Part shown: one piece after another, positions 1 through 64,000 of the stretch
Layout of the letters: each line of letters starts with the position of its first letter
How positions within the stretch are numbered: the first letter of the stretch is position 1
Virus record (IMG/VR): IMGVR_UViG_3300025108_000024
Coordinates: 1-64,000 of that record
DNA from: a virus
Strand: one strand, 5' to 3'
Length of the DNA: 64,000 nt
Notes under the pieces: generated by a model
Seen by the model: the letters and a program-made list of their open reading frames with translations, nothing else
Databases searched by the model: none
Told to the model about the DNA's origin: nothing
Made by a program: the position numbers and the translations under genes

Positions 1-1892
1 TTACCTGAATTATCTGTTAATTTTGTAGTAATTTTATCATCACCTACAAACTGAACTTCTGCTTGATCTAATACTGGTCCTAATGCTGTACCATCTTTAA
101 CTGTCCAACTAGACATGCTACCTACAGTAGGGAAGTCTTTTAAATTACCTGCACCATCTATATATTCAGTATCATTTCCTGCCCATGTAAGTGATATTGA
201 TGGTGTAGTAGTTGCATCTGCTACTGCTACATCTAAAGCATCACCTGCAGTTGAAGCTTCAACTAAAGTTACTGTTCCTGCATTACCTCCTGGGATTGTT
301 GCCCAATTTCCGTCTTGTCTTAAAAATTGTCCTTCAGTTCCTCCGTTTAGATTTAATTCTATTGTTCCGTTATCTGTTACAGGAGAGTTTGCAACTTGGA
401 AAGCTGCAATATCTGTACTTAAACCAACACTAGTTACAGTTCCTGGGTTTCCTCCTGGAATTGCTGACCATACATTATCTTTACTTAAGAATAAACCTGA
501 AGTATCTGTACCATCTACAGCCGATAATTCTGCTGTTACAACAACATCTCCATCTACAGCACCTGTTGGTGTCATATCAATGTATGTACCATTTTGTGTG
601 TCTACTGTCTCAACTATATTTGCTGGCACACCTGGAATACCATAAACAGTACCATCTATACTTATAGAAGTTAGATCTTCTGTAGGGTTACCTGGGTTAC
701 CTATTACAATAGAGCCACCTGATCCTTCAACCCATGGCACATTAACAACTAATTGTGATGCCTCATTAAATTGTATACCATATGTTCTTAAAGGTTCAGC
801 ACTTACTGGAAGAGCATCTTCTACTTGAACAGTATCATCCCAAAGTTTACCCGTTCCGGTAACAGTAGATGTCATTACTGGAGAACCTAATCCTGTAAGA
901 TCTAATGTATATGTTACATCATCAGTTTGAATAATATGTCCAGCTGCATCAAATGCATAACCTCTGACATTAAACGAATCACCATTGTTTAAGTCTATTT
1001 CTTTATTTGTTCCAAGAACTGTTTGTTCTGCATGTTTTATATTTAATTCAGTATTATTAGAGCTTGGTAAAATCCAATCATCTCCTACAACTTTAAATAC
1101 ACTATCTTGAACACCATCTTTTGTCAATCCAATAAGCCCAAAAGGATCTGTTCCTGAATCAAATGGGACAATCTGATAATCAGAGCCACCAATATTTTCA
1201 TCAACATATTTAATTACGGCTAAAGTTGTAGGAATGGCATAATCAAATGGTTCTGACGCCAATCCTTCTACTGAGTTAGTGATAAGACTAATTTCCTCAT
1301 TATCCATTATTAAATTTGCATTGATAATAATGTCTTTAGTCATTAAACTTTCCTTAAATGTATTCCATAAAAGGTTAGTTGCATCCCAACCAAATGTTTT
1401 TAAACCGTTAACTGTTCCAACTGAAAAGCCAGCATCAACATCTGCTCCTTGAGTATTAAGTTCAATAATATTATCTGCTATTTCTACTATAGTAGATTCA
1501 ATAATAGTTTGTACACCGCGTACTAATAGATCACCTTCAATTTCAGTATTACCTCTTACTAACAAGTTTGCATTTACTATACCTAATTCTGCATCAGCCG
1601 ATTGACTAAACACTGAATCTATAATAGTTTGTACATCACAATTATTAGGATCTGTTGTTGAAAATACAGGTAAAGTATGTTCTGTACCTGTACCACTTAC
1701 CAAGCCTGATATAATATTACACTTTAAATCATCATACCGAATGGCATGAGGAGTCATTTTAGGTGAATATAATGGATTACCTACACTACTTGGTTTTGTT
1801 CTACCAAATTCAAAATAGTCTCTTTTTAGTTCGAGTTCTTTTTTGTCTTGTTTTCTATCTAAAAGATTTAAGACTTCTTGTATAAAGTTCAT
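1..1892 (-). CDS. Fibre-like structural protein, 3' end outside window
   Basis: The frame is open from an ATG at 1892 to base 1, giving at least 630 residues with no stop, so the C-terminus lies beyond the window. The product is rich in G, T, N, D and V and has motifs common in phage fibres, such as GGNPGTVTSVGLSTD near residue 510 and GTVTLVEASTAGDAL near 570. Residues 1-35 (MNFIQEVLNLLDRKQDKKEL, then EFGRTKP) match the N-termini of the proteins at 2583-2807 and 2834-4705, which suggests a common virion-attachment peptide. It follows a small basic protein gene on the same strand with an 18-base gap. The fibre role rests on composition and context; receptor specificity is unknown. Confidence 0.7.
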   Translation of the reverse strand, partial: MNFIQEVLNLLDRKQDKKELELKRDYFEFGRTKPSSVGNPLYSPKMTPHAIRYDDLKCNIISGLVSGTGTEHTLPVFSTTDPNNCDVQTIIDSVFSQSADAELGIVNANLLVRGNTEIEGDLLVRGVQTIIESTIVEIADNIIELNTQGADVDAGFSVGTVNGLKTFGWDATNLLWNTFKESLMTKDIIINANLIMDNEEISLITNSVEGLASEPFDYAIPTTLAVIKYVDENIGGSDYQIVPFDSGTDPFGLIGLTKDGVQDSVFKVVGDDWILPSSNNTELNIKHAEQTVLGTNKEIDLNNGDSFNVRGYAFDAAGHIIQTDDVTYTLDLTGLGSPVMTSTVTGTGKLWDDTVQVEDALPVSAEPLRTYGIQFNEASQLVVNVPWVEGSGGSIVIGNPGNPTEDLTSISIDGTVYGIPGVPANIVETVDTQNGTYIDMTPTGAVDGDVVVTAELSAVDGTDTSGLFLSKDNVWSAIPGGNPGTVTSVGLSTDIAAFQVANSPVTDNGTIELNLNGGTEGQFLRQDGNWATIPGGNAGTVTLVEASTAGDALDVAVADATTTPSISLTWAGNDTEYIDGAGNLKDFPTVGSMSSWTVKDGTALGPVLDQAEVQFVGDDKITTKLTDNSG

Positions 1893-1910
1893 AATGATCT
1901 ATTTTTATTT

Positions 1911-2153
1911 TTATCTTTTTTTACCTTTGTGAAGGCCATGCTTAGCATGCTGTTTGCCTTTTTTGGTAGCTGCTCTTTTCTTTTTATTTGCTGCTGCTAA
2001 TTTAGCTTTACCTTTTTTAGTACTTTTTAATTTAGCAATAGTTTTTTTTGGTGCATAAACTTCTCCTGTTTCAGAACTCTTTTTACCTGAAGCAGTTGTC
2101 CACTTTTGCTTTGTCCATCTAGTCAGACTTTTTTGTTGTTTAGTTTTTGCCAT
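1911..2153 (-). CDS. Small Lys-rich basic protein (80 aa)
   Basis: A strongly basic 80-residue protein whose second half is almost entirely K, A, R and G (KKGKAKLAAANKKKRAATKK, ending HKGKKR). I chose the ATG at 2153 (MAKTKQQKSLTRW); an in-frame GTG precedes it by one codon. The start overlaps the end of the upstream coiled-coil gene by 14 bases, which suggests translational coupling. The middle has a KSSETGEVYAPKK segment that I cannot assign confidently to a family. The charge suggests nucleic-acid binding, for instance in DNA condensation, but this is inference. Confidence 0.75.
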   Translation of the reverse strand: MAKTKQQKSLTRWTKQKWTTASGKKSSETGEVYAPKKTIAKLKSTKKGKAKLAAANKKKRAATKKGKQHAKHGLHKGKKR

Positions 2154-2367
2154 CACATAATTTTACATTAATAGCTATTAATTCTTTTTCTAATGCAACT
2201 ATTTTATCTTCACACTCATTTATTAATTTTATCTTTTTTTCTAGTCTAGCTTCTATAACTACAATATCATCAGATAATTGTGCTATTTGACTATATGCAA
2301 TACCCATAGTAAATATTATACCTATGATCCAAATTATATTACCAATATTTAGTGTAAGATCTTTCAT
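2140..2367 (-). CDS. Membrane-anchored coiled-coil protein (75 aa)
   Basis: The protein has one hydrophobic segment near the N-terminus (about residues 7-25, IGNIIWIIGIIFTMGIAYS), followed by a heptad-patterned, charged helix (about 33-68, with DDIVVIEARLEKKI). This N-anchor plus coiled-coil layout is like phage inner-membrane spanins or small structural membrane proteins. No lipobox or cysteine suitable for an outer-membrane spanin is visible next to it. It sits between two small basic-protein genes in the same transcription unit, ending one base away from the previous gene's stop and overlapping the next gene. The function is unassigned; a lysis role is possible. Confidence 0.7.
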   Translation of the reverse strand: MKDLTLNIGNIIWIIGIIFTMGIAYSQIAQLSDDIVVIEARLEKKIKLINECEDKIVALEKELIAINVKLCDGKN

Positions 2368-2579
2368 TATTTTTTAGTCTTATAGCCTCCACCGTTAGCT
2401 TTGTAACGCTTAGCAAGCATTTGAGCTTTACGTGCGGACCATTGTCCTGGTGCTCCACCTTTACTACCTGCTTTAATTCTATTAAACAAAGCTTTTCTCA
2501 TTCCAGGCTTTGTATAATTCCCAGATGAGTTGACTGTACTTTTCTTTTTAGTTGTTGTTTTTTTTCTTTTAAGTGCCAT
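2367..2579 (-). CDS. Small basic protein (70 aa), KPGMRKALFNRIKAG type
   Basis: A 70-residue, highly basic protein. A Lys-rich head (KRKKTTTKKKS) leads to a Gly/Arg segment with NYTKPGMRKALFNRIKAG followed by GGAPGQWSARKAQMLAKRYK, and a tail ending GGGYKTKK. From memory, similar short proteins recur in marine phages, but I cannot give a function. The stop codon shares a base with the start of the downstream 75-aa gene. The KTKK tail resembles the C-termini of the small proteins at 4709-4954 and 5563-5829. It may bind DNA or bridge virion components; this is inference from charge only. Confidence 0.75.
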   Translation of the reverse strand: MALKRKKTTTKKKSTVNSSGNYTKPGMRKALFNRIKAGSKGGAPGQWSARKAQMLAKRYKANGGGYKTKK

Positions 2580-2582
2580 ATC

Positions 2583-2807
2583 TTACATTTGATTTAAATC
2601 TTCTAAAGCTTTTATTCTTGTTTCTACTTCAGAATTAATGTATTCTTTTAATTCTTTTAAAGAAACTAAATTTGTTTTCATCTCAGGTTTAGGCTTCAGT
2701 ATTTCTTTTGAAGTCTTATATCTACCAATAGGTAGTACATCTGTGTCAACAGGCTTTACTTTTTTATTTCTTGATATTAATCCTAATATGTCTTGTAATA
2801 AATTCAT
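2583..2807 (-). CDS. Short protein with shared fibre N-terminal module (74 aa)
   Basis: Residues 1-35 (MNLLQDILGLISRNKK, then LPIGRYKTS) match the N-termini of the two large fibre-like proteins on either side (starts at 1892 and 4705). The rest is a short helical, charged stretch (LVSLKELKEYINSEVETRIK). The gene is therefore close to a free-standing copy of the attachment module plus a coiled coil. The ATG at 2807 is preferred over the in-frame GTG one codon upstream. It may be a truncated fibre paralogue or an adaptor that occupies the same docking site. Confidence 0.7.
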   Translation of the reverse strand: MNLLQDILGLISRNKKVKPVDTDVLPIGRYKTSKEILKPKPEMKTNLVSLKELKEYINSEVETRIKALEDLNQM

Positions 2808-2833
2808 CACTTAATCTTTTTATTTTTTATTGT

Positions 2834-4705
2834 TTATGCCCACAGCCACTGATTACCATCATAAAATACTGGTACCTTTAAATTTCCACCACCAACAGCA
2901 GGCTGATAATAAGTAGGTGGTACAGAATTAGTTAAATAAGTTCTCATACCTACTACAGGGCTTGTAGGTAAATTAGCAAATGTATATCCTTCTAATACTA
3001 CAACTCCTCTTAGATGTGTTTCTTCAATAGAAGTATTACCTAAAACAACCGTATTATCTCCTTTAGAGATTGCATCATTTCCTATAACTATTTGATTAAT
3101 TGAATCAACGGCTACGCTATTACTTGAAGTTGTATAAGATCCTATCATAATACAACTCTGACCAATATTGATTTCTGTACCAGCAAATTCCCCTATAAGT
3201 ATATTTCTGTCACCATTATAGCCGCTTTGTCCATTAAGTCTTGATCCTGCATTACTACCAATAATTGTATTATTTTTACCAGTTGTAAACCATTCTCCTG
3301 CTTCATAACCTAGAGCTGTATTATGTTCACTTAATATACGGTGTAATGCTTGTGTACCTACAGCTGTATTGAAACTAGATTCAACTAGATATTGCATAAC
3401 TCCATTACCAACGGCTACATTTTCGTCACCTACTAAATTATTAGTCATTGAACTCAGACCAATGGCTACATTTTGACTAGAGCTTATGCTTTTAGCCATA
3501 GCATTAGGACCAATGGCTATATTTGCACTACCAGTTTCATTTAGAGCGTGTGCATAACGACCTAAAGCTGTATTATTACTTCCAGTTGTAAGCTCTCTTT
3601 GTGCCTCATGACCCACAGCAGTATTATTTACTCCGGGCTCAATGGTGTTTTGGTTAGCACCAGAGTTAAATCCAATAAATGTATTAAATCTATTTATTGG
3701 ATCTACTATTGATATTCTACCGTGCACTTCTAAAGCCGCAGTTGTATCTGTTGCTTCGTTAGTTTCACCTATTACTACTGTATTTGAATTGTTATTGTAA
3801 ATGTCATTTCCAATAGCAGTCCATAGACCACTACCACCACCACCAGCAGCTTCAATAGTAAATGTATTACTACCGTTATCTGTTAAAGTAATGTTTGGAC
3901 CAGCTTGCATTGACACTACGTCATTAGTTGCATCTGAACCAGTTAGTGCAAAATTAATATTTCCTGCAACACCTGCAGATCCAAAGTCATATGTAGTATT
4001 ACTACCAGTACCATCTTGACCAGGTTCTCCTTGTATACCTTGTTCACCTTGAATACCCTGATCTCCTTGTGGTCCTTGTTCTCCTTGTTCTCCTTGGATA
4101 CCTTGGTCTCCTTTAGCACCGTCTTGACCGTCTTGACCGTCAGCACCGTCTTGACCAGGATCACCTTTAGGTCCTTGTGGGCCTTCACTTCCACCACCAG
4201 TACAAGTAATTTTTATTTCCTCATTTGCATCATCTATAATAATACCATCACCTGGTACTAATGATTTAAATCTTAATGATTCTCCAACCTTATCTTTATA
4301 AACACCAACTCCGCTTCCTACATTTTCAGCTGTATTAGGTTCACCTTCAGTAGAAAAAACCAATTCATTAAGATTAGTCTCAATATTAATGTTATTACCT
4401 GTAGTAGTTAATGCTCTATAAGTAACTTCACAAGGATTGCTTGTTTGTTGTTTAAAAACAAAATGTGGTTTTTTATTTCCGTTATTTGTAAGATTTATAT
4501 GAGTACATGCTTCCCCTCCACCAGGAGTACCAGTAATTAAATCTTTAACTTTAATTAGCTTTACAGACTTATAGGGAACTGGAGATGCTACACCTAACAT
4601 ATCAGGTTTCTCATGTATTCCAAGAACAATTAAGTCTTCAGGTTTAGCAGCCTTAACTATTTTTTTTCTTTTAAAGAGACTTAATATGTCAGTTAGTATA
4701 TTCAT
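2834..4705 (-). CDS. Fibre with collagen-like stalk and YadA-head-like repeats (623 aa)
   Basis: Three parts are visible. Residues 1-40 are the shared N-terminal module (MNILTDILSLFKRKK, then VLGIHEKPD). Residues about 173-232 are Gly-X-Y collagen-like repeats rich in GDQGIQGEQG and GQDGQDG. Residues about 350-560 hold repeated NTALGRYAH, NIAIGPNAM, NVAIGLSSM, NTAVGTQAL and NTALGYEAG units, the pattern of left-handed beta-roll YadA-head (Hep_Hag) repeats. The C-terminus (about 565-623, with LEGYTFANLPTS and VFYDGNQWLWA) looks like a small globular tip. This is the layout of a trimeric adhesin or phage side fibre and suggests receptor or polysaccharide contact. It follows the 81-aa basic-protein gene with a 3-base gap. 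Confidence 0.8.
   Translation of the reverse strand: MNILTDILSLFKRKKIVKAAKPEDLIVLGIHEKPDMLGVASPVPYKSVKLIKVKDLITGTPGGGEACTHINLTNNGNKKPHFVFKQQTSNPCEVTYRALTTTGNNINIETNLNELVFSTEGEPNTAENVGSGVGVYKDKVGESLRFKSLVPGDGIIIDDANEEIKITCTGGGSEGPQGPKGDPGQDGADGQDGQDGAKGDQGIQGEQGEQGPQGDQGIQGEQGIQGEPGQDGTGSNTTYDFGSAGVAGNINFALTGSDATNDVVSMQAGPNITLTDNGSNTFTIEAAGGGGSGLWTAIGNDIYNNNSNTVVIGETNEATDTTAALEVHGRISIVDPINRFNTFIGFNSGANQNTIEPGVNNTAVGHEAQRELTTGSNNTALGRYAHALNETGSANIAIGPNAMAKSISSSQNVAIGLSSMTNNLVGDENVAVGNGVMQYLVESSFNTAVGTQALHRILSEHNTALGYEAGEWFTTGKNNTIIGSNAGSRLNGQSGYNGDRNILIGEFAGTEINIGQSCIMIGSYTTSSNSVAVDSINQIVIGNDAISKGDNTVVLGNTSIEETHLRGVVVLEGYTFANLPTSPVVGMRTYLTNSVPPTYYQPAVGGGNLKVPVFYDGNQWLWA
4010..4190 (-). repeat. 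Collagen-like coding repeat in the 623-aa fibre
   Basis: Direct imperfect 9-bp-periodic DNA repeats encode about 60 residues of Gly-X-Y. They can slip in replication and so vary in length between relatives. Confidence 0.8.
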
Positions 4706-4708
4706 TTT

Positions 4709-4954
4709 TTATTTTTTAGTTTTTTTTGGACCACTATATACTTCACTACCCAATCGCATTGCTTTAACTACTTTATTAGACATGTCTATACCACCTCCAT
4801 AAGTCATTTTAGATAGTAATTTTTCACCACCAGCTTTCATATATCCCATGTTGTTGCGTACTTCTTTTGATAATTTAGGTAATCCTTTATTATCAAATGG
4901 TATTGCTTTTAGCTCAGCACCTGCTTTGTATTTTTTTGTTTTTCCGTATCCCAT
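4709..4954 (-). CDS. Small basic protein (81 aa)
   Basis: A Lys- and Gly-rich protein beginning MGYGKTKKYKAGAELKA and ending VYSGPKKTKK, with a middle segment KEVRNNMGYMKAGGEKLLSK. No catalytic motif is visible. It lies between a 48-aa ORF and the collagen-like fibre gene with spacings of 1 and 3 bases, so it belongs to the same transcription unit. The C-terminal KKTKK resembles two other small proteins in this block. Function unknown; a virion or DNA-binding role is possible from charge. Confidence 0.7.
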   Translation of the reverse strand: MGYGKTKKYKAGAELKAIPFDNKGLPKLSKEVRNNMGYMKAGGEKLLSKMTYGGGIDMSNKVVKAMRLGSEVYSGPKKTKK

Positions 4955-4955
4955 T

Positions 4956-5102
4956 TTAATAGTCTAATGTTAATGTTGTTATTAATAAAAACACTTTTAT
5001 AGTAGTGTAATCATATTTGTCATCGGGTCTCATTATCTCCCAGCCTAAAGCTAGTCTATCATGTGGCCAATGAAATGCAATTTCTAATGTCCAATCACCC
5101 AT
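4956..5102 (-). CDS. Short ORF (48 aa), coupled to upstream holin-like gene
   Basis: The ATG (5102-5100) overlaps the TAA of the 153-aa gene as TAATG, and its own TAA at 4958-4956 is one base before the next gene's start. The peptide begins MGDWTLEIAFHWPHDRLALG and ends KVFLLITTLTLDY. It fills an otherwise unexplained 147-base gap between tightly packed genes, and the coupled start supports real translation. It has aromatic residues at the N-terminus and a hydrophobic C-terminal stretch. No family is recognised. Confidence 0.6.
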   Translation of the reverse strand: MGDWTLEIAFHWPHDRLALGWEIMRPDDKYDYTTIKVFLLITTLTLDY

Positions 5103-5563
5103 TATTTTCTGTCTTGTGCACTTGTCCCATAGTAATAAGCAAAGATGTTACTAATAACAACACCTTCTACCATCCCCATAAGATGTACAAATAAATCGTT
5201 TTCTAATACAGTTGGTTCATACACCACTGCATATATAATAAACACAAAAGAGAATAGACCAACTAAACCAGTAGCAAGCATCATAAAGTCTTTACTACCT
5301 GTTTTTTTAACTTCTATCTCTCTATTTCTTGCTGAGTCTCTATCTTGAACTTCTAGTTCATACATAGACCTAACTTGTTCTAAAGCAGCTGCTTTGTCTT
5401 CTGGTGCAATTGTCTCATCTTTTTCAATAAGATTCTTTACAATACCCAAAACACCTGCATCAGGAAGTAAATCTCCTGCTACACCTAATATACTAGGAGC
5501 AATTTTAGCTAAAAACTTTCCTACTTTAGTTTCTTTGAACTTCTTTTTAGGCTTATCACTCAT
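5102..5563 (-). CDS. 3TM-holin-like membrane protein (153 aa)
   Basis: The N-terminal half is a helical soluble region (VGKFLAKIAPSILGVAGDLL), followed by a charged linker with RDSARNREIEVKK around residues 75-87, a feature I associate with the GTA-type 'holin of 3TMs' family. Two strong membrane segments follow (about 93-115, MMLATGLVGLFSFVFIIYAV, and 125-145), and an additional weaker amphipathic segment near 15-45 could be the third. Such proteins are proposed to permeabilise the inner membrane for release or to be membrane components of particle assembly. It lies downstream of the AT-hook-like 88-aa gene with its start adjoining that gene's stop. The holin call is by resemblance; the lysis partner may be elsewhere. 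Confidence 0.6.
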   Translation of the reverse strand: MSDKPKKKFKETKVGKFLAKIAPSILGVAGDLLPDAGVLGIVKNLIEKDETIAPEDKAAALEQVRSMYELEVQDRDSARNREIEVKKTGSKDFMMLATGLVGLFSFVFIIYAVVYEPTVLENDLFVHLMGMVEGVVISNIFAYYYGTSAQDRK

Positions 5564-5829
5564 TATTTTTTTGTTTTGTTTTTGCTACCGGCTGGTCTAC
5601 CCTTACGCTTTTTACCTGCAGCTGCACTTACAATATCTTTTGATTGTATTGCTGCTTCTTTAAGCTCTTGACCTACATCAGAAATTTCTTCTGATACTCT
5701 TTTAGCTCTACGTTTAGTTTCCTTAACAACAGCTATAGCCTTCTCATCTACAGTTGTTTTAGACCATACCCAGTCCCATCCTTTTTTTAATGAGAAATTC
5801 CAGATTGCACTTAATATTTTTGTGATCAT
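5563..5829 (-). CDS. Small helical protein with AT-hook-like tail (88 aa)
   Basis: The N-terminus (MITKILSAIWNFSLKKGWDW) is amphipathic and aromatic and could be membrane-associated. The middle is a charged helix (about 30-65). The tail GKKRKGRPAGSKNKTKK contains a GRP core flanked by Lys/Arg, as in AT-hook minor-groove binding peptides. It is the first gene after a 63-base intergenic gap that carries a TTTGTATATTA motif, 25 bases upstream of the ATG. It may bind AT-rich DNA near a membrane, but no function can be assigned. Confidence 0.65.
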   Translation of the reverse strand: MITKILSAIWNFSLKKGWDWVWSKTTVDEKAIAVVKETKRRAKRVSEEISDVGQELKEAAIQSKDIVSAAAGKKRKGRPAGSKNKTKK

Positions 5830-5853
5830 AATTTTATTAATTAGTTTATAGTA

Positions 5854-5864
5854 TAATATACAAA
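5854..5864 (-). promoter_or_regulatory. Candidate phage promoter motif TTTGTATATTA
   Basis: A perfect copy on the minus strand, 25 bases before the 88-aa gene. The same 11-mer appears before several other genes in this window. Confidence 0.45.
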
Positions 5865-5892
5865 AAGTTTGAATCTTTTCAAAATCATACAG

Positions 5893-6201
5893 TTATAGGT
5901 TTTTCAACCTCTCGTTTTCTTTTTCTAAAAATTCAACCTTAACTCTCAGTGCATGTACCTCTGCTGTTAAAGCAAGCACCTGTTGTCTCATGTCGTCTTT
6001 CTCATTTGCACTCTTTGCAAGTAGGGACTCCATGTTCCGCACTCTTGCTTTTAAATCATCTCTATATTGCATTCCATCACTGTTTACCTTGTCAAACTTT
6101 TGTTCTTCCATCTTGGCTTTATATCTTTGAGATATAAATTGCCAAATCCCGGTAGATCCAGCAACGGTGATAATTGTTATGATTATCTCTGTTAGCTCCA
6201 T
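5893..6201 (-). CDS. Membrane-anchored coiled-coil protein (102 aa)
   Basis: A single N-terminal transmembrane segment (about residues 5-22, EIIITIITVAGSTGIWQFIS) is followed by a basic patch and a long heptad coiled coil (about 50-102, with HALRVKVEFLEKENERL). This is a common small protein type next to phage lysis and tail genes, similar in layout to an i-spanin or membrane-tethering protein. It is the first gene of the left minus-strand block and diverges from nrdB. Its upstream region holds the TTTGTATATTA motif and a hairpin. Function not assigned. Confidence 0.75.
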   Translation of the reverse strand: MELTEIIITIITVAGSTGIWQFISQRYKAKMEEQKFDKVNSDGMQYRDDLKARVRNMESLLAKSANEKDDMRQQVLALTAEVHALRVKVEFLEKENERLKNL

Positions 6202-6270
6202 GTATAATATATTTTATAAACAAAAAGGATAGCAGATACAAAATATGTATCTTTGTACACTATCTATATA

Positions 6271-6281
6271 TAATATACAAA
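6271..6281 (-). promoter_or_regulatory. Candidate phage promoter motif TTTGTATATTA
   Basis: A perfect copy on the minus strand, 70 bases upstream of the 102-aa gene start, in the divergent region. Confidence 0.4.
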
Positions 6282-6414
6282 ATCCAAGTGAGATTTTGAA
6301 ACTTTAAATCTTTAATCTTTAAATTTTAAATATGAAACCAAATAATTTAACTTTTAGCCATAAAACGTAGCATGGAAATAAAATAAAACTACCCTTTGGT
6401 AGATTCTTCAATTT

Positions 6415-6425
6415 TTTGTAAATTG
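6415..6425 (+). promoter_or_regulatory. Promoter-like motif TTTGTAAATTG upstream of nrdB
   Basis: Differs from TTTGTATATTA at two positions and lies on the opposite strand, pointing at nrdB 85 bases downstream. A terminator-type hairpin lies between the motif and the gene. Confidence 0.35.
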
Positions 6426-6439
6426 AATATACATGAAAC

Positions 6440-6483
6440 AGCTATGGTGTCAAATACTCAATTGACATTATAGCTATTTTTTT
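6440..6483 (+). terminator. Intrinsic terminator or attenuator before nrdB
   Basis: A 14-bp stem (AGCTATGGTGTCAA pairing with TTGACATTATAGCT, with two G-U pairs in the middle), an 8-base loop and a following run of seven T. It lies on the plus strand with no long gene upstream, between the promoter-like motif and nrdB at 6510, so it is placed to act as a leader attenuator. It could also block read-through from the left. Confidence 0.6.
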
Positions 6484-6509
6484 CTCAAACTAAATTTAAA
6501 TATTAATAT

Positions 6510-7490
6510 ATGAACAAAGACATCTTCAAACCAAGAGTGAATATACTACCTTATGAGTATCCACAACTATTAGCTTACAAAGACGCTATCAGACATTCTT
6601 ACTGGATAGATACAGAATTTAATTTTACAGAAGACATACAAGACTTTAAGGTAACTATATCTAAAGAAGAAAAAGATGTAATCAAAAAGACAATGCTTGC
6701 TATTGCACAAATAGAAGTTAACGTTAAAACCTTTTGGGGAGACCTTTACAAGAGAATGCCTATCACAGAAGTAGGTGATGTAGGCTTTACTTTTGCTGAG
6801 TCAGAAGTAAGACATAAAGATGCCTACGCCAGGCTGCTTAGAATACTAGGATTAGAAAAAGAATTTCAATCAGTAGTTGAGGTGCCTGCAATAGAAGGTA
6901 GACTTAAGTACTTAAAGAAGTATCTAGATGGTACACGTTCTAGAGACAATAAAATGTATACTAAATCTGTATTGCTATTCTCTTTATTTATAGAGCATGT
7001 AAGCTTGTTTAGTCAGTTCTTAATTATGATGAGCTTTAACAAAGAAAAGAATGTACTTAAAGGTATATCTAATGTTGTTGAGGCTACTAGTAAAGAAGAG
7101 GAAATACATGGTAACTTTGGAGCAGAGTTAATTAACATTATCAAGAAAGAAAATCCTGAATGGTTTGATCAAGAGTTTGAAGATCTGATTGACTCAGCAT
7201 GTAGAAAAGCATATAGAGCAGAGTGTGGAATACTTGATTGGATCTTTGAGAAAGGAGAACTTAGCTTCTTACCACAGAATACAATACAACACTTTATTAA
7301 AAACAGATTTAATAACTCTTTAGATAAAATAGGTATGAAGCCTATATTTGAGGTAGATCAAGAACTATTAAAATCAGTAGAATGGTTTGACATAGAGATA
7401 ACAGGTACCAAAGAAGGAGACTTCTTTTATAAGAAAAGTGTTGACTATAATAAGAAAAGCAAGAGCATCACAGAAGATGATCTATTTTAA
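6510..7490 (+). CDS. nrdB: Class I ribonucleotide reductase, small subunit
   Basis: The 326-aa protein is the radical-generating beta subunit that, with NrdA, reduces ribonucleotides to deoxyribonucleotides in the cytoplasm. Iron-ligand motifs are visible: E99-x-x-H102 followed by a tyrosine at Y106, in the same spacing as E. coli E115/H118/Y122; E162 in FIEHVSLF; and E197-x-x-H200. The conserved radical tyrosine suggests the ordinary tyrosyl type. Length is within the normal range. It is the first gene of a plus-strand island, with a 46-codon ORF and nrdA after it. It should raise dNTP supply during phage replication. The start is the first ATG after the attenuator-like hairpin; no Shine-Dalgarno sequence is visible. 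Confidence 0.95.
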   Translation: MNKDIFKPRVNILPYEYPQLLAYKDAIRHSYWIDTEFNFTEDIQDFKVTISKEEKDVIKKTMLAIAQIEVNVKTFWGDLYKRMPITEVGDVGFTFAESEVRHKDAYARLLRILGLEKEFQSVVEVPAIEGRLKYLKKYLDGTRSRDNKMYTKSVLLFSLFIEHVSLFSQFLIMMSFNKEKNVLKGISNVVEATSKEEEIHGNFGAELINIIKKENPEWFDQEFEDLIDSACRKAYRAECGILDWIFEKGELSFLPQNTIQHFIKNRFNNSLDKIGMKPIFEVDQELLKSVEWFDIEITGTKEGDFFYKKSVDYNKKSKSITEDDLF

Positions 7491-7500
7491 TAATTACATA

Positions 7501-7641
7501 ATGAATTCAGAACAAACAACAGGTAATACCCAACTAAATACAGAAAGAGGAAACTTTAATCAAAGAGTTTCTAAATTTATGATGTTGGGTAAATCTAAAA
7601 AAGTCCAGTGGGACAACAAGAGAAGAAACAGAACAATTTAA
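7501..7641 (+). CDS. Short ORF between nrdB and nrdA (46 aa)
   Basis: An ATG at 7501 opens ten bases after the nrdB stop and the frame ends 10 bases before nrdA. The peptide starts MNSEQTTGNTQLNTERGNFN and ends KVQWDNKRRNRTI, polar and then basic. The frame extends upstream to an ATG at 7438 inside nrdB, but the 7501 start fits gene packing better. It is not a glutaredoxin (no CxxC) and not a recognisable ATP-cone remnant. Tight spacing supports translation; the function is unknown. Confidence 0.5.
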   Translation: MNSEQTTGNTQLNTERGNFNQRVSKFMMLGKSKKVQWDNKRRNRTI

Positions 7642-7651
7642 ACAAACCAAC

Positions 7652-9277
7652 ATGGAATACAATAAATACTATTGGCTTAATGAAGATAGCCGTACATTTT
7701 TATCAAGGGGATATATATCAGAATCTCCTGAGCAAAGAATAAAAGACATAGCAATTAAGGCTGAAAAGTACTTAAACATAAAAGGCTTTGCTGAGAAGTT
7801 TGAAGATTATATGGCAAAAGGATTTTATTCTTTGTCTACTCCCGTATGGATAAACTTTGGTAAACAAAAAGGTTTACCCATAAGTTGTTACGGATCTAAC
7901 GTTGATGATAACTTAGATAGTATTTTAAATGCAGGACGTGAAATTGGAATGATGAGTAAATATGGGGGAGGTACAAGTGCTTTTATTGGCAACATTAGAG
8001 CAAGAGGAACTGAAATATCTACAGGTGGTTTTGCTGATGGTCCAGTGCACTATGCTAAGATTTATGATACTGTAGTAGATGTATGTAAACAGTCTGAAGC
8101 AAGACGTGGTGCTTGTGCAGTATACTTGCCTGTTGAGCATGCTGATATCTTAGAGTTCTTAGATATTGGTACAGAGGGTAACCCTATACAAAATTTACAG
8201 TATGGTGTTACGGTTACTGATCAGTGGATGAGTGAGATGAAGGAAGGAGATAAGAGCAAACGTAAGATATGGGCCAAGATCATTCAGAACAGAAGTGAGT
8301 TTGGATTCCCTTATATTATGTTTAAAGATAACTCTAATAATAATTCTCCTTACAAAGAACTTGGTATGGAGATCACAGCTTCAAACTTATGTTCAGAGAT
8401 TCAATTGCCTACAGATAGTTATAACTCTTTTGTATGTTGTCTTGGTTCTATTAACTTATTACACTGGGACCTTATAAAAGAAACAGATGCAATTGAAACA
8501 TATGTATATTTCTTAAACGCAGTAATGGATGAATTCATTATTAAGTCTGAGACTATGCCGGGTATGAAGAGAGCGTTTAACTTTGCTGAGAAGCATAGAG
8601 CAATTGGACTTGGTGTTTTAGGATACCACTCTTTGTTTCAGTCTAAGCTTCTTGAGTTTGACTCATTGCAAGCTAAAGGATTAAACAGTGAGATCTTTAG
8701 AACGCTTAAAGACAGAAGTGAGATTGCTTCTAGAGAGTTACATAATGAGTATGGATACACATCTCTTAGAGAAGGTTATGCTAACACTACTCTTATGGCC
8801 ATTGCTCCTACTAAGTCTAGTTCATTTATACACGGTGCTGTGTCTATGGGTATAGAGCCTATCAAGTCTAACTACTTTATTAAGGATCTTGCTAAGTCTA
8901 AGACTATTTATAAGAACCCTTTCTTAGAAAAGGAGCTTGAGAAGCATGGTCTAAATACAGACAAGACTTGGAAATCTATCTTAAAGAAAGATGGTAGTGT
9001 ACAACACTTAGATTTTCCTTCTAAAGAAGTATTTAAATCATTTGTTGAGATATCTCCAAAAGAGATTGTACTACAAGCAGCGCAAAGGCAGAAGTACATT
9101 GATCAGTCACAGTCATTAAACTTAATGATTGACCCGTCAGTATCAGCTAAAGATATTAATAAGCTTTACATGTATGCTTGGGAAGAAGGTGTAAAAACCT
9201 TGTACTATCAATTTAGTAAAAGCAGTGCACAAGACTTTGCCCGTAATATATTAGAATGTTCTAGTTGTGAGGGTTAG
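7652..9277 (+). CDS. nrdA: Class I ribonucleotide reductase, large subunit (short form)
   Basis: The 541-aa catalytic alpha subunit. Visible active-site elements are C79 (equivalent of E. coli C225), N245-x-C247-x-E249 in ASNLCSEIQL (the thiyl-radical Cys and its partners), C262 as the likely C462 partner, Y518-Y519 in LYYQFSK for radical transfer, and the C-terminal redox pair C536/C539 in ECSSCEG. The N-terminal ATP-cone seen in the 761-aa E. coli enzyme is absent; the protein starts directly at the YYWLNEDSRTFLSRGY segment, as in many phage NrdA. Loss of the cone implies loss of the usual dATP inhibition, which would suit a phage. The gene ends in TAG, followed by a strong terminator. Confidence 0.95.
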   Translation: MEYNKYYWLNEDSRTFLSRGYISESPEQRIKDIAIKAEKYLNIKGFAEKFEDYMAKGFYSLSTPVWINFGKQKGLPISCYGSNVDDNLDSILNAGREIGMMSKYGGGTSAFIGNIRARGTEISTGGFADGPVHYAKIYDTVVDVCKQSEARRGACAVYLPVEHADILEFLDIGTEGNPIQNLQYGVTVTDQWMSEMKEGDKSKRKIWAKIIQNRSEFGFPYIMFKDNSNNNSPYKELGMEITASNLCSEIQLPTDSYNSFVCCLGSINLLHWDLIKETDAIETYVYFLNAVMDEFIIKSETMPGMKRAFNFAEKHRAIGLGVLGYHSLFQSKLLEFDSLQAKGLNSEIFRTLKDRSEIASRELHNEYGYTSLREGYANTTLMAIAPTKSSSFIHGAVSMGIEPIKSNYFIKDLAKSKTIYKNPFLEKELEKHGLNTDKTWKSILKKDGSVQHLDFPSKEVFKSFVEISPKEIVLQAAQRQKYIDQSQSLNLMIDPSVSAKDINKLYMYAWEEGVKTLYYQFSKSSAQDFARNILECSSCEG

Positions 9278-9292
9278 TATTTTATTACTGGC

Positions 9293-9335
9293 AGAATAAA
9301 AAAGAACCCCCGGCAATTACACCGGGGGTTTTTAT
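9293..9335. terminator. Bidirectional intrinsic terminator
   Basis: A stem CCCCCGG/CCGGGGG (arms 9307-9313 and 9322-9328) with an 8-base loop is flanked by a T run on the right and an A-rich stretch on the left, so it can act on both strands. It separates the convergent nrdA and 1893-aa genes. Confidence 0.9.
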
Positions 9336-9344
9336 TAATCTCTT

Positions 9345-12300
9345 TTAGTCTACGTAGAACTTTCTATTCTGATCTAGATTATCAAATCTTTTAATAGAAC
9401 TTAAGAATGGTAGTATATCAGCCCATTCTTTACCAGCTTTAAGCTTACCTTTATTTTTACCTCTTTGATAAACATAGTCTTTATCTTTAGCAAACTCTTC
9501 ATCGCTATAGTATATAGCACCCATACCTGAAGTAAATGTTACCCATAAAGCTTGTGCAAAATTTTCTAAAACACTAGCAGAAGCTATAGGATTCTTTATA
9601 AGCTGATAGGCTTGCGGTGTACCAAACCCAGGCCAGAATGCCACAAGTTCTTTTCCTGCTCTATCAACATTATATTTAGCTAAGTTTTTTAGTCTTTTCT
9701 CAATGTAACCATCATCGTCTTCATCTGGTAGCAAATCATCTAATAAACTACTTAAAGCAAATACTAAAAATACAACACCTATCTCTCCAATAGTTTGATA
9801 AGCATTTTGTATTTTCTCATTTACTCTTTTATCTACATGACCATAATCAACGCTTTCAGCAGCTTGATTTTTAAAGTCTTTTAATAATTCTTCTCTATAG
9901 TTTTTTTCTAAGTTACCTACTTGATTTAGATTCTTTAGAGAGTAAGCCATAAACTTAGCAAAAGATCTATAACGTCCTTCTGTCCATCCTAGATTTTCAT
10001 CATAATATTCACTTCTCATTCTATTTTTAAGCAATGGTGCAACCCACTTCTTAAATTGTATTGCAAGCTTTCCTAAAAAGTGGCCTTGTAAAACCATTCT
10101 ATCTGCTCTTGCATAACTACCGTGAACTCTTTTATTTACTTCTCTTATATTATTTCTAAACTGTCTTCTATAATCTGTATTCCATTCTATTTCATTACCG
10201 TCTCTATCTAAGATCTTATACTTCTTTGTATCAACCTCAATTTTCTGTGTGGTATGATTAAACGTAGAAGCATCATAAAGATTCATTTCATTTCCACCTT
10301 CATCAACAGCAGTCATAGAAGCAACCATGGCCATACCTTGCTTTGTTTGAACATTGTATTCAAATGAATCATTTAATAAATAGAACCAGTTTGCTGCCTT
10401 TTGAACATAGCTTTCACCTTCTTCCACAGCACCTGTCTCTCTTATCTCTACATCAGAATCCATCATTCTTAAAGCATCAACCCAACCTTCCCATTTAGTC
10501 ATTGGTTTCTTAGGATCATAGATACCTTTTTTACCATCAATAATATAACCTGTTCTTTTTATTTGTTTTAGTATAACCTGCTCTTTATTAAAGGCAGCGG
10601 TCATTTGTAAATATGCTTTTCTTTTATAATACTTTGCACCAATAAGTTCTAAAGTATTATTTAATCTACCAATAATTAAATTATTAATGTTACCCATCGG
10701 GTTAGTTGCAACATAAGCAAAAGAAGAGTACTGCATTAAACCATTAGTCATTTTTTCTAATGCATTTTGCGTGACATTCTCGTTATCATAGTAGACCATA
10801 CTAGCCCATTTCTTTATTCTCTTCTTAATGTTCTTTTCTATCTGATCTTCTTTGTTACCTACAGGTTTAAAATAATCTTTAGTCTTACCCACAATTTTAG
10901 CAACCATATCATTTTTGGATTTCTCTGCTAAAACCTCTCTCTTTTCAGAAACTTTTATAAATGCTTTGACTATATCATCTATAGTTGACATTACTTCATA
11001 GTTTTCTGCCATTGAATTAAATTTCAAAAGGCTTGAACCTAAATCTAAACTTAGAGTTTCTGCAGTTGCTTTATTCTCAATTCTATTTAATTGTGCTAAT
11101 AGCTTTCCTTGTTCTTCATTAAAATATTTAGCAGATACTTTTCCTTGCTTTCTTAATTCTGATAAATCTTCTATCTTTTTATTTATTGCATCTAAGTCAC
11201 TTTGTTTTCCTAAGCTTCCTGTAAAGTATATAGGAAGACTATTAACAACATCACCTTTTTCATTAGTTACAACAGTTCTAAAAGTACCTGTTTCATTAAA
11301 TATATCACTGCCTTTTCTTTTTAACTTAGCGTATGCTTTAGTAAAGAAGCTACCTTCTTCTTTTAGTCTATTAGATATATTAGATTTAATTGTTGGTATC
11401 CTACCCACCATTTGTTCTGACATACTTGGTGGCAGTTTCTCAACTAACTCTTTCATGGTAGAGACATAGAAACTATAAAATTCTTTTCTTGCTTTACCCA
11501 ATGCATCACCAGGTGTAGGATTCATGATTGAATCATACTTGCTGTTTAGCATACTTACCTTTTTGCCTTTTATAATAGCACTATCATTAGCTACTTTAAA
11601 TTTATTATTAGGTATCCACATTTGACCAGGAGTAACAACTCCAGTTGGGCTACCATCTAATTTCTGTGCAAAGTATGTGTCAATGTATTTACCGTTATTA
11701 TTTCTAAAGTTTCTCCATGCTTTTTCATTAACTGTTCTTTTCTTTTTCCATATAACAGCCCCACTTTCAGTTACAACTGGGCTTTCATATTTTGCTCTAA
11801 GCTTTTTATACTCTTCAGTGTATCTATGAAAATTACCATCTATGATATTATCTTGATCATCTGCTCTTTCTGCAGTCCAAAACCTTGCTGCTTCTTGCTT
11901 AGCCAACCAAAGATCTTTATTATATTTTAGTTGCGCGGCAGTTCCTTCTTCTGTATTATCTATTTCTAAATAAACTTTTTTATTACCATCTTCATCATAA
12001 GCTTTCTTTCTAAGTTCACTTATCATGTCATAGTATTGCTGACCTAAACGTTGAACTATAAAGCCAGTAGGTAAACCTTTCTCATTAAACTCAACCATAT
12101 AATTATATAGGTCTTGAGGTTTAGTACCAGGGTCAAGCTTAGCAAGTGTATTAGCATAATTCCTAATTATTAATTCTTTTGCTTGTGCTTTATCTAAATA
12201 CTCTTGAGCTTTAGCTTTATATATTTTATCTAACGTTGCTAATAAAGTATCTCTACTTGTTGCTAGATCACCAGTTTGATATTCAATAACACCAATGTCT

Positions 12301-15026
12301 CTAACTTGTGTTAATACTTGTTCTAAATCAGCATCATTAAATTCAGCAGAACTTACAGCCCTAACAGTTTCTTTTACAAAATTAAAAATAGAGGCATCTA
12401 TTAAACCAGTGGTAGTATCATTACCTTTAAGTTTACGCAAACGGCCTTGTAATGCCAACACTAAATTAGCCTGTGTTTTTGATAATGGAGTATTCTCCAT
12501 TGTACCTAACTCAATTAATGATCTAAACGTTTGACTGTATCTGTCAAAGTTAAGTAAGTAATTTATATAGGTTGGGTCTTTAACATTATTTGGATCTAGT
12601 ATGTAATTAGTATATTCTTTTACATCTTTTATTGCTTGTTGTATAACTCTAGTATACTCAGCCTTAATAGCATCTGGACCATTGGTAGCTGCTATTTCAA
12701 TATTACTAATTGTTTCATTAATAGATTCTATTGTGGCTTGCTTACTTTTATCTAAGCTTACACCACCTTTTATCTTTTCTAGAGCCTCTCTTCTTTTGAG
12801 TAAATCTAATTGAAAATCTTCTAATGCTTGTAAATATATATCTATCTCAGTCTGAGAATTATTATTTTCAGATTGCTTTTCTTCTTCACTTAAAAAGTCT
12901 TCATCTTGAACAGGGTTGTACTCACCGGAATTTTTTCTTTCTTCATTAATTCTAGCTTTCTGCTCATTGGTAGTTTTAGAAGGAATTAATGCATCCACCT
13001 TACCTTGCATTTCAGAATCTTTGTGATACTGTATACCTTCTATATCATATGTGCCATCAAAAGTTTTATTACCTTGCTTATCTTTATTGATGCCAACTTT
13101 AACATGAAAAGTAGATAAAGCCCCACGAGTAGACATAGTATAACCCATGTTCTCTAACATTCTTCTATACAACGCAATTTGTAAATTATGTTGTGCTCTT
13201 GTACTCAGACTTGTTGAATCTGTTTTCTGTTTTAATAAAGAGTCAGAAGCTAATGTAAATGGTTTATCGTAGTATGCAGGATCAGTCTTTAGATAATGCA
13301 TGCTTGTTTTTAAATCAATGATTTGTATTTCTCCAGCTGGTGTTATTACAAGTAAATCTGCAGTACCTGCTAAACCTTGATATGTTACCTTTTGTAGTTT
13401 TCCATCTTTATCTAATACCTCTCCGGTAATTTGCTGATCATCATAAAGTACAACTTGAGGGAGTACAATACCACCATCACCTTTTATACTCTCTAAGTGA
13501 GTTTGTAGATCTACATATACTTTTTCTACCAACTCTGATGAAAGTTCACCCATTTTTCCTTGAAGCTCTTCTATAGAAATACCTGCTGCAATACCATTAA
13601 GTATTGTATCAAAGTCTTGACCTATGGCTAAGTTTAAAGCCACTTCTTCTTCATTAAGCAAAGCACCTTTCATTGCTTTTGTAGCTGATAAATATTCACC
13701 TCCAGTCTCTACGTCATGATATGTATGATCTGAATCATCTCTTACAACAAAGTTTGATGAGTCATAAAACTCAGAGTTTTTAGATACACTTAAATCAGTT
13801 TCTGTTTTTGTAGATGAACGTGCAACATTAAACATGCGTTTAGCAACTTCTTTTTGTGGTCCTTCTACAGCCTCTTCAATTGCTTTTTTAAATGCTTTCT
13901 CGGCATCTTCATTTAAAGAGTATCTAATCTTACCTGTTCTGCGTGTCTCAAATTTAAACTGCATGCCGCTTGTGTTAAGTAACTTTGCAATATCAGATAG
14001 AGTTGCTGTGTCTTTAATATTACCAGCTCTTAGAGTTCTATTAGTTACAAATAGATTAAGATCTTTAATTACATTCTTAAACCATTCTAACAACTCTTTT
14101 ATTTTATCCATGAAACTCTTGGTAGGTTTGTTTTCATACTCTTGTCTAAAGTGTCTGACAAGTGCCTGAGTAACAAGCTCAAGGTTTCTTTCTCTTTCTG
14201 TAAATCCTTTTTCTTTAGTGTAAGCATTAAGTATTTGTTGATTAAGTTCAACAAAATTTAACTTAGCTTCTTTTAGTAAACCATTAAACAACGCAGGATT
14301 ATCTAAATATATAGAATCAATTACTGGGTGTAGTACTTCTTCTATTGCAACATCTCCTGTAATTCTACTACCAATTACATAAGCTTGTCCTTTAAAATAA
14401 AAAGACTTGACATCTTCCCATTTTGCTTTTGATTTGTATTTAGCATCTATGCCATCATATATTTCTTTTGCTTCTTTTCTGCTAACATTATTTATTGTAA
14501 GGTCAGGAAATATTCTGTCTAGGTGAGCTAATATAGCTTTAGTATTACCAGACATTTTATCCATACTTGCAGGTAAAGCATCTTGGGGTCTAAATAAATT
14601 ATCATTAATAACAAACTTAAAGGTCTTGTCTGTTTCTTGCACTTCAACAAGTTGACCAACACCAGTAGGTATATTATTTTTTTGCAACATTGTAATAATT
14701 GCTATTGCATTTCTTTTAGCTATACCTTTATTAGAAGTTCTTGTTCCTTTAATAGTGTTGTTAGCATATATACCACCTTTAAATTTACTTGCTTTTCTAG
14801 TACCAGTAATATTTGATTCCAGAGCACTTATAAAATCTTTTTTCTTAGCAGCTAACATTACTCTTCTGTCACTTCTAGTTTTTAAAGCGTCTGTTACACT
14901 TGGTATATCTTCAGTATTATTAATTCTCTGAAAAGTATTAATAATATTATCTGTATCTATATTAGTCTTGAACCTTTTCTTTAAAGCTTTATACTCTGCT
15001 GTATTTCTATTTGCACACTTTGCCAT
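9345..15026 (-). CDS. Giant virion-type protein with degenerate zincin and PD-(D/E)XK nuclease domains (1893 aa)
   Basis: Residues about 205-345 resemble the zincin-like domain of the neighbouring 5054-aa protein, including the LLEWFKNV helix (312-319), but the metal motif is IEEVLHP (H233; E229 replaces the first His), so it is probably inactive. Residues about 540-660 have a PD-(D/E)XK nuclease pattern: GTAD (D557), IIDLKTS (D571, K573), then QHNLQIALYRRML. A long helical region follows, with FHVK and KRRSG-free charged stretches, and a hydrophobic segment near 1740 (GVVFLVFALSSLLDDLLPDE). Giant multi-domain proteins at this position in crAss-like phages are thought to be packaged and injected. 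The gene starts 4 bases after the stop of the 5054-aa gene. The nuclease could act on host DNA or on phage DNA ends; this is unproven. Confidence 0.75.
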   Translation of the reverse strand: MAKCANRNTAEYKALKKRFKTNIDTDNIINTFQRINNTEDIPSVTDALKTRSDRRVMLAAKKKDFISALESNITGTRKASKFKGGIYANNTIKGTRTSNKGIAKRNAIAIITMLQKNNIPTGVGQLVEVQETDKTFKFVINDNLFRPQDALPASMDKMSGNTKAILAHLDRIFPDLTINNVSRKEAKEIYDGIDAKYKSKAKWEDVKSFYFKGQAYVIGSRITGDVAIEEVLHPVIDSIYLDNPALFNGLLKEAKLNFVELNQQILNAYTKEKGFTERERNLELVTQALVRHFRQEYENKPTKSFMDKIKELLEWFKNVIKDLNLFVTNRTLRAGNIKDTATLSDIAKLLNTSGMQFKFETRRTGKIRYSLNEDAEKAFKKAIEEAVEGPQKEVAKRMFNVARSSTKTETDLSVSKNSEFYDSSNFVVRDDSDHTYHDVETGGEYLSATKAMKGALLNEEEVALNLAIGQDFDTILNGIAAGISIEELQGKMGELSSELVEKVYVDLQTHLESIKGDGGIVLPQVVLYDDQQITGEVLDKDGKLQKVTYQGLAGTADLLVITPAGEIQIIDLKTSMHYLKTDPAYYDKPFTLASDSLLKQKTDSTSLSTRAQHNLQIALYRRMLENMGYTMSTRGALSTFHVKVGINKDKQGNKTFDGTYDIEGIQYHKDSEMQGKVDALIPSKTTNEQKARINEERKNSGEYNPVQDEDFLSEEEKQSENNNSQTEIDIYLQALEDFQLDLLKRREALEKIKGGVSLDKSKQATIESINETISNIEIAATNGPDAIKAEYTRVIQQAIKDVKEYTNYILDPNNVKDPTYINYLLNFDRYSQTFRSLIELGTMENTPLSKTQANLVLALQGRLRKLKGNDTTTGLIDASIFNFVKETVRAVSSAEFNDADLEQVLTQVRDIGVIEYQTGDLATSRDTLLATLDKIYKAKAQEYLDKAQAKELIIRNYANTLAKLDPGTKPQDLYNYMVEFNEKGLPTGFIVQRLGQQYYDMISELRKKAYDEDGNKKVYLEIDNTEEGTAAQLKYNKDLWLAKQEAARFWTAERADDQDNIIDGNFHRYTEEYKKLRAKYESPVVTESGAVIWKKKRTVNEKAWRNFRNNNGKYIDTYFAQKLDGSPTGVVTPGQMWIPNNKFKVANDSAIIKGKKVSMLNSKYDSIMNPTPGDALGKARKEFYSFYVSTMKELVEKLPPSMSEQMVGRIPTIKSNISNRLKEEGSFFTKAYAKLKRKGSDIFNETGTFRTVVTNEKGDVVNSLPIYFTGSLGKQSDLDAINKKIEDLSELRKQGKVSAKYFNEEQGKLLAQLNRIENKATAETLSLDLGSSLLKFNSMAENYEVMSTIDDIVKAFIKVSEKREVLAEKSKNDMVAKIVGKTKDYFKPVGNKEDQIEKNIKKRIKKWASMVYYDNENVTQNALEKMTNGLMQYSSFAYVATNPMGNINNLIIGRLNNTLELIGAKYYKRKAYLQMTAAFNKEQVILKQIKRTGYIIDGKKGIYDPKKPMTKWEGWVDALRMMDSDVEIRETGAVEEGESYVQKAANWFYLLNDSFEYNVQTKQGMAMVASMTAVDEGGNEMNLYDASTFNHTTQKIEVDTKKYKILDRDGNEIEWNTDYRRQFRNNIREVNKRVHGSYARADRMVLQGHFLGKLAIQFKKWVAPLLKNRMRSEYYDENLGWTEGRYRSFAKFMAYSLKNLNQVGNLEKNYREELLKDFKNQAAESVDYGHVDKRVNEKIQNAYQTIGEIGVVFLVFALSSLLDDLLPDEDDDGYIEKRLKNLAKYNVDRAGKELVAFWPGFGTPQAYQLIKNPIASASVLENFAQALWVTFTSGMGAIYYSDEEFAKDKDYVYQRGKNKGKLKAGKEWADILPFLSSIKRFDNLDQNRKFYVD
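13308..13358 (-). other. PD-(D/E)XK nuclease core motif
   Basis: Codes for GTAD-LLVITPAG-E-IQIIDLKTS: D557, then D571-x-K573 after a beta-hairpin, the spacing of RecB/Cas4-type nucleases. Confidence 0.65.
14328..14342 (-). other. Degenerate zincin motif EEVLH
   Basis: Position 1 of the HExxH motif is Glu rather than His (residues 229-233). The surrounding segment and the downstream LLEWFK helix match the active-looking domain in the 5054-aa protein. Confidence 0.5.
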
Positions 15027-15029
15027 AAC

Positions 15030-18000
15030 TTATATTATACAAGATTTAATATTATCTAAAAACTCTTCGTCACTATTGTAGTTCATATCCGGATCATTTC
15101 TCTTTGCTATGAAGTCTTCCAAAGTTACAATTTTTTGCTCTTTTAGCCTAGCCAATGCTTCTGCATTTAAGTCTATGTTTTGATTCCAAAAATCTGTAAT
15201 CTCTTTATACTCTTCACTTACGTCTGATTCTTCTGATTCTTCTGCTCCAAACAAACTATCAGCAAATGCACCCATACTTATAACAGGGGCATTACTCGTA
15301 TCAACATCTTCAGTTTCTTCAACTTCTTCAGTTTCTTCAACAGATTCAGTAAAAGATATATCTATATCACGGTCTTCTAGTTGCTGCATTGTTACTTCTT
15401 TGATTGGAACTAACTCTTCTGAATTGCTTTCAGAGAATGTATTTAAATCAATAAACAATTGATTACCTCTATAAATAACTTCAAAGCCTTTAGCTCGTGC
15501 TTCTGCTAGAACATCTTGTACTTCTTCTGAGAAGCCTATCATATCATTATCTATAAAACCACCTTCTTCATCTAGACTTGAAACAAACTCTTTAACTGTA
15601 TTATAACTAGGACGTGTAAAGAATGTACTATCAAACATAAAACCTATTGCGTTTTGGTAGATTGAACCTTGCATATCCATTTCTTCATATATACCTGCAT
15701 TACCTTCTGTAATACCTGTACTAGTATTTACAAGTTGTTGATCTTGTCTTACAGGACCATATGCTTGAACAAGCTTAAAGTATCTAGTTACTTTTTTTGT
15801 TCTGCTTCCTCTTTTAGTATCACCATTTGTAACTCTTAAAATAACCGGAAGTTCTACCACCTTAGTATTTGATCCTGACTTAACAGATATAGTTTTTACA
15901 ACAAAACCTGCCTTCTTTAGAACTCCTTCATTACTCATTAATTTATCTCTGCTTGTAAATTTCTTTGCACCTTTCTTTCCAGAATTTAAATTCTTTTTTG
16001 AAAGAGAGTCTGGTAATTTTCTTACAGTCTGTACTTTATCAGATGGAGATAAACGCACTATGCCTTTATATATATCTACAATTAATTTTTTTGAACCACC
16101 TGAAAAATCCATAGAAACTGGTAATGTCCTAATTGCAGCTTTACTTGCAGAGTTTGGATCTGACTTATCATTCATGATACCATTCTCTAAACTATAACCA
16201 AACTCTTGTCTAAGTGTTGAGTCTATATAGTTATATATTTCTCTAGAAGATTTTTTTAGATTTTTAACTTCTTCTTTTGTTAATAGGACTTTAGGAAAAA
16301 CAACCTTTTTGTTAGCATTTTTGATTTCTTCTATCTGCTCATCAAACCTTTCTACAAAGTTATTTAAATCATCCGCGTCATAAAAAGTTGTTAGATCATA
16401 TTTTAAAGTTAAACCTACTGTATTATCCATTCCTCTTAAACCGCTTGCACCTATCTCTTGTTGATTATCACTAAAGATGTAAATTTTTTCAGGATTGTTT
16501 GCAGCAATTTTTGAAGTTACTGATGTAGCAAGTGCTTCTGTTTCTTCAAACAGCTGACTATAAAGTTTTACATTTTTCTTTTCATCTAAAATACGTGCTG
16601 ATGGAGAAGACTGTAAATAACCTATTGTAAACTCATTTATTAATTGATCAAAGTTTACACCAAAGTAATTTTCAAATAAATCTTTTCTAGAATTTTTCAT
16701 CATATTAAAGACTTCTTCTGTAGACTGTGTAAAGCCATCTAAAACTTGTGGAGTAATTGCATCCAATAAGGTACCTGCTCCAAATTGTAAGCCGTCTTTA
16801 ACCATCATATAATGAATTATATGTGTAGCTTCAGTTCTTCTTTCTGAGAATAATTCCATAAAGTCAGTCTGCACTCTAAGTCTATCAAGATCACTTCTCT
16901 TACCAAAAGTGTTAGACTCTAAAGAATGAATTCCTTTTTTATTATCTAACTCTCTTGCATTTTCATTAAATGAGAATTCATTTAAAAATTCATTATTTGG
17001 AAACTCTTGTCTTAACTCATCAACCAAAGTATGTATGTTTAATGATGTACCTGCTTGTGGATATAACATTGCATTACTTAATGATGATAATGCTACAGAC
17101 TGTCCTCTTTTCTCAAGCTTATGCATGTAAGCTTTAATTGTTAAGTAGGACAATAAATCATCTGATACTTTTTGATAATCTTCACCTCCAAATATTTGAG
17201 GATTTGCAGATAAATTTAAAGCTACCGTTTTTAATATCTGATTAAATGTTTTTGTTCTACTTAAAAATATATTAGGTAGTATTCTTCCTTCAAAGTGAGA
17301 TGCAACCTTATATAAATTAAATTGCCAAGGTTTGTTCTTAACTATTTCTCTAATATCAATTGGTAATGGCGCACCTTTGTAAATAGCAGCATCAAATTCA
17401 GCATCACTTAAATCAATACCCATGTCTCTTAGGTCATTCAGTCTATCATCAAAATCAACAAAATTACGCCCAAATCCTTTTGAAAAATTCATCAAACCAG
17501 CCATATTACCAACAAAACCTTTTAAGTCATGAGCTGTAATAAATTGCTTAAGTATAGAATATAAAGCTACTGCTTGATTATATTCTAAGTCAGCAATAGG
17601 TGTGTCTGATAATTTTGGATTAGCAGCTTGTTCATATAGTATTTGATCTGTAACTCTAGTTACATCAGATTCTATACCTTCAAATGTTTTTACTAAAGAA
17701 TCCATTATATCAGTGATTCTTTTTCTTATACCTCTTCCTGCACCAATAGTAGTTTGAAAATATTCATCTCTTATGTATGCATTATTTACTAATAAAATTG
17801 AAGTCTTAATTGGTACACCTAGTTTAGTCAAAGTAGTTACTACACTAAGTGCATCTTTATTTAGACCCAGCTTTGCTGCTAAACGTTCTTTAGCATTATC
17901 TGTCATTGCCGTAATTAAAGCAGAAATTATATATTGAGTTCTTTCCCCCTTTACTTCTACTTCTACTTCCTTACCTTTTATTTTTTTCTTTATTACTCTT

Positions 18001-21000
18001 CTTTCATACTGTTCTCCAAAATTATCATAGTCAATACCGTTAAAAGATATTTGACGTATAACCTGTCCTTTTACAGAAACCTTTCTCATTTTAATTTTAG
18101 CTTCACCTAAAACATTTAAATAAAGGTTAGGTAATACAGCTGCTCCAATAGAAGCTGCTCCCTCCTTATTGTTTGAGAATGCTTTAAATTTACCAAGTAA
18201 GTTATCTACATCTAAACCGTCTTCTCTAAAAAGCTCAGCCAATTCAGGCAATTCTGTTTGTATATAATCTCTAACCTCAATTAAAGGATCTAAAACAGCA
18301 GGGTCATATGCAATAGGGTTAACACCATCTTTTGTTGAAATGGTATTACCTTCATTAGACCATAAAGCAAACTTGTAATCTAATATCTGATTATTTAAAG
18401 CAGCTTCATAAGGCATACCTTTTTTCTTTACATGTGCATCAAACTTCTTTTGTGTTGTAGGAAGATTTAATACTTTAAGTGCTCTTAAATAATCTTCTGA
18501 TAAACCTGTAAGTTCTTTAAATTCATTTAGCTCTTCTTCACTGTAAAGCATAAAGTCTTGGAAGTTCATTTTAGCTTTTTCAAAAGCATCAGCATAAATA
18601 CTTTTACCTTTTATGCCAGCTTCTTTTATGTAATGTATGTAATCTCTAAACTGATCTGTTTTAGATCTTGATAGGTCACCATACTCTACATAATTATTGT
18701 CTCCATCTTTATACCATTCTTTTATATGTGTGTATACTTTATCAATATCAAAATCCGCTCCTGATATTTCAATTAACTCTTTTGAGAATATTGCAGTTGA
18801 TCCATAAAATGCAGGTAAAAAGTCTACAAATTTAGTTGCATAAGCAGAATGTTTATCTTGAGATGGAATACGAACAGCAAATGCTTTTTGTACAACGTCA
18901 GGCATTTTAATATTAGTTCCATCAAAGTCTTCTGCTATTTCTGCAAAGTGTGCAGGTGCTAAACCTTCTGAATATCTTTGACCCGTAAAGTTACCTTTGT
19001 TGTCATACTCTTTTAAATTGTGTCTTAGTTGATCTAACACAACAACGCCTTTACCACCAGAGTTTTCTAATGCTGCTTCTAAACCTATTAGTTTACCGTC
19101 TTCATCTGCTCTTATTTGTATAGCAGGTGGGTTATCTAAAAAGTTATAATACTTCTCTCTAATTATTTCATGCTTATCAGGATTACCATTTTCATCAACA
19201 GAAAATACTCTTCTAACAACGTTAACGCCAAAGTCTGATGCAAGTGCTAAGGATAAACCAGGAGATTTTTCAGACATTGTATCTTTAGCAAAATAACTTA
19301 AGAATAATTGCTGAAAGCTTTTTTGAACCATTGGGTTATTTAAATCATAACCGTTTTCAGGATTAAAATATTCAAGAACATTGCTTGATGCCTGACTTGC
19401 TTTTAATGATTCTGATGCAAACTTTAAAAAGTTTTCTAAGTCTACCGTAAGTTTACCTTGTTGTTTGCTTAGATTAAGCTCGTTCATTCCAGCCTCAACT
19501 GTAAAGTTTGTAATAAGATTTACTTTACCAAAATATTTTAGATTAAGTCTATTGGTTGTTGCTCTGTGGTATTGTTCCCTTAATTTACCAATAGGTATTT
19601 TAGTTTCTACACCAAATGCTTTTACATAAACTTCTTCAGAATCTAAAAGCTCTGATGAAATAAGACTTTTCATCTGAGTAGGATCTGTAATTATAACTTT
19701 GTTTGATGGGTTAACTAATTGTAGACCCATAAACTCAGCCTTAAGATCTGTAGTTACAACAGCATTATCATTAGGATTAAATTCAGAAAAAGCCTCTTCA
19801 TAAGATAGAGTATTCTTTTTCATCATTTTAGATGCACTTAAAGGTGCAGCAATACCCAATGTATTATTTCCTTGCTCTTCTACTTTCTCTAATCTTAGTC
19901 TAAGATTATGTAGTTTTTCATATTGTGGTTTAGGTGTACCATCTACCTTCGTTGTTAATTCAGGGGTAAGTACTACTGCTGACATTTTTAAGAATGTCTG
20001 ACCGTCACCATATACTAATTTTAATGAATTAAATACAGCACCTTCTTTTATGTAACCTCCTTTACCAAACAGTTCTTCTGCATTAACTCTTTCACCTTTT
20101 TCAATTCTATTAATTAAATCAGCTTTTCTTGCATCCAATTGTGCAAAGCCAAATAACATGTGTCTTAATGCTTTGGTTGTTATATACATTTGAGCATCTG
20201 CTCTTTCTCCTTTACCTTTGGCGTATGTACGGTCAAACTCTGGATCAGTAAATGATATAAGGGATATGTTATCATTTGTATGGTTAACACCTAACCTTTC
20301 ATCAAATACAGGAGAGCTTGCACTTATGTGAGATGCGTTTTGCATCTTAGCTCTTTTAACTTTATCAACTGCATCCTTAAGTGATATAGCTTGATCACCT
20401 AGTATTAATTGATTTAATGCTTTTGTATTTAACCAATCATTAAAAAAGATCTGCATTAAATTATGACGTTCATTGTCTCTTATAAGATTTAACTGTTCCA
20501 TAGCAGCATCTCCTTGACGATTCCCTTCATCATTTTCAATACCGTTCTTTATATCATCAGTTATCATACTTCTCACAAGAAAGTTATCTAGAGTTTGATC
20601 AAACCTATCAAACTCTTGCATAAGTCTTTCATTCAAGACTTTATTAAACATATCTAATGACATGTTCTCACTTAAACTTTCAATTGCTTCTTCTAATGTT
20701 GCATCTGTATTTTCTATTGCAAAGGTTTCTAACGCTTCTTTATAGTTAAACTCTAAGCCACTATATTCTTCTGCCGTAAAGTTTTCTACAGGAACTAGTC
20801 TATAACCATATTTGCTTTTATTTCTTCCACTAGTTTTTTGACCACCTCTTAAAAATTCAGCAATTACTGCAGTGTCAACCCACAAGCTTACGTCACCTAC
20901 TTTAACTTTATTCTTTGTTAAATACTTTGCTTGTTCTTTCTTATCTAAACTCTCATACTCTTGTTGATTAAGAACAGCTGAACCAAGACTAGCAACAATT

Positions 21001-24000
21001 GATCCTATATTACCAGTATTAACTTCACTGATTTGACCCAAAGAAATTAATTGAAATTCTCTTTCACCCTTTTTACTTTTTACAGTAACTCTAGCATTAG
21101 AGTTTTCAACAGTCAAACCTATTGCTTGAGCTTGAGCTTGACTAACATATACATGATCTTGCTTGCCATCAATTATTCTTTGTGACGCATCATCGCTGAA
21201 TTTAGGATCATTAGCTTCAACTCTATTTTCTGCATCTTGTTGGCTTTCTAATAAAGTTGCTGTGTCATTAAACTTGTATGCACGTCCACTATAATCATCT
21301 TGAACTGCACCATTCTTAGAATTGTATCCCTCTAGTATGGCTTTGTCTTCATCTTTTTTTGCAGCCTCTCTTTGTATTCTTTTAAATTCTCTTCTAATTT
21401 CTCCTAAAAATAAAGAAGTAGTCACAGATGTTAACTCTACTTTTCCTTCTTTTACTTCAACTGTTTTAATTACTGGTAAAGCAACTAAGTCACCTGTGTT
21501 AGAAGCTTCTATAACTCTAATTAATACAGGAGCAAGAGCTGTTTCTACAACCTCCCCTTCTTGGTTTACAAACTCAACTGTTTTATTTTGTTGCTTGTAT
21601 GTTTGATATTGGGATAAATATGTATTTATTAATGTAGCTACAAATTCAGGTCCTTTTAATCCACCATATGTTTTACTAAGTTTATCAGCACCAAGACCTC
21701 CTTCATCACTTAAAGCATTTTCTGTAGAACCCGACATAAAACTTGATTTTGTACCGGCTACCCTTAACACTTGTAATCTGTCTTGTTCTGAGAGAGCTCT
21801 AAATGCTTCACTCTCTAATAAAATATTTTCTAAGTTATAACCTTCATTTGCTGTTTCTAGCTCAGATAAGAAAGAATCATCATTCATCTTACTGATCATC
21901 TTAAGGTGTAGTGTTTGTTTTTGATGAGCATAAACAAAGTTACCTTCAGGATTTAAGAAAACACTTTGACCTATTGTTTCATCAAACAATGCATTGTTTT
22001 TTGCTAGCTTTTGTAAGCGTGATTTTATACCACCTTTTCTATTAAATAAATAAGCTGAAGTTCTACGCGCTTCTTGAGTTAATTTTAGTTGTACAACCAT
22101 TTCTTCAAGTTGTGCAATTTCAATTGGTTCAGCATTTTTGTTATTAAGAATAAGAGCCTCTAATTGTGAATCTCTGTTTTCAAGATTACTAGCAATAGAG
22201 AATTGTATATATGCAGGTGAAAACTTAATACCTACTGTATCATATATATCATTAGAAAGTTTTTGTGATAACTTAGCTAAAGTTACAGCATCTTTTATTT
22301 TTGTTATATTGTCTGTATCTAAATTAAAACCAAGTGCCTGCAATGCATCCACTGCTTCATTTAAAGCAAACTGATTATCTCTTATTTTTTTATACTTCTC
22401 ATTATGTGCTTGTTTCCAAACATCTATTTGATTAGATGCATCATCTCTATTGGCAGCATTATATATTGCTATCTTTTTCCCTTTTGCTCCTAAGTTTGTG
22501 TGGTAAAATAAGTAATCAACTCTGTAGTTTTCTAAAGCAACATTAATTTCATTAAAGAAAATTTTATTTGTTACCGCATCTATAAGCTCTTCATTGGTTG
22601 ACTCCATTACAAATTCTTTTGTAAAGGTAGCACCTCCAAGCTTGTTAAATATTTTATCAACTACAGCAGCTGTTTGTACATTTCCTATTGAAAAACCAAC
22701 CATGTTTCTTAAAATACTAGAAGCATCAGTTGTATTCTTTACAGACTTAAGTAAGCCATTGTATGCACTTATATAATCAACAGGTGTATATATCTGTTGA
22801 CCATTTAATAACTTAGTATTACCAAACTCATCAGCTTCAATAATTTGTGTTGTTCCCAAGAAAGATCTAAATGCAGTAGGTAGACTATTAAATCCACCAA
22901 TCATAGATTGATCTTTATCCCATTGAGATGTGTTTCTTAAACCTTCCTCATACTCAAGTTCTTCGTTCTGATATTGCTCATTTAAAATTTGTGTATCAAA
23001 TACAGATATATATTGCATTGTTGCTTCAACTGCATTCTGTTGATACTCAATCTGTTGAGTCAATGTTTCTTTTGTTGATTCACCTATTATACCACCTAAT
23101 GCAGTATACAGTTTAAACAACTTATCTATTTGAGCACCTGACTTATCAGCATTATGTTCCCCAACAGGATTATATAAATCTCTAAAGTCTTTTATTGTGT
23201 CTATTAATACTTCTTGTCTTGATTTTCCTTTTATATCTTTTAAGACTTTTGGATCTGTAGTTGCTAATTTATTTAAATAAGCAGCTCCCATAGTTCTAAT
23301 AACTTTAGTAGCAGTATCAGGATCAACAAACTTTTCAGCAAACCCTCTTTCTAGTTCTACTTTTTCATAAGCTAACATTTTGTAAGCTTCTAATGCAACA
23401 CCCGAACTTAAACCTGTAGTAAAGTTGTTGTTTATTATACCAGCACCTTTATATTTACCAGCATCTATATTTTCAAATAAATCATTAAGTTCATTTTTTG
23501 TAAACCTACGCGTTACACCTTTGATCCACTCCAGTAATCTGTTAAAGAATGATTTTATTGTTGAAGATGTTTTAGTGCTTCTTGGGTTTTTCTTAAACTT
23601 TTCAAACTCATCAGCCATGTACTCTTCATAATATTCTCTTTCTAAAGCAGCAGCTGACATTTTTTGATACTTTGCAGCCTTGCTTCTAAACTTGCTAAGC
23701 TCAACAGTAAAGTCTTTACCTTCTGATCTAAGCTTTGCACGTGCTTCTTTCTTAGCTATTGCTAAGTATTTATTTTGTTCTTCTGTAGTTAGTAATAATC
23801 TAAACACAGAGTGGAATGCTTCATGATATCTAAACCCTTGTTCTCCCACGTATATAGTACCTCCTGTTGCAACACCACCAGCTAAATTTGTCAGGTTGGT
23901 TACAAACAGACCAACAGGTACTCCATTAACTTTTAGTCTATCAGCTATTTCACTTATATCTTTTATAGTAATAAAGTCAGGTAAATTATTTTTTGCCCAG

Positions 24001-27000
24001 TCCATAAACATCTCTATAGACTCTGTTTCTTTATTAGTAAATCCTTCAGTTATAATTTTACCTGCAAAACTATTTACAATTCTTTCTGCCTTCGTAAAAG
24101 CCTTTTTAAGTTTCTTAAACTCTGCATCCTTTCCATTTGCAGTAAATTGTATATACTCAACACCAGTAATCTCACCAGAATCTACTTTACTTTGTAGCTC
24201 ATTAGTATAATTATCTAAAGCTTCTTTGGCAGCGTTTCTTGCTTCTAATGCTTTTTCATATTCATTATTATCTGATGATTTAGTTCTTCTCTCTAATGTT
24301 GCTACTAAAGTTGATATAGTAGTATCTTTTACTTTCTTTACAACTGCTTCTCTTTTACTAAGAGAAATTCCTTTTGCAACTTTAATTGCAATTAGTTTTA
24401 AATCATCTAAAGATATTTCTTCAAAATCATCGTTTTCTAATTCATCAAACTCTTCTTGAGACATTGCATTAACACCAGCTGCATTAGGTGTTGCTTCATC
24501 TATTGCTTGATCTAATTTACTATCTTTCTTTTTACTTTCTTCAAGTGCATCTTCTTCTGCTTTTATAGTATCTGCAGCTCTTTGACCTTCTTGATAATTA
24601 ACAATATCTTCATGTGATACTTCATACTCTACATATGAAGTATTAAAAGATTCTTCTTGAAAATTAGTATTAGTAAGAAGTAGTATTGCTTGAGGTGTTA
24701 CTGTATCAGGTATGTTTTGTCTAAAGGATGCTTTGGATATTGAAAGCCCTTTCTTACTAATTTTACCATCTTTTTTAATTCCCTTTTGTAATAGTTTTAC
24801 AATACCATCAAACGTAGTATCTCCTTTTAGCTGAATAAAACTATTATGTATAGTTTTATCTGCAACAGTATCTATTATTTTAAATTCTATATTACCACGT
24901 TGATTTACTTTTAATTCTGCATTGTAGCCTGACTTCAAATAAATATAAAATGAATTCATTGTCTCACCTTCATTAAAGGTATCATTAAAAGAAACAGACT
25001 TTGTTCTTACGGTGCCATCAACATCTTCTAGATTTTCTTCTTTTGTCTTTTCTACTTGCTTGACAATTTCTTCTAAAATTTCTGATTGAGATTCCTCGGT
25101 TAATGCTCTTGCTTTTAATGGAGCAAACGCTATTGTACCGTTTGGTAGTTTTATTACAGAGTGATATCTATCAGTTTTTCTAGTCTTTTTTAGATAATCC
25201 ATTAAGGTAGTACCATTAGCAAGAGTTTTTTCTGATAACTCTTTCTGTACTTTATTTCTTAATGCTTTATGTTCATCAGAACCTACAGGATAGTTTGTTC
25301 TAATTGTTACAACTCTATTTCTTTTTTTAGTTTGAGGGTCTCTTCTATATGTATAATCTATTACAACTTGTTCTCCATCATATGTAGAGTTAGTTAATTG
25401 AGATACATTGACGTTAAAGTTTTCTGTATCATATAAATACTTCATGAAGAACTTTGTACCGTCTACAACATCTGATAAAAGAACCGAATCACCAAGCTTA
25501 ACTTTATCAAGTATGCGTTTTCTTAATACTTGTTGTTTAGCTAAAGAATATAATGCTGACTTTGGATTGTGAAAGAATTGTTTAAGTTCTGAATTAGATC
25601 TACTAAATATGTTTTCTATAACATTTCCTGACTCATCTAAAAATCTATAATTACCAGAAGGTAATTGTATAGCCATATCATTTAAAGTTACATCTTGGAA
25701 ACCTGTCTCTTCTAATGCTTTGTTTATTTTATTACGTGTCTCTGGATTAGTAAAGTTTAAATTAAAAGAGTAGTCTTCTTTTACTATTCTTATTCTTTTA
25801 TTTTCTTTTTTACTTATCTCATCCTTAAATACCTTTTTAAAATCACCAGGATTATTTTTAGTAACAGTTAATTGTATCTCTTGTAATTCTTCAGGAGTTA
25901 ATTGCTGTAATATAACCTTCAATGCTTTTTTTGCATCTTCTGTTGAAAGCTTATCTGTTATACCTAATGCATAAATACCAAGTATGTTTTTAATAGTTAA
26001 CCTTGGAGTATCTTTAGCTACTAATGTATCAGAAAAAGTTTCTTCTAGAATATTATATTCAACAAAATCTGCTGCACTTACTCTCTTAGCTGCTTTTTCT
26101 CTAGATTTAGTTGTTCTATATTTATCTATCTGATCTTCAGGTAAAATAAATAAAGTACCATCTTCTTTAACTTTAGCTGGTGTACCTAAAACAATAAATC
26201 TTCTACCGTCTTTATCTGTAACTACATCTCCGTAACGTAATGTTTTTACATTCTCACCTATACCAAAAGTAAAAGTATCTGTATCTGGTATTGTATCTAA
26301 AAGTTTTCTAAATATTTTATTTTTAGCTTCTTGTATTGTAGAGTATGAGCTTCTTATATTTTTAGGATCTATTCCCGCAGCTTCATAAAAATTTTCTGGA
26401 ACAGGGCTACCGTCTGCAAGCTCAACAACATAACCAGTTGTCTTTTGACCTTTTACATCCGTAACAACTTTTCTAATTCTTAAACCTCCTTTTGCATCAA
26501 CTATGTCCTTACGCTCCTTATTTTTTGTTGTAGCTGCTTTGCCTTCAATAAGTTCAAAAGTTAAACCAAGCGGCTCTCCCATACCAACAACAAGCTCTCT
26601 TACTGTAGGATCATCTTTATTTTCTAATATCCATTCTTTAAAACCTTCTCCAGATTTTATAGTAACACCTAAGTTATCTTGAGTTGGATCTAATGATTGT
26701 ACCCATAATGCTTTAAGATCATGTAGGATACTTGCAAGTTCTTGAGCCTCTTCAGTTTTTTGCCACTGTTCTAGAGTTAATCTTTTTTTACCAGATTTTA
26801 CTAGTTGACCATTTACCACAGCCAATCTTGATAATAAAATATTTTTAGCAAAAGAGTTTACTTTGTTATCACTGTTAATTACAGTAGCTGCTTTTTCTTT
26901 AACCTCAGCATCTTCCTCTACAGCATCTTTTATCTCTTCTGTTTCAGCATCCTCAGCTGTTGGATTAGTAAGCTCAATATAATTATTTTTAATCCTTGCT

Positions 27001-30000
27001 ACATTTATAAATTTTGCTGGATCCTGCATAGGATCTAACGGACCATACTCTGTGTTAAAGGTTTGTAAATTTTCTATATCACCAGTTGCAATAAAGTCTT
27101 CAACTTCTGATGGATCGGGTGTTATTCCTAATTCATGTAAATCATTAATGACTTGAGATACATCATCTTGATTCATTGCATCTTTAAGCTTTATTCTTTG
27201 AGTATTTACATCCTTATCTTTAAGATACTGATCTTTTATAAACTTGTAAGTTCTTTCAGTTAACTCATCAAATACAGTTGGGTTATTTAAAACCTCAACT
27301 GCTTTATCATACATTTTAGTTCTATATTGTAATTCACCATAGTCTACTATCTGTTTTACAACTTCATTAATTTTAGACTTATCAGCAAATATATTATTAT
27401 CTTCTGCTAAAAATTCAATGTATTCCGTAAAGGATTTTGTAAGCTTAGATGTTTTTCTTTTATCAAACTTCTGTGTTAGGATTCCTTCTTTTTTAGATAC
27501 CTGAGTACCCATTTGATACTTTAATCCAGAACCTTTTGTAGTAGTTTGATTATTGGCATCTGTAAAAACTTGAAAGTAGTTTTCTAATAACTCTTTCTTT
27601 TTCTTTTTCTTGTTTAATAACTCAACATCTTCTCCTTGTTCAAGATTTGCAATTTCATTAGCAAGTAGTTTTATTTCACTTCTTACACTCTGTGGGTCTA
27701 ATAATACTGTAAGATCACTTGCTGCTAGTTTAGAAACTTTAGATGATCCATCTTTACCAACTGCATATATAATATCTTCTATTGTTAATGCATCAAATAT
27801 GGATTGCATTCTCTTTTGAGAATCCATAAAAGATTGTTTAGTAAACATTTTTAAATATGTTGCATGTTCCCAAGCTTGCTGCTTGAACAGCTCTATAAAA
27901 TATTCTCTTTCTCCATACTTGTATTTATTTACAGAGTATGGATTAGGGTTATCATCTCTTTCCTTCTTATATGTTTTTTCTAAGTCATAAGACTTTTCAA
28001 CTAAAGCATTAAATTGTTTCCTTGTTTTACCGGACTTTATTTCTTTCTTTAGATGTGGATATGCTTCTGTTAAAGCTTTATCATCAAGATTAACTATTGC
28101 TTTTATTTGATCACGGAATGTATCTACCATGCCATTGTTAATAGCTTGAACTAAAGTATTAAATTCAAGAAAATCTTGATTATCTTTAAAGTCTAATCTA
28201 TCACCTTCATAATTAGCAGTTTGCATTCCTTCTGCACCTTGCTTAGCTTTAATAAAGTTTAAGCTTTCTACATCAAAAATTGATTGCCCTTTCTTAGCTT
28301 GTAAATTTAATCCTTCATTAATTGTTTTAACAAGATCATCAAGTTGCTTTTCTCTTTCTTCTCTCTTTTTTGCAAATTCTTCTTTATTAAAAACACGGTT
28401 GAATGTATCAGGTGCAACATTATATATAAGTTTGTTTCCACCACCTAATATACCACCTGTTGCAAAACCAGACATAAATACTTCAAAACCTTGTGCAGAC
28501 ATTTGACTCTGTATTGCACTATCTAAAGAAGCATTATATAAATATCTTTTATTAGCAGCTGGATCTTTTATCAAACCAGAATAATAATCAACAACACCAA
28601 CCTGCATTGCTTCTTGATAAAGTTCCTGAACACCTTCTGATATGTTACCAGCAAAAAATCTTAATGCACCCTGTGCTCCAAACCTTACATAATCACCAAA
28701 GTTATAAACCTCAGATCTCTGTCTCCAACCTTCTTTTGTCCAAAGTGATTTTTTTCTTCCTACTACATTCTCTTGTATCTTACCATTCTTTACAAACTTT
28801 TTAGTTTGCATTATTTTTTTACCAGCAGCACCAAGATTATTATCTAAAACTCTCCTAAGCCCACGGCTAAATGGAGTTACCATTGCACCAAAAGTAACTC
28901 TGTTTGTTAAATAGATTAGACCTGCATTACCTTTAAGCGTTGTAAAAGCACCAGCGGCTGCTTGTTCTTGTATATCTTTTAACTGTTTTTCTGATAAATC
29001 AGTATTACCATTTTTAAACTGTTCTATAGCCATACCATTGCTTACTAAATCATTGTAAACAAAACCAGCTTCTAACCTAGACTCATCTAATGCTAGATCA
29101 ATCATTCTCATATCTCTATAAAAACCACCAAAACCTGCAGCAGCTTTACCAAACTTACCCAAGCCATTAGCTACATCTTTTGTTCTATCAAAAGATCTTA
29201 ATGCTTGCATTGTTTCAGGTAGAAAGATTCTACCAACAACATTTTTCCCAGTTCCAAAAGCAGTCCAAAAATCTCTTGCTTTTTCTGCACTTTTTAAAGT
29301 CTTTACCATTTGGTAACCACCATTAAACATTCTACCTACAGAAGTAGCATTACCCATTTGCCTCATTGTACGAAGCATCTTTGCAAATCTTCCTGCATTA
29401 TAAACAGATCTTGCTGCAGCAGCAGTACCTGTAGCAGCCGCTGCCGCACCAGATACACCAAATGTAGCTGGAGTTGCTGCAGTCAAAGCAGCTGTTGCTC
29501 CCCACATTGCTAGCTCTTCAGCTGCAATACTACTCATAATACTTATACTGTAAGCACTATTTAAAGCAAATCTATTAAATGCACCACCAAAACCTTCAGA
29601 GCTATCATTACCTATTCTCATAGCTTCAGCCATGTCTACTGCAGCTTCTGTATCTGGATCACTGTCAAATAAATCAAAAACACCTTGGTTGTTATTGTCA
29701 AACAGGGCATCGGATAAACCAAAGAAAGAAAAACCTGGAGCAAAGTTTTTTCCAAATTGACCCATAGATCTTGAAAAGTTATCTACCCAATCAGAATTTT
29801 CATTATAAAACTCTTCATTATTTCTTGTAGGACTAAAGCCTAATCTATGATATTGAGGATGTGCATAAAAGTGATCAAAGTTTGTATTTCTAATACTAAA
29901 TGCTTCTCTTGGTTTTACATCTCTTTGTGTTGGTTTATCAAAAACTTTGTTAGCAGCAAACCAATCATCAGGATCTATTGCTGTTTGTGTTTGTGATGTA

Positions 30001-30194
30001 GCTTTATTAGTAACAGGTGATCCCATATAAGGAGCAATCGTTGTTACCATATCAAGATATTCATCATCAACTGACATCAAGTAATCAGGATCATAACCTA
30101 ATTCTAATATATCTGCTGGCTCCATTGAGGCAGAGTTGTCTACTATATTGTTAGATGTAGGTTCACTTAATGGGCTATCAAAGTTGTTCTCCAT
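15030..30194 (-). CDS. Giant virion RNA polymerase protein with zincin metallopeptidase domain (5054 aa)
   Basis: The largest gene of the window, about 15.2 kb without interruption. Residues 211-265 are hydrophobic and Ala-rich (AMWGATAALTAATPATFG), a possible membrane-entry segment. HEAFH at 2124-2128, with a plausible third ligand in EEYMADEF (2190-2197), is a zincin metallopeptidase signature. SGADFDIDKVYTH at about 3811-3823 contains D3814/D3816/D3818, the DFDID magnesium-binding motif of the single-chain two-barrel RNA polymerases of crAss-like phages (phi14:2 gp66 type). The C-terminus is acidic (about 4955-5030). phi14:2 gp66 is about 2180 aa, so this protein carries some 2900 extra residues. 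By analogy it is injected with the genome and transcribes early genes. It is preceded by the cargo genes and followed by the 1893-aa gene. Confidence 0.85.
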   Translation of the reverse strand: MENNFDSPLSEPTSNNIVDNSASMEPADILELGYDPDYLMSVDDEYLDMVTTIAPYMGSPVTNKATSQTQTAIDPDDWFAANKVFDKPTQRDVKPREAFSIRNTNFDHFYAHPQYHRLGFSPTRNNEEFYNENSDWVDNFSRSMGQFGKNFAPGFSFFGLSDALFDNNNQGVFDLFDSDPDTEAAVDMAEAMRIGNDSSEGFGGAFNRFALNSAYSISIMSSIAAEELAMWGATAALTAATPATFGVSGAAAAATGTAAAARSVYNAGRFAKMLRTMRQMGNATSVGRMFNGGYQMVKTLKSAEKARDFWTAFGTGKNVVGRIFLPETMQALRSFDRTKDVANGLGKFGKAAAGFGGFYRDMRMIDLALDESRLEAGFVYNDLVSNGMAIEQFKNGNTDLSEKQLKDIQEQAAAGAFTTLKGNAGLIYLTNRVTFGAMVTPFSRGLRRVLDNNLGAAGKKIMQTKKFVKNGKIQENVVGRKKSLWTKEGWRQRSEVYNFGDYVRFGAQGALRFFAGNISEGVQELYQEAMQVGVVDYYSGLIKDPAANKRYLYNASLDSAIQSQMSAQGFEVFMSGFATGGILGGGNKLIYNVAPDTFNRVFNKEEFAKKREEREKQLDDLVKTINEGLNLQAKKGQSIFDVESLNFIKAKQGAEGMQTANYEGDRLDFKDNQDFLEFNTLVQAINNGMVDTFRDQIKAIVNLDDKALTEAYPHLKKEIKSGKTRKQFNALVEKSYDLEKTYKKERDDNPNPYSVNKYKYGEREYFIELFKQQAWEHATYLKMFTKQSFMDSQKRMQSIFDALTIEDIIYAVGKDGSSKVSKLAASDLTVLLDPQSVRSEIKLLANEIANLEQGEDVELLNKKKKKKELLENYFQVFTDANNQTTTKGSGLKYQMGTQVSKKEGILTQKFDKRKTSKLTKSFTEYIEFLAEDNNIFADKSKINEVVKQIVDYGELQYRTKMYDKAVEVLNNPTVFDELTERTYKFIKDQYLKDKDVNTQRIKLKDAMNQDDVSQVINDLHELGITPDPSEVEDFIATGDIENLQTFNTEYGPLDPMQDPAKFINVARIKNNYIELTNPTAEDAETEEIKDAVEEDAEVKEKAATVINSDNKVNSFAKNILLSRLAVVNGQLVKSGKKRLTLEQWQKTEEAQELASILHDLKALWVQSLDPTQDNLGVTIKSGEGFKEWILENKDDPTVRELVVGMGEPLGLTFELIEGKAATTKNKERKDIVDAKGGLRIRKVVTDVKGQKTTGYVVELADGSPVPENFYEAAGIDPKNIRSSYSTIQEAKNKIFRKLLDTIPDTDTFTFGIGENVKTLRYGDVVTDKDGRRFIVLGTPAKVKEDGTLFILPEDQIDKYRTTKSREKAAKRVSAADFVEYNILEETFSDTLVAKDTPRLTIKNILGIYALGITDKLSTEDAKKALKVILQQLTPEELQEIQLTVTKNNPGDFKKVFKDEISKKENKRIRIVKEDYSFNLNFTNPETRNKINKALEETGFQDVTLNDMAIQLPSGNYRFLDESGNVIENIFSRSNSELKQFFHNPKSALYSLAKQQVLRKRILDKVKLGDSVLLSDVVDGTKFFMKYLYDTENFNVNVSQLTNSTYDGEQVVIDYTYRRDPQTKKRNRVVTIRTNYPVGSDEHKALRNKVQKELSEKTLANGTTLMDYLKKTRKTDRYHSVIKLPNGTIAFAPLKARALTEESQSEILEEIVKQVEKTKEENLEDVDGTVRTKSVSFNDTFNEGETMNSFYIYLKSGYNAELKVNQRGNIEFKIIDTVADKTIHNSFIQLKGDTTFDGIVKLLQKGIKKDGKISKKGLSISKASFRQNIPDTVTPQAILLLTNTNFQEESFNTSYVEYEVSHEDIVNYQEGQRAADTIKAEEDALEESKKKDSKLDQAIDEATPNAAGVNAMSQEEFDELENDDFEEISLDDLKLIAIKVAKGISLSKREAVVKKVKDTTISTLVATLERRTKSSDNNEYEKALEARNAAKEALDNYTNELQSKVDSGEITGVEYIQFTANGKDAEFKKLKKAFTKAERIVNSFAGKIITEGFTNKETESIEMFMDWAKNNLPDFITIKDISEIADRLKVNGVPVGLFVTNLTNLAGGVATGGTIYVGEQGFRYHEAFHSVFRLLLTTEEQNKYLAIAKKEARAKLRSEGKDFTVELSKFRSKAAKYQKMSAAALEREYYEEYMADEFEKFKKNPRSTKTSSTIKSFFNRLLEWIKGVTRRFTKNELNDLFENIDAGKYKGAGIINNNFTTGLSSGVALEAYKMLAYEKVELERGFAEKFVDPDTATKVIRTMGAAYLNKLATTDPKVLKDIKGKSRQEVLIDTIKDFRDLYNPVGEHNADKSGAQIDKLFKLYTALGGIIGESTKETLTQQIEYQQNAVEATMQYISVFDTQILNEQYQNEELEYEEGLRNTSQWDKDQSMIGGFNSLPTAFRSFLGTTQIIEADEFGNTKLLNGQQIYTPVDYISAYNGLLKSVKNTTDASSILRNMVGFSIGNVQTAAVVDKIFNKLGGATFTKEFVMESTNEELIDAVTNKIFFNEINVALENYRVDYLFYHTNLGAKGKKIAIYNAANRDDASNQIDVWKQAHNEKYKKIRDNQFALNEAVDALQALGFNLDTDNITKIKDAVTLAKLSQKLSNDIYDTVGIKFSPAYIQFSIASNLENRDSQLEALILNNKNAEPIEIAQLEEMVVQLKLTQEARRTSAYLFNRKGGIKSRLQKLAKNNALFDETIGQSVFLNPEGNFVYAHQKQTLHLKMISKMNDDSFLSELETANEGYNLENILLESEAFRALSEQDRLQVLRVAGTKSSFMSGSTENALSDEGGLGADKLSKTYGGLKGPEFVATLINTYLSQYQTYKQQNKTVEFVNQEGEVVETALAPVLIRVIEASNTGDLVALPVIKTVEVKEGKVELTSVTTSLFLGEIRREFKRIQREAAKKDEDKAILEGYNSKNGAVQDDYSGRAYKFNDTATLLESQQDAENRVEANDPKFSDDASQRIIDGKQDHVYVSQAQAQAIGLTVENSNARVTVKSKKGEREFQLISLGQISEVNTGNIGSIVASLGSAVLNQQEYESLDKKEQAKYLTKNKVKVGDVSLWVDTAVIAEFLRGGQKTSGRNKSKYGYRLVPVENFTAEEYSGLEFNYKEALETFAIENTDATLEEAIESLSENMSLDMFNKVLNERLMQEFDRFDQTLDNFLVRSMITDDIKNGIENDEGNRQGDAAMEQLNLIRDNERHNLMQIFFNDWLNTKALNQLILGDQAISLKDAVDKVKRAKMQNASHISASSPVFDERLGVNHTNDNISLISFTDPEFDRTYAKGKGERADAQMYITTKALRHMLFGFAQLDARKADLINRIEKGERVNAEELFGKGGYIKEGAVFNSLKLVYGDGQTFLKMSAVVLTPELTTKVDGTPKPQYEKLHNLRLRLEKVEEQGNNTLGIAAPLSASKMMKKNTLSYEEAFSEFNPNDNAVVTTDLKAEFMGLQLVNPSNKVIITDPTQMKSLISSELLDSEEVYVKAFGVETKIPIGKLREQYHRATTNRLNLKYFGKVNLITNFTVEAGMNELNLSKQQGKLTVDLENFLKFASESLKASQASSNVLEYFNPENGYDLNNPMVQKSFQQLFLSYFAKDTMSEKSPGLSLALASDFGVNVVRRVFSVDENGNPDKHEIIREKYYNFLDNPPAIQIRADEDGKLIGLEAALENSGGKGVVVLDQLRHNLKEYDNKGNFTGQRYSEGLAPAHFAEIAEDFDGTNIKMPDVVQKAFAVRIPSQDKHSAYATKFVDFLPAFYGSTAIFSKELIEISGADFDIDKVYTHIKEWYKDGDNNYVEYGDLSRSKTDQFRDYIHYIKEAGIKGKSIYADAFEKAKMNFQDFMLYSEEELNEFKELTGLSEDYLRALKVLNLPTTQKKFDAHVKKKGMPYEAALNNQILDYKFALWSNEGNTISTKDGVNPIAYDPAVLDPLIEVRDYIQTELPELAELFREDGLDVDNLLGKFKAFSNNKEGAASIGAAVLPNLYLNVLGEAKIKMRKVSVKGQVIRQISFNGIDYDNFGEQYERRVIKKKIKGKEVEVEVKGERTQYIISALITAMTDNAKERLAAKLGLNKDALSVVTTLTKLGVPIKTSILLVNNAYIRDEYFQTTIGAGRGIRKRITDIMDSLVKTFEGIESDVTRVTDQILYEQAANPKLSDTPIADLEYNQAVALYSILKQFITAHDLKGFVGNMAGLMNFSKGFGRNFVDFDDRLNDLRDMGIDLSDAEFDAAIYKGAPLPIDIREIVKNKPWQFNLYKVASHFEGRILPNIFLSRTKTFNQILKTVALNLSANPQIFGGEDYQKVSDDLLSYLTIKAYMHKLEKRGQSVALSSLSNAMLYPQAGTSLNIHTLVDELRQEFPNNEFLNEFSFNENARELDNKKGIHSLESNTFGKRSDLDRLRVQTDFMELFSERRTEATHIIHYMMVKDGLQFGAGTLLDAITPQVLDGFTQSTEEVFNMMKNSRKDLFENYFGVNFDQLINEFTIGYLQSSPSARILDEKKNVKLYSQLFEETEALATSVTSKIAANNPEKIYIFSDNQQEIGASGLRGMDNTVGLTLKYDLTTFYDADDLNNFVERFDEQIEEIKNANKKVVFPKVLLTKEEVKNLKKSSREIYNYIDSTLRQEFGYSLENGIMNDKSDPNSASKAAIRTLPVSMDFSGGSKKLIVDIYKGIVRLSPSDKVQTVRKLPDSLSKKNLNSGKKGAKKFTSRDKLMSNEGVLKKAGFVVKTISVKSGSNTKVVELPVILRVTNGDTKRGSRTKKVTRYFKLVQAYGPVRQDQQLVNTSTGITEGNAGIYEEMDMQGSIYQNAIGFMFDSTFFTRPSYNTVKEFVSSLDEEGGFIDNDMIGFSEEVQDVLAEARAKGFEVIYRGNQLFIDLNTFSESNSEELVPIKEVTMQQLEDRDIDISFTESVEETEEVEETEDVDTSNAPVISMGAFADSLFGAEESEESDVSEEYKEITDFWNQNIDLNAEALARLKEQKIVTLEDFIAKRNDPDMNYNSDEEFLDNIKSCII
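18741..18755 (-). other. RNA polymerase catalytic motif DFDID
   Basis: Residues 3814-3818 of the 5054-aa protein. Matches the DxDxD active-site motif of crAss-like phage virion RNA polymerases. Confidence 0.85.
23811..23825 (-). other. Zincin motif HEAFH
   Basis: Residues 2124-2128 of the 5054-aa protein, following GGTIYVGEQGFRY and preceding SVFRLLLT, a typical strand-helix zincin context. Confidence 0.7.
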
Positions 30195-30217
30195 GTCTAA
30201 ATATTCTTAAAATTGGT

Positions 30218-33200
30218 TTATTTTTTATTTCTCTTATTGATAAGTGCTTGATTAGATTCAAATGTTTCCATAAGTCTAACGTTTTGCATGAAATCAGCAA
30301 CTTGCTGTATGTCAGCTCTTGTAACAGGTTGACCATATCTATCTCCATATGATTGTGGATAAACAACTTTTCTTGTTCCTAAAGTATTTGTTACAAAACC
30401 ATTTACAGCTTTAGGATCATCAGGAGCATATATCTGTTCTTCTATTGAAGTTACATAACTATCTCCGTCTTTCCAAATCTTAAATGAACCAGCTTCTGGT
30501 ACGTTTCTATAATAAGAACCTGTAAAGTCTATATCTGTATCAACTGAATTATATGTATATTGACTTTGTCCATACCCACTTACATCTTGATCTGAGTTGA
30601 CCAATACTGTTACAGTTGAATATAATTCTTTTTCTTGCTTTCCAATTATACCTGTACCTGGTGCATTATCTCCAACTAACCCTACAGATTTATTCATGGC
30701 TGTTTGATCAAATCTAATCACATAAGCACCTTGGCTTTGATCACCACCTTGAGCACCATATGCATCAATATATGTTACAGTAAACAAACCTTTCTTATCA
30801 TCAGCCGCTATACCTGCACTTAAATCCATCATACTTTGATTGACCATTTTTTGTGCTTTACTACCAGTTGCTTCTATTCTTTCATTTAAATCATCTTGAT
30901 CAACAGTCTTAACATCACCAGCTAAAAACTGAACTCCTCCAGCATTTAATTGACTAATGAAATCACTTAAAACAACTCTCTGTTCTCCCGGCATATTAGC
31001 AAGTGTTTTAGGAGATACTAAACCTGTAGTATATGTATTAGACATAAAAGCAGTTTCATCTGTCATAAGATTAGCTGAACCACCTCTCATCAAAGTATGA
31101 ATACCATATGCTTGATAACCAGGTTCTACATCTTGAGGATTATCTCCTGCTCTTGATTGATCATAATTATAGAATCCATTTAAGGTTCTATTCATTGCAT
31201 TGTATTGTCTTGAGTATGCTTCCTTAGCCGATTCTGTAGCCCACTTTTCATCAAAGTACTGTTTACCAGTAGCATATGCACCACCTCCCATACCTGGACC
31301 ATAATAGATATTAGAATTTGCATACTCCATTCTATAAAAGGTTTCATCTATACGTGTTTTATCTGTAAATTTCTTTTCACGTGCTTTTTCAACTGCTATC
31401 TTTACATATTCATCTTCAGTAAGAACTTTATTATCCTTTATTATACTAGGAGCACCATACTCCTCAATGTCTTCAATAATCTCTGGTACACCTGTTGTAT
31501 TTTTAAAATTTAACAACTTAGAATAATTCTCAGAAGCTCTTTTATTAAATTCCTTTTCTGCATTTACTATTCTACTTGCTAAACCAGATGTAGTATTTAT
31601 TTGATTTTTTATAACTAACGCATCTCTTGTAGATATACCAGGTGCATATTTTTTTCTATCTTCTTCTGTTGCAAAATTGTTTGATATGGTTTCATACTTA
31701 GAATTTAAAAAAGCTTGATTCTCTGGCTTTCTTAATATTTCTCTTGCTTCATTAATAGTATAAGCTTTGTCACCATTTGGACCCGGTATGTTAATTGTTT
31801 CAGGTTTTCCATTCATACCAAGAGATGCTTGATCTTTTTGATGAAAATATAATAAAGTTTCTATTTGATCATTTCTTACTTTATCTTGAGCATCTCCTAA
31901 CTCTGCATTTTTTTGTGCGTAAATATCAGTATCTGCATTTGGATTACCATCTGCATCTGTATTAAATGCTACATTACCTGATAAGCCACCACTAAAATTA
32001 TCTAATGCTTTTTTTATTGCTGGATCAATATAAGCACCAGCTGCCTTTAATTCATTTATTCTATTTAATCTATTCTCCTCTGCTTTAAACGCATTATTCT
32101 GAGCATCTCTAATCATATTAAGTTTATGTCTTTCTATATCTCTTTGAAAGTCATTTACCATAGGAACTCTTTTGGCTCCTTGCATAGAGTAAGATTTAGC
32201 AGCTGCTCTTAAATCATCACTAATATTCCAATTCATTAAAGAACCATAGGCTCTGTTTAAAAGACTTTCTTCATCCGTAGTAAGTTGTCCCATCTTTTCA
32301 ACCAACTCAGAATTAGCAGTAGCTTGTTCTTCTACTTCTTGTCTCTCAGTCATCACATCTAAATAAGAGTCCTTTTCTATTTGTGTTAGATTTTCTTCTC
32401 CTACTTCTTTTATTCTATTTTCATGCTTTTGTCTAAGCTCATCTAATTCTTTACTCTTTCCTTCAAACTGAAGTTGTAGTTCGTTAGCTTTAAAAGTAAT
32501 ATCAGAAATTGTGTTCTCAGCCCAAGCAACTCTACCTTCATTGATTGTAGAATATTGCCCAGCTTCAACTCCTCTTTCTGCATGTCTTCTTGCTTGTACG
32601 TAACTATCTGCAGCATATGCTTGTTGTACTTTACCATTTGTTGCTAAAGCTCTTTTAACTCTATCATATGAAGCATCATATATTAAACTACCATTTGTTT
32701 GTTTAATAATAAACTTCTTGTCTTTTGTAAAATAAAAATCTTCTGCCTCAATACCTGATTCCTTAAGATAATCTAATGCCATATCATACAGGTTGGCATT
32801 AGCTACATACTTAGGCATTGGTTTATTCATAGCTTCCTCTGGGCTTGCATTAATAAAATCATCCATTTGATAATTCATATAATCAATACCTGTCTGCCAA
32901 TATTGTTGACTAGCTTTTAAATTTGGAGCATCCAATAAACTTTGAGCCCTGCCTAATTCTCCTTTATACTTAGCAGTTCTATATATGTCTTGTTGGATTA
33001 GTTTGTTTTCTATAAATGGATTAAACACACCTTTTGCTGCATCTACATTTTTACCTATAGATAAATCCATATCTGCAATTTTATTAATAGAGGGCACAAG
33101 CTTATCAGCAAATTGATCTCTCTGTGCTTTAGTGTCTTCTCTACTCATATCGGCATAAATCACACTGCCATATAAATCATTTAATTGCTTGTAGTTGGTA

Positions 33201-33310
33201 TCATATCTATCCTGTCTTGTACTTAAAACAGCTTGAGCAAACTTAAAGTCTGGTTCAAAAGCTGTGTACTCCGGTGTATATGATTCTATTCCTGGTATAT
33301 AAGTTGCCAT
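30218..33310 (-). CDS. Virion cargo protein, YIPG...FEPDF type (1030 aa)
   Basis: The N-terminus reads YIPGIESYTPEYTAFEPDFK, followed by a Tyr/Gln/Asp-rich helical stretch with NDLYGSVIYADMSREDTK near residues 43-63. This head is a pattern I associate with cargo/structural proteins of crAss-like and related Bacteroidetes phages. Long charged helices occupy about 270-350 (LQLQFEGKSKELDELRQKH). The C-terminal third has beta-rich, Gly/Asn-rich segments. It lies between the 839-aa and 5054-aa genes; in crAss001 the equivalent genes encode proteins held in the capsid/portal vestibule and ejected. No catalytic motif is visible. A short ORF in another frame overlapping its 3' end is a shadow. Confidence 0.7.
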   Translation of the reverse strand: MATYIPGIESYTPEYTAFEPDFKFAQAVLSTRQDRYDTNYKQLNDLYGSVIYADMSREDTKAQRDQFADKLVPSINKIADMDLSIGKNVDAAKGVFNPFIENKLIQQDIYRTAKYKGELGRAQSLLDAPNLKASQQYWQTGIDYMNYQMDDFINASPEEAMNKPMPKYVANANLYDMALDYLKESGIEAEDFYFTKDKKFIIKQTNGSLIYDASYDRVKRALATNGKVQQAYAADSYVQARRHAERGVEAGQYSTINEGRVAWAENTISDITFKANELQLQFEGKSKELDELRQKHENRIKEVGEENLTQIEKDSYLDVMTERQEVEEQATANSELVEKMGQLTTDEESLLNRAYGSLMNWNISDDLRAAAKSYSMQGAKRVPMVNDFQRDIERHKLNMIRDAQNNAFKAEENRLNRINELKAAGAYIDPAIKKALDNFSGGLSGNVAFNTDADGNPNADTDIYAQKNAELGDAQDKVRNDQIETLLYFHQKDQASLGMNGKPETINIPGPNGDKAYTINEAREILRKPENQAFLNSKYETISNNFATEEDRKKYAPGISTRDALVIKNQINTTSGLASRIVNAEKEFNKRASENYSKLLNFKNTTGVPEIIEDIEEYGAPSIIKDNKVLTEDEYVKIAVEKAREKKFTDKTRIDETFYRMEYANSNIYYGPGMGGGAYATGKQYFDEKWATESAKEAYSRQYNAMNRTLNGFYNYDQSRAGDNPQDVEPGYQAYGIHTLMRGGSANLMTDETAFMSNTYTTGLVSPKTLANMPGEQRVVLSDFISQLNAGGVQFLAGDVKTVDQDDLNERIEATGSKAQKMVNQSMMDLSAGIAADDKKGLFTVTYIDAYGAQGGDQSQGAYVIRFDQTAMNKSVGLVGDNAPGTGIIGKQEKELYSTVTVLVNSDQDVSGYGQSQYTYNSVDTDIDFTGSYYRNVPEAGSFKIWKDGDSYVTSIEEQIYAPDDPKAVNGFVTNTLGTRKVVYPQSYGDRYGQPVTRADIQQVADFMQNVRLMETFESNQALINKRNKK

Positions 33311-33369
33311 AGGTCTAAATTACTAAAATTTTTTAAGTTTTAAAAGGTTTTTCATTACACTTTTAGGGT

Positions 33370-35889
33370 TTACATTAACGTAGTCCCTGTATAAAATGGC
33401 GTTGCATAAGGCTTTATTTCTTTACCATTTTTCCCTGTGGCACCATTAGCTGCATTAATTGCAGCTATCATCTCTGGAGTAATTCCCATTTGATTTGCTC
33501 TATTGCCACCAGGTACAACAGTACTTTCTGTAGCAACACCACTATCCATATACTTTAATAAGTCTCCCTTAAGACCTGATTCACCAAACTGATTATAAAG
33601 ATCTTGTATGTTTGATAAACGTTGTTGTCTTAAAGCTTCTGCATTTTGCGTTTTAGAACCTTTTATTTTTCTACCATCTGTAAAGTCTATTGCTCCACCT
33701 GCTACTGGATCAATATTAAACTGATCATAAAGACTATTTAGATTGTAAGCACGGTTTGCATTTGTTAATGCATCGGCTTGCCAATTCATAAAGTCATTCA
33801 TGTCTTTATTTTTTTCATTTAATCTTTGTTGTTGTGCTACAACAGTACCATCATATTCAAAGTCTGTTCTCTTTGCATCCTCAAGATTAAAACGTGCATC
33901 TAATTGAGCATTCATTGCTTTACCTTGATTAATTGTACCAATATTAAATTTTTTATTTCTAGCAAATACATTTGCTGCATTCTTCATTCCCATACCAGAT
34001 TGCTTTGCTAAACTAGCATCTAACCCTTGACGTCCCCCAAAAGAACCTAATACATTAGCAGCTATATTATACTTTTCATTAACATCTGCTATTTCTCTTG
34101 TTGGATCATTTAGTACATAATCAACACGTGATCTTTCTAATTTTTTTCTGAATGGTTCAAAGTAATCTCTTTTTCTTAATCCAATAGCAGCTCCTTTATA
34201 AAGGTCTTGTGTATAGAAATCCATTTCAGGTTTTCTAAAGTCTTGTATTTCTTCTGGATCATCTAACTCTTCTACTTTCTTTTTCTCTTCCACTTCCTTT
34301 TCGTAAGGATCTATTTCAAAAGTTCCTGGTAATCTAGATGATGTCCAATCTCCAAGTTTACCATCTACTCCATTAGCTGAACCTTCTCCTCCAGGGAACC
34401 CCATGTTTTTTGTCATGTCAGTTCTCATTGCAAGAAGCTGATCTTCACTCATGGCTTTATAACCCTTTTCTATTCTTTCCTTCTCTATACTTGAAACAAA
34501 CTCCGGTATATATGTATCATTAACATACTGTTGGAATGCTGCAACTTTTGGATTTCTTGCACCTGCAGGATAATCTTTTAATGAATCTACTATTTCTTGT
34601 ATTTTATCTTCTCCGTAAATAGGTCCCCACTTAGCTTGCCATGTTTCCATATTAGCAGAAGCCTTATCATAAAGACCCGTCTCTTTATCTAATCTTTGTC
34701 TACCTGGCATACTAGTAGTACCAAGCCCTGCAAAATCTACATGAATACCTTTTCCATCTAAAAGTTCAAAGTAACTTTGATCAATTGTATTTTTTCTTTT
34801 AGACTTAGGTGTTGATTTTGTAGGCTTTTTGGTTGTCTGTGCAGCAGGTGGATTTTCTTCCTCTTGTGAGCTACCGGATCCAGTAAATTGTTTCTTTATA
34901 CCTGCCAATGTTTGATCTAAACCAGTTTTTCCATTTGCTTGATATGCATCTTTTGCTTGCTGTACCAGTTTGGCTATTGTCTCGTTATTTAATGCAGCGG
35001 GTGTATTTAAAGTTATTAAAGTTTCAAAGTCCTCATCACTCTCCGGATCTCCAGCAATATCAGGTAGACTATCTTGAGCTTTTGGTAACATTTCTGCACC
35101 ATACTTAGCTGTTGGCCCTTGACCACTTCTGCTGATTAAGTCTTGCATAGCTAACATTTGAGCTTGTTGTTCTGGGCTCATACCATCAAACATTCTTTGT
35201 GCTGCTTGCTCTCTTGTTATATTTTCTACCTTTTGTGTAAATTCTATAGGATCTATTCCTTGTGACATAAGATAAGGATGAGCTGTAACAGGAACACCAT
35301 CACTAAACTGTTTCTTAGACTCTTGTCCAAAGGCTAGCTTAGATAAACTCATTTGATTTTTTTCTCTCATAAGTTCAGCACTCTTTAATTTAATGTCATC
35401 AATAAAAGGATCACTCATTGCACCAATGAATTCATTTAATTGAAACTTTTTTGATACATCTGCTGGAGTCATTTTTTTTCTAGATTCTACACCAAACTCT
35501 GCAAGCTCTTGTCTGTTGAACTTCATCTTTTGTGTATCAGAAAAAATAAATGACTGTTCTGGTAAGTACATAGGGACACCGCCACTACTATGTCTTGGAC
35601 CAGTTATATTATAAAGACCAAATTTGCCATCATCACTTAAATCTGTAAGAACTGTTTCACCACCTTCAGCTTCAAGATTTGCCATTTCTCTAGGAACAGA
35701 AGATAATGAATATCTTACACCATCACTATTGGTGCCATTAGAGTTCATACCATATCCTTCTTGAGAAGTAACTAAACCAAAATCAAACTGATCTCCAGTA
35801 GTTAAACCACCGCGTTGTAGTTTTTTTACAACCTTACCATCTTTAAGTTCAAAACCTTTGGGTAAACTATTTATTTTAATCTTTGCCAT
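33370..35889 (-). CDS. Virion cargo protein, AEGGE...GPRHSSGG type (839 aa)
   Basis: Near residues 70-120 the protein has NLEAEGGETVLTDLSDDGKF and then GPRHSSGGVPMYLPEQSFIF, a conserved segment I recall from crAss-like virion cargo proteins. Residues about 345-365 are a basic Lys/Thr/Ser linker (KKPTKSTPKSKRKN). Around residue 520, NGVDGKLGDWTSS resembles the core of a peptidoglycan-binding-1 repeat. The C-terminal third is helical and Asn/Gln-rich. It is the third of four consecutive cargo-type genes, starting 3 bases downstream of the 757-aa gene. Likely packaged with the DNA and ejected; no enzyme activity can be assigned. Confidence 0.7.
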   Translation of the reverse strand: MAKIKINSLPKGFELKDGKVVKKLQRGGLTTGDQFDFGLVTSQEGYGMNSNGTNSDGVRYSLSSVPREMANLEAEGGETVLTDLSDDGKFGLYNITGPRHSSGGVPMYLPEQSFIFSDTQKMKFNRQELAEFGVESRKKMTPADVSKKFQLNEFIGAMSDPFIDDIKLKSAELMREKNQMSLSKLAFGQESKKQFSDGVPVTAHPYLMSQGIDPIEFTQKVENITREQAAQRMFDGMSPEQQAQMLAMQDLISRSGQGPTAKYGAEMLPKAQDSLPDIAGDPESDEDFETLITLNTPAALNNETIAKLVQQAKDAYQANGKTGLDQTLAGIKKQFTGSGSSQEEENPPAAQTTKKPTKSTPKSKRKNTIDQSYFELLDGKGIHVDFAGLGTTSMPGRQRLDKETGLYDKASANMETWQAKWGPIYGEDKIQEIVDSLKDYPAGARNPKVAAFQQYVNDTYIPEFVSSIEKERIEKGYKAMSEDQLLAMRTDMTKNMGFPGGEGSANGVDGKLGDWTSSRLPGTFEIDPYEKEVEEKKKVEELDDPEEIQDFRKPEMDFYTQDLYKGAAIGLRKRDYFEPFRKKLERSRVDYVLNDPTREIADVNEKYNIAANVLGSFGGRQGLDASLAKQSGMGMKNAANVFARNKKFNIGTINQGKAMNAQLDARFNLEDAKRTDFEYDGTVVAQQQRLNEKNKDMNDFMNWQADALTNANRAYNLNSLYDQFNIDPVAGGAIDFTDGRKIKGSKTQNAEALRQQRLSNIQDLYNQFGESGLKGDLLKYMDSGVATESTVVPGGNRANQMGITPEMIAAINAANGATGKNGKEIKPYATPFYTGTTLM

Positions 35890-35891
35890 AA

Positions 35892-38165
35892 TTATAATAT
35901 TTCTATATCAGCACCTGCTGCTATTAATGCAGCTAATGTATCATTATCAACTTCTATTTCTCCACCACCTTGCATTTCATCTTTATGAAGATAACCTAGT
36001 TTCTTCATTCTTTCATGATCAGCTGGTTCATTGGCTTTATATCCTTTACCTGTTTTAGGATCAAACATCATATGTGCTTCAAACTCACCACCTTTTTTTA
36101 GTTCAGCACCATATCTTGTAAGTTGTTGAGCATAAGCATCTACAAGCATATCATTTTCATTCAGACCATATTGATCTGTTGTCCCTCTTTTATTTAGTGG
36201 ATTTTCAACTGTAGCAAAAATGTCATCTGCACCAAAGCCACGTAGCTCTTTATCCCGTTTTTTTGCTTTGTTTTCTGCATATATTTCATTTGCAAGGTTA
36301 CTTGCCTTAACAAGGAAATTAGCACCTGCCCCAACGGCTTGAACTGTAGGATCGTTCTTTATAAAGTTCTGAGCCTTTTTTATACCTGTCCCTATACTTC
36401 TATTTCTTTCTACAGTTGGAGTTGTAGCTTGTAGATCTAAAGTTGCTTCAGCAGTTGCTTCATCTACATATGGGGGTGTTGTTGTTTGATCTGTATTTGA
36501 TTTTTTACCTGCTTGTAATTGAGCGTCTTTAACAATTTGAGTATCTCTTTTATAATCAGTCATGGGATTAAAGTAATTACTAAAATCCCCTGATTCTAAA
36601 ATATTTTTTCCAAAAAGACCTTGTTGTTCTTGAAAAGGTGTTGGCCCCATAGGAGAATCTGATGGTATGTTTAAATTATTTAAAAAGCTCATGTCTGGTA
36701 AACTATATTGAGCTTTTGGTAATAGTCCACCGTATTTTTTGTTTTCTAACATTTCCATGACAGACTTAGCTTTATCTTCTATAAAAGGTGCTGCTTTGTC
36801 ATTTATAAAAGACTTAGCTCCATTAACACCATTATTAAAAAAGGCTCCTAACTTAGACATTGCTTCTTCAAGATCTGATTTTGATGGAGCTTCTGGTTGA
36901 CTTGGTGTATCATTTAAATAATTGTTATAGTCTTGCTTTGCAGTACCAGTCATTCTTGTAACTGGATCTTTCATAGCCCATTCCTTAAACGTTAGTTTTG
37001 AATCAGTACTTAAAATGCTTTTGTCCTTTTCTAGAATACTAGTATTGGTATCCTCAACTGGAACTGCGTCTGTAACACCACTATAAATAAAGGGATTATC
37101 ATTACTCATAGATTTATTACCCAACATTAAATCTTTGTAGTCTGCTTTCTTATTTTCTAATTGTTCTTTAGACAATGTACTACCATCATAGCTTGATCTG
37201 TTAAGATTAAGACCTTGATCAGAATCATATTTTTTAGATGCTAGCATCATTTCTAAATCAGTAAGATCCGTGGTTTTTAAATTTTCTACTACATTATTGT
37301 ATGTATTGTCAAAATTAAGTTTCTTTTTTTGATCTTTACCTAATAGCTTGTAGTCTTCTTCACTGCTTGCATTTATTGATTCATATTTTTTAGTGTCCGT
37401 ATTAAAATCTAATAAGCTGTATTTTTGTAAATCACTATTAAACTGATCATTAGTTCTTAAAGTATTATTTGTTAAATCTGTAAAGTTTAAATTATAATCT
37501 TCAATGTTAGAACCATTGCTATTTATAGTAAATTCATTTAATGCTTCTTGGCTTCTTTTAAACCTAGCTCTTTTAGCTCCCATATCACTAAAAGCACCAT
37601 CTCTTAAACCATCTCCGTTTAAGTCTTTTGTTCCAAATAAATCACCAGCTGCATCATCTAATAACATAGCAGCTCCCATAAGATTACCTGTTGCTGCTAC
37701 AGGTGGTAAGTATAATGGTCTACGTGGTTGACCTGAACCAAAGAGAGGACCTCTTCCACTATTACCACTACCACCAAATTGCATTTGAGGTTGACTTGTG
37801 CTTTGTGCAGCTTGTTTAGCCATCTCAATAATACTTTCTTGGCTTGGAGCTTGATCATTAGGATCTTGCTGTTGCTGAGGTTGTTGAAGCTGCTGTTCTT
37901 GTTGTTGTTGTTGTTGTAAATTTTGTTTCTCTAAAATTTCTGCTGATTGAAATAAATCAACAACTGCACTTGGTGAATAACCAACTGCTTCAAGTACTTG
38001 ACTCATTTGAGAAGCCTCTACACCTTCAGCCATTAACTTAATTATAATTTCTTCAGGAGTCTGACCATCATTAGCCATCATCTTAAATTCATCATAAATA
38101 GGTTGTATAGCAACATTAATTGATTGCTGATCTCTGCTGTCTACACTTTTATTGTTTAAATCCAT
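35892..38165 (-). CDS. Virion cargo protein with poly-Gln tract (757 aa)
   Basis: The N-terminal 75 residues are helical (IYDEFKMMANDGQTPEEIII), followed by a Gln tract (about 83-100, QQQQQQEQQLQQPQQQQ). The middle is low-complexity, Asn/Asp/Leu-rich. The C-terminus has KKGGEFEAHMMFDPKTGKGY and ends DNDTLAALIAAGADIEIL, a tail I associate with crAss-like cargo proteins. The extended, weakly structured composition suits a protein that unfolds to pass the portal. A TTTGTATATTA motif lies 20 bases upstream of the ATG, so a promoter may start here within the structural block. Confidence 0.7.
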   Translation of the reverse strand: MDLNNKSVDSRDQQSINVAIQPIYDEFKMMANDGQTPEEIIIKLMAEGVEASQMSQVLEAVGYSPSAVVDLFQSAEILEKQNLQQQQQQEQQLQQPQQQQDPNDQAPSQESIIEMAKQAAQSTSQPQMQFGGSGNSGRGPLFGSGQPRRPLYLPPVAATGNLMGAAMLLDDAAGDLFGTKDLNGDGLRDGAFSDMGAKRARFKRSQEALNEFTINSNGSNIEDYNLNFTDLTNNTLRTNDQFNSDLQKYSLLDFNTDTKKYESINASSEEDYKLLGKDQKKKLNFDNTYNNVVENLKTTDLTDLEMMLASKKYDSDQGLNLNRSSYDGSTLSKEQLENKKADYKDLMLGNKSMSNDNPFIYSGVTDAVPVEDTNTSILEKDKSILSTDSKLTFKEWAMKDPVTRMTGTAKQDYNNYLNDTPSQPEAPSKSDLEEAMSKLGAFFNNGVNGAKSFINDKAAPFIEDKAKSVMEMLENKKYGGLLPKAQYSLPDMSFLNNLNIPSDSPMGPTPFQEQQGLFGKNILESGDFSNYFNPMTDYKRDTQIVKDAQLQAGKKSNTDQTTTPPYVDEATAEATLDLQATTPTVERNRSIGTGIKKAQNFIKNDPTVQAVGAGANFLVKASNLANEIYAENKAKKRDKELRGFGADDIFATVENPLNKRGTTDQYGLNENDMLVDAYAQQLTRYGAELKKGGEFEAHMMFDPKTGKGYKANEPADHERMKKLGYLHKDEMQGGGEIEVDNDTLAALIAAGADIEIL
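37866..37917 (-). repeat. CAA/CAG (poly-Gln) repeat tract
   Basis: Near-triplet repeats on the minus strand encode the Gln-rich segment of the 757-aa protein. Confidence 0.75.
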
Positions 38166-38184
38166 TGCCTATATAGTATAACAT

Positions 38185-38195
38185 TAATATACAAA
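38185..38195 (-). promoter_or_regulatory. Candidate phage promoter motif TTTGTATATTA
   Basis: A perfect copy on the minus strand in the 46-base gap between the 1100-aa and 757-aa genes, 20 bases before the latter. Confidence 0.45.
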
Positions 38196-38211
38196 TAATT
38201 GAGGAGAATGC

Positions 38212-41200
38212 CTAATTATCAGTTTGTTTGATTACTTTACTTATTATATAATTTGGAACTGTCATTCCTTCTTGTTTAGCTTCTTTATAATGTTTTACAT
38301 TAAGTTTGTCATATAATTTTGCTGCACTTTTTTCTCTAGATGTACCATCATATTTACCATATATATAGTTATTGTATACACCATACTCTCCTCCTTGTGC
38401 CATGGATGACATTTCAAAAGGTGATGTATTTTCTTCAACAGCAGCAAATGATTCAGGAAATAAATCTGATCTGTAGCTATTTACCTTTTTAATATAAGAG
38501 TCAGCAGGACGTACAGATCCGGGCATTCCTTCTGGTAGTATTTGACCCATTTTAAAAGCAGCATCAGCTATGGCAGGAACATATTTATAGTTGGTTGAAT
38601 TAATATCTAATAATGTAGCATCATATAAATCTCTTAAAGCTTTTACTTCTTCACTTGAACTTCTATTATCATCTACACGCCCTGTTTTTAATAATCTGTT
38701 AGCTCCTTGATTATATGCTAAGATGGACATATTTCTAATATCAGTTTCTGTTAAACCTAATGAAGGATATTCTTTTGCATAGTCTTTAAAAAGCTCATAG
38801 TTTTTAGTTATCGTATATGTTATTGCATCTAAACCTTTATTGTCATCTTTAAGGTCTTCTACACTATTAATATCAAAATACTTTTTTGCAAAAGCGTCTA
38901 ATGAAGCAAGTTTGGTTTTACCAATACCTAATGAAATATCTTTATCTTCTTTCCCTTCAATATCATAAAATACACCTCTAGCAACATTTTTTAAAGTTCC
39001 TGTAGTAACATCATCTCTTGATCTTGGGACACTACTACCAACACCTGTTTCAACACCTGTTATACCAATAACAGTTGACTCAAGCCATTTAGGATCTACC
39101 GAAGAATTTAATATCTCAGGAATCTTTAAAGAGTTATATTTTGTTCTTTTAAATATATTTTGAAGTTGCTCAAGCCTGGCTCCTTGATACTCAACATTTT
39201 TACCATCAGAACCAGAATATCTAAATGCTAAATTTTGTATTGCTAAATCATTAACTTCTATATCTTCTATTCCATCAACATTATATCTTGACTTAATCTC
39301 AAGATTTTCATTTGGTCTTTTTATCCATCCAGTAACTAGTTCATTATATGGTTGTTGTAAAACAGAACCGTTAACATTATGTGTGATAATTGGAATACCA
39401 TCAACTACATCTGAAACAAAACCGCTATGAGTATTATGAGTTTTAGAGTTTAGTGTTTCTTGATGATGACTTGAACCATCCCAATACAAACCAACTATAT
39501 CACCTATTTTATAATCTGATGCTTTTGTTTGTTTTCTCTTTTTTACTTCTTTAGTAACTCTTTTAAGATCTGCTACTGAGTTAACATTTTGAAATGCAGT
39601 ATCATCATATATATTAAAAACAGTATTACTATTTTCACTTTTGTCCATGTTTTCAAATATGTCCCAAGCATCTTTATATTTAACACCCAACGCCTCTGTC
39701 ATTACTTCATTTCCTTCAAGTATAGTACACATACCAGCTGCACATCTTGTCTCATCTAGTTTGCTTGGTATAAAATTAAAAACTTGAGCTTGAGGATCTT
39801 CTTGCGTATTTGCTGTGTTATATGCATCCAATGCCTCTTTAGTTTGATCACCAAATTTTCCATCAATGCTACTTGCATTTCTATTAGTTAGTGTAGGGGA
39901 AAGATAACCTTCATCAACAAGTTTTTGTTGAATACCCATTACTTCTTTTTCAGTGTCTATAGAATACTTGTTATGATATCTAGATATTGCTGTAGGATTT
40001 AAATTTAAATCATCCACCATGGCTTCATGAGCCTGATATGTTTTAGGTCCGTATACACCATCTTTACCAGTTTTACCAATGTTATATCCTTTTTCTAATA
40101 ACACTTCTTGTAAATCTTCAATTTCTTTTTCACTAGCTTCACTCATATCTTTCCAACCTCTTGAATATTCATTGGACTTTTTAATAAAGTCAGCTGTAAG
40201 ATTAGGACTGTTATATGGTGTATCTACTAATTTTTCTTCTTCTGATATTTCTTGCATCAACTTTTCAAAATCAACCTCAGACATTGGCTCTGAGTTAGGA
40301 AGTAATGCTAATTTATTTAATTTGTTATTACTTATAGCTGTATTATCTTGTGCAACTCTTCTTTCATTTATAAGAGTATCATTAACTTGATTAGGATTAT
40401 CATCAGCTAAAAAGTCTAGTAATGCTGTATTTTTTTTAAAATCTAAATTAGGTGAAACATTATATCTAGGTCTAACAATTCTAGTATTATCTTGTGCTAC
40501 AGCATATCTTTCTTCACCGTTACCATATTGAAATGTTTTATATCCATTCTTAATACCTTCTTTTTCTGCAGCTTTTTTACTTTCTAAGAAACTAGCTCTG
40601 TCTCCATCAGCCTCTACATTTTTATGACCCGTTAACCATACGTCTAAAGAAGATATATTACCGTCTACAAAATCTGAAAGCTTTGTTTTTGACTCAATTA
40701 AATTTGCTAAAAATAATGCGTACTGATCTTCTGAAGATAGTTGATCAGCTGATTTAGCATTTATAATACTATCTTTTATAGTAAAGCCTTTTGCGTTTGC
40801 AACATTTTTATATCTTTTTAATGCTGTATCAAATGACTCACCTTCAAATTGAAATAAACCTCTACCAGGTCCACCTTGATATTGTTTAGCTTTTGGATCC
40901 ATTCTTGACCAAGGGCTTGATTCATGATAAGCAATTGTATCTGCTAATTGACCCCACGTATCTACTGTTCCTCCTCTAGTGTCTACTAAATAATTAGATA
41001 AAGCATTATAGTCTAATACATTAGAATTTTTAGACACTCCTGCTTTTGGTATAGGAGGAGACCTATCTATTTTATTTGGTAATACTAATTGTTGACCTAA
41101 CTTTAAATTTTCATAATCTAAATTAGGGTTAGCTTCTTTTAATGCTTCCCATGGTATTTTATTTTTATTAGCAATACCATAAAATGTATCTCCACTTGCT

Positions 41201-41514
41201 ACTTTATATTCACCCTTTGACTGAAACATTTCTATTCCTCTTTGTGCTAAAGGGACTTCAATAACATGATCTGCATCTCCGTAGTTATAGTTCTTTACCC
41301 CAGGTTTCATATCATGAACAACACCATTGTTTCCATATCCCCTAACTGGAAAATCTACACCTTCCATAGTAATATTACTTGATGGTATGATGTTATAAGG
41401 ATTGTTTACATCAGGACTATTTCTTTTATATCCTTCTGTACTAAACATTTCTGATACATGTGTTATGTATTCATTTGGTCCCCCTGGTAGCCCTATACTT
41501 TTTTTATTTGCCAT
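38212..41514 (-). CDS. Composite peptidoglycan hydrolase cargo protein (1100 aa)
   Basis: Domains in order: LysM wall-binding (about 102-147, EYKVASGDTFYGIANKNKIP); a lysozyme/transglycosylase-like domain (about 185-315, E198 in IAYHESS and GRGLFQFEGES); two peptidoglycan-binding-1-like repeats (about 463-500 with DGVYGPKTYQAH, and 524-566 with DGKFGDQTKEAL); an NlpC/P60 or CHAP-like Cys peptidase/amidase domain (about 585-730, C591 or C596, KIGDIVGLYW, H696 in HSGFV, H712 in ITHNVNG); and a second lysozyme-like domain (about 810-950, E822 in GITGVETG, SLGIGKTKL, LAYNQGANRL). This is a wall-degrading protein placed between the muzzle and the other cargo genes, so it likely opens the cell wall during genome entry. 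The start overlaps the muzzle stop by one base. Confidence 0.8.
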   Translation of the reverse strand: MANKKSIGLPGGPNEYITHVSEMFSTEGYKRNSPDVNNPYNIIPSSNITMEGVDFPVRGYGNNGVVHDMKPGVKNYNYGDADHVIEVPLAQRGIEMFQSKGEYKVASGDTFYGIANKNKIPWEALKEANPNLDYENLKLGQQLVLPNKIDRSPPIPKAGVSKNSNVLDYNALSNYLVDTRGGTVDTWGQLADTIAYHESSPWSRMDPKAKQYQGGPGRGLFQFEGESFDTALKRYKNVANAKGFTIKDSIINAKSADQLSSEDQYALFLANLIESKTKLSDFVDGNISSLDVWLTGHKNVEADGDRASFLESKKAAEKEGIKNGYKTFQYGNGEERYAVAQDNTRIVRPRYNVSPNLDFKKNTALLDFLADDNPNQVNDTLINERRVAQDNTAISNNKLNKLALLPNSEPMSEVDFEKLMQEISEEEKLVDTPYNSPNLTADFIKKSNEYSRGWKDMSEASEKEIEDLQEVLLEKGYNIGKTGKDGVYGPKTYQAHEAMVDDLNLNPTAISRYHNKYSIDTEKEVMGIQQKLVDEGYLSPTLTNRNASSIDGKFGDQTKEALDAYNTANTQEDPQAQVFNFIPSKLDETRCAAGMCTILEGNEVMTEALGVKYKDAWDIFENMDKSENSNTVFNIYDDTAFQNVNSVADLKRVTKEVKKRKQTKASDYKIGDIVGLYWDGSSHHQETLNSKTHNTHSGFVSDVVDGIPIITHNVNGSVLQQPYNELVTGWIKRPNENLEIKSRYNVDGIEDIEVNDLAIQNLAFRYSGSDGKNVEYQGARLEQLQNIFKRTKYNSLKIPEILNSSVDPKWLESTVIGITGVETGVGSSVPRSRDDVTTGTLKNVARGVFYDIEGKEDKDISLGIGKTKLASLDAFAKKYFDINSVEDLKDDNKGLDAITYTITKNYELFKDYAKEYPSLGLTETDIRNMSILAYNQGANRLLKTGRVDDNRSSSEEVKALRDLYDATLLDINSTNYKYVPAIADAAFKMGQILPEGMPGSVRPADSYIKKVNSYRSDLFPESFAAVEENTSPFEMSSMAQGGEYGVYNNYIYGKYDGTSREKSAAKLYDKLNVKHYKEAKQEGMTVPNYIISKVIKQTDN

Positions 41515-44500
41515 TATCTAATTGATAAATTTAGTTTAGTAGTAGCTAGCTTTAAAAGCATTTTTCTATCACCTGAAATTCTTCTTCTTAATAATACTTT
41601 ATTATAATAATGTCTAAATCTTTTATGTTGAGTTTCTTCCTTAGCATAATTAAGATTTGCGTTATTTAAGTCTCTAATGTATCCATTTACCTGAGTGATA
41701 AAGATATTCTGTTGAACAGTACTAAATTCACCTCTATCCATAGTCACATCCCAAAACTGATTAAATCTATATTTCTGTTCTTCTTTAGAATACAATATTC
41801 TCATATCATTAAAACCAATCACAGGATATTGTACCATAGCAAAAGGATCATTCTTAGGAGTCAAGTCTAATTTTAAAAGACCTGATACTTGTTCTGTATT
41901 ATGTATTATTGCTTCATCAAAATTAAAGTCTAAATCATGCCATCTATCATCAGCACAACCATTTAATAAATCTCCACCATATACATATGATTCAAGCATG
42001 TATTCAACACTACGTAATGTATTAACCTTGTTACCAGTATTTTCTATAATTTCAACTTCCCAAGGATAATCTTTACCGTAGTAATTAACATACTGTGCAC
42101 ATGTAGCATTGTGTCTCCATATACCACCGGTGCCATCAGACAACCTAGTCTTAGTAGTAAAGAAATGATTTATACTAGGTATTACAAGCTCAGGGTGCCA
42201 ATCATGGAAAGATATCCATGCTCTTGTTTTAGGATCATATGAAACTGTCCATGAAGCTTGTTGAAAAAATACAGGATCTCCAATTTCAATTTCAATCTCT
42301 CCACCAGTCTCAGGAAAATATATAAATGAATTAGTTATTGTATTAAATTCTACACAACCACCCTGTGGTCCTTTTGTTCTAAAAGGGTCATATCCACTTC
42401 TTCCATCATCACATAAATAACTTTCTCTAAGTTTATAATCAGTTTTAGTAAAATAAACTATGTCATAGTTAGGATCATATATTGTCTGACAACCAACACC
42501 TTTAATAGGGTTATCACTTAAAGGACTTTGTTCCAATGCTGGAAACTGTCTTATTAAAATAGAAGGAAGGTATTTATTAAACCACTGCTTCATTCCATTG
42601 TTGGCTATATTTTCTAACTTACCTGTATAATGAAATATTTTACCTTGTGCTTGAGATACAAAGAACACTCCCATTGGTGTATTTACCACACCTCGTGCAC
42701 TTTCGGATGAACCATATTCATTAGATAAATCACTATTAACAATATTTTGAAAAGGTTGATTAAATAAACCACCATCTCCTACTGTTAATTTAGTACCCAT
42801 ATCTGTTTGTAGTGTATCAACACCTTGTAACATTTTGGGTGATTGATAAGGAAAAAGAATTAAGGCTCCTGTCTTACTTATTGGTTTAATTACATTTACT
42901 TTACTTTTAAAGTCTTTATAATTATTTGGTAAGAAAACTCTCCAAAAATCTTTCTTTGCTTCAAGCTTAGCTTGTAAAGAGTATAGCAATCTTTTAGGAT
43001 AATACTGATAACAATTTTCAGCAACATACGGATCATAGTCTCTTGGCTGTACAGATCCAAATGATACTACTTGTGTTACAAATTTAGACGGACTTAGTGA
43101 CAAATCATATTTATAAAGATTGCCTTTTTTAATATGATCAGCATGAAACATTTCATCTTTATCAGTGAAACTAAATTCATCATAGTGTCTTTCGTAACTA
43201 TTATCACCCCAATCTCTTTGTGCTAAATTATACTCTGATTCTACATAAAAATCTTGAACTCCATTTACGTGAGTATACATATAAGCGTATGTCATTGCAA
43301 ATGCATGGTTAGGATCAGATCCGTTTCCAAACACTGCTTGCAGACCTGAAGCTGTACTATTTGTTCCTCTGTCTAAATAAAACAAATCATTAGGCATTGC
43401 ATTTTCAGAGTTGGTTAAACCTAATGATATAATCTCACTAGCTAACTCAGCTGTATCAAACTTTCTAGTATCCATCCAAAATCTTGGATAAGGAATATTA
43501 ACTCTTTTTAAATAGTCATAAGCAAATTCATTAGGTTGACCATTTAAGAAATCTGTAAAAATTGGCATTACCGTTTTTTCAGTAAATCTACCCACATAGG
43601 TATCACCAGAAAAAATAGGCTGTGAATTAAATTTTTGTTGAGTGCTTACGGGTTCTATTAATTCAATACAACCTCTCATATGAATTTGTTTTATACCATC
43701 TAATTGACCATATTGATTTTCAAATTCAAATTTAATTCCGCCATATAAAGCGGATATATTTCTTTTTCTTTCTTGACCTGGTCTCCTAAGATAAGTATCA
43801 CCTGTATCACTGTCTGCGTCTCCACCAATTTGATACCTAGATTTATCAACTACTGTAGGAATATCTACTTCATCTTCTGTAGCAAGTGCTACAGTTAAAG
43901 GTCTAAATAAGTTATTTATTTTATAGCCATTAAACTCTTGAAAACTACCTCCTACATAGTTTGCATTTATTGTTTTAGTTCTATATTGTTGAGAATCTAA
44001 TAACCTTTTAAATTCATAATAAAATCCATGAGAGTTGTGTTTGAAAGCAAAGTCTTGCTCTTTTACCATATTATAAAATAAATCTATAATTTCTTGTGCA
44101 CCTATTGCTATGTTTGTTCTAGCTATAATAGCAGATAAGAATACATTTATAACAGTTGGTATTGCACCTGTTGGATTTTTAATTTCATACTTTGTATTGT
44201 ATTGACCAGAATCAACCCCAGGTATAGAAGCAAATCCATTGTTTGCAACATTTTGGAGTTGTAAATTTAATTTATTAGCAAAACCACCACCACTATATAA
44301 AGACGCAATACTTGTAAGGTCACTAAGTAGTTCATTTAATAAAGCATTACCAATAGCATTTTTAGCAACTGCAACCCCCGCACCGGCTGCACTAGCAGCT
44401 ACTGATGTTAAATAACCAGTACCAGGAATTGAAGTAGCAAAACCACCTACTAAATCAGGAAATACACCCGACATCCCATTTGATAGTCCTGTATACTCAT

Positions 44501-46586
44501 AAGTCTCTTGACCTTTTACTGCAGAAATAGCATAACCAACACCAACAAGACCTGCTATCAAAGCAGCTCCATTTCTTATTAATTTATTTTGTGGGTGATT
44601 TTCTGATTTTACAAAGTAACCATTTGCTTCACCACTTAACTCACCATAAATTCTTGTTTCATAAGCATTTAAAAAAGGCTTTCTAAACATTAAATCAGGT
44701 GCGTGAAAAGTAAACACATCTTTTTTATATCCAGTTAAAGGAGCAAAAGCAGCTTTTGATTGTGTATAATTATGTTGACCATCAGTTCTATAGTTACTAT
44801 TTCCATTGTGAAAATATGTATCAGGTCTTAAATCATTGTATGGATAATTAGGATACAAACCTTTAGAACCTGTACCTGTTGTTTGACCACCTTCAGGAAT
44901 ATCATATTCCCTCATATTTCTAAGCAAGCCTTTTGCAAGAATAGATCTTTGACCCTCTCTTGATCCTCTTAATATTTCATAACCAACTATATTTTCTATT
45001 AGGTTACCATCATTGTTGACTGGAGCTTGAATGTCTTCAAACGCTACACCTAGTATTCTAATTTTAGTTGCATCAGAATTTGTTAAACGCACTTCATCTG
45101 CTGTTTCTTCCGTTGGCATTTTATGATGTCTTATAGGTAAGCCACATAAATCCTCCCAAATATCTGGTCTAATAGGATTATATTTTTCTGTTGACTCCCA
45201 ATAACCCATATCTCCATTTGCTATTAAAACACCACCATCAACAAGTGGTACATTAGTAGTCTGTAATTTCTGAGCTGTATTGTAAACTTGCCAATTTTTT
45301 TCATCAATAGATAATGCATTTAAATTTCCCGTTGCACTTCCTGTTTCATTTATAGATTGTTGAAACTGAGTAAATCCATTAGTTCTTGGTGCTCTACCCG
45401 GTATGTGATAAGATGAAGATCTTTCACCTGTATTATATATCCATCTAATAAAAAAAGCATATTGTTCATCACGCATTAAACCAGTCTTGTTACCACCTTT
45501 TAGATAATAATCTGATTCATATTCTACTATTGTCCACTTTGCTTTTATTTTATTTGCTAAAGGTTGATAATTAAAATCAAACTGTTCATAAGGACCTTTA
45601 CGTATTAGGTAATCATTTACTACAAACATAGCATCTGATTTTTCATATGCTGGATTGCGTAAAGGAATTAATTCTAAAGGTACAGTTACCAAAGAAGGAT
45701 CTATATAATCAACTTCTACAAATTGTGTTTCTGTACTGTATAAACCTATTCTTTTTGCTACTTGTGCTTCTTGATTATTAGAAAGTATTACTAACTCATA
45801 AAAATCAAATTCTTTATCTAGGTTTGATACATTGATAGATAAACCACCGCTTGTTCCCTGGTGATCAAATAATGATTGAAGATTTGAGATACCTATGTAG
45901 TCTGTTACTTTTTGCTCATTAACTGTGTATGCTATGAATGCTTGATACATTCCATTTCTTAATTGACCACCACTCTCTGCTTTTGAAAGGTTAACGCAAG
46001 GTGTGTCTAATAAAGGTGCTAATCTAATTTTTTCACAATCTAATTCTGTTGTGTCCTCATAGATAACACAGGGATCATTTCCTGAAGTTACTATTTGTTT
46101 CCATGGTACGTTGTCTATGTTTAAAACTCTAGATGGATTATTACCATCATCCCAATAAGTTGACCAAGTGCAATCAAAATTTTCTTTAGCTGCTCCTTGT
46201 ATTAAATAGTTTCTATTAAAATTAAGACAGGGTGCATTAACAATTATTTCATATTTGCACATGCTATCATCAAACCTACCTATTTCTGAATTTGTATCAT
46301 TAGTAGAATAAATAACCCATTGATCTGCATATAAGTGAATTGCTCCTATTATTGTATAAGGGGCACTACCACATTCTATATTTGCTGGTTCATTTCCCAA
46401 TGTAGCAATATCACCATCAACTGAATTATTTATAGCATTTCTTGCATGAGACCATGATTCTTTTGCTTGAAAAGAAGCATTAGTGTCTTTCACCATTCCT
46501 TTTAAAAAAGTCCTGATGTCAACACTTGACGTGTTTTGCATTCTTGGTTGTGCTGCTTGTGAGCGTGCTCTTCTTTTCTTTGCCAT
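41514..46586 (-). CDS. Muzzle / tail stabilisation protein (1690 aa)
   Basis: After a basic head (AKKRRARSQAAQ), residues about 23-70 read DIRTFLKGMVKDTNASF...SWSHARNAINNSVDGDIATLGNE, the pattern (FxKGMxKD...A.N...G....LGNE) of the P22 gp10-like 'stabilisation' proteins of crAss-like phages, whose crAss001 homologue forms the tail muzzle. Beta-rich, aromatic regions follow; residues about 670-780 hold two hydrophobic, Gly/Ala-rich stretches (AALIAGLVGVGYAISAV; SVAASAAGAGVAVAK). The protein closes the distal end of the tail and may contact the cell surface. It follows the 293-aa ring candidate by 4 bases. It is long compared with the crAss001 protein, as far as I recall. Confidence 0.75.
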   Translation of the reverse strand: MAKKRRARSQAAQPRMQNTSSVDIRTFLKGMVKDTNASFQAKESWSHARNAINNSVDGDIATLGNEPANIECGSAPYTIIGAIHLYADQWVIYSTNDTNSEIGRFDDSMCKYEIIVNAPCLNFNRNYLIQGAAKENFDCTWSTYWDDGNNPSRVLNIDNVPWKQIVTSGNDPCVIYEDTTELDCEKIRLAPLLDTPCVNLSKAESGGQLRNGMYQAFIAYTVNEQKVTDYIGISNLQSLFDHQGTSGGLSINVSNLDKEFDFYELVILSNNQEAQVAKRIGLYSTETQFVEVDYIDPSLVTVPLELIPLRNPAYEKSDAMFVVNDYLIRKGPYEQFDFNYQPLANKIKAKWTIVEYESDYYLKGGNKTGLMRDEQYAFFIRWIYNTGERSSSYHIPGRAPRTNGFTQFQQSINETGSATGNLNALSIDEKNWQVYNTAQKLQTTNVPLVDGGVLIANGDMGYWESTEKYNPIRPDIWEDLCGLPIRHHKMPTEETADEVRLTNSDATKIRILGVAFEDIQAPVNNDGNLIENIVGYEILRGSREGQRSILAKGLLRNMREYDIPEGGQTTGTGSKGLYPNYPYNDLRPDTYFHNGNSNYRTDGQHNYTQSKAAFAPLTGYKKDVFTFHAPDLMFRKPFLNAYETRIYGELSGEANGYFVKSENHPQNKLIRNGAALIAGLVGVGYAISAVKGQETYEYTGLSNGMSGVFPDLVGGFATSIPGTGYLTSVAASAAGAGVAVAKNAIGNALLNELLSDLTSIASLYSGGGFANKLNLQLQNVANNGFASIPGVDSGQYNTKYEIKNPTGAIPTVINVFLSAIIARTNIAIGAQEIIDLFYNMVKEQDFAFKHNSHGFYYEFKRLLDSQQYRTKTINANYVGGSFQEFNGYKINNLFRPLTVALATEDEVDIPTVVDKSRYQIGGDADSDTGDTYLRRPGQERKRNISALYGGIKFEFENQYGQLDGIKQIHMRGCIELIEPVSTQQKFNSQPIFSGDTYVGRFTEKTVMPIFTDFLNGQPNEFAYDYLKRVNIPYPRFWMDTRKFDTAELASEIISLGLTNSENAMPNDLFYLDRGTNSTASGLQAVFGNGSDPNHAFAMTYAYMYTHVNGVQDFYVESEYNLAQRDWGDNSYERHYDEFSFTDKDEMFHADHIKKGNLYKYDLSLSPSKFVTQVVSFGSVQPRDYDPYVAENCYQYYPKRLLYSLQAKLEAKKDFWRVFLPNNYKDFKSKVNVIKPISKTGALILFPYQSPKMLQGVDTLQTDMGTKLTVGDGGLFNQPFQNIVNSDLSNEYGSSESARGVVNTPMGVFFVSQAQGKIFHYTGKLENIANNGMKQWFNKYLPSILIRQFPALEQSPLSDNPIKGVGCQTIYDPNYDIVYFTKTDYKLRESYLCDDGRSGYDPFRTKGPQGGCVEFNTITNSFIYFPETGGEIEIEIGDPVFFQQASWTVSYDPKTRAWISFHDWHPELVIPSINHFFTTKTRLSDGTGGIWRHNATCAQYVNYYGKDYPWEVEIIENTGNKVNTLRSVEYMLESYVYGGDLLNGCADDRWHDLDFNFDEAIIHNTEQVSGLLKLDLTPKNDPFAMVQYPVIGFNDMRILYSKEEQKYRFNQFWDVTMDRGEFSTVQQNIFITQVNGYIRDLNNANLNYAKEETQHKRFRHYYNKVLLRRRISGDRKMLLKLATTKLNLSIR

Positions 46587-46590
46587 GATT

Positions 46591-47472
46591 TTATCCTAAT
46601 GTAGGTCCGCTTTTAAACATATTGTAATAATTGTGGTATTGTGCTTTTCTATTTACTTCCCACATTTTTTTAAGCTCTGCAAAATCAGGGGTGTTAACAA
46701 ATGACAATGCATTATTTCTTGAAGCTCTTAATCTCCCTTCTATAAGGCCTAATTGATTACTAACATTTTCTCCATTAAAAATCATGTTTTCTAATATTCT
46801 TTGTTTTAATGCATATTCATAATATTCATTACAATATGGATGATCTAAAACTAATAGTCTTCCATCAGCATCTTCCATTGCACCTTGAAAATTAATATAT
46901 ACTTTACCGGTCTTAAAGTTTGTTTTTAAAAAACCATCTTTAATCTCTCCTACCATTTCAGACCGTACATTAATATTAGGACAATCACATGTAGCATCAT
47001 TGACGTTAGCTATACGTAAAGACTCAAAAGCAGTATAACTTCTATACTCCCCGGCTCCTACTTTTTGTACTAATTTATGGCCTGTTCCATTATCACATTC
47101 TTTTACTATACATACATCATTACACCCAGGATCTTCACATGGACCTGAGCTACCTGGAGCAGGAACATAATCTACAGCAACATCTTCTACATGTGTGCCT
47201 GATGGCATACTCTGTTGTACTGTATAGCTGCCACATATAAATGCATAATTTAAATATGCAAAATCATGTGGTAGTTTAGCTTTTCCATGCTCTATGTCTA
47301 ATACTACTTGTTTTGTTCTATGAATCCTTATTCCTAAGTCATAGTTTACTCTTGTTGCTACTTTAATCAACTGAGCAGAATCTATCATTCCATCTAACGC
47401 ATAGCTGGAAAAATCAATAGATACATCTTCCATTAAACTATCAAACGTTCTGTATTTATGTGATATTGCCAT
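46591..47472 (-). CDS. Ring / tail tubular-like protein with Cys cluster (293 aa)
   Basis: The gene lies directly before the muzzle gene, the position of a ring (tail-tube adaptor) protein in crAss001. The N-terminus (RTFDSLMEDVSIDFSSYALD) and the C-terminal helix region (about 240-293) frame a beta-rich middle. An unusual Cys cluster is present: CEDPGCNDVCIVKEC (about 112-126) and CDCP (about 163-166), which could bind metal or form disulphides in the virion. The start overlaps the upstream stop by one base. The ring assignment is by synteny and moderate. Confidence 0.6.
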   Translation of the reverse strand: MAISHKYRTFDSLMEDVSIDFSSYALDGMIDSAQLIKVATRVNYDLGIRIHRTKQVVLDIEHGKAKLPHDFAYLNYAFICGSYTVQQSMPSGTHVEDVAVDYVPAPGSSGPCEDPGCNDVCIVKECDNGTGHKLVQKVGAGEYRSYTAFESLRIANVNDATCDCPNINVRSEMVGEIKDGFLKTNFKTGKVYINFQGAMEDADGRLLVLDHPYCNEYYEYALKQRILENMIFNGENVSNQLGLIEGRLRASRNNALSFVNTPDFAELKKMWEVNRKAQYHNYYNMFKSGPTLG

Positions 47473-48143
47473 TATCTATGTAAATTAATTTTGTTATCTG
47501 AATCTTCTGCTGGTATCTTTAGTGTATTCATCATTACAGCAAGAACCTGTTGTTCTATTTCTGCAAACAATGCTTCTGGTATATTCATCTCATGTTCATA
47601 CCTTGGCTTACAATCATCTTCTGAGTTACATAACCAATCAGATATATCATCATCAAAAACACCTTCTAGCTTTATTGCATCCCATTCTATATTTGGGAAG
47701 TATAAATAGCCGTTCAAATACCAAAAATATTTTTGATTGTTATATCTAAAAGATGTTGTTTTAGTCATAGAAGTATAAGTACCGGGATGAGTTGCTTGTA
47801 GCTCAATAGATCCATCAATAGAACTTACTGTTCTAATTAGTGGTCCCCAATAACCTTGCAACATATTAGGTAATTTAATCTTTGTACGTTTTATTGTACA
47901 TCCAGATTGTATACCTGTACACTCTGCCTCTACTTTGTCTACTTCTATTAATTCAATAAATGGGAGTGATTTCCATATTGCATTAAATTTCATAAGCTTA
48001 TTTGCACTGTCTTGTCTTCTGATTAGAAGTTGTGCAAACTTTTGTATCAAGCTATATACATATCTGTCGGTAACAAAAGCATCTTGTACTTCTGCTTTAA
48101 CTTGACCTCTTATTCTTGATATTACTGATCCTATACTTGTCAT
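47472..48143 (-). CDS. Ring / tail tubular-like protein (223 aa)
   Basis: The protein starts MTSIGSVISRIRGQVKAEVQDAF with a helical N-terminus (FVTDRYVYSLIQKFAQLLIRR), followed by a beta-rich part with aromatic repeats (FRYNNQKYFWYLNGYLYFP, about 129-147). Arrangement and size fit tail-tube or ring adaptor proteins found upstream of the muzzle in crAss-like phages. It starts 5 bases after the 188-aa gene and overlaps the 293-aa gene start by one base. No enzymatic motif. Confidence 0.6.
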   Translation of the reverse strand: MTSIGSVISRIRGQVKAEVQDAFVTDRYVYSLIQKFAQLLIRRQDSANKLMKFNAIWKSLPFIELIEVDKVEAECTGIQSGCTIKRTKIKLPNMLQGYWGPLIRTVSSIDGSIELQATHPGTYTSMTKTTSFRYNNQKYFWYLNGYLYFPNIEWDAIKLEGVFDDDISDWLCNSEDDCKPRYEHEMNIPEALFAEIEQQVLAVMMNTLKIPAEDSDNKINLHR

Positions 48144-48148
48144 GATGT

Positions 48149-48715
48149 TTATGTTTCAAATTCATCATAGTCCTTAAGTTTGTTATTAGTACTTTCTGAA
48201 TTTGGATCATACAGATGTGAAACTTTCATTTTGTTTTGCATCTTAATGTATTTTGTCCAGTTAGTTGGATATTCTTGTGCAACTGATCTTTTAAAATCTC
48301 TGCAGGCAACAAATGACCACAGCTCTCTATTTTTAAATCTATATTTTGTTGACCAATTTGTATAAAATATTTTACCAATGTTACCGTCCGTATTCCAATT
48401 TTTATTTCTCAGTACCTTACCATATTCATTTGATTTGGAATAATCAATGTTTACATTCTTTGCCGGTGGGCAAGTTCCTATAAACAAATAACCTAATGAA
48501 TCTGGCATTTCCACTCCGTCTCTATGTTTTATTACGCCTTCCCATAATCCTCTATTATATAATTTTATTATTTGTTTTAATTTAGTATTATTTATATTAG
48601 AGTATAATGGTCTCTTCTCTTTAAATTCTTTAAATGTTTCTTTGTTTAGTAAACCTAAAGTCTTTCTCCTATATCTAGGAGCTGTCAGATCAGGTTTTTT
48701 GAAATTACTAATCAT
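48149..48715 (-). CDS. Conserved structural-block protein (188 aa)
   Basis: A basic, Asn/Lys/Tyr-rich protein starting MISNFKKPDLTAPRYRRKTL, with EFKEKRPLYSNINNTKLKQI near residues 31-50 and an aromatic segment IFYTNWSTKYRF. The FxKPDLxAPRYR head recalls a short conserved protein of Bacteroidetes phages encoded before the ring genes, but I have no function for it. It is the first gene of the ring-muzzle-cargo unit, just downstream of a terminator, with a TTTGTAAATTA motif 13 bases upstream. A head-tail adaptor role is possible from position. Confidence 0.6.
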   Translation of the reverse strand: MISNFKKPDLTAPRYRRKTLGLLNKETFKEFKEKRPLYSNINNTKLKQIIKLYNRGLWEGVIKHRDGVEMPDSLGYLFIGTCPPAKNVNIDYSKSNEYGKVLRNKNWNTDGNIGKIFYTNWSTKYRFKNRELWSFVACRDFKRSVAQEYPTNWTKYIKMQNKMKVSHLYDPNSESTNNKLKDYDEFET

Positions 48716-48727
48716 AGTTTATATTAT

Positions 48728-48738
48728 TAATTTACAAA
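48728..48738 (-). promoter_or_regulatory. Candidate promoter motif TTTGTAAATTA
   Basis: One mismatch to TTTGTATATTA, 13 bases upstream of the 188-aa gene. It partly overlaps the T run of the preceding terminator. Confidence 0.35.
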
Positions 48739-48772
48739 AAAAACAGCACTTATGAAAGTTTCACGTGCTGTT
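48735..48772 (-). terminator. Intrinsic terminator after metallophosphoesterase gene
   Basis: Minus-strand stem AACAGCAC/GTGCTGTT (arms 48742-48749 and 48765-48772) with a 15-base loop and a run of T, immediately after the stop at 48775. Confidence 0.8.
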
Positions 48773-48774
48773 CT

Positions 48775-50007
48775 TTAGATTGCTTGATAGGTTAATTCAC
48801 AAATGTTACCCATTATAGGGTGTTGTAGTTCTAGTTTACCGGATCTTCTATTACATACATATTTATTAGAGTAATGATAATAATCCGTTTTACCCAGACT
48901 AGGTAAAGTTTTTTCTATAAAACCTGCTGTTTCATTAGAAGTCATATATTCTACTCTTCTATCTGTATGAATGTGTCCTTTGAATAATGATCTGTTTATA
49001 GTAGCTCCCCATTGTTTGGGGTATTCACTAGCATATATTAAAGGATTATTTTTACTTCTTTTATCTCCGTGTTCAAAAGCGTTAAAGTTATTACCAAATA
49101 CATGGACTTTTCTTTCCTCATATTTAATATCCCAAACTATTTCTTTTGATTTTATAGAGTTAGCTAAAGCATGTACCAAATGAAATGAAGATAATCTGTC
49201 ATGATTTCCAGGTACATATACAATTACTAGTTCCTTACAAAAAGCTTTGATATAATTAATAGCCCAGTGCATAGCATCAAATGCCTGCATATAAGCTTCT
49301 GTTGCAGACATACAGTTATCTAGACCAGTTCCACTTGTTGTTGTACCATCAAATGTGTCCATGTTTATTAAATCACCACCTACAACAAAATACATTTTTT
49401 CTATATAGTGTGAAGTAACTGCTCTTTGTATAAGATTTTTTACTGTATCTTCAAAGTCTTTATCTATTGTATCATTACCTTCTTTTCCAAAATGAATGTC
49501 TTGTAAAGACATAACACCACATACAAGCTCTCTGTTGCTCTTTTTAATCTTTGATGATGGTATTGTATAAGTCTTAGGCTTCCATCTTTCTAGAAGCTCT
49601 TTAAATAGTTTTTCCTCTGGATTTTTAACTTGTGATACTAAAGCAGATACTCTCCAGTGATCACCCATTTGTTTATTCCAATACTGAGACAGCTTCCACT
49701 TATCAGTATCTATTTTTAGCAATTGAATTATTTCTTCTGCACTTTTAGGTTCATGATCAAAGGTACCTGATATCTTACCCTCTCCTTTTTCTAAATCTAT
49801 TGCTTCTGCTATTTCAGCATTTTTAGATGCTAAACCAAAAAACTTACGTTTTTTTCTATCTTTTTTCCTTTCAGTTTTTCTTTCTTGTAATACTTCTTCT
49901 TTAAGTTTAATGTACTCAGCTTCACTAATACCCAGTCTTTTACTACTGATAGAAGGATGCTTTTTCCATTTTAAACTTTCTTTTACTTTTTGCTTTATGC
50001 TTGCCAT
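48775..50007 (-). CDS. HTH plus calcineurin-like metallophosphoesterase (410 aa)
   Basis: Residues about 15-45 (HPSISSKRLGISEAEYIKLK) look like a helix-turn-helix; a Lys/Arg-rich helix follows (41-57). The C-terminal part has the full metallophosphoesterase motif set: D170-x-H172 in SLQDIHFG, GGD-L (210-213), GNHD (267-270), H313 in FEHGD and GHIH (344-347). Such enzymes use two metal ions to cut phosphodiesters or phosphoesters. The substrate could be DNA, as in SbcD-type nucleases, or a nucleotide. It stands alone between two terminators in the late block, so it may be transcribed separately. Candidate roles are host DNA degradation or nucleotide-signal removal. Confidence 0.85.
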   Translation of the reverse strand: MASIKQKVKESLKWKKHPSISSKRLGISEAEYIKLKEEVLQERKTERKKDRKKRKFFGLASKNAEIAEAIDLEKGEGKISGTFDHEPKSAEEIIQLLKIDTDKWKLSQYWNKQMGDHWRVSALVSQVKNPEEKLFKELLERWKPKTYTIPSSKIKKSNRELVCGVMSLQDIHFGKEGNDTIDKDFEDTVKNLIQRAVTSHYIEKMYFVVGGDLINMDTFDGTTTSGTGLDNCMSATEAYMQAFDAMHWAINYIKAFCKELVIVYVPGNHDRLSSFHLVHALANSIKSKEIVWDIKYEERKVHVFGNNFNAFEHGDKRSKNNPLIYASEYPKQWGATINRSLFKGHIHTDRRVEYMTSNETAGFIEKTLPSLGKTDYYHYSNKYVCNRRSGKLELQHPIMGNICELTYQAI

Positions 50008-50049
50008 AATAAAAATTTAAAGGTTTTCCAAATATATTAAAAATTTTTA

Positions 50050-50081
50050 TAAAAAAAAAGAAGGCCCCCGTAGGGACCTTC
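50050..50081 (-). terminator. Intrinsic terminator after the 195-aa gene
   Basis: Minus-strand hairpin GAAGGtCCC/GGGcCTTC-type with a short loop (outer arms 50060-50064 and 50077-50081), followed by nine T. Ends the fibre/decoration transcription unit. Confidence 0.8.
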
Positions 50082-50126
50082 TCCAACGTCAGTAGTAGAA
50101 AACCAACAAACCACTACTTCTTGTTG

Positions 50127-50714
50127 TTAAGCTAATGTACTTACTAAAATTTCTACAGAAGAACATGTTGATGCTCCTGCAATTGCAAGTATTTTAAATT
50201 TATATTCTGTGTCTGGTAATAGATTAGTTACTTCAAATGTTGTTTCTGTAGGAACTATAACTGCTGTATTTGCTTGAACCCATCCTGTTGGTGTTACAAC
50301 AGTATCAAAATAAATATTAAATCCTGTACTTAAAGAAGATATACCATCCCAAACAATTGTTAGTTTGTTATTATTCACTGCTTCTGAATAAACGTTATAT
50401 GGTGCATGATGTACATTATCTGCAGTACATGCTCCTAAACCGTTAGCAATCATTAAAGCAAATTTTTGTACAATTTGATCTAATCTTTCTCCTGATTGAA
50501 TTTTTAATAAACCAGATGCGGTCTCTATTTGAAAAGTACTACCACAATAACTTACACATTCAGTACACTGAACATCATGACACCTTTCATTTCCTGTTGT
50601 ACATAAACTGTAACCACAAGGACCAGATGGAGTTACATCTTTGCAACCACATGGTATATTAGAACAACCACAATCATGTTGTTTTATATTGTTATTATCT
50701 TCCCTATCTCCCAT
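50127..50714 (-). CDS. Cys-rich protein with C-terminal Fn3-like domain (195 aa)
   Basis: Residues 15-58 carry about a dozen cysteines in short spacings (CGCSNIPCGCKD, CHDVQCTECVSYC), suggesting metal binding or disulphide bonding. Residues about 58-100 are a helical linker (SGERLDQIVQKFALMIANGL). Residues about 105-195 form a fibronectin-III-like sandwich (LTIVWDGI, GFNIYFDT, FEVTNLLPDTEYKFKILAI). It follows the larger Cys-rich/Fn3 protein and ends before a terminator. Fn3-type domains on phage virions often mediate surface attachment; a decoration or fibre-tip role is inferred. Confidence 0.7.
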   Translation of the reverse strand: MGDREDNNNIKQHDCGCSNIPCGCKDVTPSGPCGYSLCTTGNERCHDVQCTECVSYCGSTFQIETASGLLKIQSGERLDQIVQKFALMIANGLGACTADNVHHAPYNVYSEAVNNNKLTIVWDGISSLSTGFNIYFDTVVTPTGWVQANTAVIVPTETTFEVTNLLPDTEYKFKILAIAGASTCSSVEILVSTLA

Positions 50715-50732
50715 TTTTAATTTTTTAATATT

Positions 50733-52817
50733 TTATATAAATTCACTGTCATCAATAGTCCATGAAGTTGTTCCACCATTTGTACCTCCTGGAGACGTTA
50801 TTCTAATCCATACTACACTACTAGTTGATTGGGCTTTAGTAAAACTAAATTCAAAATGACCATCACTATGTAAACAAGTATTTGGTGTTTCACCAAAACA
50901 TTGACCAGTACCTCCTATCTGGAAGTTATTTGAACCACCTCTTGCCTGTCCATTTGGATTAGCAACTGTTTTAGAAGTTGTATTATTACAAACGATAGAG
51001 TCTATTATTTGAATTGTTACTGTTCCCGTTCCTGTCTGATCCCATTCATTTTGTCCTCCAGCATTTCCATTACCAGCACCTACATAATTAAATTGATCTA
51101 GACCTTGATAAACCCCGTTCTGTGGATTAGTAGCAGTTACACTATCACCTACATATAAAGAGTCTGCTACTACTTGTCCTAAAGCTATATCATTTGAGGC
51201 AGAGCTATATATTGCTTGTATTCTATCTGGAACACCTTGTGCATCAAACATAACACGTAATGTACCAGGACCAGTACCAACTGTAAATCCTATTAGATAC
51301 TCACCTGCATTACCTCCTGCTGTAATATTGTCACCAGGAGAAATTCCTATTGAAGGTACATTAAATGTAACAGGATTACATCCTACTTCATTACCATTTA
51401 AGCTAACAGATATTGCAACCGAATAATTTGTATCATCAACTAAATTTGTCAATTGTATTGTTGCATTTACTGGTAGACCACTTTGACTAAATGAAGTAAG
51501 TTGAGTATTATTATCTGTATTAGTAACAACAAATAAATATACTGCAGCTGTACCTAAATAATGATTAAAGGTTATGCTTGCTGTTCCAGCATTTTCATCT
51601 ATATCAACCACCTGAACATTTTCTGGACATTGTAGAGCACCTTCAGTTGTATCTGTTACTACAGCATCACATGTATCCTGACCATCTGTAATACAAAAAT
51701 TAATTGAAGTAGTTAGTGTACCTACTGTTGTTAAACTAGTATTTGTTAAATCAAAAATATAAGGTGTTGTTGTGCCTGCATAATTTACAAATGAAAATAC
51801 GTCTTGTGCTGTAACACCATTAGAATCAGTTATTGTTATTGTTGTACTTCCTCCACAATCATTCCATCCAGATGGTATAACTGATCCTTGAAAAGTTAAT
51901 TCTACACCCGTTGGATTACCTGAATTATTAACTATTATTTCAGAATCAAAATCAAAGATTATTGAATCACATACACCAGGGCAGCAATTTAATTGTATAT
52001 CTTGTATTGCTTGGTGCATATCACATATGACAATCCAAGCATTTCCCACAGCATGTGCTAGGGTTGTAGGTGAAGCTACCCATCCAGCTACACCACCATA
52101 TGTTCCTGGTGATGAAAGCATAGGTTCAGAGCTTGTTACACAGCTTGCTTGATTTACAGCATTTCCAATTAATGGAGGTGCACCTACTGCAGTTTCTAAA
52201 TCACAGTATCTCTCTTCTAAAGCTATTAATAATACAGATGCTGCTATTGTTTGATTTTCTAATATACAACTTGAAAAAACTTGAGGATCTCCTCCTCCTA
52301 TACTACAATTACCATCTGCATCTAAAACACAGTCTTCAAGAATAGTTAATCTAATTTCATGATCTGCTAATGTAACTTGAATAATTTGTACTGCTTGAAT
52401 CAAAGTACATATCTCATCAGCAAGCAGTATTGCATATTGATCTAATGGTAATGATGTAAATTGATTTCCTTGGTCATCTGTATAAGGAGATAAACAAGCA
52501 GGAAGTGGTATAATAGGTAATTGATAACCGGGCTCATCTTCTTCATCACAAATATAATCTATGATAAATTGAAGTACGTCCTTAACTGTATCTGGTTGAG
52601 ACTGTCCTGCTGGAAGCGTACATAGTAAATCTAAACCATCTAAATTTGGTTCAGGTATTACTAGATCACAAAGTTGTTGGGCAAGGGCAGCTATTACATC
52701 AGAGACTGTATCACCTGTACACAAATCAATACATGGGATATTTGGTCCTTGCCAAATAACACAATTAGAAGATATATTTGAGCACGGTGCTGTGCTGGTT
52801 TCAGTCTTTGGTAACAT
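50733..52817 (-). CDS. Cys-rich structural protein with Fn3-like domain (694 aa)
   Basis: The N-terminal 200 residues are Cys-rich and amphipathic (CSNISSNCVIWQGPNIPCID; VSDVIAALAQQLCDL), a layout I associate with adsorption or fibre-base proteins in Bacteroidetes phages. Around 300-390 is a beta-rich Ig-like part (TITITDSNGVTAQDVFSF). Residues about 395-485 resemble an Fn3 domain (ENVQVVDIDENAGTASITF, NLVDDTNYSVAISVS). The C-terminal 200 residues are Gly/Ser/Thr-rich. Preceded by a 132-base intergenic region with a TTTGTATATTA motif and a 15-bp inverted repeat. The 195-aa protein downstream shares the Cys-plus-Fn3 layout. Confidence 0.7.
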   Translation of the reverse strand: MLPKTETSTAPCSNISSNCVIWQGPNIPCIDLCTGDTVSDVIAALAQQLCDLVIPEPNLDGLDLLCTLPAGQSQPDTVKDVLQFIIDYICDEEDEPGYQLPIIPLPACLSPYTDDQGNQFTSLPLDQYAILLADEICTLIQAVQIIQVTLADHEIRLTILEDCVLDADGNCSIGGGDPQVFSSCILENQTIAASVLLIALEERYCDLETAVGAPPLIGNAVNQASCVTSSEPMLSSPGTYGGVAGWVASPTTLAHAVGNAWIVICDMHQAIQDIQLNCCPGVCDSIIFDFDSEIIVNNSGNPTGVELTFQGSVIPSGWNDCGGSTTITITDSNGVTAQDVFSFVNYAGTTTPYIFDLTNTSLTTVGTLTTSINFCITDGQDTCDAVVTDTTEGALQCPENVQVVDIDENAGTASITFNHYLGTAAVYLFVVTNTDNNTQLTSFSQSGLPVNATIQLTNLVDDTNYSVAISVSLNGNEVGCNPVTFNVPSIGISPGDNITAGGNAGEYLIGFTVGTGPGTLRVMFDAQGVPDRIQAIYSSASNDIALGQVVADSLYVGDSVTATNPQNGVYQGLDQFNYVGAGNGNAGGQNEWDQTGTGTVTIQIIDSIVCNNTTSKTVANPNGQARGGSNNFQIGGTGQCFGETPNTCLHSDGHFEFSFTKAQSTSSVVWIRITSPGGTNGGTTSWTIDDSEFI

Positions 52818-52819
52818 AA

Positions 52820-52834
52820 ATATCCTATTTTACT
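52820..52834. repeat. 15-bp inverted repeat, arm 1
   Basis: ATATCCTATTTTACT; its exact reverse complement lies at 52914-52928. This arm ends 3 bases before the 694-aa gene's start. Confidence 0.85.
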
Positions 52835-52862
52835 ACTAATTAAACTAACTAGTATACTACTT

Positions 52863-52873
52863 TAATATACAAA
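52863..52873 (-). promoter_or_regulatory. Candidate phage promoter motif TTTGTATATTA
   Basis: A perfect copy on the minus strand, between the arms of the inverted repeat and 46 bases upstream of the 694-aa gene. Confidence 0.45.
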
Positions 52874-52913
52874 AGTTTTTGTAAACAAACAAGAAGCTTG
52901 AATACTATTAAGC

Positions 52914-52928
52914 AGTAAAATAGGATAT
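52914..52928. repeat. 15-bp inverted repeat, arm 2
   Basis: AGTAAAATAGGATAT, the exact reverse complement of 52820-52834; the arms are separated by 79 bases. Could be a paired operator site. Confidence 0.85.
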
Positions 52929-52949
52929 ATTAAAAAAGTATAGTATAGA

Positions 52950-53222
52950 TTATTCTTTTACTTTTTCTATTTCTGTAATAGATCCATCAGCTAGAGATAT
53001 ATTAACATGACCATAATTGTCTTGTAATGTACTAGTGAACTTTTGCATTTCTAATTTCATTTCTGCATGATCTTGCAGTAATTCATATTTAGCTATTTCA
53101 ATGTTAGCTAAATTATTTATAGCATTTGATAAGCTTTTTTGCAATCCTTGTAAAGTTTCTAACTCACTACTTGTAATAGTTTTAGAAACCGGTGCTGCTT
53201 TTTTTGTTGATTTTTTTGCCAT
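52950..53222 (-). CDS. Small coiled-coil protein (90 aa)
   Basis: A Lys-rich head (MAKKSTKKAAPVSKTI) leads to a long helix (about 18-68, LETLQGLQKSLSNAINNLAN and ELLQDHAEMKLEMQK) and a short beta-like tail (VNISLADGSITEIEKVKE). The layout suggests an oligomerising helper or small structural protein. It lies between the collagen-like gene and the 694-aa gene with its own upstream TTTGTATAATA motif (21 bases before the ATG). No function is assigned. Confidence 0.7.
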   Translation of the reverse strand: MAKKSTKKAAPVSKTITSSELETLQGLQKSLSNAINNLANIEIAKYELLQDHAEMKLEMQKFTSTLQDNYGHVNISLADGSITEIEKVKE

Positions 53223-53242
53223 GACGCATTTGATTTATTTGT

Positions 53243-53253
53243 TATTATACAAA
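53243..53253 (-). promoter_or_regulatory. Candidate promoter motif TTTGTATAATA
   Basis: One mismatch to the recurring 11-mer, 21 bases upstream of the 90-aa gene. The preceding bases give TATATTTG, which also fits the Bacteroidetes -7 consensus TAnnTTTG. Confidence 0.4.
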
Positions 53254-53282
53254 TATAGTAAATTAATTTTAATTTCCTTTTA

Positions 53283-54143
53283 TTATCTTTTTCCTTCTAT
53301 ATTACACATTGCAACCCCAAATTGAGTACCATCTTCCAAAGTTACTGTAATACACATAGCTCTACTATCAACAACCCATCCTGTTATTGCTGCTGGTTTT
53401 TGACCGTCATAACTTACTTCAAATCCACCACCATCTGCACCAGCGGGTCCTTGTGGCCCTTGAGGTCCAGTTGCTCCAGTTGCTCCTTTAGTACCGTTAC
53501 TACCAGCAGGCCCTTGTGGCCCAGCAGGTCCTTGAGGTCCTGTATTACCCGTATTTCCTTTTGCTCCGGCTGCACCTGTGTCTCCCTTTGCACCTGCAGG
53601 ACCCCTTGCTCCAGCAGCTCCGGCTGCACCTGTATCTCCTTTTGACCCGGCTGGTCCTCTTGCACCAGCTGCACCATCTGATCCAGCTGCTCCAGCGGGT
53701 CCCCTAGCTCCAGCTGCACCGTCTGCCCCAGCTGTTCCTGCCGGACCTCTTGAACCTGCATCACCTTTATCACCTTTGGCTCCAGCTGCTCCATCTGTCC
53801 CAGCTGGCCCTCTAGCTCCAGCATCTCCGGTATCTCCTTTGTCACCCTTAGCACCTCTTGCTCCAGCATCACCAGTATCCCCTTTGTCTCCTTTAGCTCC
53901 AGCATCTCCTTTAGCTCCAGCATCTCCTTTAGCTCCCCTGTCTCCTTTGGCACCGTCTGATCCGTTTGTACCTGCATCTCCTTTGGCACCTGCATCTCCT
54001 TTGGCACCTGCGTCACCTTTGTCTCCTTTAGGTCCTTGGCCGCCAGTTGCACCTACAAACTGTGGAAAGTTTGCTGTGTTAAAATTACCAGTGTGTAATA
54101 CTTCATTACCACCTACTGTTGTTCCTTGTTTTAAATCTGCCAT
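53283..54143 (-). CDS. Collagen-like virion protein (286 aa)
   Basis: A short head (MADLKQGTTVGGNEVLHTGN, the 'LHTGN' form common in phage fibres) is followed by about 210 residues of uninterrupted Gly-X-Y repeats (31-240; units GDKGDAGAKGDAG and GARGPAG). A 46-residue C-terminal domain (FEVSYDGQKPAAITGWVVDS to MCNIEGKR) probably nucleates trimerisation. This should form a rod-like trimer on the virion. It starts one base after the stop of the 33-aa Cys-rich ORF. Plus-strand ORFs across the repeat are mirror artefacts. Confidence 0.85.
   Translation of the reverse strand: MADLKQGTTVGGNEVLHTGNFNTANFPQFVGATGGQGPKGDKGDAGAKGDAGAKGDAGTNGSDGAKGDRGAKGDAGAKGDAGAKGDKGDTGDAGARGAKGDKGDTGDAGARGPAGTDGAAGAKGDKGDAGSRGPAGTAGADGAAGARGPAGAAGSDGAAGARGPAGSKGDTGAAGAAGARGPAGAKGDTGAAGAKGNTGNTGPQGPAGPQGPAGSNGTKGATGATGPQGPQGPAGADGGGFEVSYDGQKPAAITGWVVDSRAMCITVTLEDGTQFGVAMCNIEGKR
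53440..54052 (-). repeat. Collagen-like coding repeat array in the 286-aa protein
   Basis: About 70 Gly-X-Y units encoded by imperfect 9/18/27-bp DNA repeats. Higher GC than the surroundings because of Gly/Ala/Pro codons. Confidence 0.85.
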
Positions 54144-54144
54144 T

Positions 54145-54246
54145 TTATTGTAAGTTTTGATTTAGTGAAACTAAACATTCATTTTCAGAACATCCACTAG
54201 AAGTTCCTCCACATTCAGTGCACATATATTCGTTATTATTTTTCAT
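54145..54246 (-). CDS. Tiny Cys-rich peptide (33 aa)
   Basis: The ATG at 54246 overlaps the end of the 618-aa gene (its stop is at 54236), and the TAA at 54147-54145 precedes the next start by one base. Cysteines form CTEC (9-12) and C19/C24, a pattern like a mini zinc ribbon. It exactly fills the only gap between two abutting genes, which supports it being real. No family recognised. Confidence 0.55.
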   Translation of the reverse strand: MKNNNEYMCTECGGTSSGCSENECLVSLNQNLQ

Positions 54247-56092
54247 TTGATACTTCTTTTATATCTATACCATGTAACTGTCCTAATGTTTGTATATCCA
54301 TAGGATCTACTTCATATATACCAGGTAAAGCCCACCATGTTTTATGTTGTCTAGTACCATTATAATAATCCAACCATCTTAAATGTATTTGATCATCTGA
54401 TTCTTTAAATCTAGATACTCTAATATTACCTCCGTTAGCTCCTACACTACCTAAAGTTTTAGTTAAATTATCTGCACTTCCATTTTCATAATTACCAAAA
54501 GCCCTACACCAATTTTTACTATAAAATTCATTTCCTTGAGCATCAGTAAACCAATGTGGTAAAAACCAATAAGCCATTAAAGACCATTTGTCCTTTTCTA
54601 TATTATAATATGCCGGATAATGTGAGTAAGGATTTGTTGTATTACCAGTGCCAGAATAAGCATATGTAGGTACTTGTGAACCATTACTTCGTGTATGCGT
54701 ACCAAAATAATTATTACCACCGGTTTTTTCTTTACAATTCATCCATATTAATCCTACATACATTTTATTAGAATCTATGTTAACATAACCTATATCATTG
54801 TATCTATTAGAATCACTTGTTAGATTTTTACCTTCATGGATAGAATATTCATTTCTTGCTGTAAGTGTCCTATCAAACCATCTTACATCTTGTGAATCAA
54901 AACCAGACCCAAGTCTTGAATCTCCTAAATTTGGTTGATTAGTTAAGTTTCTATCTGATGCCCAAAGGTTATAATATGATGTAGCATCTCCTAGCTTAAA
55001 ACCTATATGCTCTGATATATGTCTAGCTGACATTACATTATTTTGCAAACAGACTGTCTTTTTAGTTTGTGGTTTAAATCCACATCTTTGAATTTGTATA
55101 TTTCTTATAGAGGAAACACCTGTATCTATATTACTAGGCATATGATAATGACCAGTTCTTAAATATTTAGCTGCAGCGTTTCCTGTATTACTTCCACTTG
55201 CTGTATCTGCTGCTCTATCCCATCTATAAAAAAGCTCAAATGTTTCCCATTCTACAGAATAATTACTAACAGCAGAAGATCTAATCCAACCATCTGTATC
55301 TGATGCACTCCAAAAATAAGAAGTTACTTTACCACCTGCGTTTAATCTATCTAGACTAACTTTTTGTTGACCTGTCATTCTAACATATTCTCCATCATAC
55401 AAGGAGTTTCTACCTGTTTCATCTATAGTAAAATATTTATGATGAAAACCGTATCCTGTACTGGCATAGTTTATTTCAACTATGCTTTCTCCATTTGTAA
55501 TTTCTGGACCATATCCCTCAGCTCCTAGCATATCCCAATCATCAGATACTGAAAATGTTACGTAAGCTGCATCTGCACCACTTGTATTTGAGTGTAATGC
55601 TTCTTTTATAATTCCTAATCTGCTTGTTCCTATTGCAGCGTATGGATGCCTGTGAGTTGGTCCATTTGGTAAGCCTGGTAATTTAAACCAGTGGTTAGCT
55701 CTTACTAAATTCATTGCATCTGCAAGACCTGAATTAGTTCCTATAGCATCAAAAGAAGACATACAATAAATGACATTTCCTAATTCACCTGATTGTATAT
55801 CCATTAATTTTTTTGCCAAATTATCTCTCTCAAGTTCTGAACCATATACGTCATATCTTCTAATAGAAGTTACAAGCTCCATAGTACCATGATCTAAAAT
55901 TGCTAAGGATATTCCTCTACCTCCAACGTTTTCTCCTTGTTGTTTTCCTTCTCTATTTATCCAACGGATATATCCAACCCCGGTATCATTAGCATTATAA
56001 CTAGTACCTTTAACTTGGATATTAGCAACTAAGTCTCCTTGTGGTTCAGAAAACTCATTATGTTTTAATTCTCTTAAAGTTGTTAAATCCAT
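54236..56092 (-). CDS. Virion protein with ILEI/FAM3-like domain (618 aa)
   Basis: The N-terminus (LRELKHNEFSEP, residues 6-17) matches the head of the 1361-aa fibre (LSHLKHGEFYFP). Residues about 58-168 resemble the ILEI/FAM3 carbohydrate-binding-like fold: GRGISLAILDHGTMELVTS, RRYDVYGS, LAKKLMDIQSGELGNVIYC, then YAAIGTSRLGIIKEAL. The remainder is beta-rich with many Trp/Tyr/Gly (FHHKYFTIDETGRNSLYDGE, WETFELFYRWDRA, HYHMPSNIDTG), consistent with a glycan-contacting fibre tip. Encoded between two collagen-like genes, starting 10 bases after the 500-aa gene. Receptor binding is inferred. Confidence 0.7.
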   Translation of the reverse strand: MDLTTLRELKHNEFSEPQGDLVANIQVKGTSYNANDTGVGYIRWINREGKQQGENVGGRGISLAILDHGTMELVTSIRRYDVYGSELERDNLAKKLMDIQSGELGNVIYCMSSFDAIGTNSGLADAMNLVRANHWFKLPGLPNGPTHRHPYAAIGTSRLGIIKEALHSNTSGADAAYVTFSVSDDWDMLGAEGYGPEITNGESIVEINYASTGYGFHHKYFTIDETGRNSLYDGEYVRMTGQQKVSLDRLNAGGKVTSYFWSASDTDGWIRSSAVSNYSVEWETFELFYRWDRAADTASGSNTGNAAAKYLRTGHYHMPSNIDTGVSSIRNIQIQRCGFKPQTKKTVCLQNNVMSARHISEHIGFKLGDATSYYNLWASDRNLTNQPNLGDSRLGSGFDSQDVRWFDRTLTARNEYSIHEGKNLTSDSNRYNDIGYVNIDSNKMYVGLIWMNCKEKTGGNNYFGTHTRSNGSQVPTYAYSGTGNTTNPYSHYPAYYNIEKDKWSLMAYWFLPHWFTDAQGNEFYSKNWCRAFGNYENGSADNLTKTLGSVGANGGNIRVSRFKESDDQIHLRWLDYYNGTRQHKTWWALPGIYEVDPMDIQTLGQLHGIDIKEVSNEK

Positions 56093-56102
56093 TGATTTAG
56101 TA

Positions 56103-57605
56103 TTATACTGTAAATCTCATAGTTACTCCATCAAAAGAAATACCAGATCCGGCAATTCCTAAAGTAGTACCACTAAAAGTTAAGTTTGATTCTGCTTGTA
56201 CAGTTGATCCACCTGTTGCTGTAATTACTCTATTATTAGCATTTGATGTTACAGCTAAAGTATCACCAGTATCTCCCTTATCTCCCTTATCACCTTTGTC
56301 TCCTTTGTCTCCTTTTGATCCATTTGTTCCGTCTGTGCCATTTGTCCCGTCTATTCCGTCTTTTCCGTTTGTTCCGTTTGTTCCAGGGTCACCTTTATCT
56401 CCCTTATCTCCTTTTGATCCGTTAGTCCCATCAGTTCCATTAGTTCCAGGATCACCCTTGTCTCCTTTATCCCCTTTAGCTCCATCAGTTCCATTTGTAC
56501 CATCGGTACCATTAGTTCCATCTGCTCCAGGTAATCCACGTGAACCGTCTGATCCATCTGTACCATTCGTTCCTGGATCTCCTTTATCACCTTTTGCACC
56601 TTTACCTCCATCAACACCGTCAGTACCATTTGTACCTGGATCACCTTTGTCCCCCTTGGGTCCTCTTGCCCCATCTGTTCCATCAGTTCCGTCAGTCCCA
56701 TCAGTTCCTGCGTCACCCTTATCACCTTTATCACCTTTAAGTCCTCTAGGTCCAGTTTGCCAAGATGTTAAACCACTATCAGCATTATAGTCTGTATCAT
56801 TTGGTAATATTATAACACCCGGCATCCACTTTAAAGATCCTGTATCTGCATTATGTTGAGCTATCAGTAACCATTCTTCATCAGGAAGAACTGAAGCTCC
56901 ATTGTAATCAAGAACTTTAAGGCTTCCTGTATTATATGCTTTACCTGCTTGATGTACCCAATATACACCGTGCCAACTTGGAACTTGAATACCTGTATTA
57001 GCTGGAATATCTATGTGTCCATTAGTACTAAAGTTTTTACTTACAGGTATACATATAATTCTACTTGACCATTTTAATGTAGACCCAGTCCAAGTAACAG
57101 TCCCACCACCACTCATTGAGTAGTTAGCATGTGCATTCTCAATTATAGGACTAAGATCTTGATCTACCCTTGCACCAGCTTGAATACCATCTAATTTTGT
57201 TTTTAATGCTGCTGTAAAGTTTTTGGTAGTTAGGCCACCATCACCTACGGAATAAGTAGTATCTTTATCTACAGTTGTAACGCTAGATGTTGTAGCATCT
57301 GCATGTGTGAAAGTTATAGTATCATTATCTACAGATGCTGATACAATAGGATTTTTAGTCTTATCAAGTTTGTCACCAATCTGACTAGATATTGTTGTAG
57401 CAAAGTTTGGATCATCACCAAGTGCAGCAGCCAATTCATTTAATGTATCTAATGTATTAGGAGCTGAATCAATTAAATTTGTTATAGAAGTTGTTACAAA
57501 TTCTTTTGTAGCAACCGTTTTACCTAAGTGAGTCATTACATCCGTAGATGCAATTTGTTCTCCGCTTATGTTTAATTCTCTTTTAGATGGTGTAGTTGTT
57601 GCCAT
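56103..57605 (-). CDS. Collagen-like fibre protein (500 aa)
   Basis: Residues 1-150 carry tail-fibre motifs (VATKEFVTTSITNL, TLNELAAALGDDPNFATT, FTAALKTKLDGIQAGAR). Residues about 150-280 are a beta domain with WHGVYWVHQAGKAY and WMPGVIILPND. Residues about 283-447 are Gly-X-Y repeats rich in GTDGTNG and GDKGDPG. The 53-residue C-terminus (TLAVTSNANNRVITATGG to GVTMRFTV) is a likely trimerisation tip. It starts at the stop of the 591-aa gene (overlap of one base). The Thr/Asn-rich collagen differs from the Ala/Arg-rich collagen of the 286-aa protein, so they were not copied recently from one another. Confidence 0.8.
   Translation of the reverse strand: MATTTPSKRELNISGEQIASTDVMTHLGKTVATKEFVTTSITNLIDSAPNTLDTLNELAAALGDDPNFATTISSQIGDKLDKTKNPIVSASVDNDTITFTHADATTSSVTTVDKDTTYSVGDGGLTTKNFTAALKTKLDGIQAGARVDQDLSPIIENAHANYSMSGGGTVTWTGSTLKWSSRIICIPVSKNFSTNGHIDIPANTGIQVPSWHGVYWVHQAGKAYNTGSLKVLDYNGASVLPDEEWLLIAQHNADTGSLKWMPGVIILPNDTDYNADSGLTSWQTGPRGLKGDKGDKGDAGTDGTDGTDGTDGARGPKGDKGDPGTNGTDGVDGGKGAKGDKGDPGTNGTDGSDGSRGLPGADGTNGTDGTNGTDGAKGDKGDKGDPGTNGTDGTNGSKGDKGDKGDPGTNGTNGKDGIDGTNGTDGTNGSKGDKGDKGDKGDKGDTGDTLAVTSNANNRVITATGGSTVQAESNLTFSGTTLGIAGSGISFDGVTMRFTV
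56265..56755 (-). repeat. Collagen-like coding repeat array in the 500-aa protein
   Basis: About 55 Gly-X-Y units (GTDGTNG, GDKGDKG) in imperfect 9-bp-based repeats. Confidence 0.85.
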
Positions 57606-59380
57606 TATCTTAGTCTTTTTCTATTGTGTTTATGTTTAATGTTAGTCCTTTTTGCTGCATCATGCATAGATGAATAATTTACACTCATAGCAGAAGCCTC
57701 AACACGAAAAGGGCTTTTGTCATAAAAACCTTTAGCTGAGATCTTTACTTTTAATTGTGTCCCTGTAGAAGAAAACACGTGAGATTCATTTGATGCTTTA
57801 TCATAAGCTTCATACGTTGAACCATTATCATTAGACACTTGTACATTAACGCTACAATCAGCAGGTATAACAAATGAATCCATGTTATGTAAAAATACCA
57901 TATCAACATTTGCATTGTTTTCTAATGTAAATGTTCCATATGTTACTTCCCAATCACCTATAAGTTCATACGGATGTTGATCTTCCCTATGTATTTTAAT
58001 TGAATGACCATCTGAACCATAACCCAATCTTATCCAGTATTTACTACCATTTGCTGATTCCATTAAAACAGGTGAATGACCATAGTCACTTTGTGCAGTA
58101 CTTCCTCTACCGTTAGTAGTTGTATCTTCTTTATGACTAGATCTTCTTTTACTAGCCCAAGTTTTACCTGTACCTATGTCATGATAGCAGAAGTCCATCA
58201 TTGCCCATCCTCTATCTGCACCAACAAACATAAAATTCTTTGAACCTGGTAGCTTATCAGTAGGCGTTCCTTCTGTTTTTTGATACTTAGCTCCTACTCT
58301 TAGATAACCTGGTTGATTAACATTTGTAGTTACATTGTTTAGTGCGTTAGCTTCCATTACATTTGGAACTCCTCCGGTAAAACACGGTGTGTAATCTACT
58401 TTTAGTATATAATCATACCCTCCACACATGATGATATTTGGTTCTGAGTTAGGATTTACAATAAATAAACCAGGATCTCTGTTATAACCATTGACAGTCT
58501 TAGCCGAATTAGCTGAAGTTGTATCTTCTAAATCACACCATAATGTCTGAGGTGTGGATGTTGATGCATTTAATATTACTGTAAAACCACCATTACCTTC
58601 ATAATTCCAATAGTACATTCTATCATTTACTTCATCATAAGATAAAGAAGCACGGTAACCATTTCTATCATTGGTTGCAGAACCCTCATATTTGTATACT
58701 GAAGATTCAAGCATTTGCTGTTCTCCTGTACGCAAGTTTCTTCTTGGAAATTTTCTATAATGTCTTGCATCATGTTCACTTGCATATATCCAATCACCAG
58801 CAGCACATAAACCACCAGCATACCAGTACCCTGTTCTTCTAACATACCCGTTAGCTCTTGAATTTGTACCGGATGGATCTATAAAGTCTGTTGGATTTGG
58901 GTGTGTTGGTCTATCTTCTCTAATTACAAGACCACCATTAGTTGTACCATCTTTAGCACCTCTATAGTCAAATATAGAATAACCGTATACATTGTAACTC
59001 ATTACAACGGCTTTTCCTACGCCTTTAGCCATTGCTGCAGATTGCATGTGATTATATGTAGAACCAGTGTCTCTCCATAAAGCATGACTATCATGATATA
59101 GTTTTGTCATAGACCCATCATTGTTAAGTCTTCTAAAAGCAACACCGTCTCCCCAACCACAAGTCATTAATATATCTCCATCTATATCATATGAATTATG
59201 TCCACCTATACATCTTTCACCACCATCATATTCACCTGATCCACTATTAACAATAGCATTACTCATACCTCCCTTTTGAACAGGGCCTAACGTATGAGTA
59301 CCTTCATGGTCTGACATAAAACAACCAGTGACAACTGAAGCTGAATTTCTATCTAATATTGCGCTTGAAAATCTAGCCAT
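57605..59380 (-). CDS. Structural-block protein, beta-rich (591 aa)
   Basis: No family recognised. The sequence is Gly/Tyr/Trp/Asp-rich with repeating short strands (DIDGDILMTCGWGDGVAFRR, GKAVVMSYNVYGYSIFDYRG, EVNDRMYYWNYEGNGGF, PNIIMCGGYDYILKVDY), a rhythm that would suit a beta-propeller. A C-terminal jelly-roll-like part is suggested around 480-575 (NVQVSNDNGSTYEAYDKASN). The tail is basic (KRTNIKHKHNRKRLR). It overlaps the 53-aa gene by 8 bases and abuts the 500-aa gene. A receptor-facing or depolymerase-like role is possible, but no catalytic residues can be named. Confidence 0.6.
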   Translation of the reverse strand: MARFSSAILDRNSASVVTGCFMSDHEGTHTLGPVQKGGMSNAIVNSGSGEYDGGERCIGGHNSYDIDGDILMTCGWGDGVAFRRLNNDGSMTKLYHDSHALWRDTGSTYNHMQSAAMAKGVGKAVVMSYNVYGYSIFDYRGAKDGTTNGGLVIREDRPTHPNPTDFIDPSGTNSRANGYVRRTGYWYAGGLCAAGDWIYASEHDARHYRKFPRRNLRTGEQQMLESSVYKYEGSATNDRNGYRASLSYDEVNDRMYYWNYEGNGGFTVILNASTSTPQTLWCDLEDTTSANSAKTVNGYNRDPGLFIVNPNSEPNIIMCGGYDYILKVDYTPCFTGGVPNVMEANALNNVTTNVNQPGYLRVGAKYQKTEGTPTDKLPGSKNFMFVGADRGWAMMDFCYHDIGTGKTWASKRRSSHKEDTTTNGRGSTAQSDYGHSPVLMESANGSKYWIRLGYGSDGHSIKIHREDQHPYELIGDWEVTYGTFTLENNANVDMVFLHNMDSFVIPADCSVNVQVSNDNGSTYEAYDKASNESHVFSSTGTQLKVKISAKGFYDKSPFRVEASAMSVNYSSMHDAAKRTNIKHKHNRKRLR

Positions 59381-59534
59381 TCTTTAAGTTTTTTATTTTT
59401 TCTTCACAATGTAGTATACCTTTCTCTAGTAAAACTTTTAAAGTTAAGTCACTATTTTCTATAGAAGTTTCATTTTCTAAATCAGCTTTATATTGCTCTA
59501 ATTGCAATTCCCAATATTCTAAACTTTCTTCCAT
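59373..59534 (-). CDS. Small acidic coiled-coil protein (53 aa)
   Basis: The ATG at 59534 opens a 53-codon frame ending in TAG at 59375-59373, overlapping the start of the 591-aa gene (ATGGCTAG). The peptide MEESLEYWELQLEQYKADLE leads to KVLLEKGILHCEEKIKNLKN; it is helical with heptad-like spacing. It fills the 155-base gap between the 1361-aa and 591-aa genes. It may be a fibre chaperone or a scaffold; no family recognised. Confidence 0.6.
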   Translation of the reverse strand: MEESLEYWELQLEQYKADLENETSIENSDLTLKVLLEKGILHCEEKIKNLKNG

Positions 59535-59535
59535 A

Positions 59536-62500
59536 TTAATTATATATTACGTCAACCCAAAACTGAGTAAAGTTATCATCTTTTGATACAGCATGCATAA
59601 ATGAAGTATTTAATCCATCATATAATAGTGTAGCATTAGCCTTGCTTAAAGAACCTTTGTCAGCATGAGTTTGCCCATATAGTTTATAAGTGTTTATAAA
59701 CCTTGAGTTAATTGAAGGTTGATCCCATTGAATAAAGTGAGCTGTATTTAAAGAAACAGTATATATATTTGCTACATCATTAGTTGGTGTAGTATAATCA
59801 ATTGCTGCTGTCAAAGGATCGGAATAAATACCATTCCTCACAGCATAAACTCTATAATGTATTTTACCTGATTCTGTAAATGAGTCATCTATAACACTCA
59901 TATTCTTTGCAAAATCTTCAGGAGAAAAAACTGATATTAAACCAAAGCTACTATCATTAACAGCACTAAATACCAAATACTCATGATTAGCTTCACCAGC
60001 TTGTTCAAAGGTTACATTAATAGTATCATTTACAACACTTAATGATAAGTTAACTGGTTTAGCAGGTTTAGATATTCCTAAATTTGCAGCAGTTAACGTT
60101 CTTGTAGAATGTGATTGAATAACACCATCAGTCATATTTAACTGATCAATTACTATTGCACCACTTGTATTAATATCTGAATCAGTACCAATTATTGTAT
60201 TGAATGCTAGACTTGGTTTATTAAGTATTAAAGCATCACCGCTTGTTGCATTCCAATCTGCCTGAACATTCTTTTCAGCATCAACAGGAGCATAGGAAGT
60301 AGGAATGTTATCTGCTGTTACATTTCCTGAAACAATAAGATTTGCATTTCCATTACTAGCAGGTTTTAAAACCATTGCATCATAAAGAGTACTTCCTGAA
60401 GGTGTAAATCTCCATCTCCACCAATCATTATTATTGTCATCAGTTAAATTAAAATCAAAGTAAGTATGCGTACCATCTATAGTTGTTGTTATAGATGCAG
60501 CATCTGATGATTGTGCAGCAAATGTCAAGTTTGTAACTCCTGTTAATGAAGTATGATTGTGACTACTTGGTGCAAACGTACTAGGTTTGTTTTTTATAAA
60601 CGCATCACCTGAAGTAGCATTCCAGTCTGATTGTACGTTTTTCTCAGCATCTGTAGGTGCATGAGTTGCTTGACTATGTGTATATGCAGTATCCCAATTA
60701 GAATCTTTTCTTGTTCCTGCTCCAGTTCCACTTGCAGGTTTAGAATATATACCTTCTTTATACATTAACTTACCATCGGCAAGTATTGTGATATCTGTTT
60801 CAGTACCACCTATAACAAACGATTCACCACTACCATAAGAAGCACTATTTGAGTGACTATATTTAATATGTCCAATTTGAGAATCAGGGACATTAGTACT
60901 AAATGTAAGATTAGTAGGTTGACCATTTATTGTGGATCTTAAATTAAGTGCATCACCATTTTGTTCTATTGTTATAGCACCATTAAACGTTCCACCATTT
61001 TTAGCAGAGACAAAATCTGTAGGAATAGTTCCTGTGGCATAACCTGCATCAGCATGGTTACCCCATCCATGTGCTGTTACCCCATTAGCAACATCTGTCA
61101 CGCTAAAATCTAAACTATGATGATATCTTCTCCAATCAGACCATACAGTATTGTATCCTCTTGAATATAAGTCTCCTGTTTGAAAATGAGTTGCTAATTG
61201 ACCTGTTACATTACCACCATTACCAAAAGTAGATATAGCATAATGTTCATTTGTTGGGTTTTTAGTAGTAGGATTTATTCTTCTGCTTGAAGGTGTTTGA
61301 TAATCAGGAGTTGATCCATCACCTATTTGCTTAACAAAACCTAAGCTGTCAATACCATCTAGTTTTTCAGAGTCGGCAGCCTTAGCGTTAGATGCAAGGT
61401 AACCTCCTTTAGCGTGGTCACCCCATCCATATGCAGTAACTCCGTTAGCAACATCCGTTGTAGAAAAGTTATCTGTTGTGTGAACTTGTGCCCAGTCTTC
61501 TTGCCAAGTACCACTTCTTTTATTTCTTATATGAAGCTCTCTTTGATGAAAGTCTTCAAACATCTGAACTGCCCAATCTGATGAATCCCAATACTTAGTG
61601 GTTAGTATACCATCTGATGCTCCAACTGGATCATCTGATGCACCACTTACATCCCATATATGAATACCTGATTGTTTTACAGTATCACCATTTGCATTTA
61701 ATCTAGGGTTTAATTTTAAATATCTACCATCATGGTTGTGACTTGAAGGATCAAATGTAGTAGGTTTGTCTTCTATTTCACTCCAAGTAGGTTTATGACC
61801 TTCAGAATATAAGGCATTGCCATTATGTTTTAAAAGACTGCTTGCATTTGTAGCAAAAGCAATACCATCATTAGAATCGTTCTGTGAACTAATAACTAAA
61901 ACTGAACCACCGTGACCACCAGTGTTTTCAGTGTGACTTATATAAGCTCTATCTGAAAAATCTGTTGTGCCTTCTTTATCAAAGCCGGTGAAATCAATCA
62001 TTCTACCTTGATTAGCCGTTGTAACGTCACCTGTTAAAAGTATATTACCTTTTATACTAAGGTCACCGGTCATAGTATCTCCTGTAACATTTACATAATC
62101 AGCATCGTGATTATGAGATCCAGATGCAAAACCTTGACTACCTACCCATGTTTGTGTTGCTAAATTATCACCTGCGGATTTTGGTAATGCTTGAAAGTTT
62201 ACACTTCCACTATAATCCCAAGTCCAAGGGTCTAATGTTTGACCACCAGAATAATTACTTAATAAAAATAAACTCTGAAACTGAAAATAATCATGAGATG
62301 CATCAGTCCAATCAATATCAATCTCAACACGCATCTCGTTTTTACCATCATGTAAAGAACTAGTTGTGTGCACATTCATACCACGTTGGAAATTGGAATA
62401 AGTCCATCTGGTCTTTTCATTCCAATTAGTTCCGTCAAACGTTTCTATTTTAACATCACATGTATGATCTTTTGTGTCTGACCAAGAACCTTGCAAAACA

Positions 62501-63621
62501 AACAAAGCTGTTGTTGGCCATCCACTACTTCTATTTATAACAAATCTAAAACGCTTGTTTGCGTGTTGTAAACTAAAACCAGTTTCTTCTCTACCATCAA
62601 ATAAAACATCTAAACTTTGACTCCAAGCTTCCCAAGCAGTTCCATTCCAAAATTCAACGTCTTTATAGCTTCTAAATCTAAAAGTATCAAAAACACTATT
62701 TTCAGTAAATAAACGTAAATAGTTTGCTTGATTATAAGAATCATAAAACTGCTGTCCATCAGAAAATGAATGATACTTGTGACCTAAATATTCATAACGT
62801 CCATCTAAGTCTACTGTTTGATTTGTATTACCTGTTACAGTAAGAGTTAGTTTACCATTACTAGTACTAAAGCTAGCACCTGATAAATAATGATTTGTAT
62901 CTGTATTTGTATCTGTAGAAGTTATTGTTACTTTACCTCCAGCACCGTAGCTAAGTGAAACATTTGTTCCTCCAATAAGGTCTAATGTTCCTCCAGACTG
63001 TACGGAAGTACGTTGTACACCGTTAGTCTTTAAATTCCATGATGTATAGTTATCATATACAAGACTATCTATGTAAGACCAAATTCCCCCACTTTTAACT
63101 AAAGCACCACTATTTTGTGTAGGTACACTATTAACAATAGGCCCTATATTAACTTGACCCGTTTCTGTATCAGTTGATGTACTTATAGAAACACCATCAC
63201 CACCTACAGACTGTATAGGAGCTATATCTAATATGCTGTCATTAATATAAGTCCATATAGTTCCACTAGTAACTAATGCTGTACCCGTTTCTGTAATTGT
63301 ATTATTAAAAATAGGAGTTACAACAACCTCACCTGTATCAAGATCTGTGATTGTACTAATTGTTGTACCGTTACCCCTAACTGCTTGAACATATCTACCA
63401 TCAAGGTCAATTGTAACATCTGCAGAACCAGTTACTGTTGCAGTTAAAACACCAGTACCTGTATCAAAAGATAAACCGGAAAGAAACTTATTGCTTCCTG
63501 TTGATTGTGTTGCCCATGTTAATTGACCTGAACCATCAGTTACTAAAACTTGACCGTTGGTTCCATCTGTCATGGGGAAATAAAATTCCCCATGTTTTAG
63601 ATGTGATAGTGATTTGATCAT
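59536..63621 (-). CDS. Large tail fibre protein (1361 aa)
   Basis: The head LSHLKHGEFYFP (5-16) matches the 618-aa protein, then GTNGQVLVTDGSGQLTWAT is a typical fibre repeat start. Repeated fibre modules are visible: DAEKNVQSDWNATSGDAFIK and DAEKNVQADWNATSGDALIL with NKPSTFAPSSHNH; DVANGVTAYGWGDHAKGGY and DVANGVTAHGWGNHADAGY. The C-terminal 230 residues look like two Fn3-type domains (PVNLSLSVVNDTINVTFEQA; YTVSLNTAHFIQWDQPSINS). A discoidin-like/beta domain may lie near 290-460 (FDTFRFRSYKDVEFWNGTAW). This is a long side or tail fibre; receptor unknown. It starts 23 bases after the partial gene at the right end. Confidence 0.85.
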   Translation of the reverse strand: MIKSLSHLKHGEFYFPMTDGTNGQVLVTDGSGQLTWATQSTGSNKFLSGLSFDTGTGVLTATVTGSADVTIDLDGRYVQAVRGNGTTISTITDLDTGEVVVTPIFNNTITETGTALVTSGTIWTYINDSILDIAPIQSVGGDGVSISTSTDTETGQVNIGPIVNSVPTQNSGALVKSGGIWSYIDSLVYDNYTSWNLKTNGVQRTSVQSGGTLDLIGGTNVSLSYGAGGKVTITSTDTNTDTNHYLSGASFSTSNGKLTLTVTGNTNQTVDLDGRYEYLGHKYHSFSDGQQFYDSYNQANYLRLFTENSVFDTFRFRSYKDVEFWNGTAWEAWSQSLDVLFDGREETGFSLQHANKRFRFVINRSSGWPTTALFVLQGSWSDTKDHTCDVKIETFDGTNWNEKTRWTYSNFQRGMNVHTTSSLHDGKNEMRVEIDIDWTDASHDYFQFQSLFLLSNYSGGQTLDPWTWDYSGSVNFQALPKSAGDNLATQTWVGSQGFASGSHNHDADYVNVTGDTMTGDLSIKGNILLTGDVTTANQGRMIDFTGFDKEGTTDFSDRAYISHTENTGGHGGSVLVISSQNDSNDGIAFATNASSLLKHNGNALYSEGHKPTWSEIEDKPTTFDPSSHNHDGRYLKLNPRLNANGDTVKQSGIHIWDVSGASDDPVGASDGILTTKYWDSSDWAVQMFEDFHQRELHIRNKRSGTWQEDWAQVHTTDNFSTTDVANGVTAYGWGDHAKGGYLASNAKAADSEKLDGIDSLGFVKQIGDGSTPDYQTPSSRRINPTTKNPTNEHYAISTFGNGGNVTGQLATHFQTGDLYSRGYNTVWSDWRRYHHSLDFSVTDVANGVTAHGWGNHADAGYATGTIPTDFVSAKNGGTFNGAITIEQNGDALNLRSTINGQPTNLTFSTNVPDSQIGHIKYSHSNSASYGSGESFVIGGTETDITILADGKLMYKEGIYSKPASGTGAGTRKDSNWDTAYTHSQATHAPTDAEKNVQSDWNATSGDAFIKNKPSTFAPSSHNHTSLTGVTNLTFAAQSSDAASITTTIDGTHTYFDFNLTDDNNNDWWRWRFTPSGSTLYDAMVLKPASNGNANLIVSGNVTADNIPTSYAPVDAEKNVQADWNATSGDALILNKPSLAFNTIIGTDSDINTSGAIVIDQLNMTDGVIQSHSTRTLTAANLGISKPAKPVNLSLSVVNDTINVTFEQAGEANHEYLVFSAVNDSSFGLISVFSPEDFAKNMSVIDDSFTESGKIHYRVYAVRNGIYSDPLTAAIDYTTPTNDVANIYTVSLNTAHFIQWDQPSINSRFINTYKLYGQTHADKGSLSKANATLLYDGLNTSFMHAVSKDDNFTQFWVDVIYN

Positions 63622-63643
63622 AATTAATTATTATAAATTTATT

Positions 63644-64000
63644 TTAGCATACTGCTATAATACATACTTCAAGCATTCCTGCAGGTATCATATCTGTTTG
63701 TATAACTACCTTCATTTTATCTACTTGTATTATACTGGTATGAACTACTTCTTTTATATCTGCTACTTCTACTTGACCAAATACAGGTTCTTTTGGTTGA
63801 GTTATCATCCACACTTGAACAATAATATGCTCACAGTTAAGACCATGCTCTACCGGAAGTCCTTCTTTAACAAATTCTTCAGCTTGATATTGTTTAACAA
63901 ATCTTTTAGCGGCTTGTCTATTTGCAACTAAATCACTAGCTGCTTTAGGAGTTACTGCTCTTTCAGTATCAGTACCTGCAATTGCTTCAGCACTTGTTGC
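63644..64000 (-). CDS. C-terminus of fibre-like protein, 5' end outside window (118 aa visible)
   Basis: Minus-strand frame from base 64000 to a TAA at 63646-63644. It begins in the middle of a gene with ATSAEAIAGTDTERAVTPKA, the 'AxxGTDxxRAVTPxA' linker common in phage tail fibres, then a helical/beta region (AAKRFVKQYQAEEFVKEGLP) and the end QTDMIPAGMLEVCIIAVC. The start and size are unknown. It lies 23 bases upstream of the 1361-aa fibre gene in the same orientation. Confidence 0.75.
   Translation of the reverse strand, partial: ATSAEAIAGTDTERAVTPKAASDLVANRQAAKRFVKQYQAEEFVKEGLPVEHGLNCEHIIVQVWMITQPKEPVFGQVEVADIKEVVHTSIIQVDKMKVVIQTDMIPAGMLEVCIIAVC

Follow-up and report, generated by a model that had tools for sequence, protein, structure and literature searches.

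A 5,054-residue phage protein in which a gp47-like module precedes a predicted crAss-type RNA polymerase

Described giant polymerases and the window protein

Giant RNA polymerase (RNAP) genes encoding up to ~6,000 aa have already been reported in crAss-like phages (PMC10136315). Phage phi14:2 possesses a two-barrel single-chain RNAP, gp66 (2,180 aa; PDB 6VR4), encoded within the gene order 67-66-65, the annotation of these genes being derived from virion MS/MS; gp66 and gp67 are specified by separate genes, and gp67 lacks an HExxH zincin and matches the phicrAss001-type protein gp47 over the N-terminus of gp67 only. In phicrAss001-type phages, gp47, gp49 and gp50, which in crassviruses belong to the transcription block, are the products of three separate genes, that of gp47 being located on the strand opposite to gp49 and gp50, and all three proteins have been detected in phicrAss001 virions (PMC10172136). 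Fused forms are found in the Suoliviridae, where one coding frame of 4,272-5,801 aa carries both a zincin and a DFDID motif (cr50_1, 4,774 aa; cr1_1, 4,551 aa; cr114_1, 4,272 aa; cr52_1, 4,464 aa; cr130_1, 5,801 aa), three of these giant ORFs containing in-frame stops under table 11, which implies the use of a recoded stop. The Intestiviridae fuse otherwise, gp50 being joined to a gp49-like C-terminus (4,098-4,388 aa) with gp47 separate. Additionally, gp96 of Thermus phage P23-45 is a 5,002-aa tape-measure protein fused to an RNAP; this virion RNAP (vRNAP) fusion has been proposed to be coupled to DNA entry, and the same has been suggested for crAss-like phages (PMC10770324). The vRNAP of coliphage N4 (gp50, ~3,500 aa) is likewise a giant chain with an HExxH-bearing domain, and a beads-on-a-string ejection has been proposed for it (PMC12633501).

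The window (the whole 64,000-nucleotide stretch of DNA analysed here, taken from a viral record of 92,305 bases) carries on its minus strand, at 15030-30194, one uninterrupted frame of 5,054 codons, while the plus strand across this interval contains many stops. A prior reading made from the letters alone (the sequence-only reading) had described such a frame with DFDID at residues 3814-3818, naming no strand, and had put it at over twice the length of phi14:2 gp66; both statements hold, DFDID occurring once in the protein and the length ratio being 2.3. Comparison with a 56%-identical homologue yielded dN values of 0.24-0.54 and dS values of 1.1-2.2, dN being well below dS in all 500-residue tiles. 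Furthermore, a scan of IMG/VR returned at least 80 relatives, and one frame exceeding 4,000 aa surrounds the motif in 70 of the 80 listed metagenomic loci (one near-identical to the window), this frame being cut at its 5' end by the fetched stretch in many of them. A chance frame is therefore excluded: the coding frame is real and is under purifying selection along its length.

The window protein resembles the Suoliviridae ORFs in being a single frame, in the spacing of its motifs (in the Suoliviridae an HEAFH/HEAWH zincin about 1,440-1,590 residues before DFDID), in being followed by a further long gene (in cr50_1 gp49-like by position and by inclusion in the gp49 profile) and in its genomic location behind the tail genes. 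However, it is very distant from them (about 25% identity over short stretches), and a long supported branch lies between them in the RNAP tree. The phi14:2 order 67-66-65 matches the order N-terminal module plus RNAP, then partner gene, in the window, and the gp47 blocks and zincin, the gp50 core and gp49 of phicrAss001-type phages all have collinear equivalents here. In P23-45 gp96 the RNAP is N-terminal and its partner is the tape measure of a very long tail, whereas here the RNAP is C-terminal and its partner a podovirus-type cargo protein; the N4 vRNAP, for its part, has the single-subunit right-hand fold rather than the two-barrel fold, and a different domain order. Fusion is already known in described gut crAss-like phages and the length of the window protein is not unique; the protein is a well supported further case of a described fusion, from which something new and useful can be inferred about what the fused part does.

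Domain organisation of the fused protein

Profile comparisons identify residues about 2400-5054 as the predicted equivalent of gp50 and phi14:2 gp66. The N-terminal part of this polymerase spans residues 2430-3180 (20655-22907, minus strand, as are all features of this protein), residues 2727-2942 matching gp50/gp66 514-713 (E 1.1e-4), and it includes a variable insertion region at residues 3000-3150 (20745-21197; occupancy ~0.25). This region is an insertion hot spot, at which one relative (L084, 6082-9287) holds ~1,070 extra residues together with two further HExxH motifs. The predicted two-barrel core, residues 3183-4145 (17760-20648), was matched by the gp50 family (E 6e-41) and by phi14:2 gp66 alone (E 6e-17), and a tblastn search with residues 3399-4398 matched 44 phage records over the DFDID region, those with names being crAss-like. 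A core profile of 59 sequences (residues 3180-4160) had 6VR4, the phi14:2 virion RNAP, as its sole match in the PDB (E 4.6e-17); this profile was required, as the single sequence gave no PDB match, while PHROGs and Pfam alone gave no sign of an RNAP or of gp47. When the AlphaFold2 model of the core (pLDDT 84.4, pTM 0.85) was compared with the PDB by Foldseek, 6VR4 ranked first (E 2.8e-24, TM 0.61 by query length), followed by the QDE-1 two-barrel RNAPs, and among viral models (BFVD) the leading matches came from Virus NIOZ-UU157 (42% identical) and from crassviruses, cr50_1 and phi14:2 among them. The assignment to the crAss/phi14:2 type made in the sequence-only reading is thus borne out by profile and by fold.

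DFDID (residues 3814-3818; 18741-18755) would supply the metal-binding aspartates of the catalytic barrel, and it lies in the G-[SA]-DFD-x-D context of crAss/phi14:2-type virion RNAPs. D3814, D3816 and D3818, as well as K3403 (19986-19988) and K3456 (19827-19829), are invariant in all 64 clade members aligned; when the window protein was aligned with eight crassvirus references, the two lysines, a few Gly, Pro, Arg, Ser and Glu positions and DFDxD were invariant (9/9). Both lysines are situated on strands of the first beta-rich unit, which precedes the DFDID unit, and the order of these units suggests that they belong to the second barrel. Double-psi barrels around residues 3700-4100, with conserved lysines in the second, had been anticipated from the letters; the 6VR4-like fold and two family-invariant lysines were indeed recovered, but these lysines lie ~360-410 residues before DFDID and not at 3700-4100. 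Behind the core, residues 4213-4502 (16689-17558) represent the C-terminal part of the gp50/gp66-like polymerase (gp50 family, E 5e-4) and residues 4559-4657 (16224-16520) a DUF7831 domain (Pfam PF25176, E 4.2e-7, above cut-off). The stretch bearing this domain has an occupancy of ~0.37, i.e. it is present in about one third of relatives, and seems mobile between sites, being C-terminal here and located before the core in L032 (7700-8101).

Residues 1-2260 (23415-30194) appear, from collinear profile matches to phicrAss001-type gp47, to be the fused equivalent of this crassvirus cargo protein. Their most conserved block, residues 361-762 (27909-29114), is rich in Gly, Ala and hydrophobic residues and has an EGxQE motif at 520; residues 418-762 match gp47 311-650 (E 2.7e-10), and an EGxxEE motif is common to the window protein and gp47 (~370 in gp47). 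A second block, residues 1344-1458 (25821-26165), matches gp47 1231-1330 (E 1.1e-7, single-sequence comparison), and the order of the EGxxEE block, the middle block and the C-terminal zincin is that of Crassvirales gp47. No gp47 match was detectable for residues 1-360, 760-1340 and 1460-2060, nor did the N-terminal half return a match when phages were searched by tblastn. The gp49 profile, which serves as a control, matched no segment of the 5,054-aa protein. Since the gp47 and gp50 profile matches are collinear and gp49 matches the next gene, the protein is predicted to be gp47 plus gp50, with gp49 separate and downstream. The earlier suggestion of a peptidase and cargo fused to the polymerase is accordingly substantiated by homology to gp47, zincin included. 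A transmembrane search revealed no strong segment in the N-terminal half; the sole hydrophobic stretch of the window protein is weak and belongs to the RNAP part. A hydrophobic stretch near 220-270 is present in six of eight homologues checked, and a membrane role is therefore not claimed.

The predicted zincin metallopeptidase domain, residues 2061-2253 (23436-24014), corresponds to the C-terminus of gp47 (gp47 2089-2243, E 1.4e-15). Its zinc-binding motif HEAFH occupies residues 2124-2128 (23811-23825), compared with position ~2150 in gp47 proteins of 2,341-2,518 aa, and a candidate third zinc ligand is found at E2190-E2191 (EEYxADxF; 23622-23627), in a second well-predicted helix of the AlphaFold2 model. 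H2124, E2125, H2128, E2190 and E2191 are unchanged in 64/64 clade members aligned. A zincin profile matched the PDB weakly (Pro-Pro endopeptidase 6FPC, E 0.0056), and the zincin model, poor overall (pLDDT 62), had no match in a PDB fold search. The domain between the two modules is presumably a catalytic peptidase, for which a host envelope protein or its own chain are candidate substrates. Relatives of this zincin are also present on contigs binned into bacterial MAGs (L101-L104; Pseudomonadales, Campylobacteraceae, Sphingomonadaceae, Thioalkalivibrio); these are probably phage contigs and carry no evidence of a host.

Distribution of the fusion and role of its N-terminal part

HEAFH is found about 1,460-1,940 residues before DFDID in nearly all of the 70 loci with such a long frame, and the loci without the fusion are mostly explained by contig ends and frame breaks. 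Three apparent exceptions were rejected: L042 has a frame break that is absent from its near relative L043, L071 is broken like L042, and L084 possesses a zincin that has been displaced by a large insertion. L032 is a true outlier, the part upstream of its polymerase core being without a match. As judged from these predicted frames, the listed loci show that fusion is the rule within a large crAss-like clade from metagenomes and not a curiosity. In the RNAP tree the long branch mentioned above parts the window clade from all references, with the fused Suoliviridae on the far side together with unfused phi14:2; the fusion may have arisen twice or been split later, the long branches of this tree allowing either. 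Public names on giant fused RNAP frames, such as 'DprA-like', 'DNA helicase' and 'nuclear pore complex protein-like' (L098, 953-18358; L009, 10788-25112), are misleading, and the latter two hide the identity of the Suoliviridae ORFs. For giant proteins publicly called 'DNA helicase' or 'hypothetical', a domain map is now fixed.

The gp47 and gp49 modules also occur in phages whose records yield no polymerase. In Leptolyngbya phage Lbo-JY46, a 1,552-aa protein matches the N-terminal module (residues 361-754, E 5.4e-11) as well as gp47 (E 1.6e-10), and the C-terminus of a 2,748-aa protein matches gp49 (E 3.5e-25); similarly, Cellulophaga phage phi17:2 encodes a gp47-like protein of 1,957 aa (E 7e-10) and a gp49-like protein of 1,914 aa (E 4e-22). 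Two RNAP core profiles found nothing in the whole Lbo-JY46 and phi17:2 records, and found the core in 4/4 crassvirus controls. The epsilon group, which includes phi17:2, was already known to be without the transcription block (PMC7886860); what is new here is that two RNAP-less relatives retain the N-terminal module of gp47 (gp47-N) and the C-terminal module of gp49 (gp49-C). The job of these modules consequently needs no polymerase, and the presence of gp47 and gp49 in phicrAss001 virions makes delivery the obvious candidate. Both modules probably act in ejection, not as subunits of the polymerase, which suggests that names such as 'RNAP-associated protein' and 'RNAP subunit' mislead, and their persistence without the polymerase gives a direct test of virion RNAP delivery.

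We consider it likely that the 5,054-aa ORF encodes a single-chain two-barrel DNA-dependent RNAP of the crAss/phi14:2 gp66 type with gp47 fused ahead of it, and that this chain is packaged, ejected and couples entry to early transcription. Homology and collinearity, the predicted fold, the invariant catalytic residues and purifying selection constitute the basis obtained here. Extrapolating from relatives, the fused chain would be housed in the capsid close to the portal and ejected (as is proposed for the N4 vRNAP) through the tail, N-terminus first and partly unfolded; the gp47-like module would engage the envelope or the ejection channel, and the polymerase would follow, refold in the cytoplasm and transcribe early genes during DNA entry. 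Fusion would set a 1:1 ratio of the two parts and tie entry to transcription. It is not generally required for this process, since gp47 and gp50 are encoded on opposite strands in phicrAss001-type phages.

The N-terminal half could instead be a true accessory subunit of the polymerase, with a role in promoter recognition, as a clamp or in initiation, a reading favoured by gene adjacency, by the fusion with the catalytic part and by the public labels of gp47 ('RNAP associated protein fused to zincin protease' or 'RNA-polymerase subunit'). We regard this as unlikely, because the gp47-N module is present in the two phages that yield no RNAP core, and because its conserved block is Gly/Ala- and hydrophobic-rich and matched no Pfam transcription family. 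That the polymerase part is an inactive relic or has another role is very improbable: the core is only 17-25% identical to known crassvirus RNAPs, but catalytic residues invariant in 64/64, a strong fold match and purifying selection argue against it.

The product may also be a polyprotein that is processed close to the variable linker (about 2260-2420), either by its own zincin or by a different phage protease, yielding a free polymerase chain like those of phi14:2 and phicrAss001. The position of the zincin at the module boundary, its intact catalytic residues (64/64), the poor conservation of the linker behind it and its place as the gp47 C-terminus in unfused phages are all compatible with such cleavage. 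However, phages that encode gp47 and gp50 separately retain the zincin too, which implies that it serves some purpose besides severing the two, and the linker has no conserved motif resembling a cleavage site, nor a PP motif in any sampled row; cleavage of this kind therefore seems doubtful. A more elaborate 'entry-transcription machine', in which an ancient gp47-N ejection module joined the RNAP and holds it at the inner membrane during DNA entry until its own zincin cuts the linker after ejection and releases the RNAP, is somewhat less probable still.

Neighbouring genes and affiliation of the phage

The next gene (9345-15026, minus strand) encodes the 1,893-aa partner, the C-terminal part of which is gp49/phi14:2 gp65-like (gp49 family, E 2e-24; BLASTP, E 1.7e-20). 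Its first half bears a PDDEXK-like motif (GTADLL...IIDLKT), and PDDEXK domains have been reported in transcription-block proteins of crAss-like phages (PMC7886860). Upstream of the giant gene, a virion structural protein (41514-46586, minus strand; PHROG virion structural families, E 2.6e-52) sits where crAss phages encode the stabilization protein and fixes the block's gene order. Among upstream genes, those encoding 1,030, 839, 757 and 1,100 aa had no match to the cargo proteins gp45 and gp46, and a 188-aa gene (48149-48715) in the expected IHF position matched no Pfam or PHROG family.

TerL (tblastn against crassviruses, E 8e-41), the portal (PHROG, E 6.4e-95), the major capsid protein (Pfam Crass_capsid, 5.6e-32) and the tail ring proteins (CrAss_Ring_2, 9.5e-20; CrAss_Ring_1, 2.9e-7), the capsid and ring matches being over cut-off, all match crassvirus families, and on these grounds the phage is placed in or beside the Crassvirales, as a putative deep lineage given that its TerL shares only about 25% identity with those of named phages. 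By capsid and portal, the closest named relatives are Lbo-JY46 (portal 34%) and the Cellulophaga phages phi17:2 and phi4:1. The crass-type capsid and portal of Lbo-JY46 (L105, L106), which according to its record comes from a cyanobacterium, hint that the hosts of the wider group extend beyond the Bacteroidetes. Additionally, the 1,100-aa virion-block protein (38212-41514) has LysM and peptidoglycan-binding domains and is a candidate wall-passage protein, and ribonucleotide reductase small and large subunit genes are located at 6510-9277 on the plus strand, convergent with the RNAP block.
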